Source: Phellopilus nigrolimitatus (taxonomy: Eukaryota; Basidiomycota; Agaricomycetes; Hymenochaetales; Hymenochaetaceae). From it: a stretch of 64,000 bases of DNA. Position numbers and translations under genes: made by a program. The stretch spans positions 59,372-123,371 of the forward strand of contig JAJOHG010000076.1 in the NCBI GenBank assembly GCA_021029095.1, in the 5' to 3' direction. The notes below the pieces were generated by a model, which saw only the letters and a list, made by a program, of their open reading frames with translations, did not search any database and had not been told where the DNA came from. Positions within the stretch are counted from its first letter, which is position 1. Every line of letters begins with the position of its first letter. Below, in pieces: positions 1-64,000 of the stretch.

Positions 1-1103
1 GGAAGCGGCAGTTGCGGCCGAGCACCTCACCCTCGGCATAGCCCGTGAGCTCACAGAAGGTGCGAGAGACGTAGACGATGGGCGCGTCCGCGCGCCGTAC
101 ATCGGAGACGACGAACGCGCAGGTGAGATCGACGGGGCCAAGCGCGATGGACGGGTTCGCGCGCGTCGCAACGCGGCCGAGCACGGCGAGCATGTCAAAA
201 CCAGACTGCGAGTACACGGGCAATCCCACGGAAGGCGCGGGCTCGCAAAGCGGGTGTTGATGCGGCTGCGAAGGTATGACAGGCAGATCGTCTGCCTCAT
301 TTATCTGTGCGGCTTCCTCCGTAGACATATGAACGTTGGCAGACTCATCCGCGGCCATGTCGTCCTGTTGTGGCTGCTGGGTGGAAGCAAGGGCTTCAGA
401 GGCATTGAGCTGCTGCTCCTGCGGGGGGTCCGCATGGATATAACCGAACGGCGACGCCGCCTGCTTCTCGTGAGTAGATGCTTGTGGTGGCGTTGAGGTA
501 AAAGAGTTTCGCTCGGGAGTCTCCTCTAGCGTATACAATTTCCTGTCGTGACAAGCCTCGTGTCGGCATCAGCAGCAAATAGGGAAACAAATGGGGAACG
601 CACGTCGTCCGCCAAGGCTTCCCCGGTCCCGCACCGTACGCCGAGCCTGTGCCCGAGTTGAAGTCGTACATCATTGCAGCCGGGAGCGCGGCCGCGCCGC
701 TGCCGGGCATGAGCGACCCGCTGAAACCGCCCATCAAGAAAGAGGGCATTTGGAAGAGCCCGCTCGACGGCGGGGGGCCCGGAGCGGGCGGCTTGCTGGC
801 GTACCCATGGGCGCCGTCGCTGCTAGACGGGGGACGCTTAGTATGCGGGTAGATGTAGTAACCGTCTGAGCCTGTCGCCGCTGAGGCGGAAGTGCAGGGT
901 TTCAGCATTGCCGCGGTCGACGGACCCATGGCGCCGTCATTCCACGTGTAATGCTGATACGCTTGCTGGTAGTCATGATAGGTATAATGATGCTCGCCGT
1001 GGGGCGGGCCAGTCTCTGCGGAGTGCGGATGGTGAGCCGACTGCGAGCCGCGATCGTGCGCGACGGGCGGGTCGGGATCGTCGAGGTAGGTCGAGAACGG
1101 CAT
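1..1103 (-). CDS. wc-1: White Collar-1 type blue-light receptor, N-terminal part (cut by window edge)
   Basis: Exons read as 604..1103 and <1..542, separated by a 61-nt GT-AG intron (543..603). The first exon encodes a low-complexity, His/Tyr/Ser/Pro-rich N-terminus. The second continues through a Gln/Glu-rich stretch into a LOV domain: FVVSDVRRADAPIVYVSRTF, then CELTGY and GRNCRF at the very edge. GRNCRF carries the cysteine that forms the flavin photo-adduct in WC-1/VVD LOV domains. In the known family, WC-1 is a PAS/GATA zinc-finger transcription factor that pairs with WC-2 to switch on light-responsive genes; the PAS and zinc-finger parts would lie outside the window. The ATG at 1103 is the first in this frame. 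A TTTGCAG acceptor-like site just upstream leaves open that an earlier coding exon exists, in the frame covering 1104..1314. Confidence 0.85.
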
Positions 1104-1878
1104 GACGTTTCAACCTCGGAACTTTTTTCGACGCTGCAAATGCTGTCGGCGTCGGCGTCGGCGTCGTTATCGTCGACGTTGCCGGCGACGAACCTCCCGA
1201 CGCTTGCTCAAAATACGGACTAAAGTCAGGCACTGTCGTTACGCTTTCAGGATGTAAACTTCGACTTCGACTTGACTTCCTATTCGTTGTCGTCGGATTC
1301 TTTTTTGTCGTCACCGTCGCGGGGATCTCGGGGTCGTCGGTGTCGGCAGCGGCACGACGAGGAGATGATAGTGGTGAACGACAGACGAACTCCAGGCTCC
1401 TGAGACCGGGGAGGCCGGTGAGGGCGGCGTGCTAAACTAGTACATTCTTGTGCAAATTGTCAAGGGGCCAACGACATCGTCTTCCATGCATGCTACATGC
1501 CGTCATTCATATCCCAGTTCTTTTTTTTTTTTTGCTGCACGTAAATGACATATGAGAATTGAAAACAGAGTACAGTAAACTGAAATGTCCCATCGTCTTG
1601 GAGCAACCGTATCACTAGCATGCGGCCAACAAATAAATAATGAGAGGAAGAAAGATGGAGAGTCAATCTTTGCCCCGTTTCCCCTAGCCGCCGCCCATCT
1701 TGTCGGGCGGCGTAGTGAATAAAGAGGCATGCTTATTTAAGCTCGTTCAATCGAAGTCAGTCAGGTCAAGCATCACGCGGAGGACATAACAAACAGGTGC
1801 TGCACACCATGTTTTCATGTCATCGTATAGCATAGATAAGTACAATGAAGATCACAGAGCGAATGGTCGTACACATCT
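1104..1878. other. Intergenic space between wc-1 (5' side) and RPL10 (3' side)
   Basis: This stretch holds the upstream region of wc-1 and the downstream region of RPL10. A short GTCGGC-type tandem repeat lies at about 1143-1180, next to the wc-1 start, and a T-run at about 1521-1534. I see no coding exon I can support. Open frames here are short and low in complexity. Confidence 0.5.
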
Positions 1879-2645
1879 CTACGCCTTCAACTGCGCGCGG
1901 AGGTTGGCTTCGAGTGGGCCCCTCGGGCGGATGAACTGCACGTACGCGCCGTCCCTGTTCACACAGTCAGAGACAGTCGTCTTGCTAAAGGTAGGGGGGA
2001 ACTTAATACGTACTGGAATACCAGTTTGTCCTCCTTGAGCTTAGGGTAGTCTTCCCGCGCGACATTAGTAAAACCCCACTTCTTGGAGACGATGATCTTC
2101 TGGCGTCCAGGGAACTTGTAGCGTGCACGACGGAGCGCCTCCTGGATGACCTTCGCGTTTGAATCCTTGCAGCGGATACTGAGAATGACCTGTCCGATGT
2201 TCACGCGCGCGACAGTGCCATATGGCTTCCCCCATGCACCACGCATGCCCGTCTGCAGCCGATCGGCGCCGGCGCACGACAACATCTTGTTGATGCGGAT
2301 GACGTGGAACGGGTGCACACGCACGCGCATGTGGAACGCATCCTTGCCCGCAACCTTGGTCACGTACTTGTTCGCGCAAATGCGCGCCGCCTCGAGCGCC
2401 TCGGAGCTCAGTTGCTCATACTCGTCTGACACGAGATGACAGCAGAAGGGGAAGTCGTCGACCGATGCCTTCTTTCTGCCAAGGTCGAAAATGCGGATCT
2501 GAAACAAGGCGAAATTGGGTTTTTTGCTCGATCAGTACAATCAGAGACGGCGCACCTTGGAGTCGGGAACACCACGATTGTACCGAGATTTGGGGAAAGG
2601 CTTGTTCTTGCAGTAGCGGTAGCAGCGAGCAGGACGACGACCCAT
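1879..2645 (-). CDS. RPL10: 60S ribosomal protein L10 (uL16)
   Basis: Three exons (2556..2645, 2014..2498, 1879..1954) join without a frame break to give 216 aa. Introns of 57 nt (2499..2555) and 59 nt (1955..2013) have GT-AG ends. The N-terminus [20 protein letters not shown], the internal [16 protein letters not shown] and [13 protein letters not shown], and the C-terminal [19 protein letters not shown] are hallmarks of eukaryotic L10. The protein sits in the large ribosomal subunit near the peptidyl transferase centre and is one of the last proteins assembled. The length matches the family. The start is fixed by the invariant MGRRP. Confidence 0.97.
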
Positions 2646-2954
2646 CTTGAATCTAAGCACCAAAGCAAATCAGTCAGCACCATCCATCTCATGTGGACCT
2701 CATCCACCCCCTCCCGGTTTCCCTATCCACCCAAACGACCTCCAAACACCTCGAATGGCATTACCAGCTCTCTAGCAACATCCAGGACCGCAGAAAAGCA
2801 AAGAGACGGCACTCACGAGTTTGATGCAGGAGGTGGCGACAAGAGGAGCGACAAGCGGTGAGACGATTATTAAGGCGCCTCGTTTGGGTGGCGGTGCCGA
2901 GTTGACTCGGAACCAGTCAGCACGATAACCTCTGAGTAATCCATGTCTATTAGT
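2646..2954. promoter_or_regulatory. RPL10 upstream region, bounded by a transposon insertion
   Basis: About 310 bp separate the RPL10 start codon from the left end of the inverted-repeat element. It must hold the RPL10 leader and core promoter. I recognise no specific ribosomal-protein promoter motif. Confidence 0.4.
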
Positions 2955-4089
2955 GCGTGTAGTAATACGCCCCGGCCGATCACCTAATACGCCCCGGAGC
3001 AAAGTCACACGCCCCGTCCTCCCATCCTACCCGCCCCGTTCCTAGCCTCCCCTCCGTATCTCTGCAACGGCTGGGCCTATCGAGACGATTCGACCAGCGC
3101 TCGAAAGCTCCCGATGAGGGGAATCTGGCAAAAATATTCGGGTAAGCTCAATCAACCTGGTTATGTTTCTACGATGCTAACAGTGTTTGGGGAGTACTCA
3201 CAGGGCTGACAGAGTGAGGTGGCACAACCACTGCATGTACAGACAGCAAAAGGCCACTGTCTGAAAGCCCTTGCTGACAGGAGTCTGGGAAAAATATAGG
3301 TATGTCTTCAAGTGCCTTTGTTCTTGAGATAGAGGGATAACAAGATTTGCATAGTACAGTTAAGAGAATTCTAGTATTCCATGTAACATCTAACTTCCGT
3401 ACATTGAAAAAATACACTGTAATGATTAAATGTGGTGGTGCAATGAGTCAGACTTAAATCTTTGATCCCATTAGGGTTTCTTGAGAAGAGTCAACAGTCT
3501 GACAAGGCTTGTTGACATTCTGTATGAATATGCCAGGGACTGTTACCTCTATAAGCTCACAAATAAGCATCAAATAAACTCACCAAATATAATGTATTAC
3601 TCCACAAGATAGCAGCTTCCAAACACATGCTTTTTTGTAGTGGTCCATGAAGTAGTTGTTTATCTGTGGCTCATTGGTCCCTGACCATACTATGCAAATC
3701 TTGTTATCCCTCTATCTCAAGAACAAAGGCACTTGAAGACATACCTATATTTTTCCCAGACTCCTGTCAGCAAGGGCTTTCAGACAGTGGCCTTTTGCTG
3801 TCTGTACATGCAGTGGTTGTGCCACCTCACTCTGTCAGCCCTGTGAGTACTCCCCAAACACTGTTAGCATCGTAGAAACATAACCAGGTTGATTGAGCTT
3901 ACCCGAATATTTTTGCCAGATTCCCCTCATCGAGAGCTTTCGAGCGCTGGTCGAATCGTCTCGATAGGCCCAGCCGTTGCAGAGATACGGAGGGGAGGCT
4001 AGGAACGGGGCGGGTAGGATGGGAGGACGGGGCGTGTGACTTTGCTCCGGGGCGTATTAGGTGATCGGCCGGGGCGTATTAGGTTTAGC
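2955..4089. mobile_element. Palindromic Mutator-like (TIR-MULE) non-autonomous element with 9-bp target duplication
   Basis: Two arms of about 402 bp (2955..3356 and 3688..4089) are inverted copies that look nearly identical; one mismatch was seen in the part I compared. A 331-bp unique core lies between. The direct repeat TCTATTAGT flanks the element at 2946..2954 and 4090..4098. A 9-bp duplication with very long terminal inverted repeats is the pattern of Mutator-like elements. The tips contain two copies of CTAATACGCCCCGG. There is no transposase frame; the short frames in the arms are the same arm sequence read on opposite strands. The near-perfect arms and intact duplication suggest a recent insertion. 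Confidence 0.85.
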
Positions 4090-4098
4090 TCTATTAGT

Positions 4099-4794
4099 AT
4101 TACCAAGGTAAGCAGACTTGGAATAAAAAACGAAACACGGTATGTCCAGGAACAATATGGAATAAGGTATAAACTTTAACACAAATCTCTTTTTCTTGAC
4201 TGCCAGCGCATGTTTTCTCCTGACACGTCAAGGCTCGCTGAACGCTTGGTGTTCAGAGGCGAGTCCTTATGTATGGCATCCGCGTGGCGAACTTGATACG
4301 GGACCTAGTTGCTAGGTGGAATCGAACTCCAGAAGAAAGCTACATAAGTATCCCCGAGTTCAATCCAGTCCTCAACAATCAGCAGGCCTGTTATCACGAA
4401 CGGCAACATGCTGGAACTTCTTGTGGGCCCAGACGCCATACGCTCTGCTCTGATCCTGCGTTCTGCTCTCTTGTCATGCTCTCGCGTTCAGTCGCCACGT
4501 CACGTTCCCTTCTAGTGCCCCAAGCTCCCGGAGAAATCGAGCACAAATGACCGTCCAGGAAGCTCCGACTCCCCTGTGCTGTTATCGCTGCTGTCTCGCT
4601 GCTGTCTCCCGCATGGGCACTCCTCTTCGCTGATGAGGGACACATGGGCTGCGCATTCCGGATATAAAAGAGCAAATGAGAGAACGAACGGCGAGGAGAG
4701 CTGCCCGCGCTGCACTTGATTCCCGGGACTTGAAGATTTTCGACGGCGGTTCACTGGCGATAACTTTCGAATTCTCTCGTTCACATTCGTAACG
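4099..4794 (+). promoter_or_regulatory. Upstream region of the chitinase gene with a TATA-like box
   Basis: About 700 bp between the palindromic element and the chitinase start codon. GATATAAAAG at 4661-4670 is a good TATA-box candidate about 125 nt before the ATG. No coding exon is supported in 4099-4660. Confidence 0.45.
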
Positions 4795-7036
4795 ATGCTA
4801 GCAGTCCACCTCGCCGCTTTTTTCTTCCTTTCCTTCCTTCATGCCGCCGTTGGCTTCGACATGTCGAGGAATGATAATGTGGGTCACACCATTGGTTCAT
4901 TTTGCTTTTGTCTTCGTTAAGATGCCTTTATATCTTAGGTGGTTCTGTAAGTCAATAGGATACCAAAAGGAAACGCAATAAATATTGATTTAATTGCCTG
5001 CAGATACTGGGGCCAAAATTCGTATGGCGCGACGCACAGTGACGTCGCTAACTTCCAGAAGACACTGTCCTACTATTGCACCTCAGACAGCGTCACCAAC
5101 ACGTTTCCCATTGCCTTCCTCACTACCTTCTTCGGTGAAGGTGGTTTGCCAACCATCGACCTTGCGAACGTCAGCAGGAACTTCTTCTCTTTCCCGAAAA
5201 GGGATTTTTAATTTATTGTTTTGACACTCGGCGTTGCATACAGATCTGCAATTCGAATGACAACGCGACGTTCCCCGGCACAGAGCTTGCAGACTGCTCG
5301 GCTCTGGCGAGCGATATCGAGACGTGCCAGGCTGCGGGCAAAATCGTCACCCTCAGGTGTGCGCCGTCTTTCCGAATTTTCCCTCATCTGCGTGAGTAAT
5401 AAATTCTTGCTGAATCGACTCGCTCGGAATATAGCATCGGAGGGGCGTCTGGCTCCGTCGGTTTTACCTCCGACTCGCAGGCGCAGACGTTCGCCGACAC
5501 CATATGGAATCTTTTCCTTGGCGGCTCCAACAACACGCGTCCATTTGGCAGTGCGGTGCTCGACGGGTGTGTCATTCTGACGCATCTCCCATGGTCATAG
5601 TTATTTATTTCTGTTTCACTTTCTCCAGCGTGGACCTCGACATCGAAGGCGGCAGCTCAACCGGCTACGCCGCCTTCGTCACGCGCTTGCGCTCGCACGC
5701 GTCGAGCGCGAGCAAGCAGTATTATGTCACAGCCGCTCCGCAGTGCCCCTTCCCCGACGCGAGCCTGGGTTCGGTGATTAACGCGGTCGGTTTCGACGCC
5801 GTCTACGTTCAGTTTTGTAAGCCTCCTTGAATTTTCCGTTGGACGTTTTAGAACGCTATTCATATCTTGTGTGTGCATAGATAATAACTACTGCGGTCTT
5901 CAAGCGTTTAGTGACGCCAACGTATGTGTTCCATCTGTTCTCCCATCGCAGATGCTCATATACTACTTTCGTATTTTTAGGATTGGGACTTTGGGACTTG
6001 GGATAATTGGGCGAAAACCACGTCACCAAATCCATCCGTGAAAGTATACATTGGCGCGCCCGCAGCGAGCAGCGCTGCAGGTTCGGGATACGTCGATGCC
6101 GCGACGCTCGCTAACATTCTCGAGACGACGCAGTCCACGTATTCGAGCTTCGGCGGCGTAATGATGTGGGATGCGAGTCAGGCGTACGGTGCGTATGACT
6201 CCTCTAATTGATAGGCTGATATCGCTTACGCCCATGTTCTGTATCGCTGAATTGGACTCCTGACTGTGCAGCCAACGACAGATATGATGTCGCGGCAAAA
6301 AATGCACTTACGGGAGGGACTGCTGCTCCTTCGCCTCCGCCTTCCACAAGCACCACTTCCACAGGCACCACTTCCACAAAAACGTCGAGCTCAATCGCAA
6401 ACTTCCACGACGAGCGCCAGCACTGCTGCCCCAACATCAGGCAGTTGTGCGGGTGTTGCAGCATGGTCTAGCGCGGTCGCCGTATGTCATTCTCCGTTTT
6501 TTATGGTTTATCGTTCATTTGTTGATTGCATTATTCAGTACAACGGCGGTGCCCAGGTAACTTATAACGGACAGTTGTGGACGGCAAAATGGTGGAGTGA
6601 GGCGGACGCACCTGGTGGTGAGAGTTCAAGCTTCGCATTGGATTCTAAGAAAAAACAAAACAATTGAATGTTTCCTTGCTTTCAAGGACCCGCGGGTGAC
6701 TGGCAAGATGATGGACCTTGTACGGATGCGAATGTCGCCCCAGAAGCTACGTTGTCGAAGCCGCAAGCCGGTATAATGTCGTCGCTTTCCGCGCCTTCTT
6801 CTGCATCCGCATCGGCAAGCACTGTTGTTGGATCATCTGGCGCGTTCGACTCATCCAGGAGCGTTCTCTCCCGTGCAAGTGCAAGCACCGTTGTCTCGTC
6901 GAGTGCGGAGCTGACTATTGAAGGCACTACTAAGGCGCGTATGTCTCTGAACACGGCGACTGCAACAACCTTTTTGTCTATTCCTTCTTCAGAGAATGTG
7001 CAAGAGGGGCGGGCACTGCGATTTAATAGAAGCTGA
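4795..7036 (+). CDS. Class III (GH18) endochitinase with C-terminal CBM5/12, frame-broken in the linker
   Basis: Exons: 4795..4878, 4939..4946 (8-nt microexon), 5004..5169, 5244..5356, 5435..5566, 5629..5816, 5881..5921, 5981..6188, 6272..6481, 6539..6617, 6687..6938, 6993..7036. The product starts with a hydrophobic signal peptide (about residues 1-20), then [13 protein letters not shown] and the GH18 active-site motif DGVDLDIE (acid Glu near residue 174), QFYNNYCGL and MMWDASQAY. An S/T-rich linker follows, then a chitin-binding module with [20 protein letters not shown] and [11 protein letters not shown], and a Ser/Ala-rich tail. It would be secreted and hydrolyse chitin. Exon 6272..6481 is one base too long for the frame: the catalytic part and the binding module are in different frames, broken between about 6376 and 6402. 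As written, translation would end soon after the catalytic domain. Confidence 0.85.
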
Positions 7037-8423
7037 TAACTTTTAAACACTACGAATCCATCAGAATTACTTATCTAGTCTTCCAATATTATATTATTGT
7101 CATTTTCGTAATTGTCGGAGCTTGAATGATTACTTTTTTCAAGCTCTAGCTGCTCGCAGAAAGGTAAATTTATAACAGAGGTCTTTCTGTTAGAACTTAT
7201 CTTGCTTACCCTCATGGCATGTGTACTTCATTCAGTTTGCAGTAGTCCTGACATCCACGTAGTTTTCTGTCCTTTTTCCCAACAAAGAAGAAAGGCAAGG
7301 CCATGGGGGAAGATGATTTTGAATGTAGCACTTCCTTCAAGTTGTCGTCAAGAAAGGCATACATGGCCTTCTGTTTGGTGGATGCTATGGGATAGACTAT
7401 GCAATCTTTAGGTTGGAATTTGGTCTTCAGTATGATAGTGTTATTGTAGGTATGTGCCAGGGGAAAATGTTCTGAGGCTTTCTGTTTGAAAACCTCTAGG
7501 AATTTGTGGTAGTGACATCATAGTGTGTTGAGATGATTTCTTCAAGAGGCTTTTGTTCCTTGGTAGCATTGGCACATTGGGCAAGGTCCATAGTGGTGTT
7601 CACCTTTTTGCAGATGTCCAAGGTGACTTTCACAATGAAAGATTATTTCTTGGGGGGGACATAAGATTCACCTGGTAGGGCATACTGCAAGTCAATCCCC
7701 AGGTTGACCTGGACCTGTTGGCAGACCTACCTCTGACCCAAAATCCTCAACCCGGACCCGGCTTGACCTGGACCCGTTGGGACACAGATCTATGGGTCAC
7801 CAAATTCCCACAGTTCCAGGTCACAGAGGTCACAGGTTTGTTCACAACTCCCTGCAGGTCTTAACTGATTACACATATCATGTAAAATTAGATTAGGTTG
7901 TTGAATAAATAAGTTAAAAGTATGTGAATTGATACATACAACTAGGGCTCACCACAAGTCCCTCCGTGGAAACCTGTGACCCGACCCAGACTGCAGATCC
8001 GTGGGAAATGGATTGCCACGGGTCCGGGTCGAGGATTTGCATTTTTCCAATACCCGTGGGTAGTTCACACAGGTTCTCAAGTTTAGAGTAACAAAGGTAC
8101 ATTTATTTGTATGTCATATGTACGTATGGTTTCTACATAGCAGGGCCATCGGTTGCCACCATCCTGAGGTACAGCCAACATGGCCAGGAGATCCATAGAG
8201 CGAACAAAGAAATTGCCATGGAAGGAAGCTATGCACAAGCCTAGCAGTAATTACAATAGTCAGAAAACACAAATCCAGCTTTTTTTCACAGAGGAGCACA
8301 TCAGTGCAGAGGTCATCAGGACCGCATTGATTGTGCAACATTGGTAAGATAGGTCCGCATTTGCATGCAGTTGTTACGGAGTAACAGGGTCTTGCCTAAT
8401 GGAGTGAGGAGTGTGACTGTGGA
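7037..8423. other. Gene-free region with degenerate repeat remnants
   Basis: No convincing coding frame. From about 7675 to 8060 it carries pieces of a repeat (called D here) rich in ACCCG/GACCTGGACC words; its end resembles TAGGGCATACCAYGAG. Related pieces occur near 10740-10798, 12010-12091 and 16885-17010. Confidence 0.4.
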
Positions 8424-8445
8424 TAGGGCTCACCAGGATTCACCT

Positions 8446-8778
8446 GCGGGTTTTTGCTAATTTGCTAATAGCATAACGAGCTCTGCTCCGATCTCAATGC
8501 TTGTATACTTGAAATGTGCGCACTGTTACGCACTGCGATATGCAAAAATAAGCAACTTGATTGGATCATAATTGGTAGAGCAAGAGGCAAACAGGTCACC
8601 TAAGTTCACTTCTACGGGTTTTGATGATCCGTTTGCCCAATGTGCTACCAATACAGCACCAAATTGGACACAATTGTTTGCATATTGTAGTTCTTAACAG
8701 TGTGCACATTTAAAGTATAAGAGCATTGAAATCCAAGCAGGACTCGCTATGTTATTAGCAAATTAGCAAAAACCCACA
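8446..8778. repeat. Foldback repeat nested in the hAT element
   Basis: An inverted repeat of roughly 110-115 bp arms (about 8446-8560 and 8665-8778) begins GGGTTTTTGCTAATTTGCTA on each side. The arms are moderately diverged. Its end resembles the far end of the B-family repeats (AATTTGCTGATAGAG...), so they may be related. Confidence 0.65.
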
Positions 8779-8783
8779 GGTTA

Positions 8784-9256
8784 CGATCCCTGACTTTAGG
8801 AAGGATCATCTTACTATGTTGGCATTATCGTTGTGCTTGCATATATTTGGTCCCAGCTGGTGGCAATACAAAAAGTGTACAAAATTTATGTTACCCGAGT
8901 GTACTTTGGTATCAACGCCCGTGCCACAACCACTACAAAACTCAAACTTGTTACCAAATTAGGAAAATCCCCATGCTCAGCACCCTTCTCTTTTGTATTT
9001 TCAGCATAACTTTTGTTCTACTGCACGTAAAATCATGATTTCTTTTGCATTATGCGGCGCCTCGCAATACCTACACGATTATGTAACATAGTAGATGGGT
9101 TTGGGGGCTGAAAAATAACCCCTGAGACGATTTGTCCTGAACCTATCCAGCCTGCAGACTTTGCAGGCTGTATGCACCAAATTCCGAAAAATCCAAGCCG
9201 GTACACTTCTGTGCGGATGGTACTGTTGGAAAGGTCTACTTCAGATCTTCTGAATG
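8784..9256 (+). repeat. B-family repeat, copy 1
   Basis: Starts GTTACGATCCCTGAC and continues through GGTCCCAGCTGGTGGC and GGGTTTGGGGGCTGAAAAA. The same sequence recurs at 12504-13095 (plus), 19125-20172 (minus) and 41473-41990 (minus). The short frame in it (about 8847-9038) recurs in each copy, but only because the DNA is repeated. No protein function is evident. Confidence 0.7.
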
Positions 9257-10020
9257 GCACTTTGCTCTTCTCAATCCATTCAGTATTGGTTCCAGAATGT
9301 GCTTGTGAACCTTCTGAAGAATGCCATTTTTGAAGCTCTGAAATGCCTCAGTTAATTCATTGTGTACTATTTCTGCTCAAGATAAAATTGTATTAGGTTT
9401 GGATGGATGTCATTGTTTCATTTCATTATATTTCCAATGTCTCAACTCTTTTAGTCTTACCTTGTCTACTCTGGGTAATAGCTTCCCACATTCTTTTTTG
9501 TGAACCTTAAGTACCATTTAATTCATTTTGGCCTACAGTTGAAACATAAGTTGGTTCTCCACTTTGCTTATGCATTATCAGACCCTATACAGTGGCATAC
9601 ATCATGTTTTTGTGACTATATGTTACATATCTACTGAATAACATTTGTTTGCTTGTATTTGTTGAATTGTAACGTAGGTTAACAAAACTGAAGTGTATAG
9701 TAAAAGCTACCTGAATAGACATGTCTTGGTGTGCCCTGTATGGCAAAATAGTTTTTGTAGTGAAAGAGGTGAATTTTTTTTTTGATATGCATTCTAAGTG
9801 CTTTCTGTATGGTGCTTACTTGTGGCTTACTAATCATCTGCCTTCAACTGGAAACTAATATCCTTACATCTTTTATTTGGACTTTTTTTTACATTGGTCA
9901 CCCTGAAGATAGCCTCGGTACTAGTATACCATCTAGAAACCATCTAATAGCATAACAAAATTAAACAAATGTCTCATCCTTCCTTTTTCAGGGCTAACAT
10001 TTTTGTTGCATTAGCTAATG
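9257..10020. other. A/T-rich hAT interior without genes
   Basis: A low-complexity, stop-rich interior of the hAT element. No coding capacity or internal repeat could be recognised. Confidence 0.4.
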
Positions 10021-10077
10021 CCATGCGAAGCAGTGGCCACTACCCGCAAGTGAATCCTGGTGAGCCCTAACTGTGGA

Positions 10078-10796
10078 CAGTGACGTGACGAGTGACGTGA
10101 GGCTTGACTGTGACAAGGCGATGATGACTATGGCAAGACTGCGAAGCGCTGGGCGCAAGACTATGAAGAGTAAGGCAATGAATAGCAAGACTATGCTAGC
10201 TATAGAACAGGAGGTCAAGCTTAGGGTCCCAGTGATGTACCTATATATACTGTGAGACTGACTATAATGTCAGTGGAGCTATGGAGTCATGCGCAGCATG
10301 ACATGAGGGGAACGTGAGGGAAAGGCCCGTAAGGGGCATGTACCGTGGAGCATAGAATGAGGCAATGGAGCGGGGAACACCCAGGAGGGGCACACACAAT
10401 GAGGAAGAGGTCAGGCCATGAACTAAGGGAAAAATAATGGAAAGGTAAAGGGCCTGACTAAGCAAGGAAGGAAATGATGTAAGGGGGTCATGAGGTAATC
10501 AAGGTGAGGTAATCAAGGTAAGTTCTAACAGCAGCACATTCTACAGCAAGCGGATCTCGAGAGGCGGTGCGTAGCTTGCACAGGTCAGGCAGGGCCATCA
10601 GCAGATTTGTGGTATACAGCACGTGTGGTTTCTGCCTGCCTGCGAGCCCCATCTGTCACTGTGCCCATCTGCTGTTGGTATTCCAACTGCACGGGTGAGT
10701 GCACAGGTGTGCCACTACCAAAGCCAGGCACATTGATGTATTCAGGTACGGTCGGGTCACGGGTTTCCATGGGTTCTAGGGACTCGTGGTATGCCC
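10078..10796. other. Gene-free stretch ending in a D-family terminus
   Basis: Purine-rich sequence (10260-10500) without a credible gene. It ends in a D-repeat fragment (about 10740-10798, ending ...GGTATGCCCTA). The TA of that end also serves as the target duplication of the Tc1-like element. Confidence 0.35.
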
Positions 10797-10798
10797 TA

Positions 10799-11259
10799 CA
10801 GGTGGATGTAGAAAGTGAGTAGGATCGACATTGACTACCAGAAATAGTAATTGTTTCTCATCTGCGCGTAGACAGCCGTTTGAACGTAGCAATGTGCCTG
10901 CACTCGTCTTTCATGGCTCGAAAGCAACTTGATTCACCCCGAAAAAACCGATCACATCTACCGAGGAGCTGAAGCAGGCAGTGATGGAAGCATGGGACAT
11001 TTTGACAGTTGAGCAGGTTAATGTGCAGATCAGGTCCATGCCAGACCGTGTAGAGGCAATCATCCTAGCTGATGGAGGGAATACATGTTATTAAGCTCAT
11101 ATTGTACTTATATATACAAGCTATTATTGACTTCAAACGATACTTTTGCGCAAAATGTGAAGCAGGAATCGTTGTTGGCGGCAGGTTTGAGGCATGTTGC
11201 CACAAATTTCCATTTTAGGTAACTAAATGTCGATCCTACTCACTTTCTACATCCACCTG
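10799..11259. mobile_element. Tc1/mariner-type deletion derivative with TA target duplication
   Basis: The inverted repeats are about 34 bp and start CAGGTGGATGTAGAAAGTGA at both ends. TA lies immediately outside (10797-10798 and 11260-11261). The 461-bp body retains the last ~48 codons of a Tc1-like transposase, so this is an internal-deletion copy of a once-autonomous element. Confidence 0.88.
10948..11094 (+). pseudogene. C-terminal remnant of a Tc1-like DDE transposase
   Basis: Reading in frame from 10948 gives ITSTEELKQAVMEAWDIL followed by VQIRSMPDRVEAI and DGGNTCY, then a stop at 11092-11094. The pattern (E/K)LWDAVxxxWDxI...IxSMPxRVxAVIxAxGGxT(H/K)Y is the usual tail of Tc1/mariner transposases. 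The catalytic DDE core is absent, and a stop (TGA) lies just upstream in frame. Confidence 0.75.
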
Positions 11260-11261
11260 TA

Positions 11262-11564
11262 TTGCCTCTTAATGTTATGGTTGTGTGCATGTAACCTCCA
11301 CAGGTTATGACTTCCTTGGTGATGACATGTATATGCACATTTTCAGACTCTTTCCTTATTCCTTTCTTTCTTTCCCTCTGTTCTGTCATGTGACCATTCA
11401 CCTTTTGGTCACATGCATATATTTCTTCCACCCATGTTTTAAAACTCTATCTCTTACTGTCTTGAAATGCAGGTTAAACAACTGTACACTAAATCTCTTG
11501 CCATCTTGAAACAGATTTTGTTTCCATTTTATTCTTGAGTGTTTCCACCTGACAGTGGTTTCCA
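11262..11564. other. Unannotated spacer
   Basis: T/C-rich sequence with short frames on both strands. Nothing recognisable. Confidence 0.3.
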
Positions 11565-11605
11565 GTGCACTAGGTATCAACCCTAGACACCTTAGTGATA
11601 CCACG

Positions 11606-11678
11606 GGCTGGATAGCTCAGTGGTTAGAGCTACTAGTATATAACTGGGAGGTTGTTGGTTCAATCCCAACTCTGGGCA
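11606..11678 (+). repeat. tRNA-like sequence in the left TRIM LTR
   Basis: TAGCTCAGTGGTTAGAGC matches a tRNA A box/D arm and GGTTCAATCCC matches the B box/T arm, at normal spacing. The acceptor stem pairs poorly and the anticodon loop lacks the expected U33, so I do not call a functional tRNA. The A and B boxes could still act as an internal Pol III promoter. Confidence 0.6.
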
Positions 11679-11863
11679 TTGTTTTCACTTATGTTGCTAA
11701 TAGGTTATGAGCCTTGTGGTTGCACCACTGCAATATGAAAATTATATAAGCCCTGGATTAGGGGGGAGTGTTGGATAATATAATCCATTGCTTATCAATC
11801 ATTGATTCATATCATACATTGTGTGCACTAGGTATGAACCCTAGACTCCTCAATGATACCAAT

Positions 11864-11936
11864 GGCTGATAGCTCGATGGTTAGAGCTACCAGTATAGAA
11901 CTGGGAGGTCGTTGGTTCAATCCCAACTCCAGGCAT
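11864..11936 (+). repeat. tRNA-like sequence in the right TRIM LTR
   Basis: A second copy of the tRNA-like block, with a weaker A box (TAGCTCGATGGTTAGAGC) but an intact B box (GGTTCAATCCC). Its position in the LTR matches the left copy. Confidence 0.6.
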
Positions 11937-11950
11937 TGCTTTTGTTACAG

Positions 11951-12091
11951 AGTATTGGATATAATATGATCTTGGACACTTTTATTCCTTTTATCATTTT
12001 GTGTACCAGGTAGGGCATACCATGAGTCCTCGATACCTGTGGGTACCCGTGACCCGACCTGGACTGCAGATCTGTATTTACGGATCACCTG
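11951..12091 (+). repeat. First ~60 bp of a Copia LTR followed by a D-family insertion
   Basis: 11951-12009 matches the first 60 bp of the Copia LTR (TATTGGATATAATATGATC...). It is followed by a D-repeat fragment (12010-12091, starting AGGGCATACCATGAG) and then by a complete LTR in the opposite orientation. The same head-to-LTR arrangement, without the D piece, occurs at 34748-34815. Confidence 0.55.
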
Positions 12092-12093
12092 TT

Positions 12094-12371
12094 TGTGAGG
12101 CGGAGTGGTCTCACAACAAACACAGACAGTGACCTGAGTCCAATGGATGAGTGCAAAAGATGATATATTATGGAAACTAAACATGCTTGAGTCCAATGGA
12201 TGAGTGCAAAAGATAGAGAGCACCATCCATGGACTCTGCCGCTTCAAGGGAAGCATTATGTAATACATCAACATGTCAGGTGACGCAGAACAACAAGTCA
12301 GGAGTTCAAGTCACCTGGTACGCAAAATAATAAAAGGAAATAAAGTGTCCAAGATCATACTATATCCAATA
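12094..12371 (-). repeat. Copia LTR (3' LTR of a degraded copy)
   Basis: 278 bp, the same length and nearly the same sequence as the LTRs at 31571-31848, 34816-35093 and 40456-40733. On the minus strand it starts TATTGGATATAG and ends CTCACA. It is preceded on that strand by the AGGGGGGAG polypurine tract. Confidence 0.85.
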
Positions 12372-12503
12372 CTCCCCCCTGATCTGACACGCCTGTCAAT
12401 CACAGAAGACCCAGCATACCACACATCTCAATCACCTTCACGCGTCCAAGCGCCTTGGTCATGATGTCAGCCGGCATAGACTGGTGGGGAGGTAGCAAAT
12501 TAC

Positions 12504-13095
12504 GATCCCTGACGTAAGGAAGGATCGTCTTGTAAAGTAGGCATTATTGTTGTGCTTGCATATATTTGGTCCCAGCTGGTGGCAATACAAAAAGTGTACA
12601 AAATTTATGTTACCCGAGTGTACTTTGGTATCAACGCCCGTGCCACAACCACTACAAAACTCAAACTTGTTACCAAATTAGGAAAATCCCCATGCTCAGC
12701 ACCTTTCTCTTTTGTATTTTCAGCATAACTTTTGTTCTACTGCACGTAAAATCATGATTTCTTTTGCATTATGCAGCGCCTTGCAATACCTACACGATTA
12801 TATAACATAGTAGATGGGTTTGGGGGCTGAAAAATAACCCCTGAGACGATTTGTCCTGAGCTTATCCAGCCTGCAGACTTTCCAGGCTGTATGCACCAAA
12901 TTCCGAAAAATCCAAGCTGGTACTTCTCTGGCCTGATGAGACGTTTGGAAAGGTCTACTTCAGGCCTTCCAGATGGTGTATCTATCTCTCCCATCCGTTT
13001 TGCTGGAATGTGTAGCCCTGGTTTGTACGATCATTTGTATTGTAATATCATTGCGATCGGACCAGAACTCGCTTCTCTATCAGCAAATTACTATA
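12504..13095 (+). repeat. B-family repeat, copy 2
   Basis: The longest uninterrupted plus-strand copy, from TTACGATCCCTGACG to ...TATCAGCAAATTACTATA. It abuts the A-type MITE without a gap; the pair together interrupts the Copia fragment. Confidence 0.7.
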
Positions 13096-13533
13096 ACTTG
13101 GGTAGTGGCGACTGCTCCGCATGGCAGGTTACAATCACATGGTGGCTGATGCAGATAAACATAACTGTCTGGTAATAGTGAGATAATCAGTTAGTGTGAA
13201 AAAGGTCCAGGACTTATTCTGTATCAGTAGTATGAAGAAAACTACTGAAATATTGAGTTAAAATAAGAATCAATATGTAATTTAAACCTACAACCTAGAA
13301 CAACAACTTACATTTACCAACTTATGCTGCCCTCCCATCATCAAATCCTCATCATATCTGCCCATTTTCTTTGCCTACCCATTTTCTTCATACTACTAAT
13401 ACAGAATAAGTCCTGAACCTTTTTCACACTACTATTTTTTTTTTTCATTATTAGTAAACTTTTATTTATATCTGCATCAGCCACTATGGGATCGTAACCT
13501 GCCATGCGGAGCAGTGGCCACTACCCGCAAGTG
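13096..13533. mobile_element. A-type MITE, ~440 bp with long inverted ends
   Basis: The left end reads ACTTGGGTAGTGGCGACTGC and the right end is its inverse (...CAGTGGCCACTACCCGCAAG). Inverted similarity extends about 145-150 bp into each side, around an A/T-rich core. Shorter or partial relatives lie at 18943-19060 and 43239-43395 and within the hAT right end. No target duplication could be defined. Confidence 0.65.
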
Positions 13534-14004
13534 TCAATAAGACCCGACTCAACCACATCGCGCAGCCAGTAGTGCCGCAAGTCCAAGTGCTTCATACGGC
13601 CATGATGTTCAGGGTTCCTGGCAACAGCAAGGGCAGACTGGTTGTCCACATAGAGTGTGGAAGGCGCATTGAACTCATAGCCAAATTCTGAGAACAAATT
13701 GCGCAACCACATAATCTCCTGACCACCCTGAACAGCAGAGATGTATTCCGCTTCAGTGGTGGAGAGAGTCACAATAGTCTGAAGACGACTAGCCCAGCTG
13801 ATAGCACCAGTTCCCATCTTAACCACCAGGCCGCTTGTAGAACACCTGTCATCCTCATCCCCTCCATGGTCCGCGTCAGTGAATGTGGTGAACAGTTCAG
13901 ACGAGTTCTTGTCAGGTGCAAAAGTCAACTTCATGTCTTTGGTACCCTGAAGATAACGACACAAGTGCTTAGCAGCCTTCCAGTGAGCAGGACCAGGATT
14001 ACGA

Positions 14005-14466
14005 TTACTGAGTTTACGAAGAATCGTTTTTTGTAACTGAGCGTTTTCACCAGCAGTGGCTGTGCCAATGTGGCAGTGTTCATTACAAAAAGTGTACAAA
14101 ATTGAGCTCGTTCTGAAGTAAGATTGTACACTCGTTCACAGCCACCACTCGGCTTCTTCCGGTGATGGTCCTCAGCAATGTTTGCTTTTATATTTTGTCT
14201 ATAACCTTCTTTCTACAATGCATCCATCCAATGTCTTTGCTGGTATGGGTAGGGATATAGTGTTTCTGCCTGAATGTCAAAAAAAAAATGAGTTAAGGGG
14301 TGCTGTATCAATAAAGATAAGGCAATTCTACTACATCGCTTGTTATTTATGTATTGCTTCCTATTTTCTTAACTATCTATTTCTTTAGGGAGCACACTCT
14401 GGCAGGACAGTTGAACTTCTGCTAATGCATGGAGTTTGTTAGAAGGGTTTTGAGATGCATTACGAG
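14005..14466 (+). repeat. C-type repeat, copy 1
   Basis: Starts CGATTACTGAGTTTACGAAG. An inverted copy, visibly diverged, lies at 25640-26108. Both copies directly abut pieces of the same broken REG1-like gene or the Copia fragment. No coding function was seen. Confidence 0.6.
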
Positions 14467-14695
14467 GTTGCAAAGAACGAGCACTCTTTGTCCTTAGAAA
14501 GACTAACTCTTTCGCATCCGGGTTCAGACCTTTGTCTCTGTGCTCAGAACCCGTCGAAAAGCTCAACTTATGACTTACAACTGTGCCTTCCTTCCCAACT
14601 AATCAAGCTTTTCGGTGTCGCCACGGGACAGGCATGCACGGCAGTATTGCGCGGCTCGACGAGGCCGAGCGCTCGCTACACAACGCCAGTCAACG
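14467..14695. other. Junction sequence between the C repeat and the REG1-like fragment
   Basis: Short unassigned sequence. No recognisable gene or repeat. Confidence 0.3.
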
Positions 14696-16446
14696 CTATC
14701 CGTGCTGCCATTCGACTAAGCGCATGCCCTCGTCTTCGCTCCGCCTATGCCGCACGTCGTTCGGACGTAGTTCAAACCCCTGCTCCTCGCGCACGTCCTC
14801 CATCTGCACGTCCTCGTTCTGCTCCGCCTCCGCCTCGTTCTCCGCACGGTCAAAGTACTCGAACTCCACCTCCTCCGCGCCTTCCTCCGGGCTCGGGTAC
14901 TCACAACTGGGCCGGGCACAAAGTGCGCCAGGCCTCCGAATGACAAAGGTGGCGACGCTGTGACATTGCCATTGCCCACCCTCCGCTGAGCATGATTAGG
15001 CGCATACATACTGGGAGACTGCAGAGTCTGACCTGTGCGTGGAGAACTCCCCGCGGGGCTGGTCTCTGCATGCGAAAGCGGACCGCATCGCGTTCGCCCC
15101 ACGGGTACACGCACCACGCTTGAAATTCTCGAATGCATCTCCACGTCCCACAATAACGTCCTCGCCATAGCCGTACCCACCATGCCGTACCAATAATTGC
15201 CGCCAAAGCCGTTGGCGTACGCACTTCCGTAGGCGTAATTGCCATTGTTGTGTCCATTCCCGTAGGCGTTGTATGGCGAGCCGCTCATGTACAGCCTCAT
15301 CCTTGTCCACGCCGCCTCCCTTGAGGATTGTTGGTGCAATCGGCGCAATTGTGACATGCTCGCAGTCATTCCTGGACCCGTGCGCCGAACGCGAGTGGCT
15401 GCCTTGGCTCGTGCTCCCACTGTTGCTTCCTGAGCCTGAGCCGGAGCCGCTCATGTGCGGAGAACTGTGTCTGCCCGACGAATGTCGGAACTGTGGTCGT
15501 TCCGGATACGAGCCAGTAGATGAATGTCGATGCTGGTGACTTGGCTGAGAAGGGAGGTGAGGTGGAGTCTGGCGGTCGCTCTCGAACGAGGGTCGGGCGT
15601 TCTGCAGGCTGCTCGAGGAACCCCTACGAGAAGCTGACTTGATCTCGAGCACATCCTCCTCTTCATCCTCCTTGTCGATGTGTTGCTCGTCTGAGTCCGA
15701 GTTACCGTCCTGCATGCCAACGTCTTCATACAGCCCATCCTCGTCGTCCTCGACATACCTGCCCGCCATGTCCACATCCGAGTCGGGATCAGACCCAAAG
15801 ACGTGGAAAACGTAAAAATCATTAGCATGTCTCCCCTGCCTCGAAAATAGAAAATAAGCAAAAATGCAGGCTCACCCGTCATCATATCCAACCCACGGCC
15901 TCCGCTTGTGGATGCGTTCATGGACCCCGAACCACCGTCGATCACGATACATTGTTCGACGATTGCGTTGAAGCTTATATGCTTCTTCGCCGGGAGCTGG
16001 GTGGCGGATGGCGACAGATTGGCGCTGTCCGCTTCGCTCTTTCCACTGCTCTGCGCGTCGCTCGTGCCACTGTCTGCACTCTCCAATGGCGGTGGCAGTA
16101 GACGGCCAGCGAACACACCCAAGCCAGTGCTAGCTTCGCTAGATGTTGGCCAGTACGGAATCGGACCCTGTACCGGCATCGTTTGGTTAGGCGCGCCGAC
16201 GGCGCTACATGCCATCTCGACGAGATTGTTTGATGCACCCGTGCGCTGGCTTGCGTTCAGATTGCTTTCAGGTTGGCGATCCGCCACCTGGTGCGCGACG
16301 CGCGGTGGAGAGACCTTTGCCTTCTTACCCCGGCTGAAACACGGAAGAATGTCCGAGTGTGGAACATTGGCGGGCAGCCGCCGCTTCCGCCGAAGAAAGC
16401 ACGGCGCTCGTGCATCGACTTGTGGGAGAGGGCCATTGCTTTGCAT
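14696..16446 (-). pseudogene. REG1/Hex2-like PP1 regulatory subunit, C-terminal half (broken)
   Basis: The minus-strand frame from 16446 gives an Arg/Ser-rich protein with KKHISFNAIVEQCIVID, a PP1-binding (K/R)x(V/I)xF context resembling the VEQC motif of Reg1/Hex2-type regulators. A GT-AG intron of about 80 nt lies near 15800-15875. An acidic Ser-rich region (DEEEDVLEIKSASRRGSSSS) follows. The end reads EEVEFEYFDRAENEAEAEQN and DEGMRLVEWQHG before a stop at 14696. Between about 14950 and 15290 the frame is uncertain and probably shifted. Reg1-type proteins direct PP1 in glucose repression. The N-terminal half is missing here; a matching piece lies at 26109-26775. The apparent start codon sits in sequence resembling an A-type MITE end. 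Confidence 0.5.
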
Positions 16447-17044
16447 GGCAGTATACGATTCCTGTTTTCCTGAATTTTAATGTTTAATATTTATACAAAT
16501 CACAGCAGACATTAGCTTATAATTCCTTTCTGGTGAAGAAGTTGGTTTATTTTGTAATGCCTTATCAATGTCTTTGTGACAAGGAGAGCAAGAGGATGTA
16601 GTCTCAAATTTCATGTTCAAGTGAAAACCACTACTCCAAGGAATTCCTTATTTAACTAGTTCTTGATGTGTTTGAGGTGTTGGTGCTCTGAAATTTTTAT
16701 GAGGCCATTGGACAGTGCAACACTGACATGTGCATGGTTGAACACACCAATGTATTTATGCCATTGCCTACCATCAGCGTAACATATCCAACCAACTTGA
16801 TTGAGCATTGTCAGAATGAACTTCTTATGTGCATGTGACACATGTACCTACATCCATTGTGTTGATCAAGCATCAATCAAGATGGTAGGGCATAGCACAG
16901 GTCAATCCATAATAGACCCGGACCCATTTGCACGGGTATGAGACTTTCAAAATTCATATCCAGACTCAAGTGATGAGAAGGGTGACCTGCGGGTCACATT
17001 TTGTTTTAATTTAATTACAGTTAATTTTGTTTAATAATATTGAG
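16447..17044. other. Gene-free stretch with a D-family fragment
   Basis: A/T-rich sequence. 16885-17010 carries a D-repeat-like piece (GGTAGGGCATAGCACAGG..., GACCCGGACCC). No credible gene. Confidence 0.35.
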
Positions 17045-17936
17045 TAGAAATGAGTAGAAAGTCGATTACTGTGTATACCTGCAAGAGCAAGTCGACGGCG
17101 GCGCCAAGGGACACTGTGGCCCACTGCGGCTCTTGAAATCGCCTACATTGACTATGCGCTCGGACTGCATGAACAGACTCTGCGCGGACGTAGGGCTTGA
17201 TGCACTTATTCGTCAGGTTGGCCGCGAGCGGCTGCGTGTTAGTAGTGCAGAGTGGTTTTTGAGAGCATGGCGTAGTACTCGAGCTCAGACTGTCGGAGCG
17301 GTTGGCAGTTGCCAGAGATGATGACAAGTCTAGCTAATGCATTAAGACGAGTCAATGAGGGGACCTTCTCAGCCTCACCCTTCAGTCCCCGGAGACGAGT
17401 CAAGCGAAGGCTCCCGAATAATAGGCAAAAAGAAAAAAGGACGCCTCTCACGCGCTCATGACGTCCAGAAAGCGTGCCCACTCGCACTGCCCAAAGCCCA
17501 CTGACGCGCCCCATATTGCAACATCCTCGTCTCCGCCTCCCGCAGTCGCCGACGGCGGGGGCGTCGGCAGGCCGCGAACCCAGCGCCGCCGCTCGGCCCG
17601 CCGAAGTAGTCCATCACCGCACCCGGTGAGACGAGCTCACTGAGTTGCGGCGTGCGCAAGTACAGCGGCGCAGCGTGCGGCATCAGCTCCGCGTAGCGCG
17701 GGGAACGCGAGCTCGCGCTGCTGCACAGCGAGGCGTGCTGCGAGCGCGTGCCCGTGCTCGAGTCGTGGTATGGGAACTCGAAGCTCTTCACGAGCGCGCG
17801 ACGACCTGCATGCGGCGCGCCTCGCCGCCCTCCTCGGCGTACCCGGGCAGGACCAGGACCAGAACCAGAACCATAATCGGGGTCGTATAGCGGGCTGAGC
17901 GCGGCGAGTATGTCGCCCGCCTTGTCTCTTTCTCAT
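17045..17936 (-). pseudogene. Unidentified Ser/Gly-rich gene fragment, left mirror copy
   Basis: The minus strand carries PYHDSSTGTRSQHASLCSS, QLSELVSPGAVMDYFGGPSG and downstream text. All recur on the plus strand at 30290-31250 with frame shifts between the two. I do not recognise the protein; an affinity to fungal transcription-factor C-termini is only a guess. Frames break several times, so it is a relic. It is the outermost unit of the left arm of the mirror-image cluster. Confidence 0.55.
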
Positions 17937-18942
17937 GCCACTCCGGCGCGCCCGTGCTCTTTTTCACCGTAGTACGCCCACAGAGAATGTCGCTGATAAC
18001 AATTTCGCAAGATACCTCTATATCAACACTCCATCAGTGGTAGCATCGTTGTCTGCCCCAGTCATAGGAATTGAAACGAATTCGGAGAGTGACTTGGCGG
18101 TGCCGAGGTTCCGAGCTTGACTGACTTCTAGTTGAACCTGCCGCCACATGCGATACAAGCCACCGTCGATCGGAGCGTGGTTTCGCCCGTAGATCTCAGC
18201 CACGGCATAGGAACGAAGAAGAGCGACCAAGTATTGATCGCGCCTGAACTAGGGAACTTCAAGTATACGACCTCTTCTGTATTGGTGTCAAGCCAGCGCT
18301 GGTCACTTATAAGACAATGAGCCAATCAATGTATGCGGTATGCGATGTGAGACAATTACGCCTTGACATGAATCCCTAGACAATCATTTCGAAAGAACAA
18401 GGATCGGTCCGCAGGACGGATATCAGTACATCGAAGCAAGTGTACGTAGATCGAATATTGCAATATTATTTCCTATGACAACAGCTTATCAGCAGAGCGC
18501 TCCGGACGAGGCGACAAATACTCATGTCGACATAAATATTAAGGGTACATCGGTCATGTTCTTCGGTCAATTTACAACGCGCAGGCCTCCAGCTCCCATT
18601 CGCAGTAGATGAATTTACATGACTTCGAAACCAGCTCGGTTTCTCTGCACTGGTGTCAGCAAACGACGGATCATTGAACACAAGTTGAGCCGGACCTCTC
18701 AATTTCCTCTCGTCACCGCTCAAGACCGTACCAATCGAGTCTCTCTTCTCCGTGGCTTTGCGAGGGAGCTGAGGTTAGAAGCACATAAAATAAAAAGAGA
18801 TTAGGTTATACCCTGATCCTGCGAAGACATCTTGTGAGCTGACCTTGCGCACAGATCCAGCAGCGAGCTTGGCCGGACACCATAGCTCCGCCGAAGCCAG
18901 GAACTCGCGCGAGCCTGCACTCTGCCACGACGCGTCTTCGTA
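17937..18942. other. Unassigned region in the left arm
   Basis: Only short frames (up to ~85 codons) on both strands. None shows a recognisable motif, and no repeat boundary was found. Confidence 0.3.
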
Positions 18943-19060
18943 CTTGGGTAGTGGCCACTGCTTCGCATGGCAGGTTACGAGCCCAGGTTAGCTGATGTAA
19001 ACAACATGGGTAGTGACCACTGCTTCGCATGGCAAATTACAATCCTGGTTGGTAGCCCAT
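18943..19060. repeat. Two tandem A-type MITE termini
   Basis: ACTTGGGTAGTGGCCACTGC begins at about 18943 and a second, variant copy (GGGTAGTGACCACTGCTTCG) at about 19010, in the same orientation. No inverted partner lies nearby, so these are terminal fragments rather than a complete element. Confidence 0.55.
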
Positions 19061-19124
19061 GTAAAAGAGTGTTGTGATTTTCAAACAAAAGGATGAGACA
19101 TCTACATAACCTATACTTCAAATT

Positions 19125-20172
19125 TTGGTTTATAGTAATTTGCTGATAGAGAAGTGAGTTCTGGTCCGATTGCAATGATATTACAATAAAAATGATTGTA
19201 CAGTCCAGGGCTACACATTTCAGCTGAATACCAAACGGATGGGAAAGATAGATACACCATCTGGAAGGCCTGAAGTAGACCTTTCAGACAGTACCATCCG
19301 CACAGAAGTGTACCGGCTTGGATTCCTCCGAATTTGGTGCATACAGCCTGCAAAGTCTGCAGGCTGGATAGGTTCAGGACAAATCGTCTCAGGGGTTATT
19401 TTTCAGCCCCCAAACCCATCTACTATGTTACATAATCGTGTAGGTATTGCGAGGCGCTGCATAATGCAAAAGAAATCATGTTTTTACGTGCAGTAGAAGA
19501 ATTACTATGCTGAAAATACAGGTGGGTGTAGAAAGTCTACGGCCCCCCTAAATAAGGAAGGTTATTCCCGTCCGCGCCGCCCGAGTGTCCACATCGTCGC
19601 ATTCACCTAAGAAAAGACCAAACAGGATGTCTGACTATAAAAGCCTTCTTTTTATACATATATGATGAAAATACAACATTTATATAGTCGATTCGAGGTT
19701 ACACCGTTCGCTTTCCACTGCTGTCACGTGGTTTAGGGCTGTAGCCCTGACCACAACTTCAAGCTCGTTGCGGGTCCGATAAAGGCCCCGCCACAAATAC
19801 TACATAAGATACAATATTTTTTTAGGTGATTCGAGCTGGCAGTGTGCCATAGGCAATTGTGAATGACAAGAGAGGACGCGGATGAGTGTATGCGACGCGG
19901 ACGGGAACCACCTTCCTCATTCAGGGGGGCCGTAGACTTTCTACACCCACCTGTACAAATGAGAATGGTGCTGAGCATGGGGGATTTTCCTAATTTGGTA
20001 ACAAGTTTGAGTTTTGTAGTGGTTGTGGCACGGGCGCCGATACCAAAGTACACTCGGGTAACGCAAATTTTGTACACTTTTTGTATTGCCACCAGCTGGG
20101 ACCAAATATATGCAAGCACAAAGATAATGACCAGTTAGTAGGACGATCCTTCCTAAAGTCAGGGCTCGTAAC
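19125..20172 (-). repeat. B-family repeat, copy 3 (interrupted)
   Basis: The minus-strand copy of the B repeat, from TTTATAGTAATTTGCTG to CTTCCTAAAGTCAGGGCTCG. It is interrupted by a 435-bp TA-flanked element (19519-19953). The uninterrupted sequence at 41473-41990 shows the empty site. Confidence 0.75.
19519..19953. mobile_element. Tc1/mariner-type MITE inserted in the B repeat
   Basis: The ends are CAGGTGGGTGTAGAAAGTCT and its inverse, with the inverted similarity running roughly 60 bp. TA is duplicated at 19517-19518 and 19954-19955. The copy at 41 kb reads GAAAATACAAATGAG where this one has GAAAATA-element-TACAAATGAG, which proves the insertion and the 2-bp duplication. There is no transposase. 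Confidence 0.93.
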
Positions 20173-20284
20173 CAAGAGTCAGTGATCACCAGTTCATTGC
20201 CACAGGTAGGCAAGAATACGCAAGGAGCGCACAAATGGCGGGTCGAGGGTAAGGTAGGTCACAGTGCGCGTGCCTAGATATCCT

Positions 20285-21310
20285 TTAGCGACTAGCGCTC
20301 GCGGCTGCGCCAGTGCGCCTCGATAATTGCTAATCTTATGCTGCTATGTGTCTTGCGCCCCAGATGATGATGGTAGACTTCAAGGATAGGGCCCCCTACA
20401 CGCACTACCTTACGCGAATCGTCGACGAACTCACACGGAGTGAGACCAGTGTCGCGCGCATTCGAGGAGATAGAGGCGGCTTTGTCGAGAGCGCCAATGC
20501 CCTGAATCGCGCGGGGCTGGAGACCATAGACAAGACTGCACGTCTTCGCGTCGAAGGGACGGAACCACGGGGCATGCTGATCTCTTGCCATCCGAGAAAT
20601 GCACATTCTGGTCTCCAGGTTGCGTGCGCTCTCCGGACGCGTGAATAGCGCCGATCGAGGCCTCGTCAGAGGGCGCACCGCCAATGACCTTGCCGGGAGG
20701 AGACGGGCCAGGCGCAGACAGCGGGATCGAACGTGCGGAGCTCACACCTGACTTGCGGGCTGACTTGATGCCAAGTGCAATGGGGACAATCTCGGCGATG
20801 TGAGTGTCTGGGCCGTACACCTTAATGGACACACCGAGAGACTCGCCGAGGAGGCGCATCGCCTTAAGACCTTCCTGTTAGTTCGGACAGCCGCGACGGT
20901 CGAAGATCTTGACACTGTGCGCAATGAGGCCGGCCTTGTACTCTTTCTTGCCATCGGGCTTGGGCGAGCCGCGAGTGATAAGTTCGTCTTCGCATACTCG
21001 TACGTCTGGCCGCATCCACGTCCTCCACCCTCCTGCCATCGCTCCCTGGGCCCGCAAAGGACGACGGCGCTGACGCCCCGGCCGAAGAGCCGTGCATGGA
21101 CAGCGACTGCCTGCACACCGCCGCATGCCCGTGCTTTTTCGCGAGCTGGAGGACGACCTCGGGCGCGCCAGAGGCGGAACGCAGCACGGAGAGGAGCGCG
21201 CCGGGCGCGAGCAGCAGTGCGAAGGCGTTGCCCGCGTTGGACTGGATGCGGTAGTCGGTGAAGAGCGCGTCGGCTTTGCATGTGAAATAAAAGAAATCCA
21301 GATCGGCAAC
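20285..21310 (-). pseudogene. ATP-citrate lyase fragment, left mirror copy (disabled)
   Basis: Minus-strand frames give KAMRLLGESLGVSIKVYGPD with TEIVPIALG-like text (IAEIVPIALG), then [27 protein letters not shown] and WFRPFDAKTCSLVYGLQPRA. These are characteristic of fungal ATP-citrate lyase, which makes cytosolic acetyl-CoA from citrate. The copy is out of frame in several places, has an in-frame TAA where the family has a Tyr-Gln context (near 20878), and has lost part of the YEYAKT...LITRG region. The 21000-21310 end does not look like the enzyme and may be another fragment. A plus-strand partner lies at 29341-30110. Confidence 0.7.
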
Positions 21311-21329
21311 TCGGCCGCGTGATCAACGA

Positions 21330-21800
21330 GAACAGCGCGGGGATCTCGACCACGCCAAGGAGGCTTTCGCCTCCGTCCTCCAGATGGACAAGGGTGAGTG
21401 GCTTTCTTTATTTCGTGTTAAAGATATTGACCTTGATAGAGCTCCTAGATTTCGACAAGGCGAACGAGATATTATTGTTTCGTCTTGGAATAATCTACAA
21501 ACAACAGGGAAAATACACGGAGTCGCTCGAATGCTTCGATCGCATTCTCAGAAACCCTCCGTCTCCTCTTGCACCCGCCGATATTTGGTTCCAGATCGGC
21601 CACGTCTACGAGCAGCAGAAGGATCATACGCGCGCCAACGATGCATATGAACATGTTGTCCAGGAGAACCCGTTGCACGCCAAGGTCTTGCAGCAGCTCG
21701 GTTGGCTGTACCGACGGACAGTCTATCACAACGTCGGCTCCTCTCCCTCAGGACGTACACCCGACGGCATACGCAAACATAGCGGGCCCGCCTGTGACAG
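21330..21800 (+). pseudogene. SSN6/CYC8-like TPR co-repressor fragment
   Basis: LDHAKEAFASVLQMDK, then a GT-AG intron (about 21395-21448), then DFDKANEILLFRLGIIYKQQ, ESLECFDRILRNPPSPLA, ADIWFQIGHVYEQQKDHTRA and HAKVLQQLGWLY. These match the TPR repeats of the general co-repressor Ssn6/Cyc8. Only about three repeats remain. The frame then runs into unrelated sequence, so this is a captured or truncated piece, not a working gene. Confidence 0.7.
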
Positions 21801-22868
21801 CTACTGGTGAACCGCCGTTATTCATGTCTTCCGGTCAGATCCCGCGCCTGATCTTCACGCGCACCGAGAGCATATCAACGAGAGTGGATTGTCACTTCCC
21901 TCTCCGCGTGCCTAGCACGCTATGACCTTTCGGCGGCATCCCCATTACCATCAGATACTTGGGAACGGGAACGGTGCGGGGACAGAGAGTGTGAGCGCGT
22001 GCGCCCGAGGAGAGATTCCGGTAGAATGGGGCTCCCGTCCGCACACCCGGCGTCAAGAAGGAGCATAATAGGAACACCATCGTCGGCAATCTCTGTCGTG
22101 TCTGGACCCAGGCCAGGCAGCCCAGGACATGCCTTATCGCGGCAGCATTCCGTGAGTGAGCGCTCGCCTGTTGTCGGTCCCGCTGGTGCGACAGGACCGG
22201 GCCAGCACTGGACGGCGAGTGGCCCATATGGAGAGCATCTTGCGGCCTTGAGCCCGCCTTTTAACGATGATTCGCTGCCGGCAGATTCGCCACCGTCGAT
22301 GGATTCGCCTCCACAGGCGCCTGCGGCTCACCCGCGTGCACAAGCGCAAGCTCAGGCGGCGCCACCTAGCTGTCGTTATGATCCACGGTTTGTTGAGAGC
22401 CCGCACGGAGCAAGGGCGGAGCGAATAGATTGGGACAGGTTACGCATGGACCGCGAGCGCGAGTACTCGCGCAGGCTGAAGCTTGAGAGAGAGAGCAGCC
22501 TGGGGCCAGACGCGTGGACCGGCTGAGATGAGCAGAAGCGGAGAAGCGCGCTGCCTCCACCATCGCCGTCCGCGAATTCGACGGGGTCGAACTCAGACTA
22601 TCCGACTCAGTACCTATTGCCCGGTGCTCCTGAGGTGGCGGACAGGCGTCGTGGGCGGAAGCCGAAGGATGCGGACAGCATGAGCATGCGAAGGCCGCCG
22701 ACTCCCGTACCAAAGTCGGTCGTCAACGCCCCAGGCCGGCGAGAAGCGCAAGCGTCGTGCTGGCGGCGGGCAGAAGTCGAGAGAGCCGCAATCTTCGGCG
22801 AGCGCGACGGGCTCGAGCAGACGATCAGACGCAGGCGGTCGACTCCACCTCCGTATTCTTAGACAATT
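21801..22868 (+). other. Unidentified low-complexity coding-like fragment
   Basis: A plus-strand frame (about 21999-22526) encodes a Pro/Ser/Ala/Gln-rich stretch ending in an Arg/Glu-rich segment (RIDWDRLRMDREREYSRRLK). It could belong to the C-terminal region of the adjacent SSN6-like gene or to another gene. I cannot decide. It has no start or end consistent with an intact gene. Confidence 0.3.
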
Positions 22869-23330
22869 ATGCCCCGCCCCGCGATCCGCGCGCTCCTCAT
22901 CGATTTCTCCGGCACACTGCACATCGCATCTGGCCCGACGACCGCCGCAGCTGCCGCTCTCGCGCGCGTGCGGCAGGCGGGGCTCGCCGTGCGCTTCTGC
23001 AGCAACAATAGCCAGGAGATCGCGCGCGCGTGCTGCGTGAGCAGCTTAGCAGCTTGGGCTTCGGCTGTGCGCGACGACGAGCACCGGACGAGCCTCGGCG
23101 CGCTCAGGGAGGTCGTCCGGAAGATGAAACTGCAGAGGTGCGTTTCGTGCATGGATAGTAGATAATTACAGGTATTGAAGTACTTTTTTTAGGTCCTAGG
23201 CCCTCCTATCCGACTCCGCGATGAGGAGTTCCGCAGCGCCGTGGCGGACGCCGAGCAGCACCACGCGTCGTACGACTGTCCTCGTCGCGTTCCCCCCGGA
23301 GCACCTCGCGTCGACCACACCTCGAGCTCG
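22869..23330 (+). pseudogene. HAD-superfamily phosphatase fragment, left mirror copy
   Basis: IRALLIDFSGTLHIASGPTT has the first HAD motif in the form LIDFSGTL (normally DxDGTL/DLSGTL), followed by AVRFCSNNSQE (motif II region). This resembles the N-terminus of LHPP/HDHD2-type phosphatases. Then the frame is lost; ALREVVRKMKLQR and text resembling FRSAVADAEQHHASYD lie in different frames. The minus-strand partner is at 26960-27520. Without the C-terminal catalytic motifs it cannot be active. Confidence 0.65.
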
Positions 23331-23369
23331 TCCATTCCAGCTGCGCACCCACCGACTTACGCGAATGTC

Positions 23370-23725
23370 CACGTCGAGACCCTCGTCTTGCCTCGGCCGC
23401 GTCCACCAGTACTGCGCGGATCGCGTTCTTGAAGGAGGTAGCAGTGCACTTCACGCTGGACGACTGGCAGGCGGCATCAGAGGTCGCTCGCAAGCTTGTT
23501 GTCTCTCTTCCGACCCTACCCCCGCCTTTCCCGACTCCGAACACGTTCGGAGACCATGCTGCATCCAGCACCCTCAGCAATACGTGAGACCGGTTTAGCT
23601 TCGTAATTCGGCTCGAGGACCTCGAGCGCAAGCTGCACGAGAAGACTATGTGGTTAGTGGTTCGGTACATGGCGACGGGCATCGGCGATTGGTGGGACAA
23701 CAATGAAGGAAAGAACTGACGCGTA
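23370..23725 (+). pseudogene. CBM21 (glycogen-targeting PP1 subunit) fragment fused behind the HAD piece
   Basis: Out-of-frame segments encode FLKEVAVHFTLDDWQAASEV, LVVSLPTLPPPFPTPNTFGD and RLEDLERKLHEKTMWLVVRY followed by WWDNN. This is the signature order of the CBM21 domain of Gac1/PIG-type glycogen-targeting PP1 subunits (VAVRFTLDxWQT... LWxxxRYxxxxxEWWDNN). At least one frame shift separates the parts. It follows the HAD piece directly, an odd neighbour for either gene. Confidence 0.6.
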
Positions 23726-24342
23726 TGCTTCAAGTCAGCGGGAGGCGGGGCGGGGGGTAAGGAGCACTCGACCCCAATGAGCGGCTCCGCGCGTTTGAGC
23801 CCCGTGATCCAGCAGCGCACGTTCAGCGCGCCATCGACGCTGAAGGGCACGCCCAGGCGACCGCGCACGGCACGCAGGTGCCGTTGGCAAGGTTCGCCCT
23901 CCCTTCTTCCCGCATGCACCGCCCAAGCTTGCCTGCGCGGCCCTCTCCGCCCGTACGACACCATATGCCTCCTCAGCCAGCGCTGCAATGCGTCTGCGGC
24001 GTGGACGACGACGAAGCGCCCGTGTCCGTGTTCGCAGGGCTCTCCGTTGACTGCGAAGCCGCGTCCGACTGGCCAAGAGACTGCGCTTCAGTCGGCGATG
24101 ACGACGGCGGCGAACGCGAAGGGGCGGAGTACTTCAGAAGGTTGAGCTTCGTGGGTAAGGATGTGTACAGCGTCGTGGCTGCCGAGCGGCTACCCATCAT
24201 GAGCGTGCGCTCCGCCGTCGCCTCCTTTCCCTCCGGCGTGCGCGTGTCGCACTTGAGGTAGTCGATGCATCGCGCACAGGCCGCACGTGAGCGTGGAGTC
24301 CGCGTGCACCTGACAAGTCGGAAGCCGACGGCAGGTGTGGAA
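23726..24342 (+). other. Unidentified GC-rich fragment
   Basis: An open plus-strand frame (about 23878-24261) encodes an acidic, unrecognised sequence (SVGDDDGGEREGAEYF...) ending near the palindrome. The last ~150 bp are repeated in inverted orientation at about 26920-27070. Confidence 0.35.
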
Positions 24343-24390
24343 ATGGATGACGTAGTGCGTACAGCGCGCTGTACGCACTACGTCATCCAT
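24343..24390. repeat. Perfect 48-bp palindrome at the inner end of the left arm
   Basis: Each strand reads ATGGATGACGTAGTGCGTAC... through the centre ACAGCG/CGCTGT, with no mismatch over 24 bp per side and no loop. The same sequence, with a 12-nt loop, occurs at 26853-26912. Confidence 0.92.
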
Positions 24391-24530
24391 GTCGAGACCT
24401 GCATCACGTGAAGTTGACTGAGGTTTCCAGTCCACTGCACAGCACAAAAAAAGGCTTCTTCCGGTAAGTTTAGTTTGTTCATTAAATAAAAAAACACTTA
24501 TGCATAAACGGACAGCCGACGTGGGTCTGG

Positions 24531-25610
24531 ATGACCGTCGCGGAGGCTGTCGAGGACGAGCTTGAGGTGGCCGGCGTGTTTGTCGTCAAGACCTGCCATA
24601 CGTTTTCCGCACTTGAGGTCCAGCTTCCGCCCCCCAAGGCACTCCGCACCTGTGCTTCTTCTTCATTCATCAATAGCCCGATGCTCTTCCACTCGGACTC
24701 CTTCTACCTCACGTTCTCTGCCTTCGATGATGTCTTCCACCTCCACCTCCGCCCGAATGACCATCTTATTCACCTGCTGAGTGCATTAATCACTTCAAGA
24801 ATGGGCCCGGCAAACGCCAAGTCCTCGATCGATCGGTGCCTCTCCTCCATGAGAACATCCACATGTACTGGGGTGAAGTTGTCGCTGCAGAGCACTCGCC
24901 GGAGCACATGCGGGAAGATGCCGCGGGAGTACTTCCACGTCCATCTCAGCAGCCAGGCAAGAAGCTCGGCTGGGCACGCATCATGGTGCATTCGCAGGGC
25001 GATGCCGCACGCGGGCTCGAGCCTGTGTTTGAGGTTGCGTTCGAGGTGTGTGACGCACCACGTACAAACGCGCAAAAACTACCTGCGCATTAAGCTGGTG
25101 CCGGATTCCTCATTCGTAGACAGCGGTAATGATCCAGATGCGCGACTTGACATTTGGCGCGACTCGGATGTACTACCGCACGTGGAAGAGATGCCTGGAG
25201 GGACGCAAAGATGCTCTCACAATGCTCATGAATTTAATATGGATCCCTGGCGGAATCCCGCTTTGCGCAGACCTCCTGCGCTCCGGCATGGTACAATGTG
25301 CTGGGTATGCTGAGCGAGACAGCTACGTGGGTGAACAGCACTCTCGCAAAACACGACGATGTTGCAGGCGGTGGTTTGTCAAATTCCTTCCCTTCGAAGG
25401 AAGGCTTGATTGGCTAAACAACGGGCTGTCCGAAATCGCAGAGGGTGTTGTACATGGGCATGGCGGTGGACTGTGCATACAACACCACGTATTCGTCTAC
25501 GCAGAATGCGACAACACAAATCCTCAATAACCGGAACAATGCGAGCTCGCTGTACAAATGTCAGTCTCAGAATCACTCGAAAGTTTGGTGATATATGGTC
25601 GAAAAAGCTG
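24531..25610 (+). pseudogene. ADAM-like metalloprotease N-terminal fragment (frame-broken)
   Basis: Segments in several frames read in family order: MLFHSDSFYLTFSAFDDVFH and LHLRPNDHLIH; MYWGEVVAAEHSPEHMREDA; GWARIMVHSQGDAARGLEPV; QTRKNYLRIK; DIWRDSDVLPH; ALRRPPAL; QNATTQILNN. This resembles the pro-region of basidiomycete ADAM-type zinc proteases as I remember it. The zinc-binding catalytic domain is absent and at least three frame changes are needed. It lies in the unpaired centre of the mirror cluster. Confidence 0.6.
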
Positions 25611-25639
25611 GACAATTGTTCGCTATGAATTCAGTACTT

Positions 25640-26108
25640 ATAATGCATACAAAAACCCTTCCACCAAACTCTGTGCATTAGCAGAGGTTCAACTGTTCTG
25701 CCAGTGTGTGCTCCTTAGAGAAATGGATAGTTAAGAAGATAAGAAGTAATATTGTAAATAACAAGCAGTGTAGTAAAGTTGCTTCATATTTATTGATACA
25801 GCATCCCTTAATCCATTTTTTTTTTGAGATTCAGGCAGACACACTATACCCCTACACATACCAGCAAAGACTTTGGATGGATGGGTTGCAGAAAGAAAGT
25901 TATGTGTGAAAAACAAAAACGAACATCACTGAGGAACCATCACCGGAAGAAGCCGAGTGGTGGCTGTGAACGAGTGTACAATCTTACTTCGGAACGAGCT
26001 CAATTTTGTACACTTTTTGTAATAAACACTGCCACATTTGCACAGCCACTGCTGGTGAAAACGCTCAGTTACAAAAAACGATTCTTCGTAAACTCAGTAA
26101 TCGTAACT
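25640..26108 (-). repeat. C-type repeat, copy 2
   Basis: The inverted, visibly diverged counterpart of 14005-14466, ending ...AAACTCAGTAATCGTAAC. It sits exactly at the 3' break of the REG1-like N-terminal fragment. Confidence 0.6.
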
Positions 26109-26775
26109 GGACATCGTCATTGTCCATCCCCACGTCAGCGTCCTCAATGCCCTCCTCGTCCCAATGCGAAGACACCGGGAGCGCGGTTGTAAGCATCTCG
26201 GTAATGCTGCGATGCTTGAGAATGGGCTTCATCGCACTTTGGGACGGCTGAGATTCATGCGAGCCGTAGCGCGAGGCGGTTGGGCGATACCTATCAAGGG
26301 TGACACTGCTCGATGGGGACGATATGCAAGTCACGCCTTTGCCCTTTGGGGACAAAGCAGCAGCATCGTCTTTGGATTGCTTATGTGTAGATCCATTGGG
26401 AGGAGTGGAGGGAGCGGGGGCCTTGGACGGCAGAGTCCAGTCGACTGCGGTGTGCAGGGGACCGTACAGCCATGTTAAACCCGAGTCCTTTAGCCTGTTA
26501 TGAAAGGCGCAGTCAGCGATGAAGCGGGCTTCCCATTGAGAGCATCGACTTCGCGAAGCGCGATGCTAAAAGAGACAACTGGGGAAAATGAAATTGACGC
26601 GCACCAGCTGAGGGTCAACGGTCTTGAGCTTGTTGCGCTGTTTCCACCAGGGAGGCGTTCTCGAGGCAGACGCTGTTTGCGATCTCGTTCTTCTGCTTAG
26701 TCATGTTGTGCCAGGAGTGCCAGACGTCCTCCTCTGCCCAGTCATGGCTGAGGTAGTCGACCTGGCCGTTTATGC
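26109..26775 (-). pseudogene. REG1/Hex2-like PP1 regulator, N-terminal part (broken)
   Basis: The minus strand reads VDYLSHDWAEEDVWHSWHNM, TKQKNEIANSVCLENAS, a frame loss, WKQRNKLKTVDPQL, an intron-like gap, LKDSGLTWLYGPLHTAVDWT, and finally MKPILKHRSITEMLT with an acidic tail. The W-W-ENAS-W block resembles the AreA-N/GATA_AreA-type motif shared by Reg1-like proteins, and KPILKHRSI(S/T)EML is typical of that family. At least one deletion shifts the frame near 26650. It stops exactly where C repeat copy 2 begins. The C-terminal half, in the same orientation, lies 9.7 kb away at 14696-16446. Confidence 0.6.
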
Positions 26776-26852
26776 GTAAGTGTTCGGAGGTTTTTTTTTA
26801 ATGTACACGAACTTACTGATAGGAGCCTTTTTTGTGCTGTGCAGCGGGCTCG

Positions 26853-26912
26853 ATATGGATGACATAGTGCGTACAGGGTTAGTTAGCGCTGTACGCACTA
26901 CGTCATCCATAT
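26853..26912. repeat. 24-bp-arm hairpin at the inner end of the right arm
   Basis: Arms 26853-26876 and 26889-26912 pair with one mismatch around a 12-nt loop. The sequence matches the perfect palindrome at 24343-24390 and stands in the mirror position. Confidence 0.88.
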
Positions 26913-26959
26913 CCATACCTGCCATCGGCTTCCGAGTTGTCGGGTGCACGCGGGTTTCA

Positions 26960-27520
26960 ACTTACCCCGCGCTCACGTGCGGCCTGCGCGCGAGCATCGT
27001 AGGCGGCCTTGGGGCATCGACTACCTCAAGTACGACACACGCGCGCGGGCCATATGTGAGGTGCTCCGGGGCGAACGCGACGAGGACGGAGTCGTATGAC
27101 CCATGGTGCTGCTCACTGCGGAACTCCGGGAATTTCTCCATCACGGAGTCAAATAGGAGGGCATACGGCCTAAAAGAAGTACTTTAATACGTGTAGAATT
27201 ATCTACTATCCATACACGAAACGTACCTCTGCAGCTTCATCTCCCGGACGACCTCCCTGAGCGTGCTGAGGCTCGTCCAGAGCTCGCCGTCACGCACGTC
27301 GAAGCCCATGCTGATAAGCTGCTCACGCAGCACGCGCGCTCTCTCTCCTGGCTGGTGTTGTTGCAGAAGCGCACGGTGAGCCCCGCCTGCCAACGCGCAA
27401 GAGCGGCAGCTGCGGCGGGCGTCGGGGTGGACCCGATGTGCAGCGTGCCGGAGAGGTCTATGAGGAGCGCGCGGATCGCCGCACCCTGCGTCTCCATTTG
27501 CACGCGTAGCTCGCGCATCT
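26960..27520 (-). pseudogene. HAD-superfamily phosphatase fragment, right mirror copy
   Basis: Minus-strand IRALLIDLSGTLHIGSTPTP and LTVRFCNNTSQE in one frame, LREQLISMGFDVRDGELWTS and LREVVREMKLQR in another. The gene is closer to the family consensus than the left copy, but it too is frame-shifted. Both copies end with the same unspliced-looking text after KLQR. Confidence 0.65.
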
Positions 27521-27529
27521 CGCTCGAGA

Positions 27530-27960
27530 CACTCCGTATGCGAGATCACGCCATCCCTCTCTGTACAAGCCGCCTCAAGTTGCTCCTCCGCGTCGCGGCG
27601 CACGCCCTCTGCCGTGCGCTTCTGATCCTCGAGAGCCTTGGTCTGTGCCTTAAGCTCGGTTTTGGAAGTATCGTCGGCACGCTTCCTCGAACGCTGCTTC
27701 TCCAGCTTGTCATTCAGTGCTGCTCTCGAGACGCAGATGTTGAGTGAAAATCTGATAGTTGTGTGCGGAAATCAGAGAGAGCGGTTTGAGATGCAGTAGT
27801 CTGCAGCAATACCTCGGCTATGAGCGGCGATGAGGCAAATAAAGACGTAGGAGAGCGTGATGGAGAGGTTGATGGCGATGTTACTGTAGAAGCCGGTACA
27901 GGCAACGATAATGGTTTGATAGATCGAGCCTCCGCTGTGACAGGTAGCGTGGGCTGGATA
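27530..27960 (-). pseudogene. Coiled-coil protein fragment of unknown identity
   Basis: The minus strand carries ASQTALSDFRTQLSDF and LNDKLEKQRSRKRADDTSKT followed by ELKAQTKALEDQKRTAEGVR, a heptad-rich coiled coil. It runs into the HAD fragment without a stop or a plausible splice site, indicating a fusion of unrelated pieces. Confidence 0.45.
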
Positions 27961-28039
27961 AGTGGTGATGATGAGGTAATACGCGAGGCGCAGGCGCGCG
28001 CCGACTCAGTAACCGAGCGCGAGGACGTCCTCGTGTGCG

Positions 28040-28880
28040 GCGGAGCTGCCGCGCGAGCGCGTACTGCGCGGGGACGACGGGGACGAGCGTGACGGCGAGG
28101 TGCGGGCCGCCGAGGGGCGGGGAGCCGGAAGATTGAGAACGCACCCCCGCATTTGCAAGCCTTGTTTGATATGTTCCATGATCGGCTCCAAAAACTGCTT
28201 CATGTTGCTCCCCACTGAGGTTGCGACTTGACCGATGGCGGTAAATGCGACCGACCTCTCTGCTGGCTTCGAGAGTTGCTCCAATAGATGGATCATGGCC
28301 TTATGCATGAAATATTCCGAAAACGTTTGCGTGTCGTAAAAGGCGAGAGTCGGGACGAGCGTAATGATCGTCTTGCGCACAAGCGCATCTCTATGCGTCC
28401 GGAGGCGTAGAATAGTCTCCGACGTGTCTAGATACGCTTCCTTCATGAACATCCCAGCATGAAGGAGCAATTCGCGGTACGTCAGCAGCGAGCCCTGGAT
28501 TGTTTCTGCAGATGCCGTACTCAGTCCCTCCTGCACATCCTGCAGGATCTTCGTCAAGAAAGGTGTTTTCGATTGGCGCTCGCGCTGCGTGATGATATCA
28601 AGACAAGCCGCCAGAAGGTCTGCTGCCACAATCAAACGAGGATCACGTAGTGGGATAAGCAATTTGTCGAACACAAGGGAGATATGAGGGTGGAAGTTCT
28701 TTGAGAATAAGCACACCTGCATAACGCCCGGGCTCCGAGAGATCCGACTGCATGAGCTCAATAGCCGCGGGGACTTCAAACTCCACCATCGAAAACCGAT
28801 CTGCCGACCTGCACAATCTTCCCAAGTGTCTCCGCAGCTGCCTGCATCACACTGTAGTCCGAGTAAGGCAGCGCGAACTT
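28040..28880 (-). pseudogene. TOR kinase HEAT-repeat fragment
   Basis: Exon-like segments on the minus strand read LPYSDYSVMQAAAETLGKIV, VEFEVPAAIELMQSDLSEPG and YAGVLILKEL, ISLVFDKLLIPLRDPRLIV, TIITLVPTLAFYDTQTFSEY and SVGSNMKQFLEPIMEHIKQG. These follow the order of the N-terminal HEAT array of the TOR kinase. Nothing of the FAT or kinase domains is present, and the frame ends in unrelated GC-rich sequence at both sides. Confidence 0.7.
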
Positions 28881-29340
28881 GACTGCGAGCGGGTGTGCTG
28901 CGCGGGCGGGGAGGCGACGACGATGGGGCTCGGATGGGACGAGGAAGGCGGGAAGGGGAGGCGCTGGAGGTGGGGCGGCCGGTCGGTAGGAAGGTGGTGA
29001 CGGAGAAGGCGGCGACGGAGGAGGCGCCCGTGGTTCGACGTCAAGACTAGTGTGGGTCGCGCTGATGCTCCCCGTTTGCAGCAGGAGGCACTGCGGTGTA
29101 CCCCCTGGTCCACGTGAGCGGCAGTGCTCGCGCGGCGGAAACACTTCGTGCACAGGTGCACGGTCGATGTCCATCGGCGCGAGCGTTGTGTGGTTGGCTC
29201 CCTGACGGGTGTCATCAAGTATAGGCATACGAGCACGCGGTGCAGTGCAAGGCCGTATGCGCCGCACGCCGGGGCCTGCGGCCATCTTGAGCAAAGCATC
29301 AGACGACGATCACGCGGAGAGCCGAGCCGCCAGTTCAAAT
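28881..29340. other. Unassigned sequence between TOR and ATP-citrate lyase fragments
   Basis: GC-rich, with short frames on both strands. No motif recognised. Confidence 0.3.
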
Positions 29341-30110
29341 TTCTTTTATTTCACGCTTTCCTCGTCCCAACACCTCTATCTGTTGTAGTCTACTCTGATG
29401 CCATTGCTGCACACGGCTTTTCACACGAGCTCGCTAACTACGGCGAGTGCTCTGGTGCTCCGACCGAGGGTCAAACGTACGAGTACGCGAAGACAATTAT
29501 TGACCTTATCACTCGTGGCTTGCCCAAGCCCTGTGGCAAGATCTCATCGTGGTATTGCCAACTTCACAAATGTTGCCTTAACTTTCAAGGGTATCATTCG
29601 CGCTTTGAAAGAGTACAAGGCCGGCCTCATTGCGCACAGTATCCAGATTTTCGTCCGCCGCGGCGGTCCGAACTACCAGGAAGGTCTCAAGGCAATGCGC
29701 CTCCTCGTCGAGTCTCGGTGTGCCCATCAAGGTGTACGGCCCGGACAGCTACATCACCGAGATTATCCCCATTGCACTCAGGCGTGAGTCCCGCACGTTC
29801 AATCCCGCCGTCTGCGCTTGGCTCGCCTCCTCCCGGCAAGGTCATCGGCGGTGCGCCTTCTGACGAGGCCTGGATCGGCGCGATTCATGCGCCCGAAGAG
29901 CGCACGCAACCTGGAGACCAGAAGAGATCGGCACGCCCCATGGTTCTGTCCCTTCGTCGCGAAGACACGCAGTCTTGTCTATGTTCTCCAGCCCCGCGCG
30001 ATTCAGGGCATTGGCGCTCTCAACGAAGCTGCCTCCATTTTCTCCAATGTGCATGACCCGTGTGAGTTCGTCAATGAGTCGCGTATGGCGAACAAGCTTA
30101 GTACGTGTAG
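29341..30110 (+). pseudogene. ATP-citrate lyase fragment, right mirror copy
   Basis: Plus-strand [40 protein letters not shown], then in other frames [59 protein letters not shown] and [12 protein letters not shown]. The piece covers more of the enzyme than the left copy and keeps the region deleted there, but has several frame shifts. It is clearly non-functional. Confidence 0.7.
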
Positions 30111-30289
30111 GGCCGCCCCTACCCTTGCACTAGCAACAATGGCATCATCATCAACAGCAACAGCCGCACACGCACACGCACGCCGACCCCAATGCTCGAC
30201 ACGTCCCCTTGACAAAATCGAGATGGGCCCTCCAAGAAATCCAAGTCTTCCAAGTCCACCGAGTCCATCTCCTCTCGTTTTGTACTCGT
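30111..30289. other. Short spacer between mirror units
   Basis: Contains CA-rich low-complexity sequence (around 30150-30185). No gene. Confidence 0.3.
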
Positions 30290-31250
30290 CGTGAATTCGG
30301 GCAAATACTTACTCGGCTATATGTCTGTGCGCGCGCGCGCGGCGTGACCACCACGGACAAGGCGGGCGACATGCTCACCGCGCTCAGCCCGCTATACGAC
30401 CCTGATTATGGTTCTGGTTCTGGGTCCTGCCCGGTGCGCGCCGCGTGCAGGTCGTTGCGCGCTCGTGAAAAGCCTCGCGTTCCCGTACCACGACTCGAGT
30501 ACGGGCACACGCTCGCAGCACGCCTCGCCGTGTAGCAGCGCGGGCAGCATGAGCTCGCGGTCCCCGTGCGGAGCTGATGCCGTAGCTCACTCCCGCGCCG
30601 CCGTACTCAGGCGCGCCGCAACTCAGCGAGCTCGTCTAGCCGGGTGCGGTGATGGACTACTTCGGCGGGCCGAGTGGCGGCACAGGGTTCGCGGGCGGCG
30701 TGACGCCGGGCCTGCCGACACCCGCCGTCGGCGGCTGCGGGAGGTGGAGACGAGGACATCACAATGTGGGGCGCGTCGGTGGGTTTTGGGCAGAGCGAGT
30801 GGGCACGCTTTCTGGACATCATGCAGTGCACGGAGGCGTCGGGGCTCATGAGCGCGTGAGGTGTCCTTTTTTTTGCCTATTATTCGGGAGTCTTCACTTG
30901 ACTCGTCTCCGGGGACTGAAGTATGAGGCTGAGAAGGTCCCCTCGCTGACTCGTCTTGGTGCATTAGCTGGACTTGTCCTCATCTCTGGCAACTGCCGCT
31001 CCAACAGTCTGAGCTCGAGTACTACGCCATGCTCTCAAAAACGACTGTGCACTACTAACACGCAGCCGCTCGCTGCCAACCCGACGAATAGTGCACCAGG
31101 CCCTGCGTCCGCCCGGAGTCTGTTCATGCAGTCCGAGCACATAGTCAATGTAGGTGATTTCAAGAGCTGCAGCGGGCCGCAGCCTCCCTCGGTGCGCCGT
31201 CGATTTGCTCTTGCGGGTATACACAGTAATCAACTTTCTACCCAATATTA
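30290..31250 (+). pseudogene. Unidentified Ser/Gly-rich gene fragment, right mirror copy
   Basis: The plus strand carries DMLTALSPLYDPDYGSGSGS, FPYHDSSTGTRSQHASPCSS, VMDYFGGPSGGTGFAGGVTP and SEWARFLDIMQCTEASGLMS followed by a stop. It ends with text matching the 17045-17330 end of the left copy (LSSSTTPCSQK, NTQPLAAN). Frame shifts are fewer than in the left copy. The family was not recognised. Confidence 0.55.
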
Positions 31251-31252
31251 TT

Positions 31253-31570
31253 AAACAAAATAAAATGTAAGGTAGACGAACTTCAGTTAAGTAACGCTTT
31301 TGCCGGATGAAGCGTTACATTTGCCCTCTTCTCTCCACACATGAGACATTGTTAAATTTAAAAATGGCCAGTCAATAGAGAATCAAAATATGTAACCTCT
31401 GATGGTTTGGCTTTTGCGAAATTTTCAGTTGCTGTGAAGTAGATAAAGAATCAGTGTCCAAGTTTTGTAAGATTGCTTGTAATGATCAAGAAAGGAAGGC
31501 AGCGCAGGCAGCGCATTGATGCCATAGGCGACCTGTGTCTTTTTCAAAGTTCGCCTTGTTGTCATCTTCC
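31253..31570. other. A/T-rich spacer before the Copia copies
   Basis: No gene or repeat recognised in these ~320 bp. Confidence 0.3.
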
Positions 31571-31848
31571 TATTGGATATAGTATGATCTTGGACACTTT
31601 TATTCCTTTTATTATTTTGCGTACCAGGTGAGTTGAACTCCGGACTTGTTGTTCTGCGTCACCTGACATGTTGATGTATTACATAATGCTTCCCTTGAAG
31701 CGGCAGAGTCCATGGATGGTGCTCTCTATCTTTTGCACTCATCCATTGGACTCAGGCATGTTTAGTTTCTCTAATACATTATCTTTTGCACTCATCCATT
31801 GGACTCAGGTCACTGTCTGTGTTTGTTGTGAGACCACTTCGCCTCACA
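31571..31848 (+). repeat. Copia 5' LTR of the truncated copy
   Basis: 278 bp, TATTGGATATAG...CTCACA. It is followed by the AGGTTATGAGCC primer-binding-site sequence. It differs at several positions from the LTR at 40456-40733. Confidence 0.88.
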
Positions 31849-32677
31849 GGTTATGAGCCTTGCGCTGTAACTTCACAACAACGTTCAGTATATCGTCGAC
31901 AACATCCTCCTTGATTTTCGTTCAAATCGGAGTTGATCTGGTCCCTCTGGAAGAGTTTTTGGCAACTGCAAAGTTCCGGCTGTTCGGATTGGGCTGTAAT
32001 CGCAGGGTTGGGTTCTGTGGTGTGTCCGTCGTCTTTGTGTCGATTTTCGTGCCGCCATTCGCACTTGCTGGCACTCTACACCCCTCTGCATCAACATCCA
32101 TCCTTATCATCCTCTCATCTGCACTCTCTGCTTTTCGTCTCATCGCGCAAAATCGGCTTGACGGATCGTGCTGAAACTTCGCACGTCGTCTCGTACCTCT
32201 CGTCCCACTCTTCGTACCGACTTGTGGCCGATTCGACTTCGAATTGAGGGTGCTGCATCGATTTCGACTTTTGCAGTCTCTATCTGTCTGCTTGTCTGCT
32301 CCCTGCATCGTTTCCATTTGATTTGGTTGTTGTTGGATCAGATAGTCTATTGGTTGTGAAGCTCGACTGCAGGGCCTTAGTTTGCCCTTTGTGACGCTCT
32401 TTTGAGTGTTTACTTAAGCCTAGAGCCTCTCTCATCCAGCGGTGCCTGCGGAGTCTTAACAGACTGACAGACCAGCACTGTCTTGCAACGATTCTGTGTA
32501 TACTGCAATCATTTTGGGTGTTTGGAATCTGTTTGGCTTGTATTGACCTGATATCTGCAAATCGCGTAATTCGGCTTGTACACATTTTCGGCCATCACGC
32601 CCCAACCGCTTGTCCGTTTGATCCCCAACTTCGCACTCTCACACGCACCACCATCGTCTACCATCGCTCTCATCGTC

Positions 32678-33388
32678 ATGTCCGCATCTACCACCTCCGA
32701 CTCGCAATCGACATTTTCCTTCGCTAAGCTCAACGATAGCAACTATGCGACATGGAAACTCGAAATGCGAGCTGCTCTCCAAGCCAAGACTCTCTGGCGC
32801 ATCGCTTCTGGCATTGCGACGAAACCATCAAAGGCAGAGGAGCAGGAGGCATGGGAGGAGAAATCGGAGCAAGCAGCTGGCTTTATCTATGGAAAACTCG
32901 AGCATGGCATGCAGATCCTGGTTCAGGACGATTTGGGTAACCCAGTGGAGATGTTGAAGAAGCTGAAGGAGCTCAACCAGCAGGACAATGCGGCATCGCG
33001 TTTTATTGCCTATGACGAGTTCTTCAGCATTGCCAAAGCTGAGGACGAGTCGCTTACTGCTCTCACTGCTCGCGTTGAGGAGTCGTTGCACAAGCTCAGG
33101 AATGCGCGCAGCTCTAAGCTCACCCTTGTCCAGTTTGAGGATGAGCTTGCGTCCATGTGTCTTATTCGCGCCCTCCCAGACAAGTACAAAGCTTTTCGAT
33201 CTGCCCTCCTTCTCATGCCTACCTTCACCCTCGAGACGGTCAAGAAAGCGTTCTTGCAGGAGCAGAAAGCCAGTGGCCCTCGTGCTGCAGACTCTGCACT
33301 TGCTCTCAAGGCCTCTATCCACCCTCCAAATCGACTTCATCGTCCTCCTCCTCGTCTCAGCCTCTTGTCTGCGATTTTTGCGGCATGA
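32678..33388 (+). CDS. Copia Gag, truncated copy
   Basis: Starts MSASTTSDSQSTFSFAKLND and contains SNYATWKLEMRAALQ, a typical Copia Gag N-terminus. Identical in the parts compared to the minus-strand Gag. The zinc knuckle lies in the next frame (pol frame), so the Gag frame ends before reaching it. Confidence 0.75.
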   Translation: MSASTTSDSQSTFSFAKLNDSNYATWKLEMRAALQAKTLWRIASGIATKPSKAEEQEAWEEKSEQAAGFIYGKLEHGMQILVQDDLGNPVEMLKKLKELNQQDNAASRFIAYDEFFSIAKAEDESLTALTARVEESLHKLRNARSSKLTLVQFEDELASMCLIRALPDKYKAFRSALLLMPTFTLETVKKAFLQEQKASGPRAADSALALKASIHPPNRLHRPPPRLSLLSAIFAA

Positions 33389-34747
33389 AGAACCATCTTG
33401 AAGCAACTTGCTACAAGCGTAGTGATGCGATCAAGGAGTTGAAGGGCAAGAAGAAGAGGGGAGGCAAGGCAAAGGCCAATGCGGCGCAGGAGGACACTGA
33501 GTCGACTCAGTCTGCTGAGTTTGCTGGCAATGCAAGTACCCATGACTTCACCAATCCCAACTCGCCCCTCCTCTCTGATGCAGGATCTGACTGGATTGTT
33601 GATACAGGCGCCACTTGCCACATGACGCCTCATCGTCATTGGTTTAATCAATATACCCCTAATCGCACACCCATCCGCCTCGCCAACAACGATGTTATTT
33701 ACTCAGTTGGAATGGGGACTGTCCGCTTTCAACCAGTGGTCAATGGAAAGAAGGGTCGTCTGCTAGAGTTTGAGCGCGTTCTTCATGTACCAGATCTCAG
33801 AAACAATCTCCTCTCAGTCCTGTATTTAACTCGTGTCAAATCCTACATTGTCACTATCAAGTCTGATCAGATCCTATTTCGACGCAACGGCACTCTCCTC
33901 TTCACTGCTGCAATCAACACCAACTACGCCGCGTTCCTCAATGGACAAGTTGTGCCCATGACCCAATTCTCTGGCATGGTTAGCACCTGTCCACTCGACT
34001 TAACGCTCTGGCATCGTCGATTCGCGCACTTGAATCATGGGGATGTGAAGAGACTGATTGATCATGACATGGTTAAGGGGATTATTGTGAAGTCTATGGA
34101 GTCGCCTGACCCAATCTGCGAGCCTTGCATTGCAGGCAAGCAGCACCGGTCAAATGTCTCAAGACTTGCATCTCATCGTTCTACTGGTCTGTTGCAGCTG
34201 GTCCACTCTGATGTGCATGGCCCTCTGCCAGTTCAAACTCGGCATGGTTATCGTTACTGGATCACATTCATTGATGATTTCAGTCGGCGCTGGGGAGTCA
34301 TACCCCTTAAGAAGAAAAGCGATGCGTTTGACGCTTTCAAGCGCTACAAAGCACATGCAGAGAACCAGCTCAACCTGAAGATCAAAGTGACGCGCGATGA
34401 CAAGGGAGGAGAGTACATGCCCAAGGCATGGGAGCAATTCTGCATTTCTGAAGGGATTCACCGGCAACACACTGTTCGTGATGAACCCCACCAGAATGGA
34501 GTAGCTGAGCGCGCTAATCGCACTTTGGCTGAGGGCATTACCACTATGCTGAACGAAGCACACCTACCTGCCAGTTTCTGGTGGGATGCGGTCAATGCTT
34601 TTGTTCATGTGCACAATCGCTCTCCTACTTCTGCTGTACAGGGCAAGACGCCCTATGAGCTGTGGCACAATTCCAAGCCGGATGTGTCGCATTTTCGAGT
34701 ATTTGGCTGCACCTCCTATGTGCATGTCAAGAAAGATATGCGCAAAC
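33331..34747 (+). pseudogene. Copia Pol, truncated copy (protease and integrase only)
   Basis: Zinc knuckle CDFCGMKNHLEATC, protease DWIVDTGATCHM, integrase zinc-binding WHRRFAHLN...CEPC, and core D (VHSDVHGPL), D (DDKGGEY) and E (NGVAERANR). It stops at VHVKKDMRK, then runs five codons into LTR sequence. There is no reverse transcriptase, so it cannot be autonomous. Confidence 0.85.
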
Positions 34748-34815
34748 TATTGGATATAGTATGATCTTGGACACTTTTATTCCTTTTGTTATTTTGCGTA
34801 CCGGGTGACTTGAAC
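34748..34815 (+). repeat. 68-bp LTR head fragment facing the full element's 3' LTR
   Basis: Begins TATTGGATATAGTATG exactly like an LTR and stops at ...GACTTGAAC, where the oppositely oriented 278-bp LTR starts (TGTGAGG). With the other end of that LTR (35026-35093) it forms a 68-bp inverted repeat. Confidence 0.8.
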
Positions 34816-35093
34816 TGTGAGGCGGAGTGGTCTCACAACAAACACAGACAGTGACCTGAGTCCAATGGATGAGTGCAAAAGATAATGTATTAGAGAAACT
34901 AAACATGCCTGAGTCCAATGGATGAGTGCAAAAGATAGAGAGCACCATCCATGGACTCTGCCGCTTCAAGGGAAGCATTACATAATACATCAACATGTCA
35001 GGTGACGCAGAACAACATGTCAGGAGTTCAAGTCACCCGGTACGCAAAATAATAAAAGGAATAAAAGTGTCCAAGATCATACTATATCCAATA
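34816..35093 (-). repeat. 3' LTR of the complete Copia element
   Basis: 278 bp. It starts with TA rather than the usual TG on the element strand (TATTGG) and ends CTCACA. Confidence 0.88.
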
Positions 35094-35121
35094 CTCCCCC
35101 CTGATCTGACACGCCTGTCAA

Positions 35122-38100
35122 TCACAAAACACCTAGCATGCCACGCATCTCAATCACCTTCACGCGTCCAAGCGCCTTGGTCATGATGTCAGCCGGCATA
35201 GACTTGGTGGGGAGGTAGCGAATGTCAATAAGACCCGATTCGACCACATCGCGCAGCCAGTAGTGCCGCAAGTCCAGGTGCTTCATCCGACCATGGTGTT
35301 CAGGGTTCCTGGCAACAGCAAGGGCAGATTGGTTGTCCACATAGAGTGTGGAAGGCGCATTGAACTCATAGCCAAATTCAGAGAACAAGTTGCGCAACCA
35401 CATAATCTCCTGACCACCCTGAACAGCAGAGATGTATTCCGCTTCAGTGGTGGAGAGTGTCACAATAGTCTGAAGTCGACTAGCCCAGCTGATAGCACCA
35501 GTTCCCATCTTAACCACCAGGCCGCTTGTAGAGCGCCTGTCATCCTCATCCCCTCCATGGTCCGCGTCAGTGAATGTGGTGAACAATTCAGACGAGTTCT
35601 TGTCAGGCGCATAAGTCAACTTCATGTCTTTGGTACCTTGAAGGTAACGACACAAGTGCTTTGCAGCCTTCCAGTGAGCAGGACCAGGATTAGAACTGAA
35701 GCGCGCAAGAAGTCCAACTGCATATGAGATGTCAGGACGCGTTGCCACAGCCAGATACATGAGTGCACCAATCAGCTGCCTGTAGGGGACAGTTTTCATG
35801 AATGCGATCTCTTCTGGAGTGAGGGGACCCATGGACTTGCTGAGACGATGGCCTTCTGGTAGTGGAGTGGAAACCTCGCCGCATCCAGCCATTTCAAAAC
35901 GCTCAAGTAAGTCAGTGATGTACTGGCGCTGAGAAAGGGATAAGGATCGTATTGAGCGGTCTCTCTCAATATGGACACCAAGCAGGAAGGAGGTAGGGCC
36001 AAGGTCGCGCAGTTTGAAGTGCTTTTCAAGTTCGCGCTTGACAAACAAGAATTGCTCCTTTGATTTTGCAGCAATGGTCATGTCATCCACATAGACTGGG
36101 ATGATGATGCGCACATCGTCGCGCCTGTAGACCCAAATGCTGTTGTCGCAGCGAACTAAAGAGAAGCCCATGCCCTTCAACACAGAGTCGAGTTTCTTGT
36201 GCCATTGGCGCCCAGCTTGCTTAAGACCATAGATCGCCTTAGCAAGCTTAAGCACAAAGCCGGCGCCATAGTACTCCTCAAACCCTTCTGGCTGGTCCAT
36301 GTAGACATCATGATCCAAGTCACCATTGAGAAACGCAGTGGAGATGTCAATGCTGAACAACTCCAGGTCCTCAATTGCAGCCAAGGCCAGTATAGCGCGA
36401 AGTGCAGCCCACTTGGCAGTAGGAGCAAACACTTGTGCAAACTCTAAGCCAGGGCGCTGTGAGTAGCCCTTTGCCACCAATCGCGCCTTGTGCCTGTCCA
36501 CTGAGCCATCTGCCTTGCGCTTGAGTTTGAACACCCACCGACAGCCAATGGTCTTGCGACCAGAAGGAAGTCTGACTGGGGTGAAGGTGCCATTCTCAAC
36601 AAGACTGATAAACTCGTCCATTGCAGCCTGTTCCCAGAGGGAAGCGTCAGGGCGTCCCTTGATGTCTCTCCAGTGTACTGGCTCAGGACCATACTGGGTG
36701 CGCACCTCCGCAGAGAAGACATGCTCAAAGCAGTTTGTAGACTTCAACACATGGTTGTGTGCGTCCTCAAAACTGATGTAGCAGTCCTCAAGTGCCGCAT
36801 TTGCCCCAAAGTCCATAAGCCCAGCAAACATAAGCGCCTCAGCCTGCATCTCATCCTCAGACATGATGTCTAGCTCATCACTGCGCTCAATCACAGGCTC
36901 AGGTGTAGGTGCTGCTGCTGGTGCTGGTGCAGCTGGAGCCCTAGGAATGCGACGACCTGGATAATCTGCAAGTGGATTAATGACTGCATCTCTGTACCCA
37001 TGCATGGGACGCGGCTGAGGGCGCCAAGACGTTGAAGGCCAAAAAGGCGCTTCAGGTGCAGGTGTAGACTCAGGTGCAGAGGTAGGAGCAGGTGGTTCCT
37101 TGGGTCGTTTCGCAGGAGGAGGGTGAGCAGAGGGAGAGAACACAGGAGGGTCAGGAGGGACATCAGATGGTGCTCGCTCGCGCTTTACAGCAGGCCGAGT
37201 TGGAGTCACCGGAGGTGGTGCAGGGCGAAAAGGAGGAGTGACTGGAGCTGGTGGGGGACGAGGAGGAGGAGTGTCAGGACGAGGAGGAGGAGGAGCTGGT
37301 GGATTAGCAGGCAAAGGAAGTGGCGGAACATCATCCACATCGCCATCTCCCCCTTGTTCCGGCACAGCTGTAGCCTCTGGAGGAGTTGGAACCCTTAAGT
37401 CGACAGGAGACCTGGTATTTCCAGGGAACACGCGCTCATCAAACTGAGCAGAGTCGCTAATGACCTCTTTGCGCGTTATGGAGTTCCAGAAAATCCAGCC
37501 TTTGTAGTTCTCAGGGTAACCAATGAAGGAGCATTTCTGTGTGTGTGACTGGAGCTGTTTGCGCATATCTTTCTTGACATGCACATAGGAGGTGCAGCCA
37601 AATACTCGAAAATGCGACACATCCGGCTTGGAATTGTGCCACAGCTCATAGGGCGTCTTGCCCTGTACAGCAGAAGTAGGAGAGCGATTGTGCACATGAA
37701 CAAAAGCATTGACCGCATCCCACCAGAAACTGGCAGGTAGGTGTGCTTCGTTCAGCATAGTGGTAATGCCCTCAGCCAAAGTGCGATTAGCGCGCTCAGC
37801 TACTCCATTCTGGTGGGGTTCATCACGAACAGTGTGTTGCCGGTGAATCCCTTCAGAAATGCAGAATTGCTCCCATGCCTTGGGCATGTACTCTCCTCCC
37901 TTGTCATCGCGCGTCACTTTGATCTTCAGGTTGAGCTGGTTCTCTGCATGTGCTTTGTAGCGCTTGAAAGCGTCAAACGCATCGCTTTTCTTCTTAAGGG
38001 GTATGACTCCCCAGCGCCGACTGAAATCATCAATGAATGTGATCCAGTAACGATAACCATGCCGAGTTTGAACTGGCAGAGGGCCATGCACATCAGAGTG

Positions 38101-38990
38101 GACCAGCTGCAACAGACCAGTAGAACGATGAGATGCAAGTCTTGAGACATTTGACCGGTGCTGCTTGCCTGCAATGCAAGGCTCGCAGATTGGGTCAGGC
38201 GACTCCATAGACTTCACAATAATCCCCTTAACCATGTCATGATCAATCAGTCTCTTCACATCCCCATGATTCAAGTGCGCGAATCGACGATGCCAGAGCG
38301 TTAAGTCGAGTGGACAGGTGCTAACCATGCCAGAGAATTGGGTCATGGGCACAACTTGTCCATTGAGGAACGCGGCGTAGTTGGTGTTGATTGCAGCAGT
38401 GAAGAGGAGAGTGCCGTTGCGTCGAAATAGGATCTGATCAGACTTGATAGTGACAATGTAGGATTTGACACGAGTTAAATACAGGACTGAGAGGAGATTG
38501 TTTCTGAGATCTGGTACATGAAGAACGCGCTCAAACTCTAGCAGACGACCCTTCTTTCCATTGACCACTGGTTGAAAGCGGACAGTCCCCATTCCAACTG
38601 AGTAAATAACATCGTTGTTGGCGAGGCGGATGGGTGTGCGATTAGGGGTATATTGATTAAACCAATGACGATGAGGCGTCATGTGGCAAGTGGCGCCTGT
38701 ATCAACAATCCAGTCAGATCCTGCATCAGAGAGGAGGGGCGAGTTGGGATTGGTGAAGTCATGGGTACTTGCATTGCCAGCAAACTCAGCAGACTGAGTC
38801 GACTCAGTGTCCTCCTGCGCCGCATTGGCCTTTGCCTTGCCTCCCCTCTTCTTCTTGCCCTTCAACTCCTTGATCGCATCACTACGCTTGTAGCAAGTTG
38901 CTTCAAGATGGTTCTTCATGCCGCAAAAATCGCAGACAAGAGGCTGAGACGAGGAGGAGGACGATGAAGTCGATTTGGAGGGTGGATAGA
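35122..38990 (-). CDS. Copia Pol polyprotein (PR-INT-RT-RNase H)
   Basis: The open frame runs from 39147; the part corresponding to Pol starts near the zinc knuckle. In order: CDFCGMKNHLEATC; protease DTGATCHM; GAG-pre-integrase LWHRRFAHLN; integrase core D/D/E (VHSD, DDKGGEY, GVAERANR); a proline-rich spacer; reverse transcriptase with VFKLKRKADGSVDRHKARLV, SIDISTAFLNGDL and the YVDDM catalytic box; RNase H with FTDADHGG, TEAEY and YVDNQSA. No internal stop. All catalytic residues that I can check are present, so the enzyme set looks functional. It encodes self-copying in virus-like particles and chromosomal integration. Confidence 0.92.
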
Positions 38991-39626
38991 GGCCTTGAGA
39001 GCAAGTGCAGAGTCTGCAGCACGAGGGCCACTGGCTTTCTGCTCCTGCAAGAACGCTTTCTTGACCGTCTCGAGGGTGAAGGTAGGCATGAGAAGGAGGG
39101 CAGATCGAAAAGCTTTGTACTTGTCTGGGAGGGCGCGAATAAGACACATGGACGCAAGCTCATCCTCAAACTGGACAAGGGTGAGCTTAGAGCTGCGCGC
39201 ATTCCTGAGCTTGTGCAACGACTCCTCAACGCGAGCAGTGAGAGCAGTAAGCGACTCGTCCTCAGCTTTGGCAATGCTGAAGAACTCGTCATAGGCAATA
39301 AAACGCGATGCCGCATTGTCCTGCTGGTTGAGCTCCTTCAGCTTCTTCAACATCTCCACTGGGTTACCCAAATCGTCCTGAACCAGGATCTGCATGCCAT
39401 GCTCGAGTTTTCCATAGATAAAGCCAGCTGCTTGCTCCGATTTCTCCTCCCATGCCTCCTGCTCCTCTGCCTTTGATGGTTTCGTCGCAATGCCAGAAGC
39501 GATGCGCCAGAGAGTCTTGGCTTGGAGAGCAGCTCGCATTTCGAGTTTCCATGTCGCATAGTTGCTATCGTTGAGCTTAGCGAAGGAAAATGTCGATTGC
39601 GAGTCGGAGGTGGTAGATGCGGACAT
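38916..39626 (-). CDS. Copia Gag
   Basis: MSASTTSDSQSTFSFAKLND at 39626; a start further upstream (39728) is open but unlikely. A typical Copia Gag N-terminal region follows (NYATWKLEMRAALQAKTLWR). Its frame and the Pol frame differ by one base. The text switches from ADSALALKAS (Gag frame) to YPPSKSTSSSSS (Pol frame) near 38975-38995, upstream of the zinc knuckle. Confidence 0.85.
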   Translation of the reverse strand: MSASTTSDSQSTFSFAKLNDSNYATWKLEMRAALQAKTLWRIASGIATKPSKAEEQEAWEEKSEQAAGFIYGKLEHGMQILVQDDLGNPVEMLKKLKELNQQDNAASRFIAYDEFFSIAKAEDESLTALTARVEESLHKLRNARSSKLTLVQFEDELASMCLIRALPDKYKAFRSALLLMPTFTLETVKKAFLQEQKASGPRAADSALALKASIHPPNRLHRPPPRLSLLSAIFAA

Positions 39627-40455
39627 GACGATGAGAGCGATGGTAGACGATGGTGGTGCGTGTGAGAGTGCGAAGTTGGGGATCAAACGGACAAGCGGTT
39701 GGGGCGTGATGGCCGAAAATGTGTACAAGCCGAATTACGCGATTTGCAGATATCAGGTCAATACAAGCCAAACAGATTCCAAACACCCAAAATGATTGCA
39801 GTATACACAGAATCGTTGCAAGACAGTGCTGGTCTGTCAGTCTGTTAAGACTCCGCAGGCACCGCTGGATGAGAGAGGCTCTAGGCTTAAGTAAACACTC
39901 AAAAGAGCGTCACAAAGGGCAAACTAAGGCCCTGCAGTCGAGCTTCACAACCAATAGACTATCTGATCCAACAACAACCAAATCAAATGGAAACGATGCA
40001 GGGAGCAGACAAGCAGACAGATAGAGACTGCAAAAGTCGAAATCGATGCAGCACCCTCAATTCGAAGTCGAATCGGCCACAAGTCGGTACGAAGAGTGGG
40101 ACGAGAGGTACGAGACGACGTGCGAAGTTTCAGCACGATCCGTCAAGCCGATTTTGCGCGATGAGACGAAAAGCAGAGAGTGCAGATGAGAGGATGATAA
40201 GGATGGATGTTGATGCAGAGGGGTGTAGAGTGCCAGCAAGTGCGAATGGCGGCACGAAAATCGACACAAAGACGACGGACACACCACAGAACCCAACCCT
40301 GCGATTACAGCCCAATCCGAACAGCCGGAACTTTGCAGTTGCCAAAAACTCTTCCAGAGGGACCAGATCAACTCCGATTTGAACGAAAATCAAGGAGGAT
40401 GTTGTCGACGATATACTGAACGTTGTTGTGAAGTTACAGCGCAAGGCTCATAACC

Positions 40456-40733
40456 TGTGAGGCGAAGTGGTCTCACAACAAACACAGACAGTGACCTGAG
40501 TCCAATGGATGAGTGCAAAAGATAATGTATTAGAGAAACTAAACATGCCTGAGTCCAATGGATGAGTGCAAAAGATAGAGAGCACCATCCATGGACTCTG
40601 CCGCTTCAAGGGAAGCATTACATAATACATCAACATGTCAGGTGACGCAGAACAACAAGTCAGGAGCTCAAGTCACCTGGTACGCAAAATAATAAAAGGA
40701 ATAAAAGTGTCCAAGATCATACTATATCCAATA
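40456..40733 (-). repeat. 5' LTR of the complete Copia element
   Basis: 278 bp; flanked inside by the primer-binding site at about 40442-40455. A few substitutions separate it from the LTR at 31571. Confidence 0.88.
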
Positions 40734-41116
40734 AAATACCCACTAGAATATTATGTAATCACAAAGCGGCACCTCTGTTTAAACTGCAAATTCGAATTTA
40801 CTGTGGTTTACTGTGTAAAAATGCATGGGTATTTGCCTGGTTGATATCCCTCAGCCTACTCTGCAAGTCCGGCCTCATTTCCATTTTAATTTCGATTTTT
40901 TCGATTTTTTTCGGCCAAGATCTGGGTTTCTTGGGCATTTCTTAGTAGCTGTAAATGTCATTTTTTCGGACCTGCATATGTCCAGCAGAGTACATAGACA
41001 CAGGAGTGCATATAGATATGCTGAAAGAAAGGACTGGAAATGTCCCAGGTCATATCTGTGCAGAATTGTCTCCACCTTCATGTGCAGGTTGGGGCATTTG
41101 AGCCTGGGAAAGTGGT
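40734..41116. other. Gene-free spacer
   Basis: No credible gene or repeat recognised. Confidence 0.3.
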
Positions 41117-41460
41117 ATTGGCCAAAACTTCGGATTTGTGCACTTTATAACTCAGCAACCACCCAATGCTTCGGCATGCTGAATACACCATTAGAAAGGT
41201 ATTTCAGAGTACTGTTGAATGATGTAAAGAAGCCAGAGAAAAGTGAAAAGGCCCAAATGTCTGAGGCCAGACAAAATGCTCAAAGTGGCCAAAACTTCGG
41301 ACTTGTACATTCTATAACTCAGCAACCACCCAATGCCTCGGTTTGCTGAACACACCATTAGAAAGGTATTTCATATTACTGTTGAATGATGTAAAGAAGC
41401 TTGAGAAAAGTAAAGCGACTTAAATTGTTGAGGCCAGACAAAATGCTGATTTGACAGGGT
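41117..41460 (+). repeat. Tandem duplication, ~171-bp unit, two copies
   Basis: GGCCAAAACTTCGGA...ACTCAGCAACCACCCAATGC...CACCATTAGAAAGGTATTTCA...GAGGCCAGACAAAATGCT occurs at about 41117-41287 and again at 41288-41460 with moderate divergence. It has no coding meaning that I can see. Confidence 0.75.
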
Positions 41461-41472
41461 TTTGAAAATTGA

Positions 41473-41990
41473 ATTCTGAGCTGAATACCAAACAGATGGG
41501 AAAGATAGATACACCATCTGGAAGGCCTGAAGTAGACCTTTCAGACAGTACCATCCGCACAGAAGTGTACCGGCTTGGAGTTTTCGGAATTTGGTGCATA
41601 CAGCCTGCAAAGTCTGCAGGCTGGATAGGTTCAGGACAAATCGTCTCAGGGGTTATTTTTCAGCCCCCAAACCCATCTACTATGTTACATAATCGTGTAG
41701 GTATTGTGAGGCGCTTGAGAACGCAAAAGAAATCATGTTTTTACGTGCAGTAGAAGAATTACTATGCTGAAAATACAAATGAGAATGGTGCTGAGCATGG
41801 GGGATTTTCCTAATTTGGTAACAAGTTTGAGTTTTGTAGTGGTTGTGGCACGGGCGCCGATACCAAAGTACACTCGGGTAACGCAAATTTTGTACACTTT
41901 TTGTATTGCCACCAGCTGGGACCAAATATATGCAAGCACAAAGATAATGACCAGTTAGTAGGACGATCCTTCCTAAAGTCAGGGCTCGTA
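41473..41990 (-). repeat. B-family repeat, copy 4
   Basis: The closest relative of copy 3 (19125-20172) and the empty-site reference for the TA-flanked insertion there. It ends directly at the importin-beta fragment. Confidence 0.75.
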
Positions 41991-41995
41991 ATCAT

Positions 41996-42296
41996 GACGA
42001 CCGTTATTCATGGTGCCTGCAAGGAGGAGCCCTTGGATGACGTTCGGCTTGCCGCCATCAACACTCTTACAATTCCTTAGAGAGTGTTTGCGACAAGTTC
42101 AAGCGCGAGGTATGTGCCAACTGTGGGGTTTTTTTCAGCACTTTTACTGACTTTTGTCACTTAGGGTGAGCGCAATTACATTGTGCAAGTCGTGTGTGAG
42201 GCGACGCAAAGCCCATCTGTATCCGTGCAAGTTGGTGTGTTTGAATCTCTTTGTCATGATCTGACCATTCGTGACAAGATCGAGGAGCAACCCTGA
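41996..42296 (+). pseudogene. Importin-beta/karyopherin (KAP95-like) fragment
   Basis: MTTVIHGACKEEPLDDVRLA, then (one base out of frame, near 42070-42080) SLESVCDKFKRE, a 55-nt GT-AG intron (42110-42164), then GERNYIVQVVCEATQSPSVS and VQVGVFESL. This matches the HEAT repeats of importin-beta 1, where ...GERNYIMQVVCEATQ... is highly conserved. It is truncated at both ends by repeats. Confidence 0.75.
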
Positions 42297-43238
42297 ACCC
42301 ACGGGCCGGGTGGGCCGAAGGCCTCAAACCGATCGCAAACCAAGATTCGTAAATTGACCACGAACAAAAAGGGCTCAAACCGATCACAAGCGAACACATG
42401 ACATCCAGGTTCGCGAACGAAGATGGCCGAACACCAAAGTCAGCCCGCACCCTGAACATGAGTTGAACGCACCGTGGGCATGTGCCAAATTTGGACTCGG
42501 CCGAAAGCATCGGGAATCGAAGATGTGACCGTGTTCGCCAAACCACGTGCCCGGCTTGCTGACGCGACTCGCTTCGCCAATCAGCTCACACCGACTCTCT
42601 GCCCCCCGTGCTGGACATGCCGCTCCGCAGTCGAACCGCGAGTTTCGACAACTCATTGAACTCGCTTGGGAGAGAAACAGGGAAAGGAGTCTTCTCGTAT
42701 AAATAGGACACCAAAATGTACTTCGTACTTTAGACTGAATATTGACGTTTCTGACATCCGCATCGAGTGTTGGCGAACCATCCCTCAGCTCACTCATCCA
42801 ATCCCCGGACTCCTTTCTGCTCTCTCTCTGTTCCTCCCTTCTCGATACGCCCGAACATGTTCCCCTCGATCCCGACTCGACTCACGCGCGACCGAACTAT
42901 CCGAACCACAAATGACTGGCCCGTTTGAACCTACATCGACTTTGGCAGTCCTCTCGCCTAGTCCGAACAAGCGAACGAAACCCCCAAACTCCATCTCCAC
43001 GAATTCGGTTGACCCGAACCACATCCCGCTGAGTGGTTCGGTTCGAACCTGACAGTTGGGTTAGCTTCTGCCACTTGCTGCATTGGTTACTGGCGGAGTT
43101 GCTCAGGCACATTTATAAGCTGAGCAACAAATCGTTGCGACCATATGGATTCAACAAGTGATCAAGTCTAGAGCAGCCACTCACAGTGTTTTCACTTTAA
43201 TTGATTTTCCACCACGAGGTACATATATTAAGCTACTT
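42297..43238. other. Gene-free region, possible LTR-type sequence
   Basis: Rich in CGAAC/GAACC words, with a TATAAATAGG box near 42698-42707. This might be part of an unrelated LTR or promoter, but I found no paired repeat. No gene is supported. Confidence 0.3.
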
Positions 43239-43395
43239 GGGTAGTGGCCACTGCTCTGCATGGCAGGTTACGATCCCATGGTGGCTGATGCAGATATAAA
43301 TAAAGGTTTGGTAATAATGAAAAAACAAAATGGTAGTGTGAAAAAGGTTCAGGGGGTAACCTGCCATGTGGAGCAGTGGCCACTACCCAAGTTAC
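43239..43395. mobile_element. Short A-type MITE
   Basis: Inverted ends of about 37 bp (CTTGGGTAGTGGCCACTGCT... and its inverse) surround ~80 bp. The ends match the termini of the larger element at 13096-13533, and its inner sequence GATGCAGATA(T)AAATAAA also matches, so this is an internally deleted relative. No clear target duplication. Confidence 0.75.
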
Positions 43396-43608
43396 ATTAT
43401 ATCAAGTGTTTATTGTATATATAGCCTTAGTGACATTTTTACGGCTTCTTAAGAGGAAAAGTCAGCAAGGTGTAGCTGAATTGCGTCAAGTTGGCCATTG
43501 TAGGCCCTTGCCACCGGAATTTCTTAAATTGGCATGTGCCGGTCATTTGTCAGATTACAAAGTGTGTACACTCCCTTCACGAAAAAGGCACGGCGGGAGA
43601 TCACATGT
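43396..43608. other. Unassigned spacer
   Basis: Nothing recognisable. Confidence 0.25.
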
Positions 43609-43610
43609 AC

Positions 43611-43873
43611 AGGTCAGAAAATTCTTCGGCCCCTTCTGCGTCATTCACACAGAAAAACGTCAAGAAATGCCTTGCAGCTATGCGAGCCTTTGCCTAAGAT
43701 ACATATGAGAAACAAAAACTATGTATTGATTTGTTTGATTTGTTTTTCTGGATGAGTTGAGCTGGCAGTAGACAATCGTGAGTGACGCCGCGAAACGACG
43801 CCATGTCGTTTGTTACGCAGGCGGGAACTGCCTTCCTTTTTTAGGGGGGCTGAAGACTTTTCTGACTCACCTG
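43611..43873. mobile_element. Degenerate Tc1/mariner-type MITE with TA ends
   Basis: Left end CAGGTCAGAAAATTCTTCGG and right end ...GACTTTTCTGACTCACCTG, imperfect inverses. TA flanks at 43609-43610 and 43874-43875. The inner right part (GAGCTGGCAGT...GGGAACTGCCTTCCTTTTTT) resembles the inner right part of the 19519-19953 element, so these are the same family at different ages. Confidence 0.7.
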
Positions 43874-43875
43874 TA

Positions 43876-44395
43876 TGTGCCAGGAATCGTTCCTCGCAAT
43901 ACGTCGTCAAGCTAGAATCCGGACAGCCTCTAGGATACCTCAATTCAGTCTTTCTATCGATTTGGTACCATTGGTGACGGTTCTCTCAGGTCCCATTATA
44001 TCTGTTCATTTCACTTGTTCTTGCTCCCCTCGATACCATTCAAAAAGGATGCTACTTGTAATAAATTACTCGACCGCGTGGCCGAGGGCTCTGGCGATTT
44101 GATCTTTGGTGCACTGTGTAAATTGCTCGTGTATCTTGCTCGTTCACGTCGTAACTCGCCTCGGAGAGTGCGCATGCATCGCCGTAGCCAATCTAGATGA
44201 CGCGCTCTTCCGCAGTACTCGTCTGGGAGAGCAATCCCGATAGCTTCTTTCATATTGCTCAATTATCTCCGACCGTCTCCTATATTATGTTTTTCGACGT
44301 CCTCGATGCTTTCCGTGATGGCTTTCTTCATAAAATGTCATAAGAACAGGCAAGCTTCCAAATAATTTTACTTTGTCTCCCTTCTGCTCGGAATC
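43876..44395. other. Upstream region of the MED25-like gene
   Basis: May hold unrecognised 5' exons of the next gene (open segments exist on the plus strand), but I cannot join any with confidence. Confidence 0.3.
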
Positions 44396-45347
44396 ATGGT
44401 CTTCCGGCTTCCCACTCCTTTCGACTCACATGTTCCAGCCTCTAACCGTATTTCACCGTCAAGACCATGGCGCGGCGCGTTTAATTTACACGGTATTAAT
44501 GTCTTTCGCGGGGCGAATGGACTACAGAAACTATTTGTTGCATCTGCAGAGACAGAAGGAATCAAGTAAGCTCTATCATACATTGGCAGCGCTTCTTTAG
44601 GCTGAATTTATCGAGGAGTAGTCGAACAGATCTCTGGCCAAAACATTTTGATGTTCATCTCACCGAGCAGTCGTGTCGCCTGACTGATATACAAGCATGG
44701 GTTAGAAGGCATGACTTGCCCTTGTGCATGTTCATGCCCGACCGGCATGCTACCGGCCCTGATACCCAGGAAAACGAGTCTCACTTCCGCTCATTGGCAC
44801 GCGTGATGGTGGAGAATCAAGTGGTAAGTGTCTAAGAGTCTATACGTCATCGAGAGCAGAATTTGAGGATTCGCATCAGGTATGCATCGCGCCGTGGAGT
44901 GGCCCGGACGTCCTCGCTGGCTCAGGCATACTTATTCTTCCGAATGCATCCTCTACTGGCCTGCTAGTCGGCACCATCTTTCTCTACTCCTCTTTCCCGG
45001 AATTTGTTCTTTCCAAATCGCAGCGACCGGGCAGCGCAATGCCATCCGCGAAGTCCTATTCCGGAATTTCCCCAACGCTTTCGATCCCACGTCCGCTGCT
45101 GGGTTCTGGCGCAAGTTCCCATCCTCACAGCCCTCGACACAGCACGACACCGCCACTGCCGCAGCACACACATTCCGCACGCGGACCACATGTTCCTAGC
45201 AGCACGAAATCATCCTCCAGTATTCGACATTCGCCGTCGTTTGAATTGAGACAAGCTTTAGTCGCCGTTCCTTTCGATTGGCCGCTTTTCGAAGGCCCGA
45301 CCGATGACTCTGGAAGCACCTCTGCCGGATCTTCTCGCGTATGGTAA
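44396..45347 (+). CDS. Possible Mediator subunit MED25-like (ACID/PTOV-type) protein
   Basis: Exons 44396..44565, 44622..44823 and 44880..45347 join in frame (279 aa); introns are 56 nt each, with GTAAGC and GTAAGT donors. Blocks RPWRGAFNLHG, LWPKHFDVHLTEQSCRLTDI followed by QAWVRRHD, FRSLARVMVENQVVCIAPWS and ILILPNASSTGLLVGTIFLY have the order of the PTOV/ACID domain known from MED25 (beta-barrel with an L-x-AW-x-R helix). A Ser/Pro-rich tail follows. MED25 bridges activators to Mediator. This is a resemblance from memory, not a search; an upstream VWA-like region expected for MED25 was not found. The ATG chosen is the first in frame; earlier exons are possible. Confidence 0.45.
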
Positions 45348-45642
45348 TTGTGCTTTAGTACTAGAGGGAGTGGACTTATACCGCGATTCAATTGTATCTA
45401 GTAGTCGGACACGTCTTTTGTCCTTGTAGCATTGGTTATCCCGACTTCATATGCATTCCGCTCTCTTGTAGCCTACAAATGTTGCTCGTACATATGCTCA
45501 TAGACTGTGATAGTCTTGTCTCTTCCGTCCATTTACTATAATGAGTTAATGCCATTACTATACGTGGGCGGAATAGTCCTTACTACACATTACGGATATA
45601 CAAGACATATAACTGATGACTAATGTGAACAAGATTCAAATC

Positions 45643-46434
45643 CTATTTCTCGCCCTCATTCTTCCGGCTCGCCGCTTCGTGAGCATACTGCCGAGGCAGC
45701 AATGCGAGTCCTGCGGCATACAAAGCCCAAAAGACCTACGAGAATCATCATTTGGTCGGATTTACATAATTACTAAACGGAAAATGCTGCTTACGACAAT
45801 CAGCGCTATCCAGGCATGCAGAGCGGACGCTGGAACGAGCGAGCTGTCCAGCGTCGCTTCATACCACTCGGTCTTAATGCCGTAGTGAGATTGATAGAAG
45901 GCCAGCGCGATGATGGTCAAGCCGAGGATAGCATGGAAGTAATTCTGAGGAGGCCGGTGGCCATTGAGCAAGGTGGGCGTCTTGAAAAAGTGGATTATCG
46001 ATCCGAGGAACAGTTGAAAGATGTATAGAATAAGGAGCGCGAGTCCGGTACGCTGAAGAGAAATGATATCATGGCGTATTCAGATTGAACGGCACCAGCA
46101 ACGAACCTTGTGCCGATCTACAAAATGACCCCCAGTATTGAGCTCCGCGGTAGACATATAACCCATCGCCCAGCCTGCGAAAATAACAGGACCGGCGATA
46201 AGAAACTGTATGATCCAATGTGCCCAAAACCAGCTGTGCAATATTCAGAAGACGTTTTCAGGTCAAAAGAGTGCGTACTTACTTGCCACTAAAAGTACGC
46301 AAGTAGCGGCCAACGAGAGAACCGATTGGTAGAAGGATAAGGAACCCAATGGAGCACAGTAGAGCGTGTTTTTTTAGCTGCTCTTTTATTTCTACAAAGC
46401 TCAGTTCGCGGGCTGCCAAAGTGAAATCGGACAT
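45643..46434 (-). CDS. Cytochrome b561-domain membrane protein
   Basis: Exons 46283..46434, 46107..46233, 45795..46052 and 45643..45735 join to 209 aa; introns are 49, 54 and 59 nt. Hydrophobic helices contain LLCSIGFLILLPIGSLVGRY, WFWAHWIIQFLIAGPVIFAG, TGLALLILYIFQLFLGSIIH and YFHAILGLTIIALAFYQSHY, then ALHAWIALIVVFWALYAAGL. His residues in the helices (AHW, IIHFF, YFHAI) are candidate haem ligands. The GHRPPQNYFHA loop is typical of fungal b561 proteins. They transfer electrons across membranes, often to reduce ferric iron or regenerate ascorbate-like donors. No DOMON domain precedes it; the start at 46434 is the first ATG in frame. Confidence 0.8.
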
Positions 46435-47576
46435 GGTGGTCGAAGGCAACGGGGGTGTTGACGAGACATTCTCGCGTGTGTGGGGTTTAAGAACATATGC
46501 TGAGCAGGGGCCGTGGGTGAAACATCCTGTCGGCGGGGCGCCCTTTGATCAATCGTGAGAGGCGGGAAAGCTTTCTGGGAAATATTATTGGGCCGGCAAG
46601 AATGCCGGTCACAGAATCTACTGCGGGGAGCGTCAGAGCGCGCGCACTACTCTCACGTCCCCACTCTGATACGAACAATGATGACATCGAGGCGGAGATG
46701 CTTCAAACTATGGTGGAGGACTTTTGGAGATACTCGATAAGCGCTTTGCCCGAACTCTGCTTGTCACGGTCTTGGGGAATAAATTATCAGAACGGAAAGG
46801 CAGATGAATGTTCAGAAAGGCGGAGTGGACTTCGATACACGAATAGACAGTTCGTAAAAGATGCAAACGAAAGAACCAGGCTGGACCAAGACGTTGCCAG
46901 CAACGTTTGAGAAAATACGTGGCTCGGAGTAGTAGGCACTCCCTTACGATATGACGAGGATTTTAAGCCAGAATAGACACTCTTGTTTTTTTTTCCCTTC
47001 TTCTCGAGGAGTGCCGAGCTGACAGCCATCGAGTGTCCGTCGACAGAGACGCGGACGTTGACAAGAGGAATGCGGGCTTTTCGGAGTACTTTGCATTCGA
47101 TAACGAGATGGAGAATTGTAGATAGATGACTTCCAGAAAAAAAGGCCAGAGACCAAAAAACAAATAGGCCGAAGGAGGGTTTCAACAGTCGAATTCAGAT
47201 GTTAGGTGTCTGAAATGAAATCTTCGTCGTCGGCTACAGTTGTCCTATCGACGCAGATCAGGGCGCTCTTATGTAACCTACTTTGCAAAGCTAAAATGTC
47301 GCATGCTCCGCCAACTTTTCGTCACTTTTTCCGCGTATGTACTCAAATCGACTCAGATAAGTTCATGATTTTGGGACGACTGGTCATTGCGACCCGTAGA
47401 GATCAGAAACATAGTTACAATGTACACCTGGAAACCAAGTTTACAGACATTATCCTCGCGACGGTCTTCTAGCTATGCAGAACGAAAGGAAACCAAAAAA
47501 GCACTACTTAGGCACAGTCAGCATTCGTTCCTACAGACTACAAGCAGACATACTTGCCTACGGAGATAGTCCCATC
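46435..47576. other. Intergenic region between cytochrome b561 and kinesin genes
   Basis: About 1.1 kb. Open frames on both strands (longest ~130 codons at 46787-47185 minus and ~121 codons at 46545-46910 plus) have no recognisable motif and overlap each other. I do not call a gene. Confidence 0.35.
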
Positions 47577-50500
47577 TCACACGATCGCTGACACCAACTC
47601 ATCGTCGCTATCTCCTCTAACCACCTTCGTCTCTCCTTCTTTCCTCACCTTCTTGGGCGGCGTCACCAATTCATCGAACTCGCTTTCTGTTGGCGCTCGC
47701 TTTTGCTTTTGCGGGTTGTTGGTTGCCTCATCGAAGGGAGCTGGGCGCGATCGGTCTCCTTTAGGTTTATGGGCATTGCCAAGGCTTTCGGAGGTGTGGT
47801 AATAGTCCGTCGTGTCATCCGAGTCGCCATCGTGATCGTCTCGCCCGAGAGCGCTAGACTCTGCCGCAGAAGAAAACTCTGCGGTAGAATTGATATCGAC
47901 CTTCTTTCCCTTCTTCCCTTTGCTCCTTTTTTTCTTCGGCTCAGGTAAGAAGTCGACATCATTCTTGACAGCATATTCAATCTCGAAGATACTACATTGA
48001 TAGATACGTAAGATTTCTTTGACACAGATGTTGAAGGAATATTGAAGCGCGTACCGCTCTTTAAGCTTCACGTTATCCGGAACGTAGGATCGCGCCTTGC
48101 GATACAAATCAAGCGCAACTTGCAAATTACCCCTGCACGGAAGCAAATCAACAATCCTCGGATTTATCGAAGAAAGCAACGAGACCGCATACTTCTCAGA
48201 ATGAGCCCTCGCGAGAGCAACGTACGCCCTTCCAGTTTTCTTCTTCGAAACCGGCGAAAGTACATCAGCGAGCTGCGCTTCCTTGTTGGTCTGCTCGCTA
48301 TTTGCGTCATTTTCCAAAGGAAGAGGCGGAAGCTACATAGTCAGCTGTTGAACCCCAGCTACTTGGAAGCACTCACTATTTCTGTTCGAGCTCCACCAGG
48401 CGCCTTTTCAGTTCGTCGTCTAAGTCCTGGTGGCGCTTGAGCAGGGGAGTCAGGACACCTGACGGTAGCGAAGTAGAAGTCGAGACTTCGGGCAAAATAA
48501 GTTCCGGGGTCGACTCAAGGCTGCGCTGTTGCATTTCGGCTTGTAGTTGTCGTTGTCGTTCGGCCTCCTCAGCTTCTCGCTTCCGCTCACGTTCTTCGAG
48601 ACGACGAGCCACTTCCAGCTCGACCGCCTTGGAGATCTGCGAGGAAGTACGATTAGTATATTGCCGCAGTCAGATCTCGCACTGACGGCTTACTCGTTCA
48701 TCGATCTCTTCCTCGGTCATGCTACCAAGTTTGGACCCAATACTCCTCTGGCTTCCGTTGCCAGACTCGGCACTGTCTCTCCTCATCCCCTGTCCTGGAA
48801 GACCCAACGCAAAGGGCTGGAAGCTAGATCCGAACCCGAGACCAAATGACGACATCCTTCCCTTCGTCGGCCCAGGAAGCTTCGATGGACCAGCAGTCGG
48901 AAGCAGAGACGGGCGACCAGACTGGCCTAAATCGTGATACGAGTGAATCTAATTGGGCATTTAATATAGCTATAAAACCGCGCACCCGAGGAAACAGGGA
49001 CATTCGCAGAAGGCAATCGGACGGGCTGTGGAGCTAGCGCCGCGAAGTGAGATTTCGGCAGAGGTTGTGTTTCTATTTGTAGATGTTCAAGGAAGGTACC
49101 GCAAGATTCGGTTAAGGTTTACTCTCATAGATAATTTAGAGTAACTTACCTCGTACGTTGACGACCGGCTTGTTCTCAATCTCTTTTGTGCGAGTCGCAA
49201 AGCTACAATTTGTAATTTTAAGACTCATGAGAACAGCATGAACTACGGAAGAGAAAGTCTTACTTTAATGTATTCCACGTGTCCTGTCTGAACTTCGCAC
49301 CCGGCGCAAGATTGCAAATCAACAGTCCTACCGCCGTTCCGCCGAGTGCATCTTGCAGAATCCGGGTAAGCTTGGAGTTTCTGTACGGGATACGAGACTA
49401 TATTGGATGGTTGTTAGATTAGCCACAGTGATCTGCAGTTCAGATGTCAAATACAGGAGACGCACTGCTCCTTGATTCAATGCATGAACAACCTGACCGA
49501 GAACACTTAGAGACCTGTTGATTGCGGAAGATTCGGCCATGCGTGATGGATCGTTGCCTGTCAACTGCGTTGTAGTACCTCTGTATCAGTTTCAAATGAG
49601 AGATATGTAAATTGAATTTTAAAAACTTTGTTATTCTCCGAGCCAGCCAAATCCACGAGATTGATTTTTCCGGTAATTGCTGAGAAAATTGGTAACAGGT
49701 CAGTACAGGTTTAGGTGATGCAGGAAACGCATTTGGACGCCTTTGGTAGCAGTAGAGGATATTTTACATACTTTGTCCGGCGACAGTATCAATCATATGT
49801 ACATAGATCGTCAAAATCGCATGAGAGCGTGATGAGGCGCGATTGAGATTAGTGGAACCAGTCGTTCGACGCTTCGTCGCGGCGCTATATCCTTTCCGAG
49901 TCAATCGCCATTCCGCTATATGATAATGCTGTGTGGACGTACGCATAAGTTCTGTCAAAGCCTGCCACGCTTGAGAGAGGCATCGTACTCAGATTGGCGA
50001 CAAAGACCTGACCGGACTCATTTTCCCTAACTGGAAGCTTCGGGGCCTGTGAAGCGGCGTCAAGGCCAAGGGAGTACGGAAAAGGAGGATAAGTTCTGAC
50101 GCACTGTGTCCCTCTCAACTAAAAGATCGTAGACATCCTCCTTGTATATTTCCATATACGATACAGATAATGATACTTCGGCGCCTGATACTGCGGCACA
50201 CCGTTCAAAGAGGTCCTGTGGCCGGCATGAACTTGGCTCGACCAGGCAAACATATGATATGCTAACCTTGACAACACGGGGTATAATCCCAGGTTGGATT
50301 TTGGTGCCCTGTATCGTATGGGTCTTTCCTGACGAAGTGACACCATAAGCAAATACAGTTACAGTCTGCGCGAAAAGTGAGTTTGGAGAACACGTTCGCA
50401 GTGGAAGTGGATGCGTACGACGCCGCTGTACACGACATCAAGAAGCGGCTTGACATCGTTCTCGTAAATCTCGTCCTGAGTCGAGTCCTCGCCATAGCAA

Positions 50501-50658
50501 GACGAAAAGGGGAACTTGAAGCGCTGGGAGTGGTCTCTCGGGTGCATGACGTTGATGAATGAGCCGCTGTCGTCTCTTTGAACAGCGACAGCGCCGTCAT
50601 TGATTTCGCCAGCGATCTGCGGCCTAAGCCGTGCGGCAATGCGGATCTTGGATGACAT
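47577..50658 (-). CDS. Kinesin with N-terminal motor and coiled-coil/TPR-like tail
   Basis: Fifteen exons: 50419..50658, 50267..50365, 50105..50215, 49943..50046, 49772..49884, 49627..49679, 49466..49564, 49264..49397, 49150..49202, 48986..49072, 48694..48926, 48377..48636, 48193..48297, 48055..48132, 47577..47991 (727 aa, no frame break). The motor starts SSKIRIAARLRPQ; P-loop GVTSSGKT (residues 88-95), switch I NRASSRSH (199-206), switch II LVDLAGSE (230-237), then MAESSAINRSLSVLGQVVHA and IPYRNSKLTRILQDALGG. A neck/coiled-coil follows (EEIDERISKAVELEVARRLE) and then KKTGRAYVALARAHSEKGNL with QVALDLYRKARSYVPDN, a TPR-like helix pair, ending Lys-rich (KKKRSKGKKGKK). It moves on microtubules. 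The tail recalls Kid/kinesin-10-type proteins, but the subfamily is not certain. It shares a 176-bp divergent promoter with the Sos7-like gene. Confidence 0.92.
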
Positions 50659-50834
50659 TGTAGAAATGGCGTTGGCGGCGGCGGCGACGTGGTGAACGGC
50701 GACGAGCAAACGAACCAACCTTGAACCAACGAAGCGCGTAAAACGCGGGTCACGTGATCGTTCAGCTCAATGGCTTTTATACTTTTACTTCCGTGATTCT
50801 TCAACTCATATCCATCACCGCCATCAGTACGAGC
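50659..50834. promoter_or_regulatory. Divergent promoter, kinesin / Sos7-like
   Basis: Only 176 bp separate the two start codons, so regulatory elements must be shared. Both products would act in chromosome segregation, which would fit co-regulation. No specific motif was identified. Confidence 0.5.
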
Positions 50835-52056
50835 ATGGCAAACACGAACACTCGTCCGTCGCTCGACAATGCCGAATCGAACGTGCACATCGATAGGGCC
50901 AGCACCATCATCGACAAATTCAGCAAAACTCCGCTCAACATTGTCCAAGCAAAGACCAACTTCGAGCAGAAAATTAGCGCATTCAATGACATCGATCCCG
51001 CAACCGCCTTCACGCCCAGACAGCATCCTTCACATATCGCCAACGAAGTCGACGCTCAAATTGTAGGGCCGTGGAGTTTGTTTGTGTATGGCATGCTCAC
51101 AATAACCCCGGTTTAGTCCTTTCTCCGCAAGCTCAAGTTCAATTACCTTGAGCAGAATGCCAAAGACAAGTACATCAAGACCATCGTAGACGATGACTCT
51201 GAAATTATCACCGTGGACGACAACGAAGCTCTACGCCGTAGTAACGAGCTCAAGAAGGCCCGCCTCAAGGATGCTAAAGACCGTCTCTCTGTGCGAAACA
51301 AAGAAGTTGAGGAACTTGCTTTTGACGTCGAGTCAAGTAGGTCGATCGTTTCTGCTCAAGGATCGACGTATCGATTACGAACGGGTTTTAGAATATAGAT
51401 CTGCCCAGTCTCTTACGGAGGAATTCGGCAGTCTCACGTCACAGATACTAGACGCCCGTTTAGCACTCTCCCGTCTACGCACTGCCCACCCCCTCCCGCG
51501 TTTGTCCGTCGCGTCGGCAAATGCGACTCTCGAGCTACAGACCGAACAGATGGCTTCGCTCGATGCGAACTTATCTGAGAACGTCTCGCAGGTGGAAAAT
51601 GTGAAGGTGAAGGTACAAGACGCCGCGCGCGACGTCGAGCGGCTGCGGGTGGAGCGGGCAGCAAAGGAGGAAGAGGTGCGCCAAACAAAGGCCGAAGAAG
51701 AGGACGAGCGCGTCGTTGGATTATATGACTGGTACACGGCCTCCCTTGCTCTCCACCGCTCTCTGTTTTCTCTTGTCTCCACTAAGTCTGTCACGGAAAA
51801 CGAGCTCGAACTCACGTACGAGATACCGCCACCGACTTCGTCTCCGTCGAATTCCCAGTCTGATGGCCCAATTCCGTTTACCGTTACACTTCTTTTCCAC
51901 CCCAACACGCGCACGCTCGCCGATGCGTCCGTTGCCTCGCCAGACCAACGCGTATCCGGTTTGAACTTAGCGGACCTGATTGGGAGTCATGTACAATCGA
52001 ACGACGTTTTGGGCCTGGTGCGCGGTATCATGGCGCGCATGCGCTCAGGAATGTGA
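50835..52056 (+). CDS. Sos7-like kinetochore coiled-coil protein
   Basis: Exons 50835..51062, 51117..51336 and 51392..52056 give 370 aa; introns are 54 and 55 nt. The N-terminus ASTIIDKFSKTPLNIVQAKT, NFEQKISAFNDIDPATAF and then FLRKLKFNYLEQNAKDKYIK resemble Sos7 (the fungal KNL1-binding partner, a ZWINT/Kre28 counterpart) in order and content. A long coiled coil (RSNELKKARLKDAKDR... VKVKVQDAARDVERLRVERA) follows, and the end resembles an RWD-like tail (LTYEIPPP... FTVTLLFHPNTRTLADASV). It would act at the outer kinetochore. This is recognition from memory; an alternative is an unrelated coiled-coil kinetochore subunit. Confidence 0.6.
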
Positions 52057-52928
52057 TGAGGAAGAATAGAGAACAATGTGCGTATGATCCAGTTTCTGCT
52101 TTTAGTGGGAGTGAATGACTCATGCTCTTTCAGCGCGTATTTTTATACTTATGTTATATTTGTCTTGTATCATCGGTGTAATTTGTATGGTGCGTCTCTG
52201 TGTTAGGAAGCGTCGATTTTCTGACAAGAATAAAAAAAGCACAGGCACTATGCGACCTTTTTCGTATTGGGTATCACTTCCTTGACATCTGTCATCGTGC
52301 GACCTGCGTTCGCAATTGTGAACGGCTTTGTTTTGGTTTTGTCGCTAAGCCGTACCATCGGGGTGTTCGACTCCCAAGCTCTCCTTCGATTGGGTTGAAG
52401 ACCGTGTCAACACACATCATTATAATTTGGTTGTACATATTCATTTACAACTTTCCTGACTTCCGATCGATCTTTCATTTCTGTTTCCGTCGATAATTCT
52501 CTTAGGAATGATTACTTCGGAATCTCAGGCTTCCCCATTCTTGCCAAGTTTCCCCAATGGCATGACTGACGCTTGGATTCTCACCCTTCGGCGTATATAA
52601 ACGCACCAGTTTATTCGTCAGATTAGACAATGCTGCGTCCAGATAGTCGTTGCTTTTCAAGCAACATAAAAGAAAGGATTCAGCTTTCGCAGGAGCTGTC
52701 TGAACATCTCGCTTATGCTTCGATGATTTTCGAAGCAGGAAATGTAGAGACGATCTTGATTTACCTAGTGGGGTGTCTTATTGTGGCTTCGAATGTTCAC
52801 GTCGACCGGGAAGGGAAAGTCTCCCGAAACAGTCTACCACTAGATGCCCTCAAGGAAGTTGCTCCTGTCGTTCAAATAGGCTGAAATGCATTGCTCTTCG
52901 CTCCCATCCTTCCCCACCCCTCCCCACC
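52057..52928 (+). promoter_or_regulatory. Region upstream of the alpha/beta hydrolase, with TATA box and upstream ORF
   Basis: 52057-52590 has no gene. GTATATAA at 52593-52600 is a TATA candidate. An 84-codon frame (52630-52884) starts 30 nt after it and ends 44 nt before the hydrolase start codon. If this is the promoter, the frame lies in the leader as an upstream ORF. It could also be a separate small gene. Confidence 0.4.
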
Positions 52929-54279
52929 ATGCCTTTCCTCAGAATTTCCGATAGCCTGATGTTCCACTACCTCATCCCTAGCTGCCCCAACCAGGAGTAT
53001 CCTTCTCTCGACCCGGAGAGACCGATTTTCCTGCTCTTGCATCCCCGTCTCTTTTCTTCCTACTTCTTTGCGTCCCAATGGCGTGACGCCCGCCTTGCGC
53101 GTGGTTACAATCTTCTTGCTATCGACCACCATTACCACGGCAAAACTAAGGCCGTGCTCGATGACGAGCCTTATGACTTCTCGATGGTGCGCTTCTTCCT
53201 TTCCGTCAGACATGCCGTGCCGTCCTCAGCTCCAGTGTCATAGGTTGCCAAAGACCTGCTGATCGCGCTTGACGAATTAAAGGTTAAGTCATGTCATATT
53301 TTGGGCATCGGTCGTGAGCACACAACGTAATTGTATGCGTCAAAAAAATTTCCGCTAACTTTCGCTGACAGTCGGCGCAGCTATCGCCATTCGCATGTAC
53401 ATGCTGTGTCCAGACCTCGTTGAAACCTTGATCTTGTCTGGGAAACATCCACCAGTGGAGGTTAGTTTTCTTTGTACGCTCCGTAGTTTGGCGTGCCGTT
53501 GACACGAGCTTGGATTAGACGGTCGAAAACAAACATCAGTACATGTATCTTCGGTGAGTGGATAGCGTTTATTCCTTCCGAAAGCCGGATTCACAGGCGC
53601 CTAGTGACGCATGCTACGAGAAGGACGACGAGGGAAACGACAGACTTACTCCAGACGTTGTGCACGGGCTGCATTGGATTGGGTTCGGTGATGAGACGGG
53701 TGCCGGTGAGTAAAGCTCGTTATCGAGCCTTATATATTTTTATATATTATAGATGCGATTATTGAGGAATGGGTAGCCACTTCGTCATTCAGACCGTCCA
53801 ATAGGGAGCTTATCAACAAGATATTTTCGTCGTTAATCGACCGGGAGCCTATATCGGCTGATAAATGGGCGACTATAGTTTGTCCAGTCCTGATTATCCA
53901 CGGAGGTGCGCCTCATAGTTGCTCTGGGTGTCATGTCTGTTATTCCCTCTTTTACAATACTAAAATCAAATGTGCAGAAAAAGACGCCCTGTATTCACCG
54001 TCCGTCGCCCAGGAGCTCTATGACGCGATGCCGAACGCACGGAGAGAGATGCACGTCGTGCCTGAAGCACCGCACTTCCTGAGCTGGACGCACGCGCTCG
54101 AAGTGAACGACCTCACCGTCAAGTTCCTCGACCGTATGACAGGCGTTGACAGCGAGACATTGGGGAAGCTGCCATCTGCGGTCCATCGAACAAGCGCTGT
54201 AAAATACTCCGAAGGTGCCATGTTGACGTCTGACGCTTCGCAAGACACGCCTACGGTCATCAAGAACAAGGACTCCTGA
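52929..54279 (+). CDS. Alpha/beta-hydrolase fold protein with nucleophile serine replaced
   Basis: Exons 52929..53186, 53244..53313, 53372..53460, 53519..53553, 53605..53705, 53753..53905 and 53978..54279 give 335 aa with consistent frame (introns 47-72 nt). The fold is shown by IFLLLHPRLFSSYFFASQWR, LLAIDHHYHG, the elbow region CHILGIGLGAAIAIRMYMLC, VCPVLIIHGEKDALY (acid strand) and VPEAPHFLSWTHA (His). The elbow should be GxSxG; here it reads GIGLG, with Gly (GGT) in place of Ser. The Asp and His positions are kept. As written, the protein would lack hydrolase activity of the usual type. The substrate is unknown. The two-base split at GGT-C/TC depends on choosing the GTGAGC donor (53314). 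Confidence 0.8.
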
Positions 54280-54666
54280 AAACTTGACTGAATCGATATG
54301 CTATGACCCATGATTTGTTTTGACGTTCACGAACTTGTCCTCCTCTTTATAGATATTTATCTGTACAGTTCTTCGGACCAACATTGGGATAAGACAAGAG
54401 GACGATATTCTTGCATGAAAGCCATTGACAAATGCTATTCAGTCTTCTTCAACGTCTTGATCATCAAATTAACGAGCGGTGCGTAAATCCAGATCTAAGT
54501 AAACCGAATACATGAAATGACTATGATACATACTTGAGGGCAGCATATGGTGTAGAAGCATGTATTGCAAGAGAACAAGAAAACATATCAAAAATTGATA
54601 ACAAACCGTGTAGCTGAGAAAGGATGCAAGGTTCCAATTGAGAAGCATGTAGAACGTCGTAAGTAT
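54280..54666. other. Convergent 3' ends of hydrolase and coiled-coil genes
   Basis: Intergenic sequence with the 3' ends of two converging genes. No gene seen. Confidence 0.4.
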
Positions 54667-57600
54667 TCATAAGATCATAGCAGCATCATCATCGCGTAGT
54701 CGGGGCCGTGGTTGTGTGATTTCGGAAAGGAGAGGGTGGTCACCAGAGACCGCGCGCTTGCGCTTCTTGCTCAGCTGAAATCAACAAAATCGGTGAGCGC
54801 CGTTGGCCTCAAAACAATTGACGCCTCTACTAACCCGACGGTCCATCTCCTCGAACTCCTCCATTTGTGCCTTCTTTAATTTCGTGTAACCCTCCCTCAG
54901 GCTATCGTTCATCTCTTCTGCCTCCTCCAACTCTCCATGTAGCCTCCCGATCTCCACTTCTACAGCATTGAGCCTCGTTTGCAAGGCTGCCACGGATCCG
55001 TCAAGAACGTTACTTCGTTCGTGAGATGTTTCGAGCTCGTTCTTTAAGTATACAAGCTCCGTATCTTTCGTCCCGGACAGTATGCGCAAGTCGACAAGCT
55101 CGTTCTCTTTTGCCTCGAGCTGGGTTGTCAGTTTCCCAATCTCCACCGTGGTAGAGTGAAGGCTTGCATGCAAGGACTGCTCGCCTCTCCTCATTAACTC
55201 CATCTCGCCTTTCATTCTCTCCGATTCATCCGTACTCTTGCTTAAGTCGTTCTCCAAGGCCCGCAGACGTCTATCCGCACTCTCGGCATACTCCTCATGG
55301 GTTCTAAGCGCGACCGAGAGCTCCACCTCAATTCGTAGCTTCGCCTGACGCTCTTCCTCAAGGTGAACCTGCTTTGACTGAATTCCCGTGTGCAAGGCTT
55401 CAACCTGGTCACTAGATGCTCGAAATTTTTGCTGAAGCAACGCGACCTGTGCTCGAGAATCTTCGATTTCCGGAAGAAGAGATGCCTCCCGCTCTTGAAC
55501 GATTGTCTTTTCCTTTCCCAATAGCCCAATAAGTCCTCGAAGCTCGTCCTTGACAAAATGCGTTTCGCTCAGGGCGTTGTCTAGCCGCACTTGTAGGACT
55601 TGCCGATCGGTGTTAGACTCTTGCAATTTGTCCTCGAGTGATGTAAGCTGATCTATAAGACTTCTTGCCTCATTCTTTGCCCTCTCACTGTCTAATCGCA
55701 TATCTTCTGCCCTCGACGAATTATCCTTTACGATTGCCAAACTTTCCTCGAGTTCTCTATCCTTGGTGCGCAAGAGTTGCTGAGTGCCCAGCAATTCATT
55801 CGCAACATTTGTCAACTGCGCCTCCACATCGTCAATTCTATGACGAAGTTCAACGTTATCGTCCTTGAATGTTCTGTACTCTTCCTCTGTCGCGTCATGT
55901 TGATCGAGGCGCGCGCAAAGGTCTTCATTGGATCTAACCAGAGACGTGCAGCTGCTCTCGAGTTTCTTGCATTCATCCGTGCGGTTGGTCAGTTGGATTT
56001 CGAGCGAACGGATTCGAACGTCCCGCTGCACAAGAGAAGCGCTCAGTGTGGCCAGCTGGGACGAACAGCGAGCGTTAATGAAGGCTGTCCACGGTTAGTC
56101 GGAGCAAACCTTACCTTCTCCTGGCACTCCCGTCTCACTTCGTCCCTCTCTTCCACAAGCTCCTCAATCCTTCTCTTCAATACCAGTTCCACCTTATTTC
56201 GGCTGCAATCGCCCATCTTCCTAGACGGCGATGGAGTTGACAGCGGGGTATGAGATTGAAGGCCAGAGCGTGATTTTCCTGGAAGCGCGAGCGTGTCATG
56301 TATGCCGAGCACAAATTCGTTGTCGCTTATCATATTGTTGGCCCCATCGACATACGTCACGTCCGGGTCAGTTAGGCTCGGCTCGGTGTCGAAGAAAGTG
56401 AGATCGTCTATATGCCCAGGCGTTCCTGGCTCGGACCCGGAGTCGCTCGGGGCTGGCGTGGGCTGCTTGCTGATGTTCGAAATAAAGGAGCCAGACTTTG
56501 TACGTGTCAGACCGAGTGCAATAGGAGGCCCGAGCAGTGGGTCAGCATTAGTGAGATGGTCATCGGCGTTCTTTCCTCTGAAATAGCGGCGACATCAGCG
56601 AACTAATTGCGCGTAGGGAAAGTAGAAGGCATACGAACGAAAGTGTATGAGGTTCACACAACTCGACAACGCCTGAACAGTCATCGCTGTCGTTAACCAT
56701 GGTTTCATCTCCGAGTCCGATATCAATCTCCTTTTCAAAAGCATTGTCATCTTCATCATCCTCATCGACCATCGTAATGTCCCCGAAGTCATCGTCAGTC
56801 GCATTCTGGAGAATGTGTGCATCCCCTAATTTATCAATCATCCTGGCTTGTTTTTCGAGAAGTTGCTCTAGTTCTCCCTCCTGCCGGGATTTCGCGGCCT
56901 CCAAAGTGTCGCGGTCGAATTTCAGGTCATTGAATGCGTTCTGAAGCTTCTTGACCTCTGCGAGCAGCTAAAAAACGCCAAGACATAAGCAGCGATCCGA
57001 GTTGAAGGAAAGGTTGACTCACTTCTGCTTTCGTCATCTTGGACAGTGCCTTCCTGACCGAACTGTTGTCTTCGCCTGTGTCCACCATTGACCGCATTCG
57101 AGCTGAAGACCTTCTTCGGCTCCTCGACTCCGCTCTTGGATACTGTCGAATAAGCTGCTTCCAGCCTATGTTCTCCTTGCAATCCGGGGAATGCTCGTGA
57201 TCGTTGGGCAGGTCAGCGATAAGCTGTGTTTGTGATATACTGCAGCGCGATTACGTTGAGTCTCTCTCGAAACGAACGAGCGACCTCATACTCACCGATT
57301 CTTCGCATCGGGAGTCAGAGCAACGTGACCATGAGCTGACACGAACTGTAAGATGCCTTGCGATTCCTAGCAATAATATAAATGACGAGACAGCATCCTG
57401 AGAGTCGCAAGCGTACTTACGAGATCCTTGACAGTCGAGGTTATCCATGTCTGCCAGTGTGGTCCGAGCTGGTCGCCCTGTGCTTCCGCATTCTTTATTA
57501 CTGTAAAATTAAATTGTTTGAATTCTGCTCGGTAAGTCCGATTACATTATGTCTTGCCTTGAGCCTTGAGAGTCTTGAGATGAATAGAATTTTTCCGCGT

Positions 57601-57749
57601 GCGCTTGCGGATATCCTCAGCCGCGTTCAGTGCACCTATTAGATGAAGAGAGCGAGTCTAGAAACATGACACAAATTACAAGAGGAACACGCACGTTCCG
57701 CGTAGGAGTATCGTCGTTTCTTCAAGCCGCGTGTCTTCTGTGCGACCAT
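54667..57749 (-). CDS. Large coiled-coil protein with a winged-helix-like N-terminus
   Basis: Nine exons: 57695..57749, 57558..57635, 57421..57500, 57296..57366, 57023..57239, 56639..56967, 56115..56577, 54835..56025, 54667..54774 (863 aa). The frame is continuous only if the second intron (57501..57557) is a GC-AG intron (GCAAGA donor). The N-terminal 120 aa (KRRYSYAERALNAAEDIRKR, GPHWQTWITSTVKDLESQGI, SAHGHVALTPDAKNRISQ) look like a winged-helix or histone-H1-like DNA-binding module. An acidic linker follows (DDFGDITMVDEDDEDDNAFE), then ~500 residues of heptad coiled coil and a basic nuclear-localisation-like end (LSKKRKRAV). I do not recognise the family; a nuclear or spindle-pole role is a guess. 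Confidence 0.7.
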
Positions 57750-58054
57750 GTGTTAGAGGTGCAGCGGTAAGTAACGAGTTGTCTTGATAGTCCAATCTTA
57801 AGGATGTGATAACGAAAGATGAGATGGCGGTGGTCGTTATATAGATTTCGCTTGTGGTGGTCGCGAGTGAAGTCGTGAACAATGTAGATGACATGATACC
57901 TTCATGTACTCTATTTCACGCTGTGAGACGCCACCCTGGCCCAGTTTAGACAACGTCACAACACGTGTTATTCCCTAATCCGGATTTGCATGCAAACAAC
58001 GTGCAGACCACTGTCGACGACAACGACGACGAAGCGACGTGCACGCCGTCCACC
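57750..58054. promoter_or_regulatory. Divergent promoter, coiled-coil protein / Sm D1
   Basis: 305 bp between opposite start codons. No defined motif recognised. Short frames in it are not supported. Confidence 0.4.
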
Positions 58055-58551
58055 ATGAAGCTCGTCAGGCATGTTGAGGTTATTTTCAGACTTATGATGG
58101 AAGTGCTAATGCGTGTCCTGTATAGATTTTTGATGAAATTGAACAATGAGACGGTGACAATCGAGCTCAAAAACGGTTCAATTATTCATGGCACCATCAC
58201 TGGTCAGTATACTCCCTTCTTATTTTATTTTATTTTATTTTCAACTTTATTCGATGATTAGGCGTCGACATGCAGATGAACACTCATCTAAAAACCGTCA
58301 AGATGTCGATGCGCAACCGCGACGCGCAGTCGCTCGATTCGCTTTCCATCCGCGGCAACAATATCCGCTACTTTGTTCTCCCCGATGCGCTCCCACTCGA
58401 CACCCTACTCGTTGACGATGCTCCGAAGCCCAAGGGTGGCCGCAAGAAGGACGACACGCGCGGACGCGGCGGACGGGGTGCTCCCCGAGGCGGCGGCATG
58501 GACCGAGGACGGGGACGTGGTGGTGGTCGCGGCAGAGGCAGAGGTCGGTGA
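58055..58551 (+). CDS. SMD1: Small nuclear ribonucleoprotein Sm D1
   Basis: Exons 58055..58068, 58126..58202 and 58262..58551 give 126 aa: [53 protein letters not shown] and an Arg-Gly-rich tail ending GRGRGR. Sm1 and Sm2 motifs are complete. Sm D1 is part of the seven-protein ring on spliceosomal snRNAs; the RG tail is the usual target of arginine methylation and SMN-type binding. The first intron starts GC (GCATGT...TATAG): only this gives the invariant KLVRFLM junction, so it is a GC-AG intron. Confidence 0.95.
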
Positions 58552-58790
58552 TCGCGATGGACGATGGTTAGGCGATTTTCAGAGCTGGCGGGTCAAAGTC
58601 TGTCCTCTTCTTGACCATTTTACATTGTTCTGTTATACATATAAAAGGAGGGCGCGCAGCCTTCCATGTACACGGTATATTCTTCGCGTTTGTGTCTTGT
58701 TACTGTTTCTTCCTCGATAATTTTACGCGATGCATTACCTCCGACCCCCGCGCAACATGATGAGAAGTGATCGTAAAGTCTAGCGATGGC

Positions 58791-60512
58791 CTATAAGAGC
58801 ATCCTCCCCGCCCATCTGGGCATTGCAATGCATTCACGTACGTTTGGCTGGCCCGACACTGCACTCACCAGCCTCTCAAATCCAAGTCCAAATCCTCCAT
58901 GTGGTGCGCCCCCGAATTTCCTTAGATCCATATACCATCCGTACTCTTCTTGACCCAACAAGTTGTGTCTCTCCATAGCCTTATCAAGCATGTCCAGCCG
59001 TTCTTCCCTTAGCGAACCGCCCGCGAGCTCGCCCACACCTGGAACGAGCAGGTCGAAGCACGCGGCCGTCTGTCCGTCGGCGTTCAAGCGCATGTAAAAC
59101 GGCTTCAGAGCCATGGGATAGTCCGTCACAAAAACAGGCCCGCCGACCTCCTTCGCGAGCCACTTTTCGTGCTCGCTCTGCAGACCCTTCCCCCACTCCG
59201 GCGCAAAAACGAAAAGTTGCGGGTGGGCAGCATGCGCGATGCGCAGCTTCTCAACTGCATCCGTATAGCTCATGCGCAGCCATGGGTGCCCAAGCATGAA
59301 CGTCGCGTGCACGCGGAAGTTTAGCTCGCTGTCTTCATGTCCCTCCTGCGCAATTGCGGCGATCACCGCATTTTTTACAACGGCTTCGACGACGACGCAC
59401 AGGTCCTCGACGCTCTGTGTGAATGCCCATTCAGCTTCGAGCATCCAGAACTCGGCGAGATGCCGATTGGTCTGCGAACGTTCTGCTCGGAAGCAGGGCG
59501 CAAGGGTGTACACCCGTGAGCGAGCAGTTGCGAGGGCTTCCAGGTGCAGCTGTGAGGAGACGGTAAGGTACGCTTCCTTTCGGAAAAAATGTCGAGCTGC
59601 CTCATCCGAGGTATCGTCTTTCGATTCCGAAGCATTGGATGTATCGTCAGACGAGACAGAAAATGCTTCGCCTGCTCCTTCACAATCACTGGAAGTTATA
59701 ATGGGCGTATGCACGGACATAAATCCCTCTTTCTGACGACTAAACGTTAGCCTATGGTCTTTGTCGAGTAGAGGTGACTGAGAATTTTGCACAAAAAATA
59801 AAAAAATAAAAAATAAAAAACCGCCTTAGCAGCAGTAGCAGCAAAACAACAATTGTACAAGAGCAGATTCGAATACTCTTGCACGAGGCTACAGTCTTAC
59901 GAGGACAGATCAAGCTACGGACCTCAAAATATGCATGGACAGCTCGTGAAAGACAGTCTCGGATGCGCAACATTTCTCCAATTTTATCAGCGCGAGCACG
60001 GAAGTGACATTGGTCTCGCAAATAGTCAACCGTCAGAGACTGCTTCTGGATAGGATATTTCTGCATGTAAACACATTAGCAAAAAAAGTACATCGATGCG
60101 TATGATAACTTGCATCCGGATCGCACTCGCCAACTATCTCGGCGGTTTCGACACGAAACTCTTTCTCCTGCCTTGTACCTGGGCTTTCAACGAGTTGCCC
60201 GCGCAGCTTGACGCTACACCCATTAGTTAATCTAAAGCGCACAATGTGTCAGTGCTATATCAAGTACATTTAATTAATGTTAATAGATACCCACCCATTC
60301 GGAATGGTGTCCTTACTAAAGACGGCCTGGAGGCCGCGCGATGAGCTACCGTCACTGACAACGGCGAAGGATACGTTTTTCTGGCGGCGAACCGACTTGA
60401 CCCAGCCGCATACCTCGAGTTGCGTCTGTGCGGATTGTTTCTGTGCTGAGAATCCCGGCACAAGCAGCTGGCGGATGGTGGGCGGGAACGGGCGGCGAAG
60501 CGCGCCGAGCAT
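58791..60512 (-). CDS. Asparaginyl-tRNA synthetase
   Basis: Exons 60295..60512, 60114..60231, 59923..60060 and 58791..59732 give 471 aa. The N-terminal OB fold (VCGWVKSVRRQKNVSFAVVS, LRGQLVESPG) precedes YPIQKQSLTVDYLRDQCHFR; class II motif 1 region HTPIITSSDCEGAGE, motif 2 CFRAERSQTNRHLAEFWMLE, and motif 3 GGFGLGFERLV with the end PRWAGRMLL. The enzyme loads Asn onto tRNA-Asn. The single-domain length fits a mitochondrial/bacterial-type AsnRS; the N-terminus is weakly basic (MLGALRRPFPPTIRQLL), so mitochondrial targeting is likely. Intron 2 (60061..60113) begins GCAAGT, a GC-AG intron. Intron 3 is 190 nt and contains an A/T simple repeat (about 59790-59820). Confidence 0.9.
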
Positions 60513-60641
60513 GGTCGAGGAGTGAAAGACAACGAGAGACGTCAGGTGACTCGTACGCGTCTCTCAAGATGTAGTGACTAGCCGACACCTTCGCCATTGA
60601 CCACAATTCCGGTTCCCCCGAAGTAAGTGCTGTCGATTCGA
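60513..60641. promoter_or_regulatory. Divergent promoter, AsnRS / DNAJC17-like
   Basis: 129 bp between the two start codons; a shared bidirectional promoter. No specific motif identified. Confidence 0.5.
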
Positions 60642-61994
60642 ATGTCAGCAGACGGGCCTGAGACAAATCCATACGAGCTGCTCAAAGTTGGGCTCGAAGC
60701 GACAGATCAGGAGATAAAGTCCGCGTACAGAAAGCTTTCGCTCAAGGTCCATCCAGATCGTGTATGTCCGCGCTGTAAGACATGACGAACCTGAAAATGT
60801 GTTGACTGACTTTCATTTACAAGAACCGAAACAATCCAGACGCAGGTAAGAGCTAATAGAAATACGTATCCCGCCCATAGCTAACACACGCCTAGCTCAG
60901 AAGTTTCATGAGCTCAACCAAGCATACGAACTCTTACTTGACCCACTCCGGCGCCTCGCCCTTACCTCTTCCGTACGCACCAAGGAGGCGCGTAAGGCCC
61001 ATTTCTCAAGGTACGACCGGAAGCGTAAGAACCACTAGGAGGAGCTCGAGCGCGAGCGCGCGTTCAAGAAGCAAGGGCTCGAAAAAGCGAAGGAGGCGCG
61101 CGAACGTGAACAGGAAAATGAGCGGATCAAGGAGGCAGGAAGAAAGTTGCGTGAAGAGAAGGAGGAGGAGGTACTGAAGAAAAAGGCCGAGAAAAACGCT
61201 AAGATTGTTGATGACGAGGAAGATGAGGACGAAGTTCCGCCACTTGGTGCGCCGCTTTTCACAGATGGCCCTTTAATGCACACTAAAACAATTCCCATTA
61301 ACAGGACAGCTAGATACGACTATGAAGCTCAAATACTCATTATCCTCTCATCCGGGCCTCATTACGGCGTCCGCACTCTCGTCCCTCCTTTCTCAATTCG
61401 GCGAAATCGATACATCGTCCATCGTCCTTTCCCTTAAGCCCCCCAAAGAAGCGCCGACAAAACCGCTCAAGATCGGCACTGCGCTGGTCCCGTTCAAGCA
61501 GATCGGGGGCGCATTCTCCGCGGCTTGCGCGAGCGGGCGGAAGGAGTACGGGCTGGAGGGCGTCGAGGTGACGTGGGCGGGACGAAAGGAGCCTCCAATT
61601 CTTGAGTGGTTGAAGAAGCAAGGGAAGCTAAGCGCGGAGCCTTCGACCTCGAGAACGAGCGCACCAAGCTCTTCACCGTCCGTGTTGCAGAAGTCGGAGC
61701 CCGAAATATTATCGAAAGCCTCGAAATTAACCGGTTCTTCGTCATTTTCTTCTTTCCCTGACTCATTCGTGCGTTCCATTCCCGTTCAAACCTATGTATT
61801 GCTCCTCACTGACTGCGCCTTTTTCCGCGTAGTCGTCTGCACCAGAGCCGCACATAATGCAGACTACAGCACCGATTTTACCGGGCCTAGATTACGAGTC
61901 GCTCACACTGATGCGACTACGTCAAGCTGAACGCGATAGACTGGAGCGGGAAATCAGGGAGCAGGAGGCTAACGAGTCAGAAAGAGCAATGTAG
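60642..61994 (+). CDS. DNAJC17/Cwc23-like J-protein with RRM, internal stop at codon 95
   Basis: Exons 60642..60761, 60824..60845, 60896..61246, 61305..61768 and 61833..61994 (372 codons). The J domain reads [20 protein letters not shown] with HPD at residues 37-39, then [20 protein letters not shown] charged helix follows ([20 protein letters not shown]), then an RRM-like domain ([36 protein letters not shown]) and the family end [25 protein letters not shown]17-type proteins act in pre-mRNA splicing. The frame is intact except for TAG at 61036-61038, between the J domain and the helix (KRKNH-stop-EELERER). Neighbouring AG/GT sites would make introns under 30 nt. Either the allele is disrupted, the base is wrong, or the stop is read through. 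Confidence 0.8.
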
Positions 61995-62366
61995 CTGTAG
62001 ATGATCTGTAAGGTACAAGTATCTGGAATCAAATTGGTCTGTTTCCTCTCATCATGACCTAAGAAACTAGCAAGTGACCGGTGCTACTTTGCGAAAAATC
62101 ACTACACAGGATTAGGGACTTTCAATCGTCCCAATATTCTGCACACTTACAACAACATATGCAGCACAAATTTCTCCGATATGCACTCCTTGTCTCTATG
62201 CCTTCACGCGTACCCTGCCTCTCGAGAAAGTTTTGGTGTACGCATTTATTGCGTCGTCTCGCATTTTGTATGCCCTGTGCTTCATTCCTGGCAGTTTGCC
62301 AACCTATTTATTGCACGACGGCCCACTAAAAGAAATTTGGCATAACACATAGTACAATATCGGAAA
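61995..62366. other. Intergenic spacer
   Basis: 3' region of the J-protein gene. No gene or repeat recognised. Confidence 0.35.
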
Positions 62367-62565
62367 ATGGGAAATATCAACATCCCGAAGGTTTTAGGAA
62401 GTACGTGCACAAATACAGATCCTTTTTGAGCGAAAATCCCCAGAGTCAATGGCGTCGAACCTGTACGTCTTCGAGAGCCTTTATGTATACTTTGAGAATA
62501 TACTCTAACGACTTGTCGCTAGAGTAACTATTACTGGGAAAGCCGTTCCGCCCGCTCCCTGTTAG
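62367..62565 (+). CDS. Possible 31-aa peptide gene with two introns
   Basis: 62367..62400, 62444..62462 and 62523..62565 join to MGNINIPKVLG..., a 31-residue frame ending GKAVPPAPC and stop. Both introns (43 and 60 nt) start GTACGT and end CAG/TAG, and the second has a CTAAC branch site at a good distance. The second-residue Gly recalls an N-myristoylation context. The family was not recognised. It could instead be the last exons of a longer gene, or chance. Confidence 0.3.
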
Positions 62566-62880
62566 AAAAGTTTACTTAACGAATGATTGTTCTCGGGAGT
62601 CAAAGACTCAATAGCATGGCAAAATCGCACGATTCGTACCAGTCCGTGTATATTCCTTTGTGTACGCCGAGTACGACGACGCGTATACTGAAAACAAGGG
62701 GAAGGATTGCTTTACGAAGAGATCCGTTGTCAAGTTTACAAGCGAGACACCGCAGTAGAGTAAGCAGGCCTATTCAAAGTCGTGGTCGTAGAACTCTATA
62801 TATGTTAACCTCTGGACTCAGTATGCAGCCAAGTATGAGGACATTCGTCGTCAAAAGCTTCAAACGATAAACTGCTTATA
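62566..62880. other. Spacer before the right-edge gene
   Basis: An open plus-strand frame (62583-62870) lacks any recognisable motif. I do not call it. Confidence 0.3.
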
Positions 62881-64000
62881 TTAGACTTGAGAGTCCGTTG
62901 ATTGTGTCAGTCGCTGGAAGGGCCTGCAAAGCTCGAAGAGCAGAGCGCACAATTTTGTCGAAGTGGAGAAAAGACGGAAGCCTCTCACTGAGGATCTCAG
63001 TAACTTTTTCTCTACCGTAGCTGTCGAGTCGCAGATATAGCGAACCCAATTTGAATGACGCGCCGATAATACCATGCCGAATCGCAAGGTGGATCCAATA
63101 GGTGGCGTCAGCGGAACCCAAGATATTCTCCAGGTAATACAGACAGCTCGTGATGGCGGTAAACCGCTTGTCATTGTGCTCCCTTTCTGGCTCAGAAATG
63201 AGCCTGAGAAGGATTTTAACGACATATGATACAGCATGATGAGTGAGGATGGCATCGCGAACGGGATGGTAGCAGAACTCATCGCCGTCACAAAAAGGAG
63301 TAGGACGTCAATATGAGCACCGATAGCACTGTAGTCCATCGGATCCTCGGCTGCGGCGCGCACACGACTTAAAACATGTTTTGCGACGTCGCTTTCGTCG
63401 CCGAGCAGCTGCGTGATGATGTCGAAGTGCACGAACTCTTCGCGGTTGCAGCAGTCAAAGCAGTACAGCGCCTCTGCAACGTAAAGCTCGCTCGTCGGGC
63501 TTGTGTCTTTGAACGACCATAATTCGGCAACAAACCGAAATACAACAAGATCGTTCAGCACTTTGCAGCAGATCGTCTCGCAGTTCCGCCCCGCCCGGAT
63601 GGCGGAAGATATGGAAAGCAAGTATACTGACGCACTTCTGCTGTCGTTTGTAAATTCCAGAAGTGTAGAAGCCAATTCGCAGAGATACTTGAGCCACCTG
63701 AACATGTCTGGCCAGATGGAGTAGCTCATTCTGGCGCGATTCGGAGTCGAAGAATGCTGAAGTCCCAGTAAGCTGAAATATGATGTTTAAGGAAGCGGGT
63801 GATTTTATTGATGTAGAGGTCTTCCAGATCGTCTTCTTTGGGACAGGTTTGCGGATGTGCGAAGAGGTCATTTCGAATATGCTTAGATGCAGGAAAGCAG
63901 GCAGGCGACTGGGGTCGTGTGCCATGATCTCCCCATGGTCTGCACAGAACCATTCTTCGCTGCTAGAATACACGAAAGTCGGGACCAAAATAAGTTTGCG
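62881..64000 (-). pseudogene. Unknown basidiomycete protein, partial and frame-broken
   Basis: The minus strand encodes blocks in three frames that follow each other in order: VPTFVYSSSEEWFCADHG, FEMTSSHIRKPVPKKTIWKT and NIIFQLTGTSAFFDSES (to ~63725); DMFRWLKYLCELASTLLEFT, LYVAEALYCFDCCNREEFVH and MDYSAIGAHIDVLLLF (to ~63295); DEFCYHPVRDAILTHHAVSY, ILGSADATYWIHLAIRHGI and LPSFLHFDKIVRSALRALQA. Each switch needs only a one-base change, the second in a run of A/T (63291-63296). It resembles large helical-repeat proteins common in mushrooms, often with a MYND finger elsewhere, but no finger is visible here. The 5' end lies outside the window. Confidence 0.5.

Follow-up and report, generated by a model that had tools for sequence, protein, structure and literature searches.

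Helitrons that carry gene fragments are known from maize, nested forms included (PMC3288121), and the paper on FoHeli of Fusarium oxysporum describes a nested element and insertion in opposite orientation as a model (PMC5148889). In the portions of that paper used here, 27 putative captures are counted and no evidence is given for an important role of capture, and the corresponding portions of a survey of Pleurotus ostreatus report no capture of host-gene fragments (PMC4289320). We analysed a 64,000-nucleotide stretch of the genome of the basidiomycete Phellopilus nigrolimitatus (the window), in which an earlier note had seen pieces of unrelated genes arranged as a mirror image. We are confident that the mirror consists of two related Helitrons, one nested in the other in opposite orientation (Table 1), which resolves a puzzling arrangement into two transposons, one inside the other, whose ends are exactly placed.

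Mirror arrangement of the window

Self-BLASTN confirmed the mirror order and orientation of the fragments. Besides the pair of SG modules (Table 1), inverted matches were found for ATP-citrate lyase (20381-20947 against 30127-29607, 77.9%), HAD (22881-23307 against 27479-27058, 83.8%), and two parts of the palindrome region (24233-24399 against 27049-26846, 73.5%; 24435-24515 against 26844-26762, 77.0%). The E-values of the mirror matches range from 0 to 6e-10, and chance is therefore excluded. A sixth inverted match, between the two 5' terminal modules, is displaced from the dyad axis common to the others; it represents the 5' ends of the two Helitrons and reveals the nesting. The SG, lyase, HAD, and palindrome modules are common to both nested elements, so that the nest resembles a mirror. 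The interval originally assigned to the mirror, 17045..31250, proved too narrow: the outer unit begins at 13999 and reaches at least 31270, and the unit nested within it spans 16419-26106. The spacers differ between the arms less completely than had been claimed, as the right spacer also holds an SSN6 piece. Nor are all fragments frame-broken: an open exon persists in the left HAD copy (C610:82267-82530, no stop), yet the gene is only a fragment.

Table 1. Features of the two nested elements (window coordinates)
Feature	Position	Strand	Remarks
Young non-autonomous Helitron	16419..26106	-	9,688 bp; ends shared with dispersed copies, exact empty site
Young 3' terminus	16419..16464	-	ends in CAAG; stem of the hairpin at roughly 16432-16449; inner half of putative asymmetric inverted repeat at 16454-16464, 10/11 bases (by inspection)
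SG module, left copy	17015..17926	-	Ser/Gly-rich frames; 80.6% to 31270-30356
Later repeat insertions, left arm	17927..20380	.	includes another Helitron-type 3' end at 18954
ATP-citrate lyase fragment, young	20408..21011	-	86.5-93% to C42 gene (L022); junction parent 114|1501
SSN6/CYC8 fragment, internally deleted, young	21345..22784	+	84-94% to C1:2594638-2597094
HAD (HDHD2-like) fragment, young	22848..23311	+	84% to C602 gene; twin at C625
CBM21-domain gene fragment, young	23311..24198	.	86-88% to C1:922990-923923
Internal near-perfect palindrome, young	24340..24402	.	DNA fold -27.5 kcal/mol
M12B (reprolysin-type) protease gene fragment, young	24621..25559	+	86.7% to C1:2603232-2604168
Young 5' terminal module, ~470 bp	25641..26106	-	sharp end at 26106-26110
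Older Helitron, interrupted by young	13999..31270 (at least)	+	5' terminal pattern at 13999; inverted module order
Older 5' terminal module	13999..14462	+	88.6% to 26106-25641, inverted (self-BLASTN); exact terminal 19-mer
AreA GATA-like-domain gene, part 1, older	14684..16420	-	90% to C194; PF08550 in parent
AreA-domain gene, part 2, older	26106..26768	-	91.6% to C194, where it directly adjoins part 1
Internal palindrome, older	26850..26913	.	copy comparison
HAD fragment, older	27045..27479	-	82.6% to C602 gene
Coiled-coil gene fragment, older	27475..27980	-	93% and 91% to C112:524922 (L024), with 14470-14536 piece
TOR kinase gene fragment, older	28128..28883	-	90.8% to C603:815929-816724
SSN6 fragment, older	29077..29223	-	93% to C1 SSN6
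ATP-citrate lyase fragment, older	29385..30107	+	internal junction as in young copy
SG module, right copy	30356..31270	+	self-BLASTN

In Helitron orientation, the young element runs from its 5' end at 26106 to its 3' end at 16419 and splits the AreA-domain fragment into two parts. The assignment of the ACT at 16418-16420, at the edge of part 1, is ambiguous. Twenty-three places, the window's two included, reach the sharp end at 26106-26110, the same number as carry the exact terminal 19-mer. In the left arm, repeats at 18942-20177 are common to 8781-9250, 12499-13096, and 41473-41997 of the window, and the counterparts of 17926 and 20381 lie 226 bp apart on contigs C434 and C625. The fold of the young palindrome was equalled by 0 of 200 shuffles, and the palindrome recurs in other family copies. 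The older element holds an extra 68-bp piece of the coiled-coil gene at 14470-14536, and a Citrate_bind domain was found at 29118-30056 (+). Its 3' end was not found: neither the 3' part of the young element nor any of five relatives matches 31280-31570, and 40700-44000 gave a single 32-bp match, of the terminal-hairpin type.

Empty sites and competing explanations

Three other contigs (C194, C605, and C246) lack the young insertion and are continuous at 16418|26107; the homologous loci on C194 and C605 are continuous precisely at the insertion point, and C605 also shows the same insertion of the older element. This bears on one proposal of the earlier note, an old large inverted duplication; in the version weighed here, a single stretch was duplicated and then broken by insertions and divergence. 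Such an event would account for several modules in mirror order and orientation, but the 5' terminal match of 13999 with 26106 lies off the dyad axis, 16418 joins 26107 directly where the centre is absent, and pieces of either half sit in separate dispersed elements (C434, C625, C71, C112, C135, and C179). The arms are instead two related elements with their own 5' ends at 13999 and 26106; in our view the duplication is refuted by the empty sites, and we consider it very improbable. Equally improbable is a mosaic put together at random by double-strand-break repair or segmental duplication, in which the Helitron ends just happen to lie close by. The many joints, the small inversion of 23989-24198 relative to the remainder of the CBM21 fragment, and the mixed fragment orientation would suit a mosaic, but in dispersed copies of 7.4-14.3 kb the fragments are carried between fixed ends, and these ends recur at unrelated places, as do joints such as HAD-coiled coil and lyase 114|1501.

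The earlier note had also considered a gene-capturing mobile element with very long inverted arms, later filled with insertions. Gene capture by a mobile element and later insertion are borne out; the single element is not, the arms being two separate related elements in opposite orientation. A single TIR-type element (like Pack-MULEs) would explain long inverted arms together with gene fragments, but the family copies have ends unlike each other, 5' TTACG and 3' CAAG, and none of the ten end-to-end elements tested combines inverted ends that match with a target duplication (coordinates also pair the ends on C290, which is not among these ten). Exact empty sites without target duplication were recovered for seven of these ten, at six distinct targets, and mispaired flanks used as a control gave 2/90, both from two elements at one target. 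The other three (C179, C190, and C112) gave no empty site in the sequence searched. We regard the TIR-type element, too, as very improbable. The flanks of C190 resemble, in our reading, two different Copia places, and this pair may be recombinant. An assembly artefact, which would be in keeping with a window that ends at the contig end and adjoins a 99.8% inverted Copia pair, is scarcely credible, since the arms are just 73-84% identical and therefore not an assembly duplicate (by comparison, the older element of the window and its counterpart on C605 are 96-99% alike), and several joints are found independently on other contigs, with exceptions such as the older element's TOR-SSN6-lyase joints.

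Terminal structure and a candidate autonomous partner

The two nested Helitrons belong to one non-autonomous family whose end structure, in Helitron orientation, is TTACGATTACTG...hairpin...CCCACAAG, with insertion before T. The 5' 19-mer has 26 matches in the genome (23 exact) and the 3' 34-mer has 20 (11 exact); the reversed-pattern controls gave 0 in both cases. All 22 of the 5' ends read (26 known) stop at one common base, and the 3' flanking base is T in 14/14 ends read (20 known). In Helitron orientation, the 5' flanking base is G in 12, A in 7, and T in 3 (n = 22, the window's older element and C605 being one event counted twice). These 22 5' and 14 3' flanks describe an R|T-like target rather than the Helitron2 target TTTT|T/C; canonical Helitron1 elements insert between A and T. 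The termini, TT... and ...CAAG, depart from the canonical Helitron1 5'-TC and 3'-CTRR. A search for TC/CTRR ends would probably miss these elements. Since an ACT stands on either side of the young element, we considered an insertion of Crypton type, or one that duplicates its target, with ACT as the repeat. This was rejected, because comparison of the 14 3' ends and 22 5' ends assigns CT to the element itself and leaves only A in common with the flank.

The 3' hairpin, about 13 nt from the end, has the stem GCCATGC/GCAATGGC with one bulge. Its motif has 176 genome copies (reversed control, 0), which offer a handle for genome-wide annotation of such elements. The sequence is conserved despite an ordinary predicted stability (z -1.27; 24/200 shuffles equal or better). 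As for the asymmetric inverted repeat, an 11-nt match between C598 and the non-autonomous 5' end was reached in 2/5000 shuffles and is the only significant case; its exact core is weak in the young element (499/5000) and in C390 (114/5000).

On contig C598, a Rep-helicase frame of 2,460 aa is open, contains Helitron_like_N and PIF1 domains, and ends about 100 nt before the common 3' terminus; the extra endonuclease domain, a Helentron feature, is absent from this frame at E 0.001. Eleven Rep loci are present, of which eight were testable for the hairpin (C335, C608, and C368 were left out), and in six of the eight it follows the Rep domain at a distance of 4.94-4.98 kb. The two that do not fit are C168, without a fitting hairpin, and C68, with a hairpin 8.3 kb away. 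The 5' end of the C598 element was not found: with up to 2 mismatches allowed, the approximately 6.2 kb preceding the frame contain no terminal motif, and 3,152 bases from the frame's start and its upstream side, used as a DNA query, matched only themselves.

Host-gene fragments and comparison with known Helitrons

The fragments in the nest match eight host genes located at other places in the genome: SSN6, ATP-citrate lyase, TOR, HDHD2-like HAD, AreA-domain, CBM21, M12B protease, and coiled-coil. Parents standing together as ordinary neighbours, with the mirror copy made by assembly, a possibility raised in the earlier note, were not seen; the eight sit on six contigs, with three on C1, two of those about 6 kb apart. 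The HAD parent on C602 was identified as HDHD2-like by a PDB sequence search, and a neighbouring frame at the locus of the TOR parent has matches to structures of yeast TOR2 and mTOR. The coiled-coil parent is a 1,158-aa frame with no Pfam match, judged coiled-coil by eye. Both lyase copies carry an identical internal deletion junction, parent 114|1501, and thus the lyase module has one origin. As donor, only the C42 copy was aligned among the candidate parents; the lyase matches listed outside the Helitrons number ten, in at least four contig pairs. The SG module has no Pfam match, and no parent gene was found for it; it also occurs on C434, C625, C13, C390, and C368.

In our main reading, the two Helitrons share an ancestor with SG-lyase and HAD-palindrome modules. 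The older had probably captured AreA-domain, HAD, coiled-coil, TOR, SSN6, and ATP-citrate lyase fragments, and the young one, carrying ATP-citrate lyase, SSN6, HAD, CBM21, and M12B, entered the older element's AreA-domain fragment at A|C without target duplication, its opposite insertion producing the mirror. Capture presumably went from gene to element, over several rounds, by end bypass and/or template switching. Mobilisation may have been in trans, by a C598-type Rep-helicase, and peel-and-paste through a circle is the probable mode. The common joints would allow the order of capture to be reconstructed. Evenly balanced, in our judgement, is the broader proposal that this Phellopilus Helitron lineage takes up host gene fragments and rearranges them on as pervasive a scale as in maize, against the published view of rare fungal capture, with hybrid ends (a Helitron1-like hairpin and AT-like target, a Helitron2-like asymmetric inverted repeat, and a CAAG terminus) and a recurrent long internal palindrome that may aid fold-back or capture.

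As described for bats, Helraiser/Helibat shares the 3' hairpin terminator, with read-through as a capture route; it differs in being an experimentally tested animal element (PMC4778049). The maize elements described resemble those found here in being non-autonomous, in carrying several host fragments each, in stepwise build-up, and in nesting, but the 3' end named for them is CTAG (PMC3288121), whereas the elements here end in CAAG, have a putative asymmetric inverted repeat, and come from a basidiomycete. FoHeli, as reported, has an asymmetric terminal inverted repeat comparable to the putative one here, the inner half lying some tens of bp from the 3' end, but starts with TCAG or TGCCT and ends with ATTTT or CTCCTGT, whereas the elements here have an A/G|T-like target and are mosaics of host genes (PMC5148889). 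Closest in host are HELPO1 and HELPO2 of Pleurotus ostreatus, likewise basidiomycete elements with a subterminal hairpin, whose AT target resembles the R|T-like target here, the end of HELPO2 being CTTG; against the absence of such fragments in the part of the Pleurotus survey considered, eight host genes are represented in one Phellopilus nest, a clear case of basidiomycete Helitrons carrying host-gene fragments (PMC4289320).

Mirror order and nesting

Self-BLASTN of the window (C610:59372-123371, in an assembly of 56.4 Mb and 635 contigs) and a repeat finder bear out the mirror order of broken gene pieces described in the earlier note. Inverted matches between the arms cover the Ser/Gly-rich (SG) module (80.6% identity), the ATP-citrate lyase fragment (77.9%), the HAD phosphatase fragment (83.8%), and the palindrome-bearing stretch (73.5-77.0%). 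Another pair in inverted orientation, 13999-14462 against 26106-25641 (88.6%), lies off the dyad axis and gave the first sign against one single palindrome. The cause of the mirror is an ordinary one, the nesting of elements: a young non-autonomous Helitron sits within an older relative on the opposite strand (Table). Of the earlier proposal, an inverted duplication or a gene-capturing element with long inverted arms, gene capture stands, with eight matching genes, while the single mirrored unit gives way to two nested elements.

Contig C605 carries the older insertion, flanked on its outer 5' side by the same sequence as in the window, and lacks the young one. Identity between the C605 pieces and the older element of the window is 96-99%, whereas the two arms share only 73-84% with each other, so the arms are related elements that had probably diverged before nesting. 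The 3' part of the older element was not found; similarity to relatives ends at ∼31270-31279, and Copia sequence starts at 31571. The inverted Copia arms there are due either to a nested insertion that happened very recently or to the assembly.

Table. Features in and around the nest and matching host genes
Feature	Location	Remark
Young element	16419-26106 (-)	9,688 bp, non-autonomous
Older element	from 13999 (+)
Recurrent edge 1	16414-16418	at least 56 bp common to many places
Recurrent edge 2	26106-26110	end of ∼470-bp module; reached by 23 places, including two in window
Long internal palindrome	24340-24402, 26850-26913	11 further locus entries (two overlapping)
Inverted Copia arms	31571-34747 / 37557-40733	3,177 nt, 99.8% identity
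Open Copia frame	35122-39159	1,345 aa, adjoins the arms
Short stretches	13096-13526, 43235-43380	Helitron-type 3' end at each boundary, orientations opposite
Inverted repeat	2963-3356 / 3688-4081	394 nt, 99.7-100% identity, spacing 331 nt
Tandem tRNA-like pair	11606-11678, 11865-11935	in repeat-rich zone; ARAGORN detects one (tRNA-Ile, TAT), Rfam two
ATP-citrate lyase	C42	candidate parent gene
SSN6	C1	parent gene
HDHD2-like HAD	C602	parent gene; twin at C625
TOR	C603	parent gene
Coiled-coil gene without Pfam match	C112	parent gene
AreA-domain gene	C194	parent gene
CBM21 gene	C1	parent gene
M12B protease gene	C1	parent gene

Family ends and empty sites

DNA searches of the same genome with four stretches gave at least 66, 95, 49, and 48 matches and revealed two recurrent edges (Table), which on other contigs lie 7.4-14.3 kb apart with differing contents (content lists are partial). 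In Helitron orientation, the hairpin is followed by CAAG and then T in all 14 aligned 3' ends (20 known), and TTACGATTACTGAG stands at the start of the 22 aligned 5' ends (26 known). Just before the 5' end stands G in 12 cases, A in 7, and T in 3; two of these 22, the older element of the window and C605, stem from a single event. Across the genome, 26 sites match the 5' 19-mer (23 of them exactly) and 20 match the 3' 34-mer (11 exactly); the reversed controls gave none.

The flanks of ten end-to-end elements were joined and searched in the genome sequence examined, allowing up to 3 mismatches in 36. Empty sites were recovered for seven of the ten, six of them within Copia sequence, and no target duplication was seen at these seven sites. 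Two Helitrons, C434 (149347-158568) and C619a (C619:39856-54119), share one Copia target site, which brings the number of distinct targets to six; the coincidence points to a hot spot or to a duplication common to both. Mispaired joins matched in 2 of 90 cases, both C434 with C619a. For the young element, the flanks are directly joined on C605 and C194 (GTGCATCGA|CTGGACAT) and, by coordinates, on C246; on C544, 16411 is joined to 26181, a small deletion.

The long internal palindrome recurs in the family with variation, some copies having GTGCGTAC/GTACGCAC and others GTGTGTAC/GTACACAC. The change is present on both arms of the palindrome, which could be explained by conversion between them.

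Probably captured host genes

The earlier note had read the fragments as pieces of cellular genes, and when 13999-31300 was aligned with nine loci taken as candidate parents, two of which overlap, eight matching genes emerged in the genome (Table); the parents were identified by searching Pfam and PDB sequences. We term these loci parents because their frames continue past the fragment; copying probably ran from gene to element. Since further lyase copies exist in the genome, C42 is only a candidate lyase donor. In both lyase fragments, parent positions 114 and 1501 are joined, which makes this joint older than the split of the two elements. With ∼6 kb between them (C1:2594638-2604168), the parents of the SSN6 and M12B fragments have the order and orientation of the young element, which may reflect one capture of a longer stretch. 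The SSN6 frame of C1 matches a protein of Phellopilus nigrolimitatus (Hymenochaetales, Basidiomycota) at 95% identity across 97% of the query, which points to this species as the source of the genome. A source gene for the SG module was not found.

Candidate autonomous Rep-helicase partner, inferred mechanism, and comparison

Helitron_like_N occurs at 11 places in the genome and in none of 14 control prokaryote genomes. An open 2,460-aa frame on C598 contains DUF6570, Helitron_like_N, and PIF1 and ends ∼100 nt upstream of the 3' terminus common to the non-autonomous copies. The hairpin motif occurs 176 times in the genome, against 0 for the reversed control, and lies 4.94-4.98 kb downstream of the Rep domain, on the same strand, at six of eight judged loci of the 11 (C14, C36, C44, C64, C390, and C598); the exceptions are C68, with a hairpin 8.3 kb away, and C168, without one. 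In the 3' subterminal region of C598, 11 nt match, in inverted orientation, the 5' end seen in the non-autonomous copies, a result equalled in 2 of 5000 shuffles. By inspection, the young element has 10 of these 11 bases; taken alone, its exact core of 7 nt does not reach significance (499 of 5000), and C390 shows a weak match of 8 nt (114 of 5000). A search of ∼6.2 kb upstream of the C598 ORF did not reveal where this locus starts on its 5' side, and a query of 3,152 bases covering the ORF start and its surroundings matched no other place in the genome.

Alongside the ends, sites, relatives, and matching genes observed here, analogy with known Helitrons, as described in the available parts of PMC4778049 and PMC3288121, points to single-strand peel-and-paste transposition, to 3'-end read-through, and to gene fragments being gained step by step. 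Template switching or repair may also have contributed, as indicated by a small inversion and by fragments lying in both orientations.

The family consists of Helitrons with somewhat unusual ends and host-gene capture that is rich for a fungus. None of the open-access papers among the matches listed mentions Phellopilus. The available text of PMC4905642 and PMC10799480 mentions no fungal Helitron built as a mosaic of host gene fragments, and a Pleurotus ostreatus survey reported no capture of host gene fragments by Helitrons (PMC4289320). For Fusarium, the accessible portion of PMC5148889 lists 27 putative captures and describes Helitron ends that are non-canonical and bear asymmetric inverted repeats; nested opposite insertions appear there as a model.
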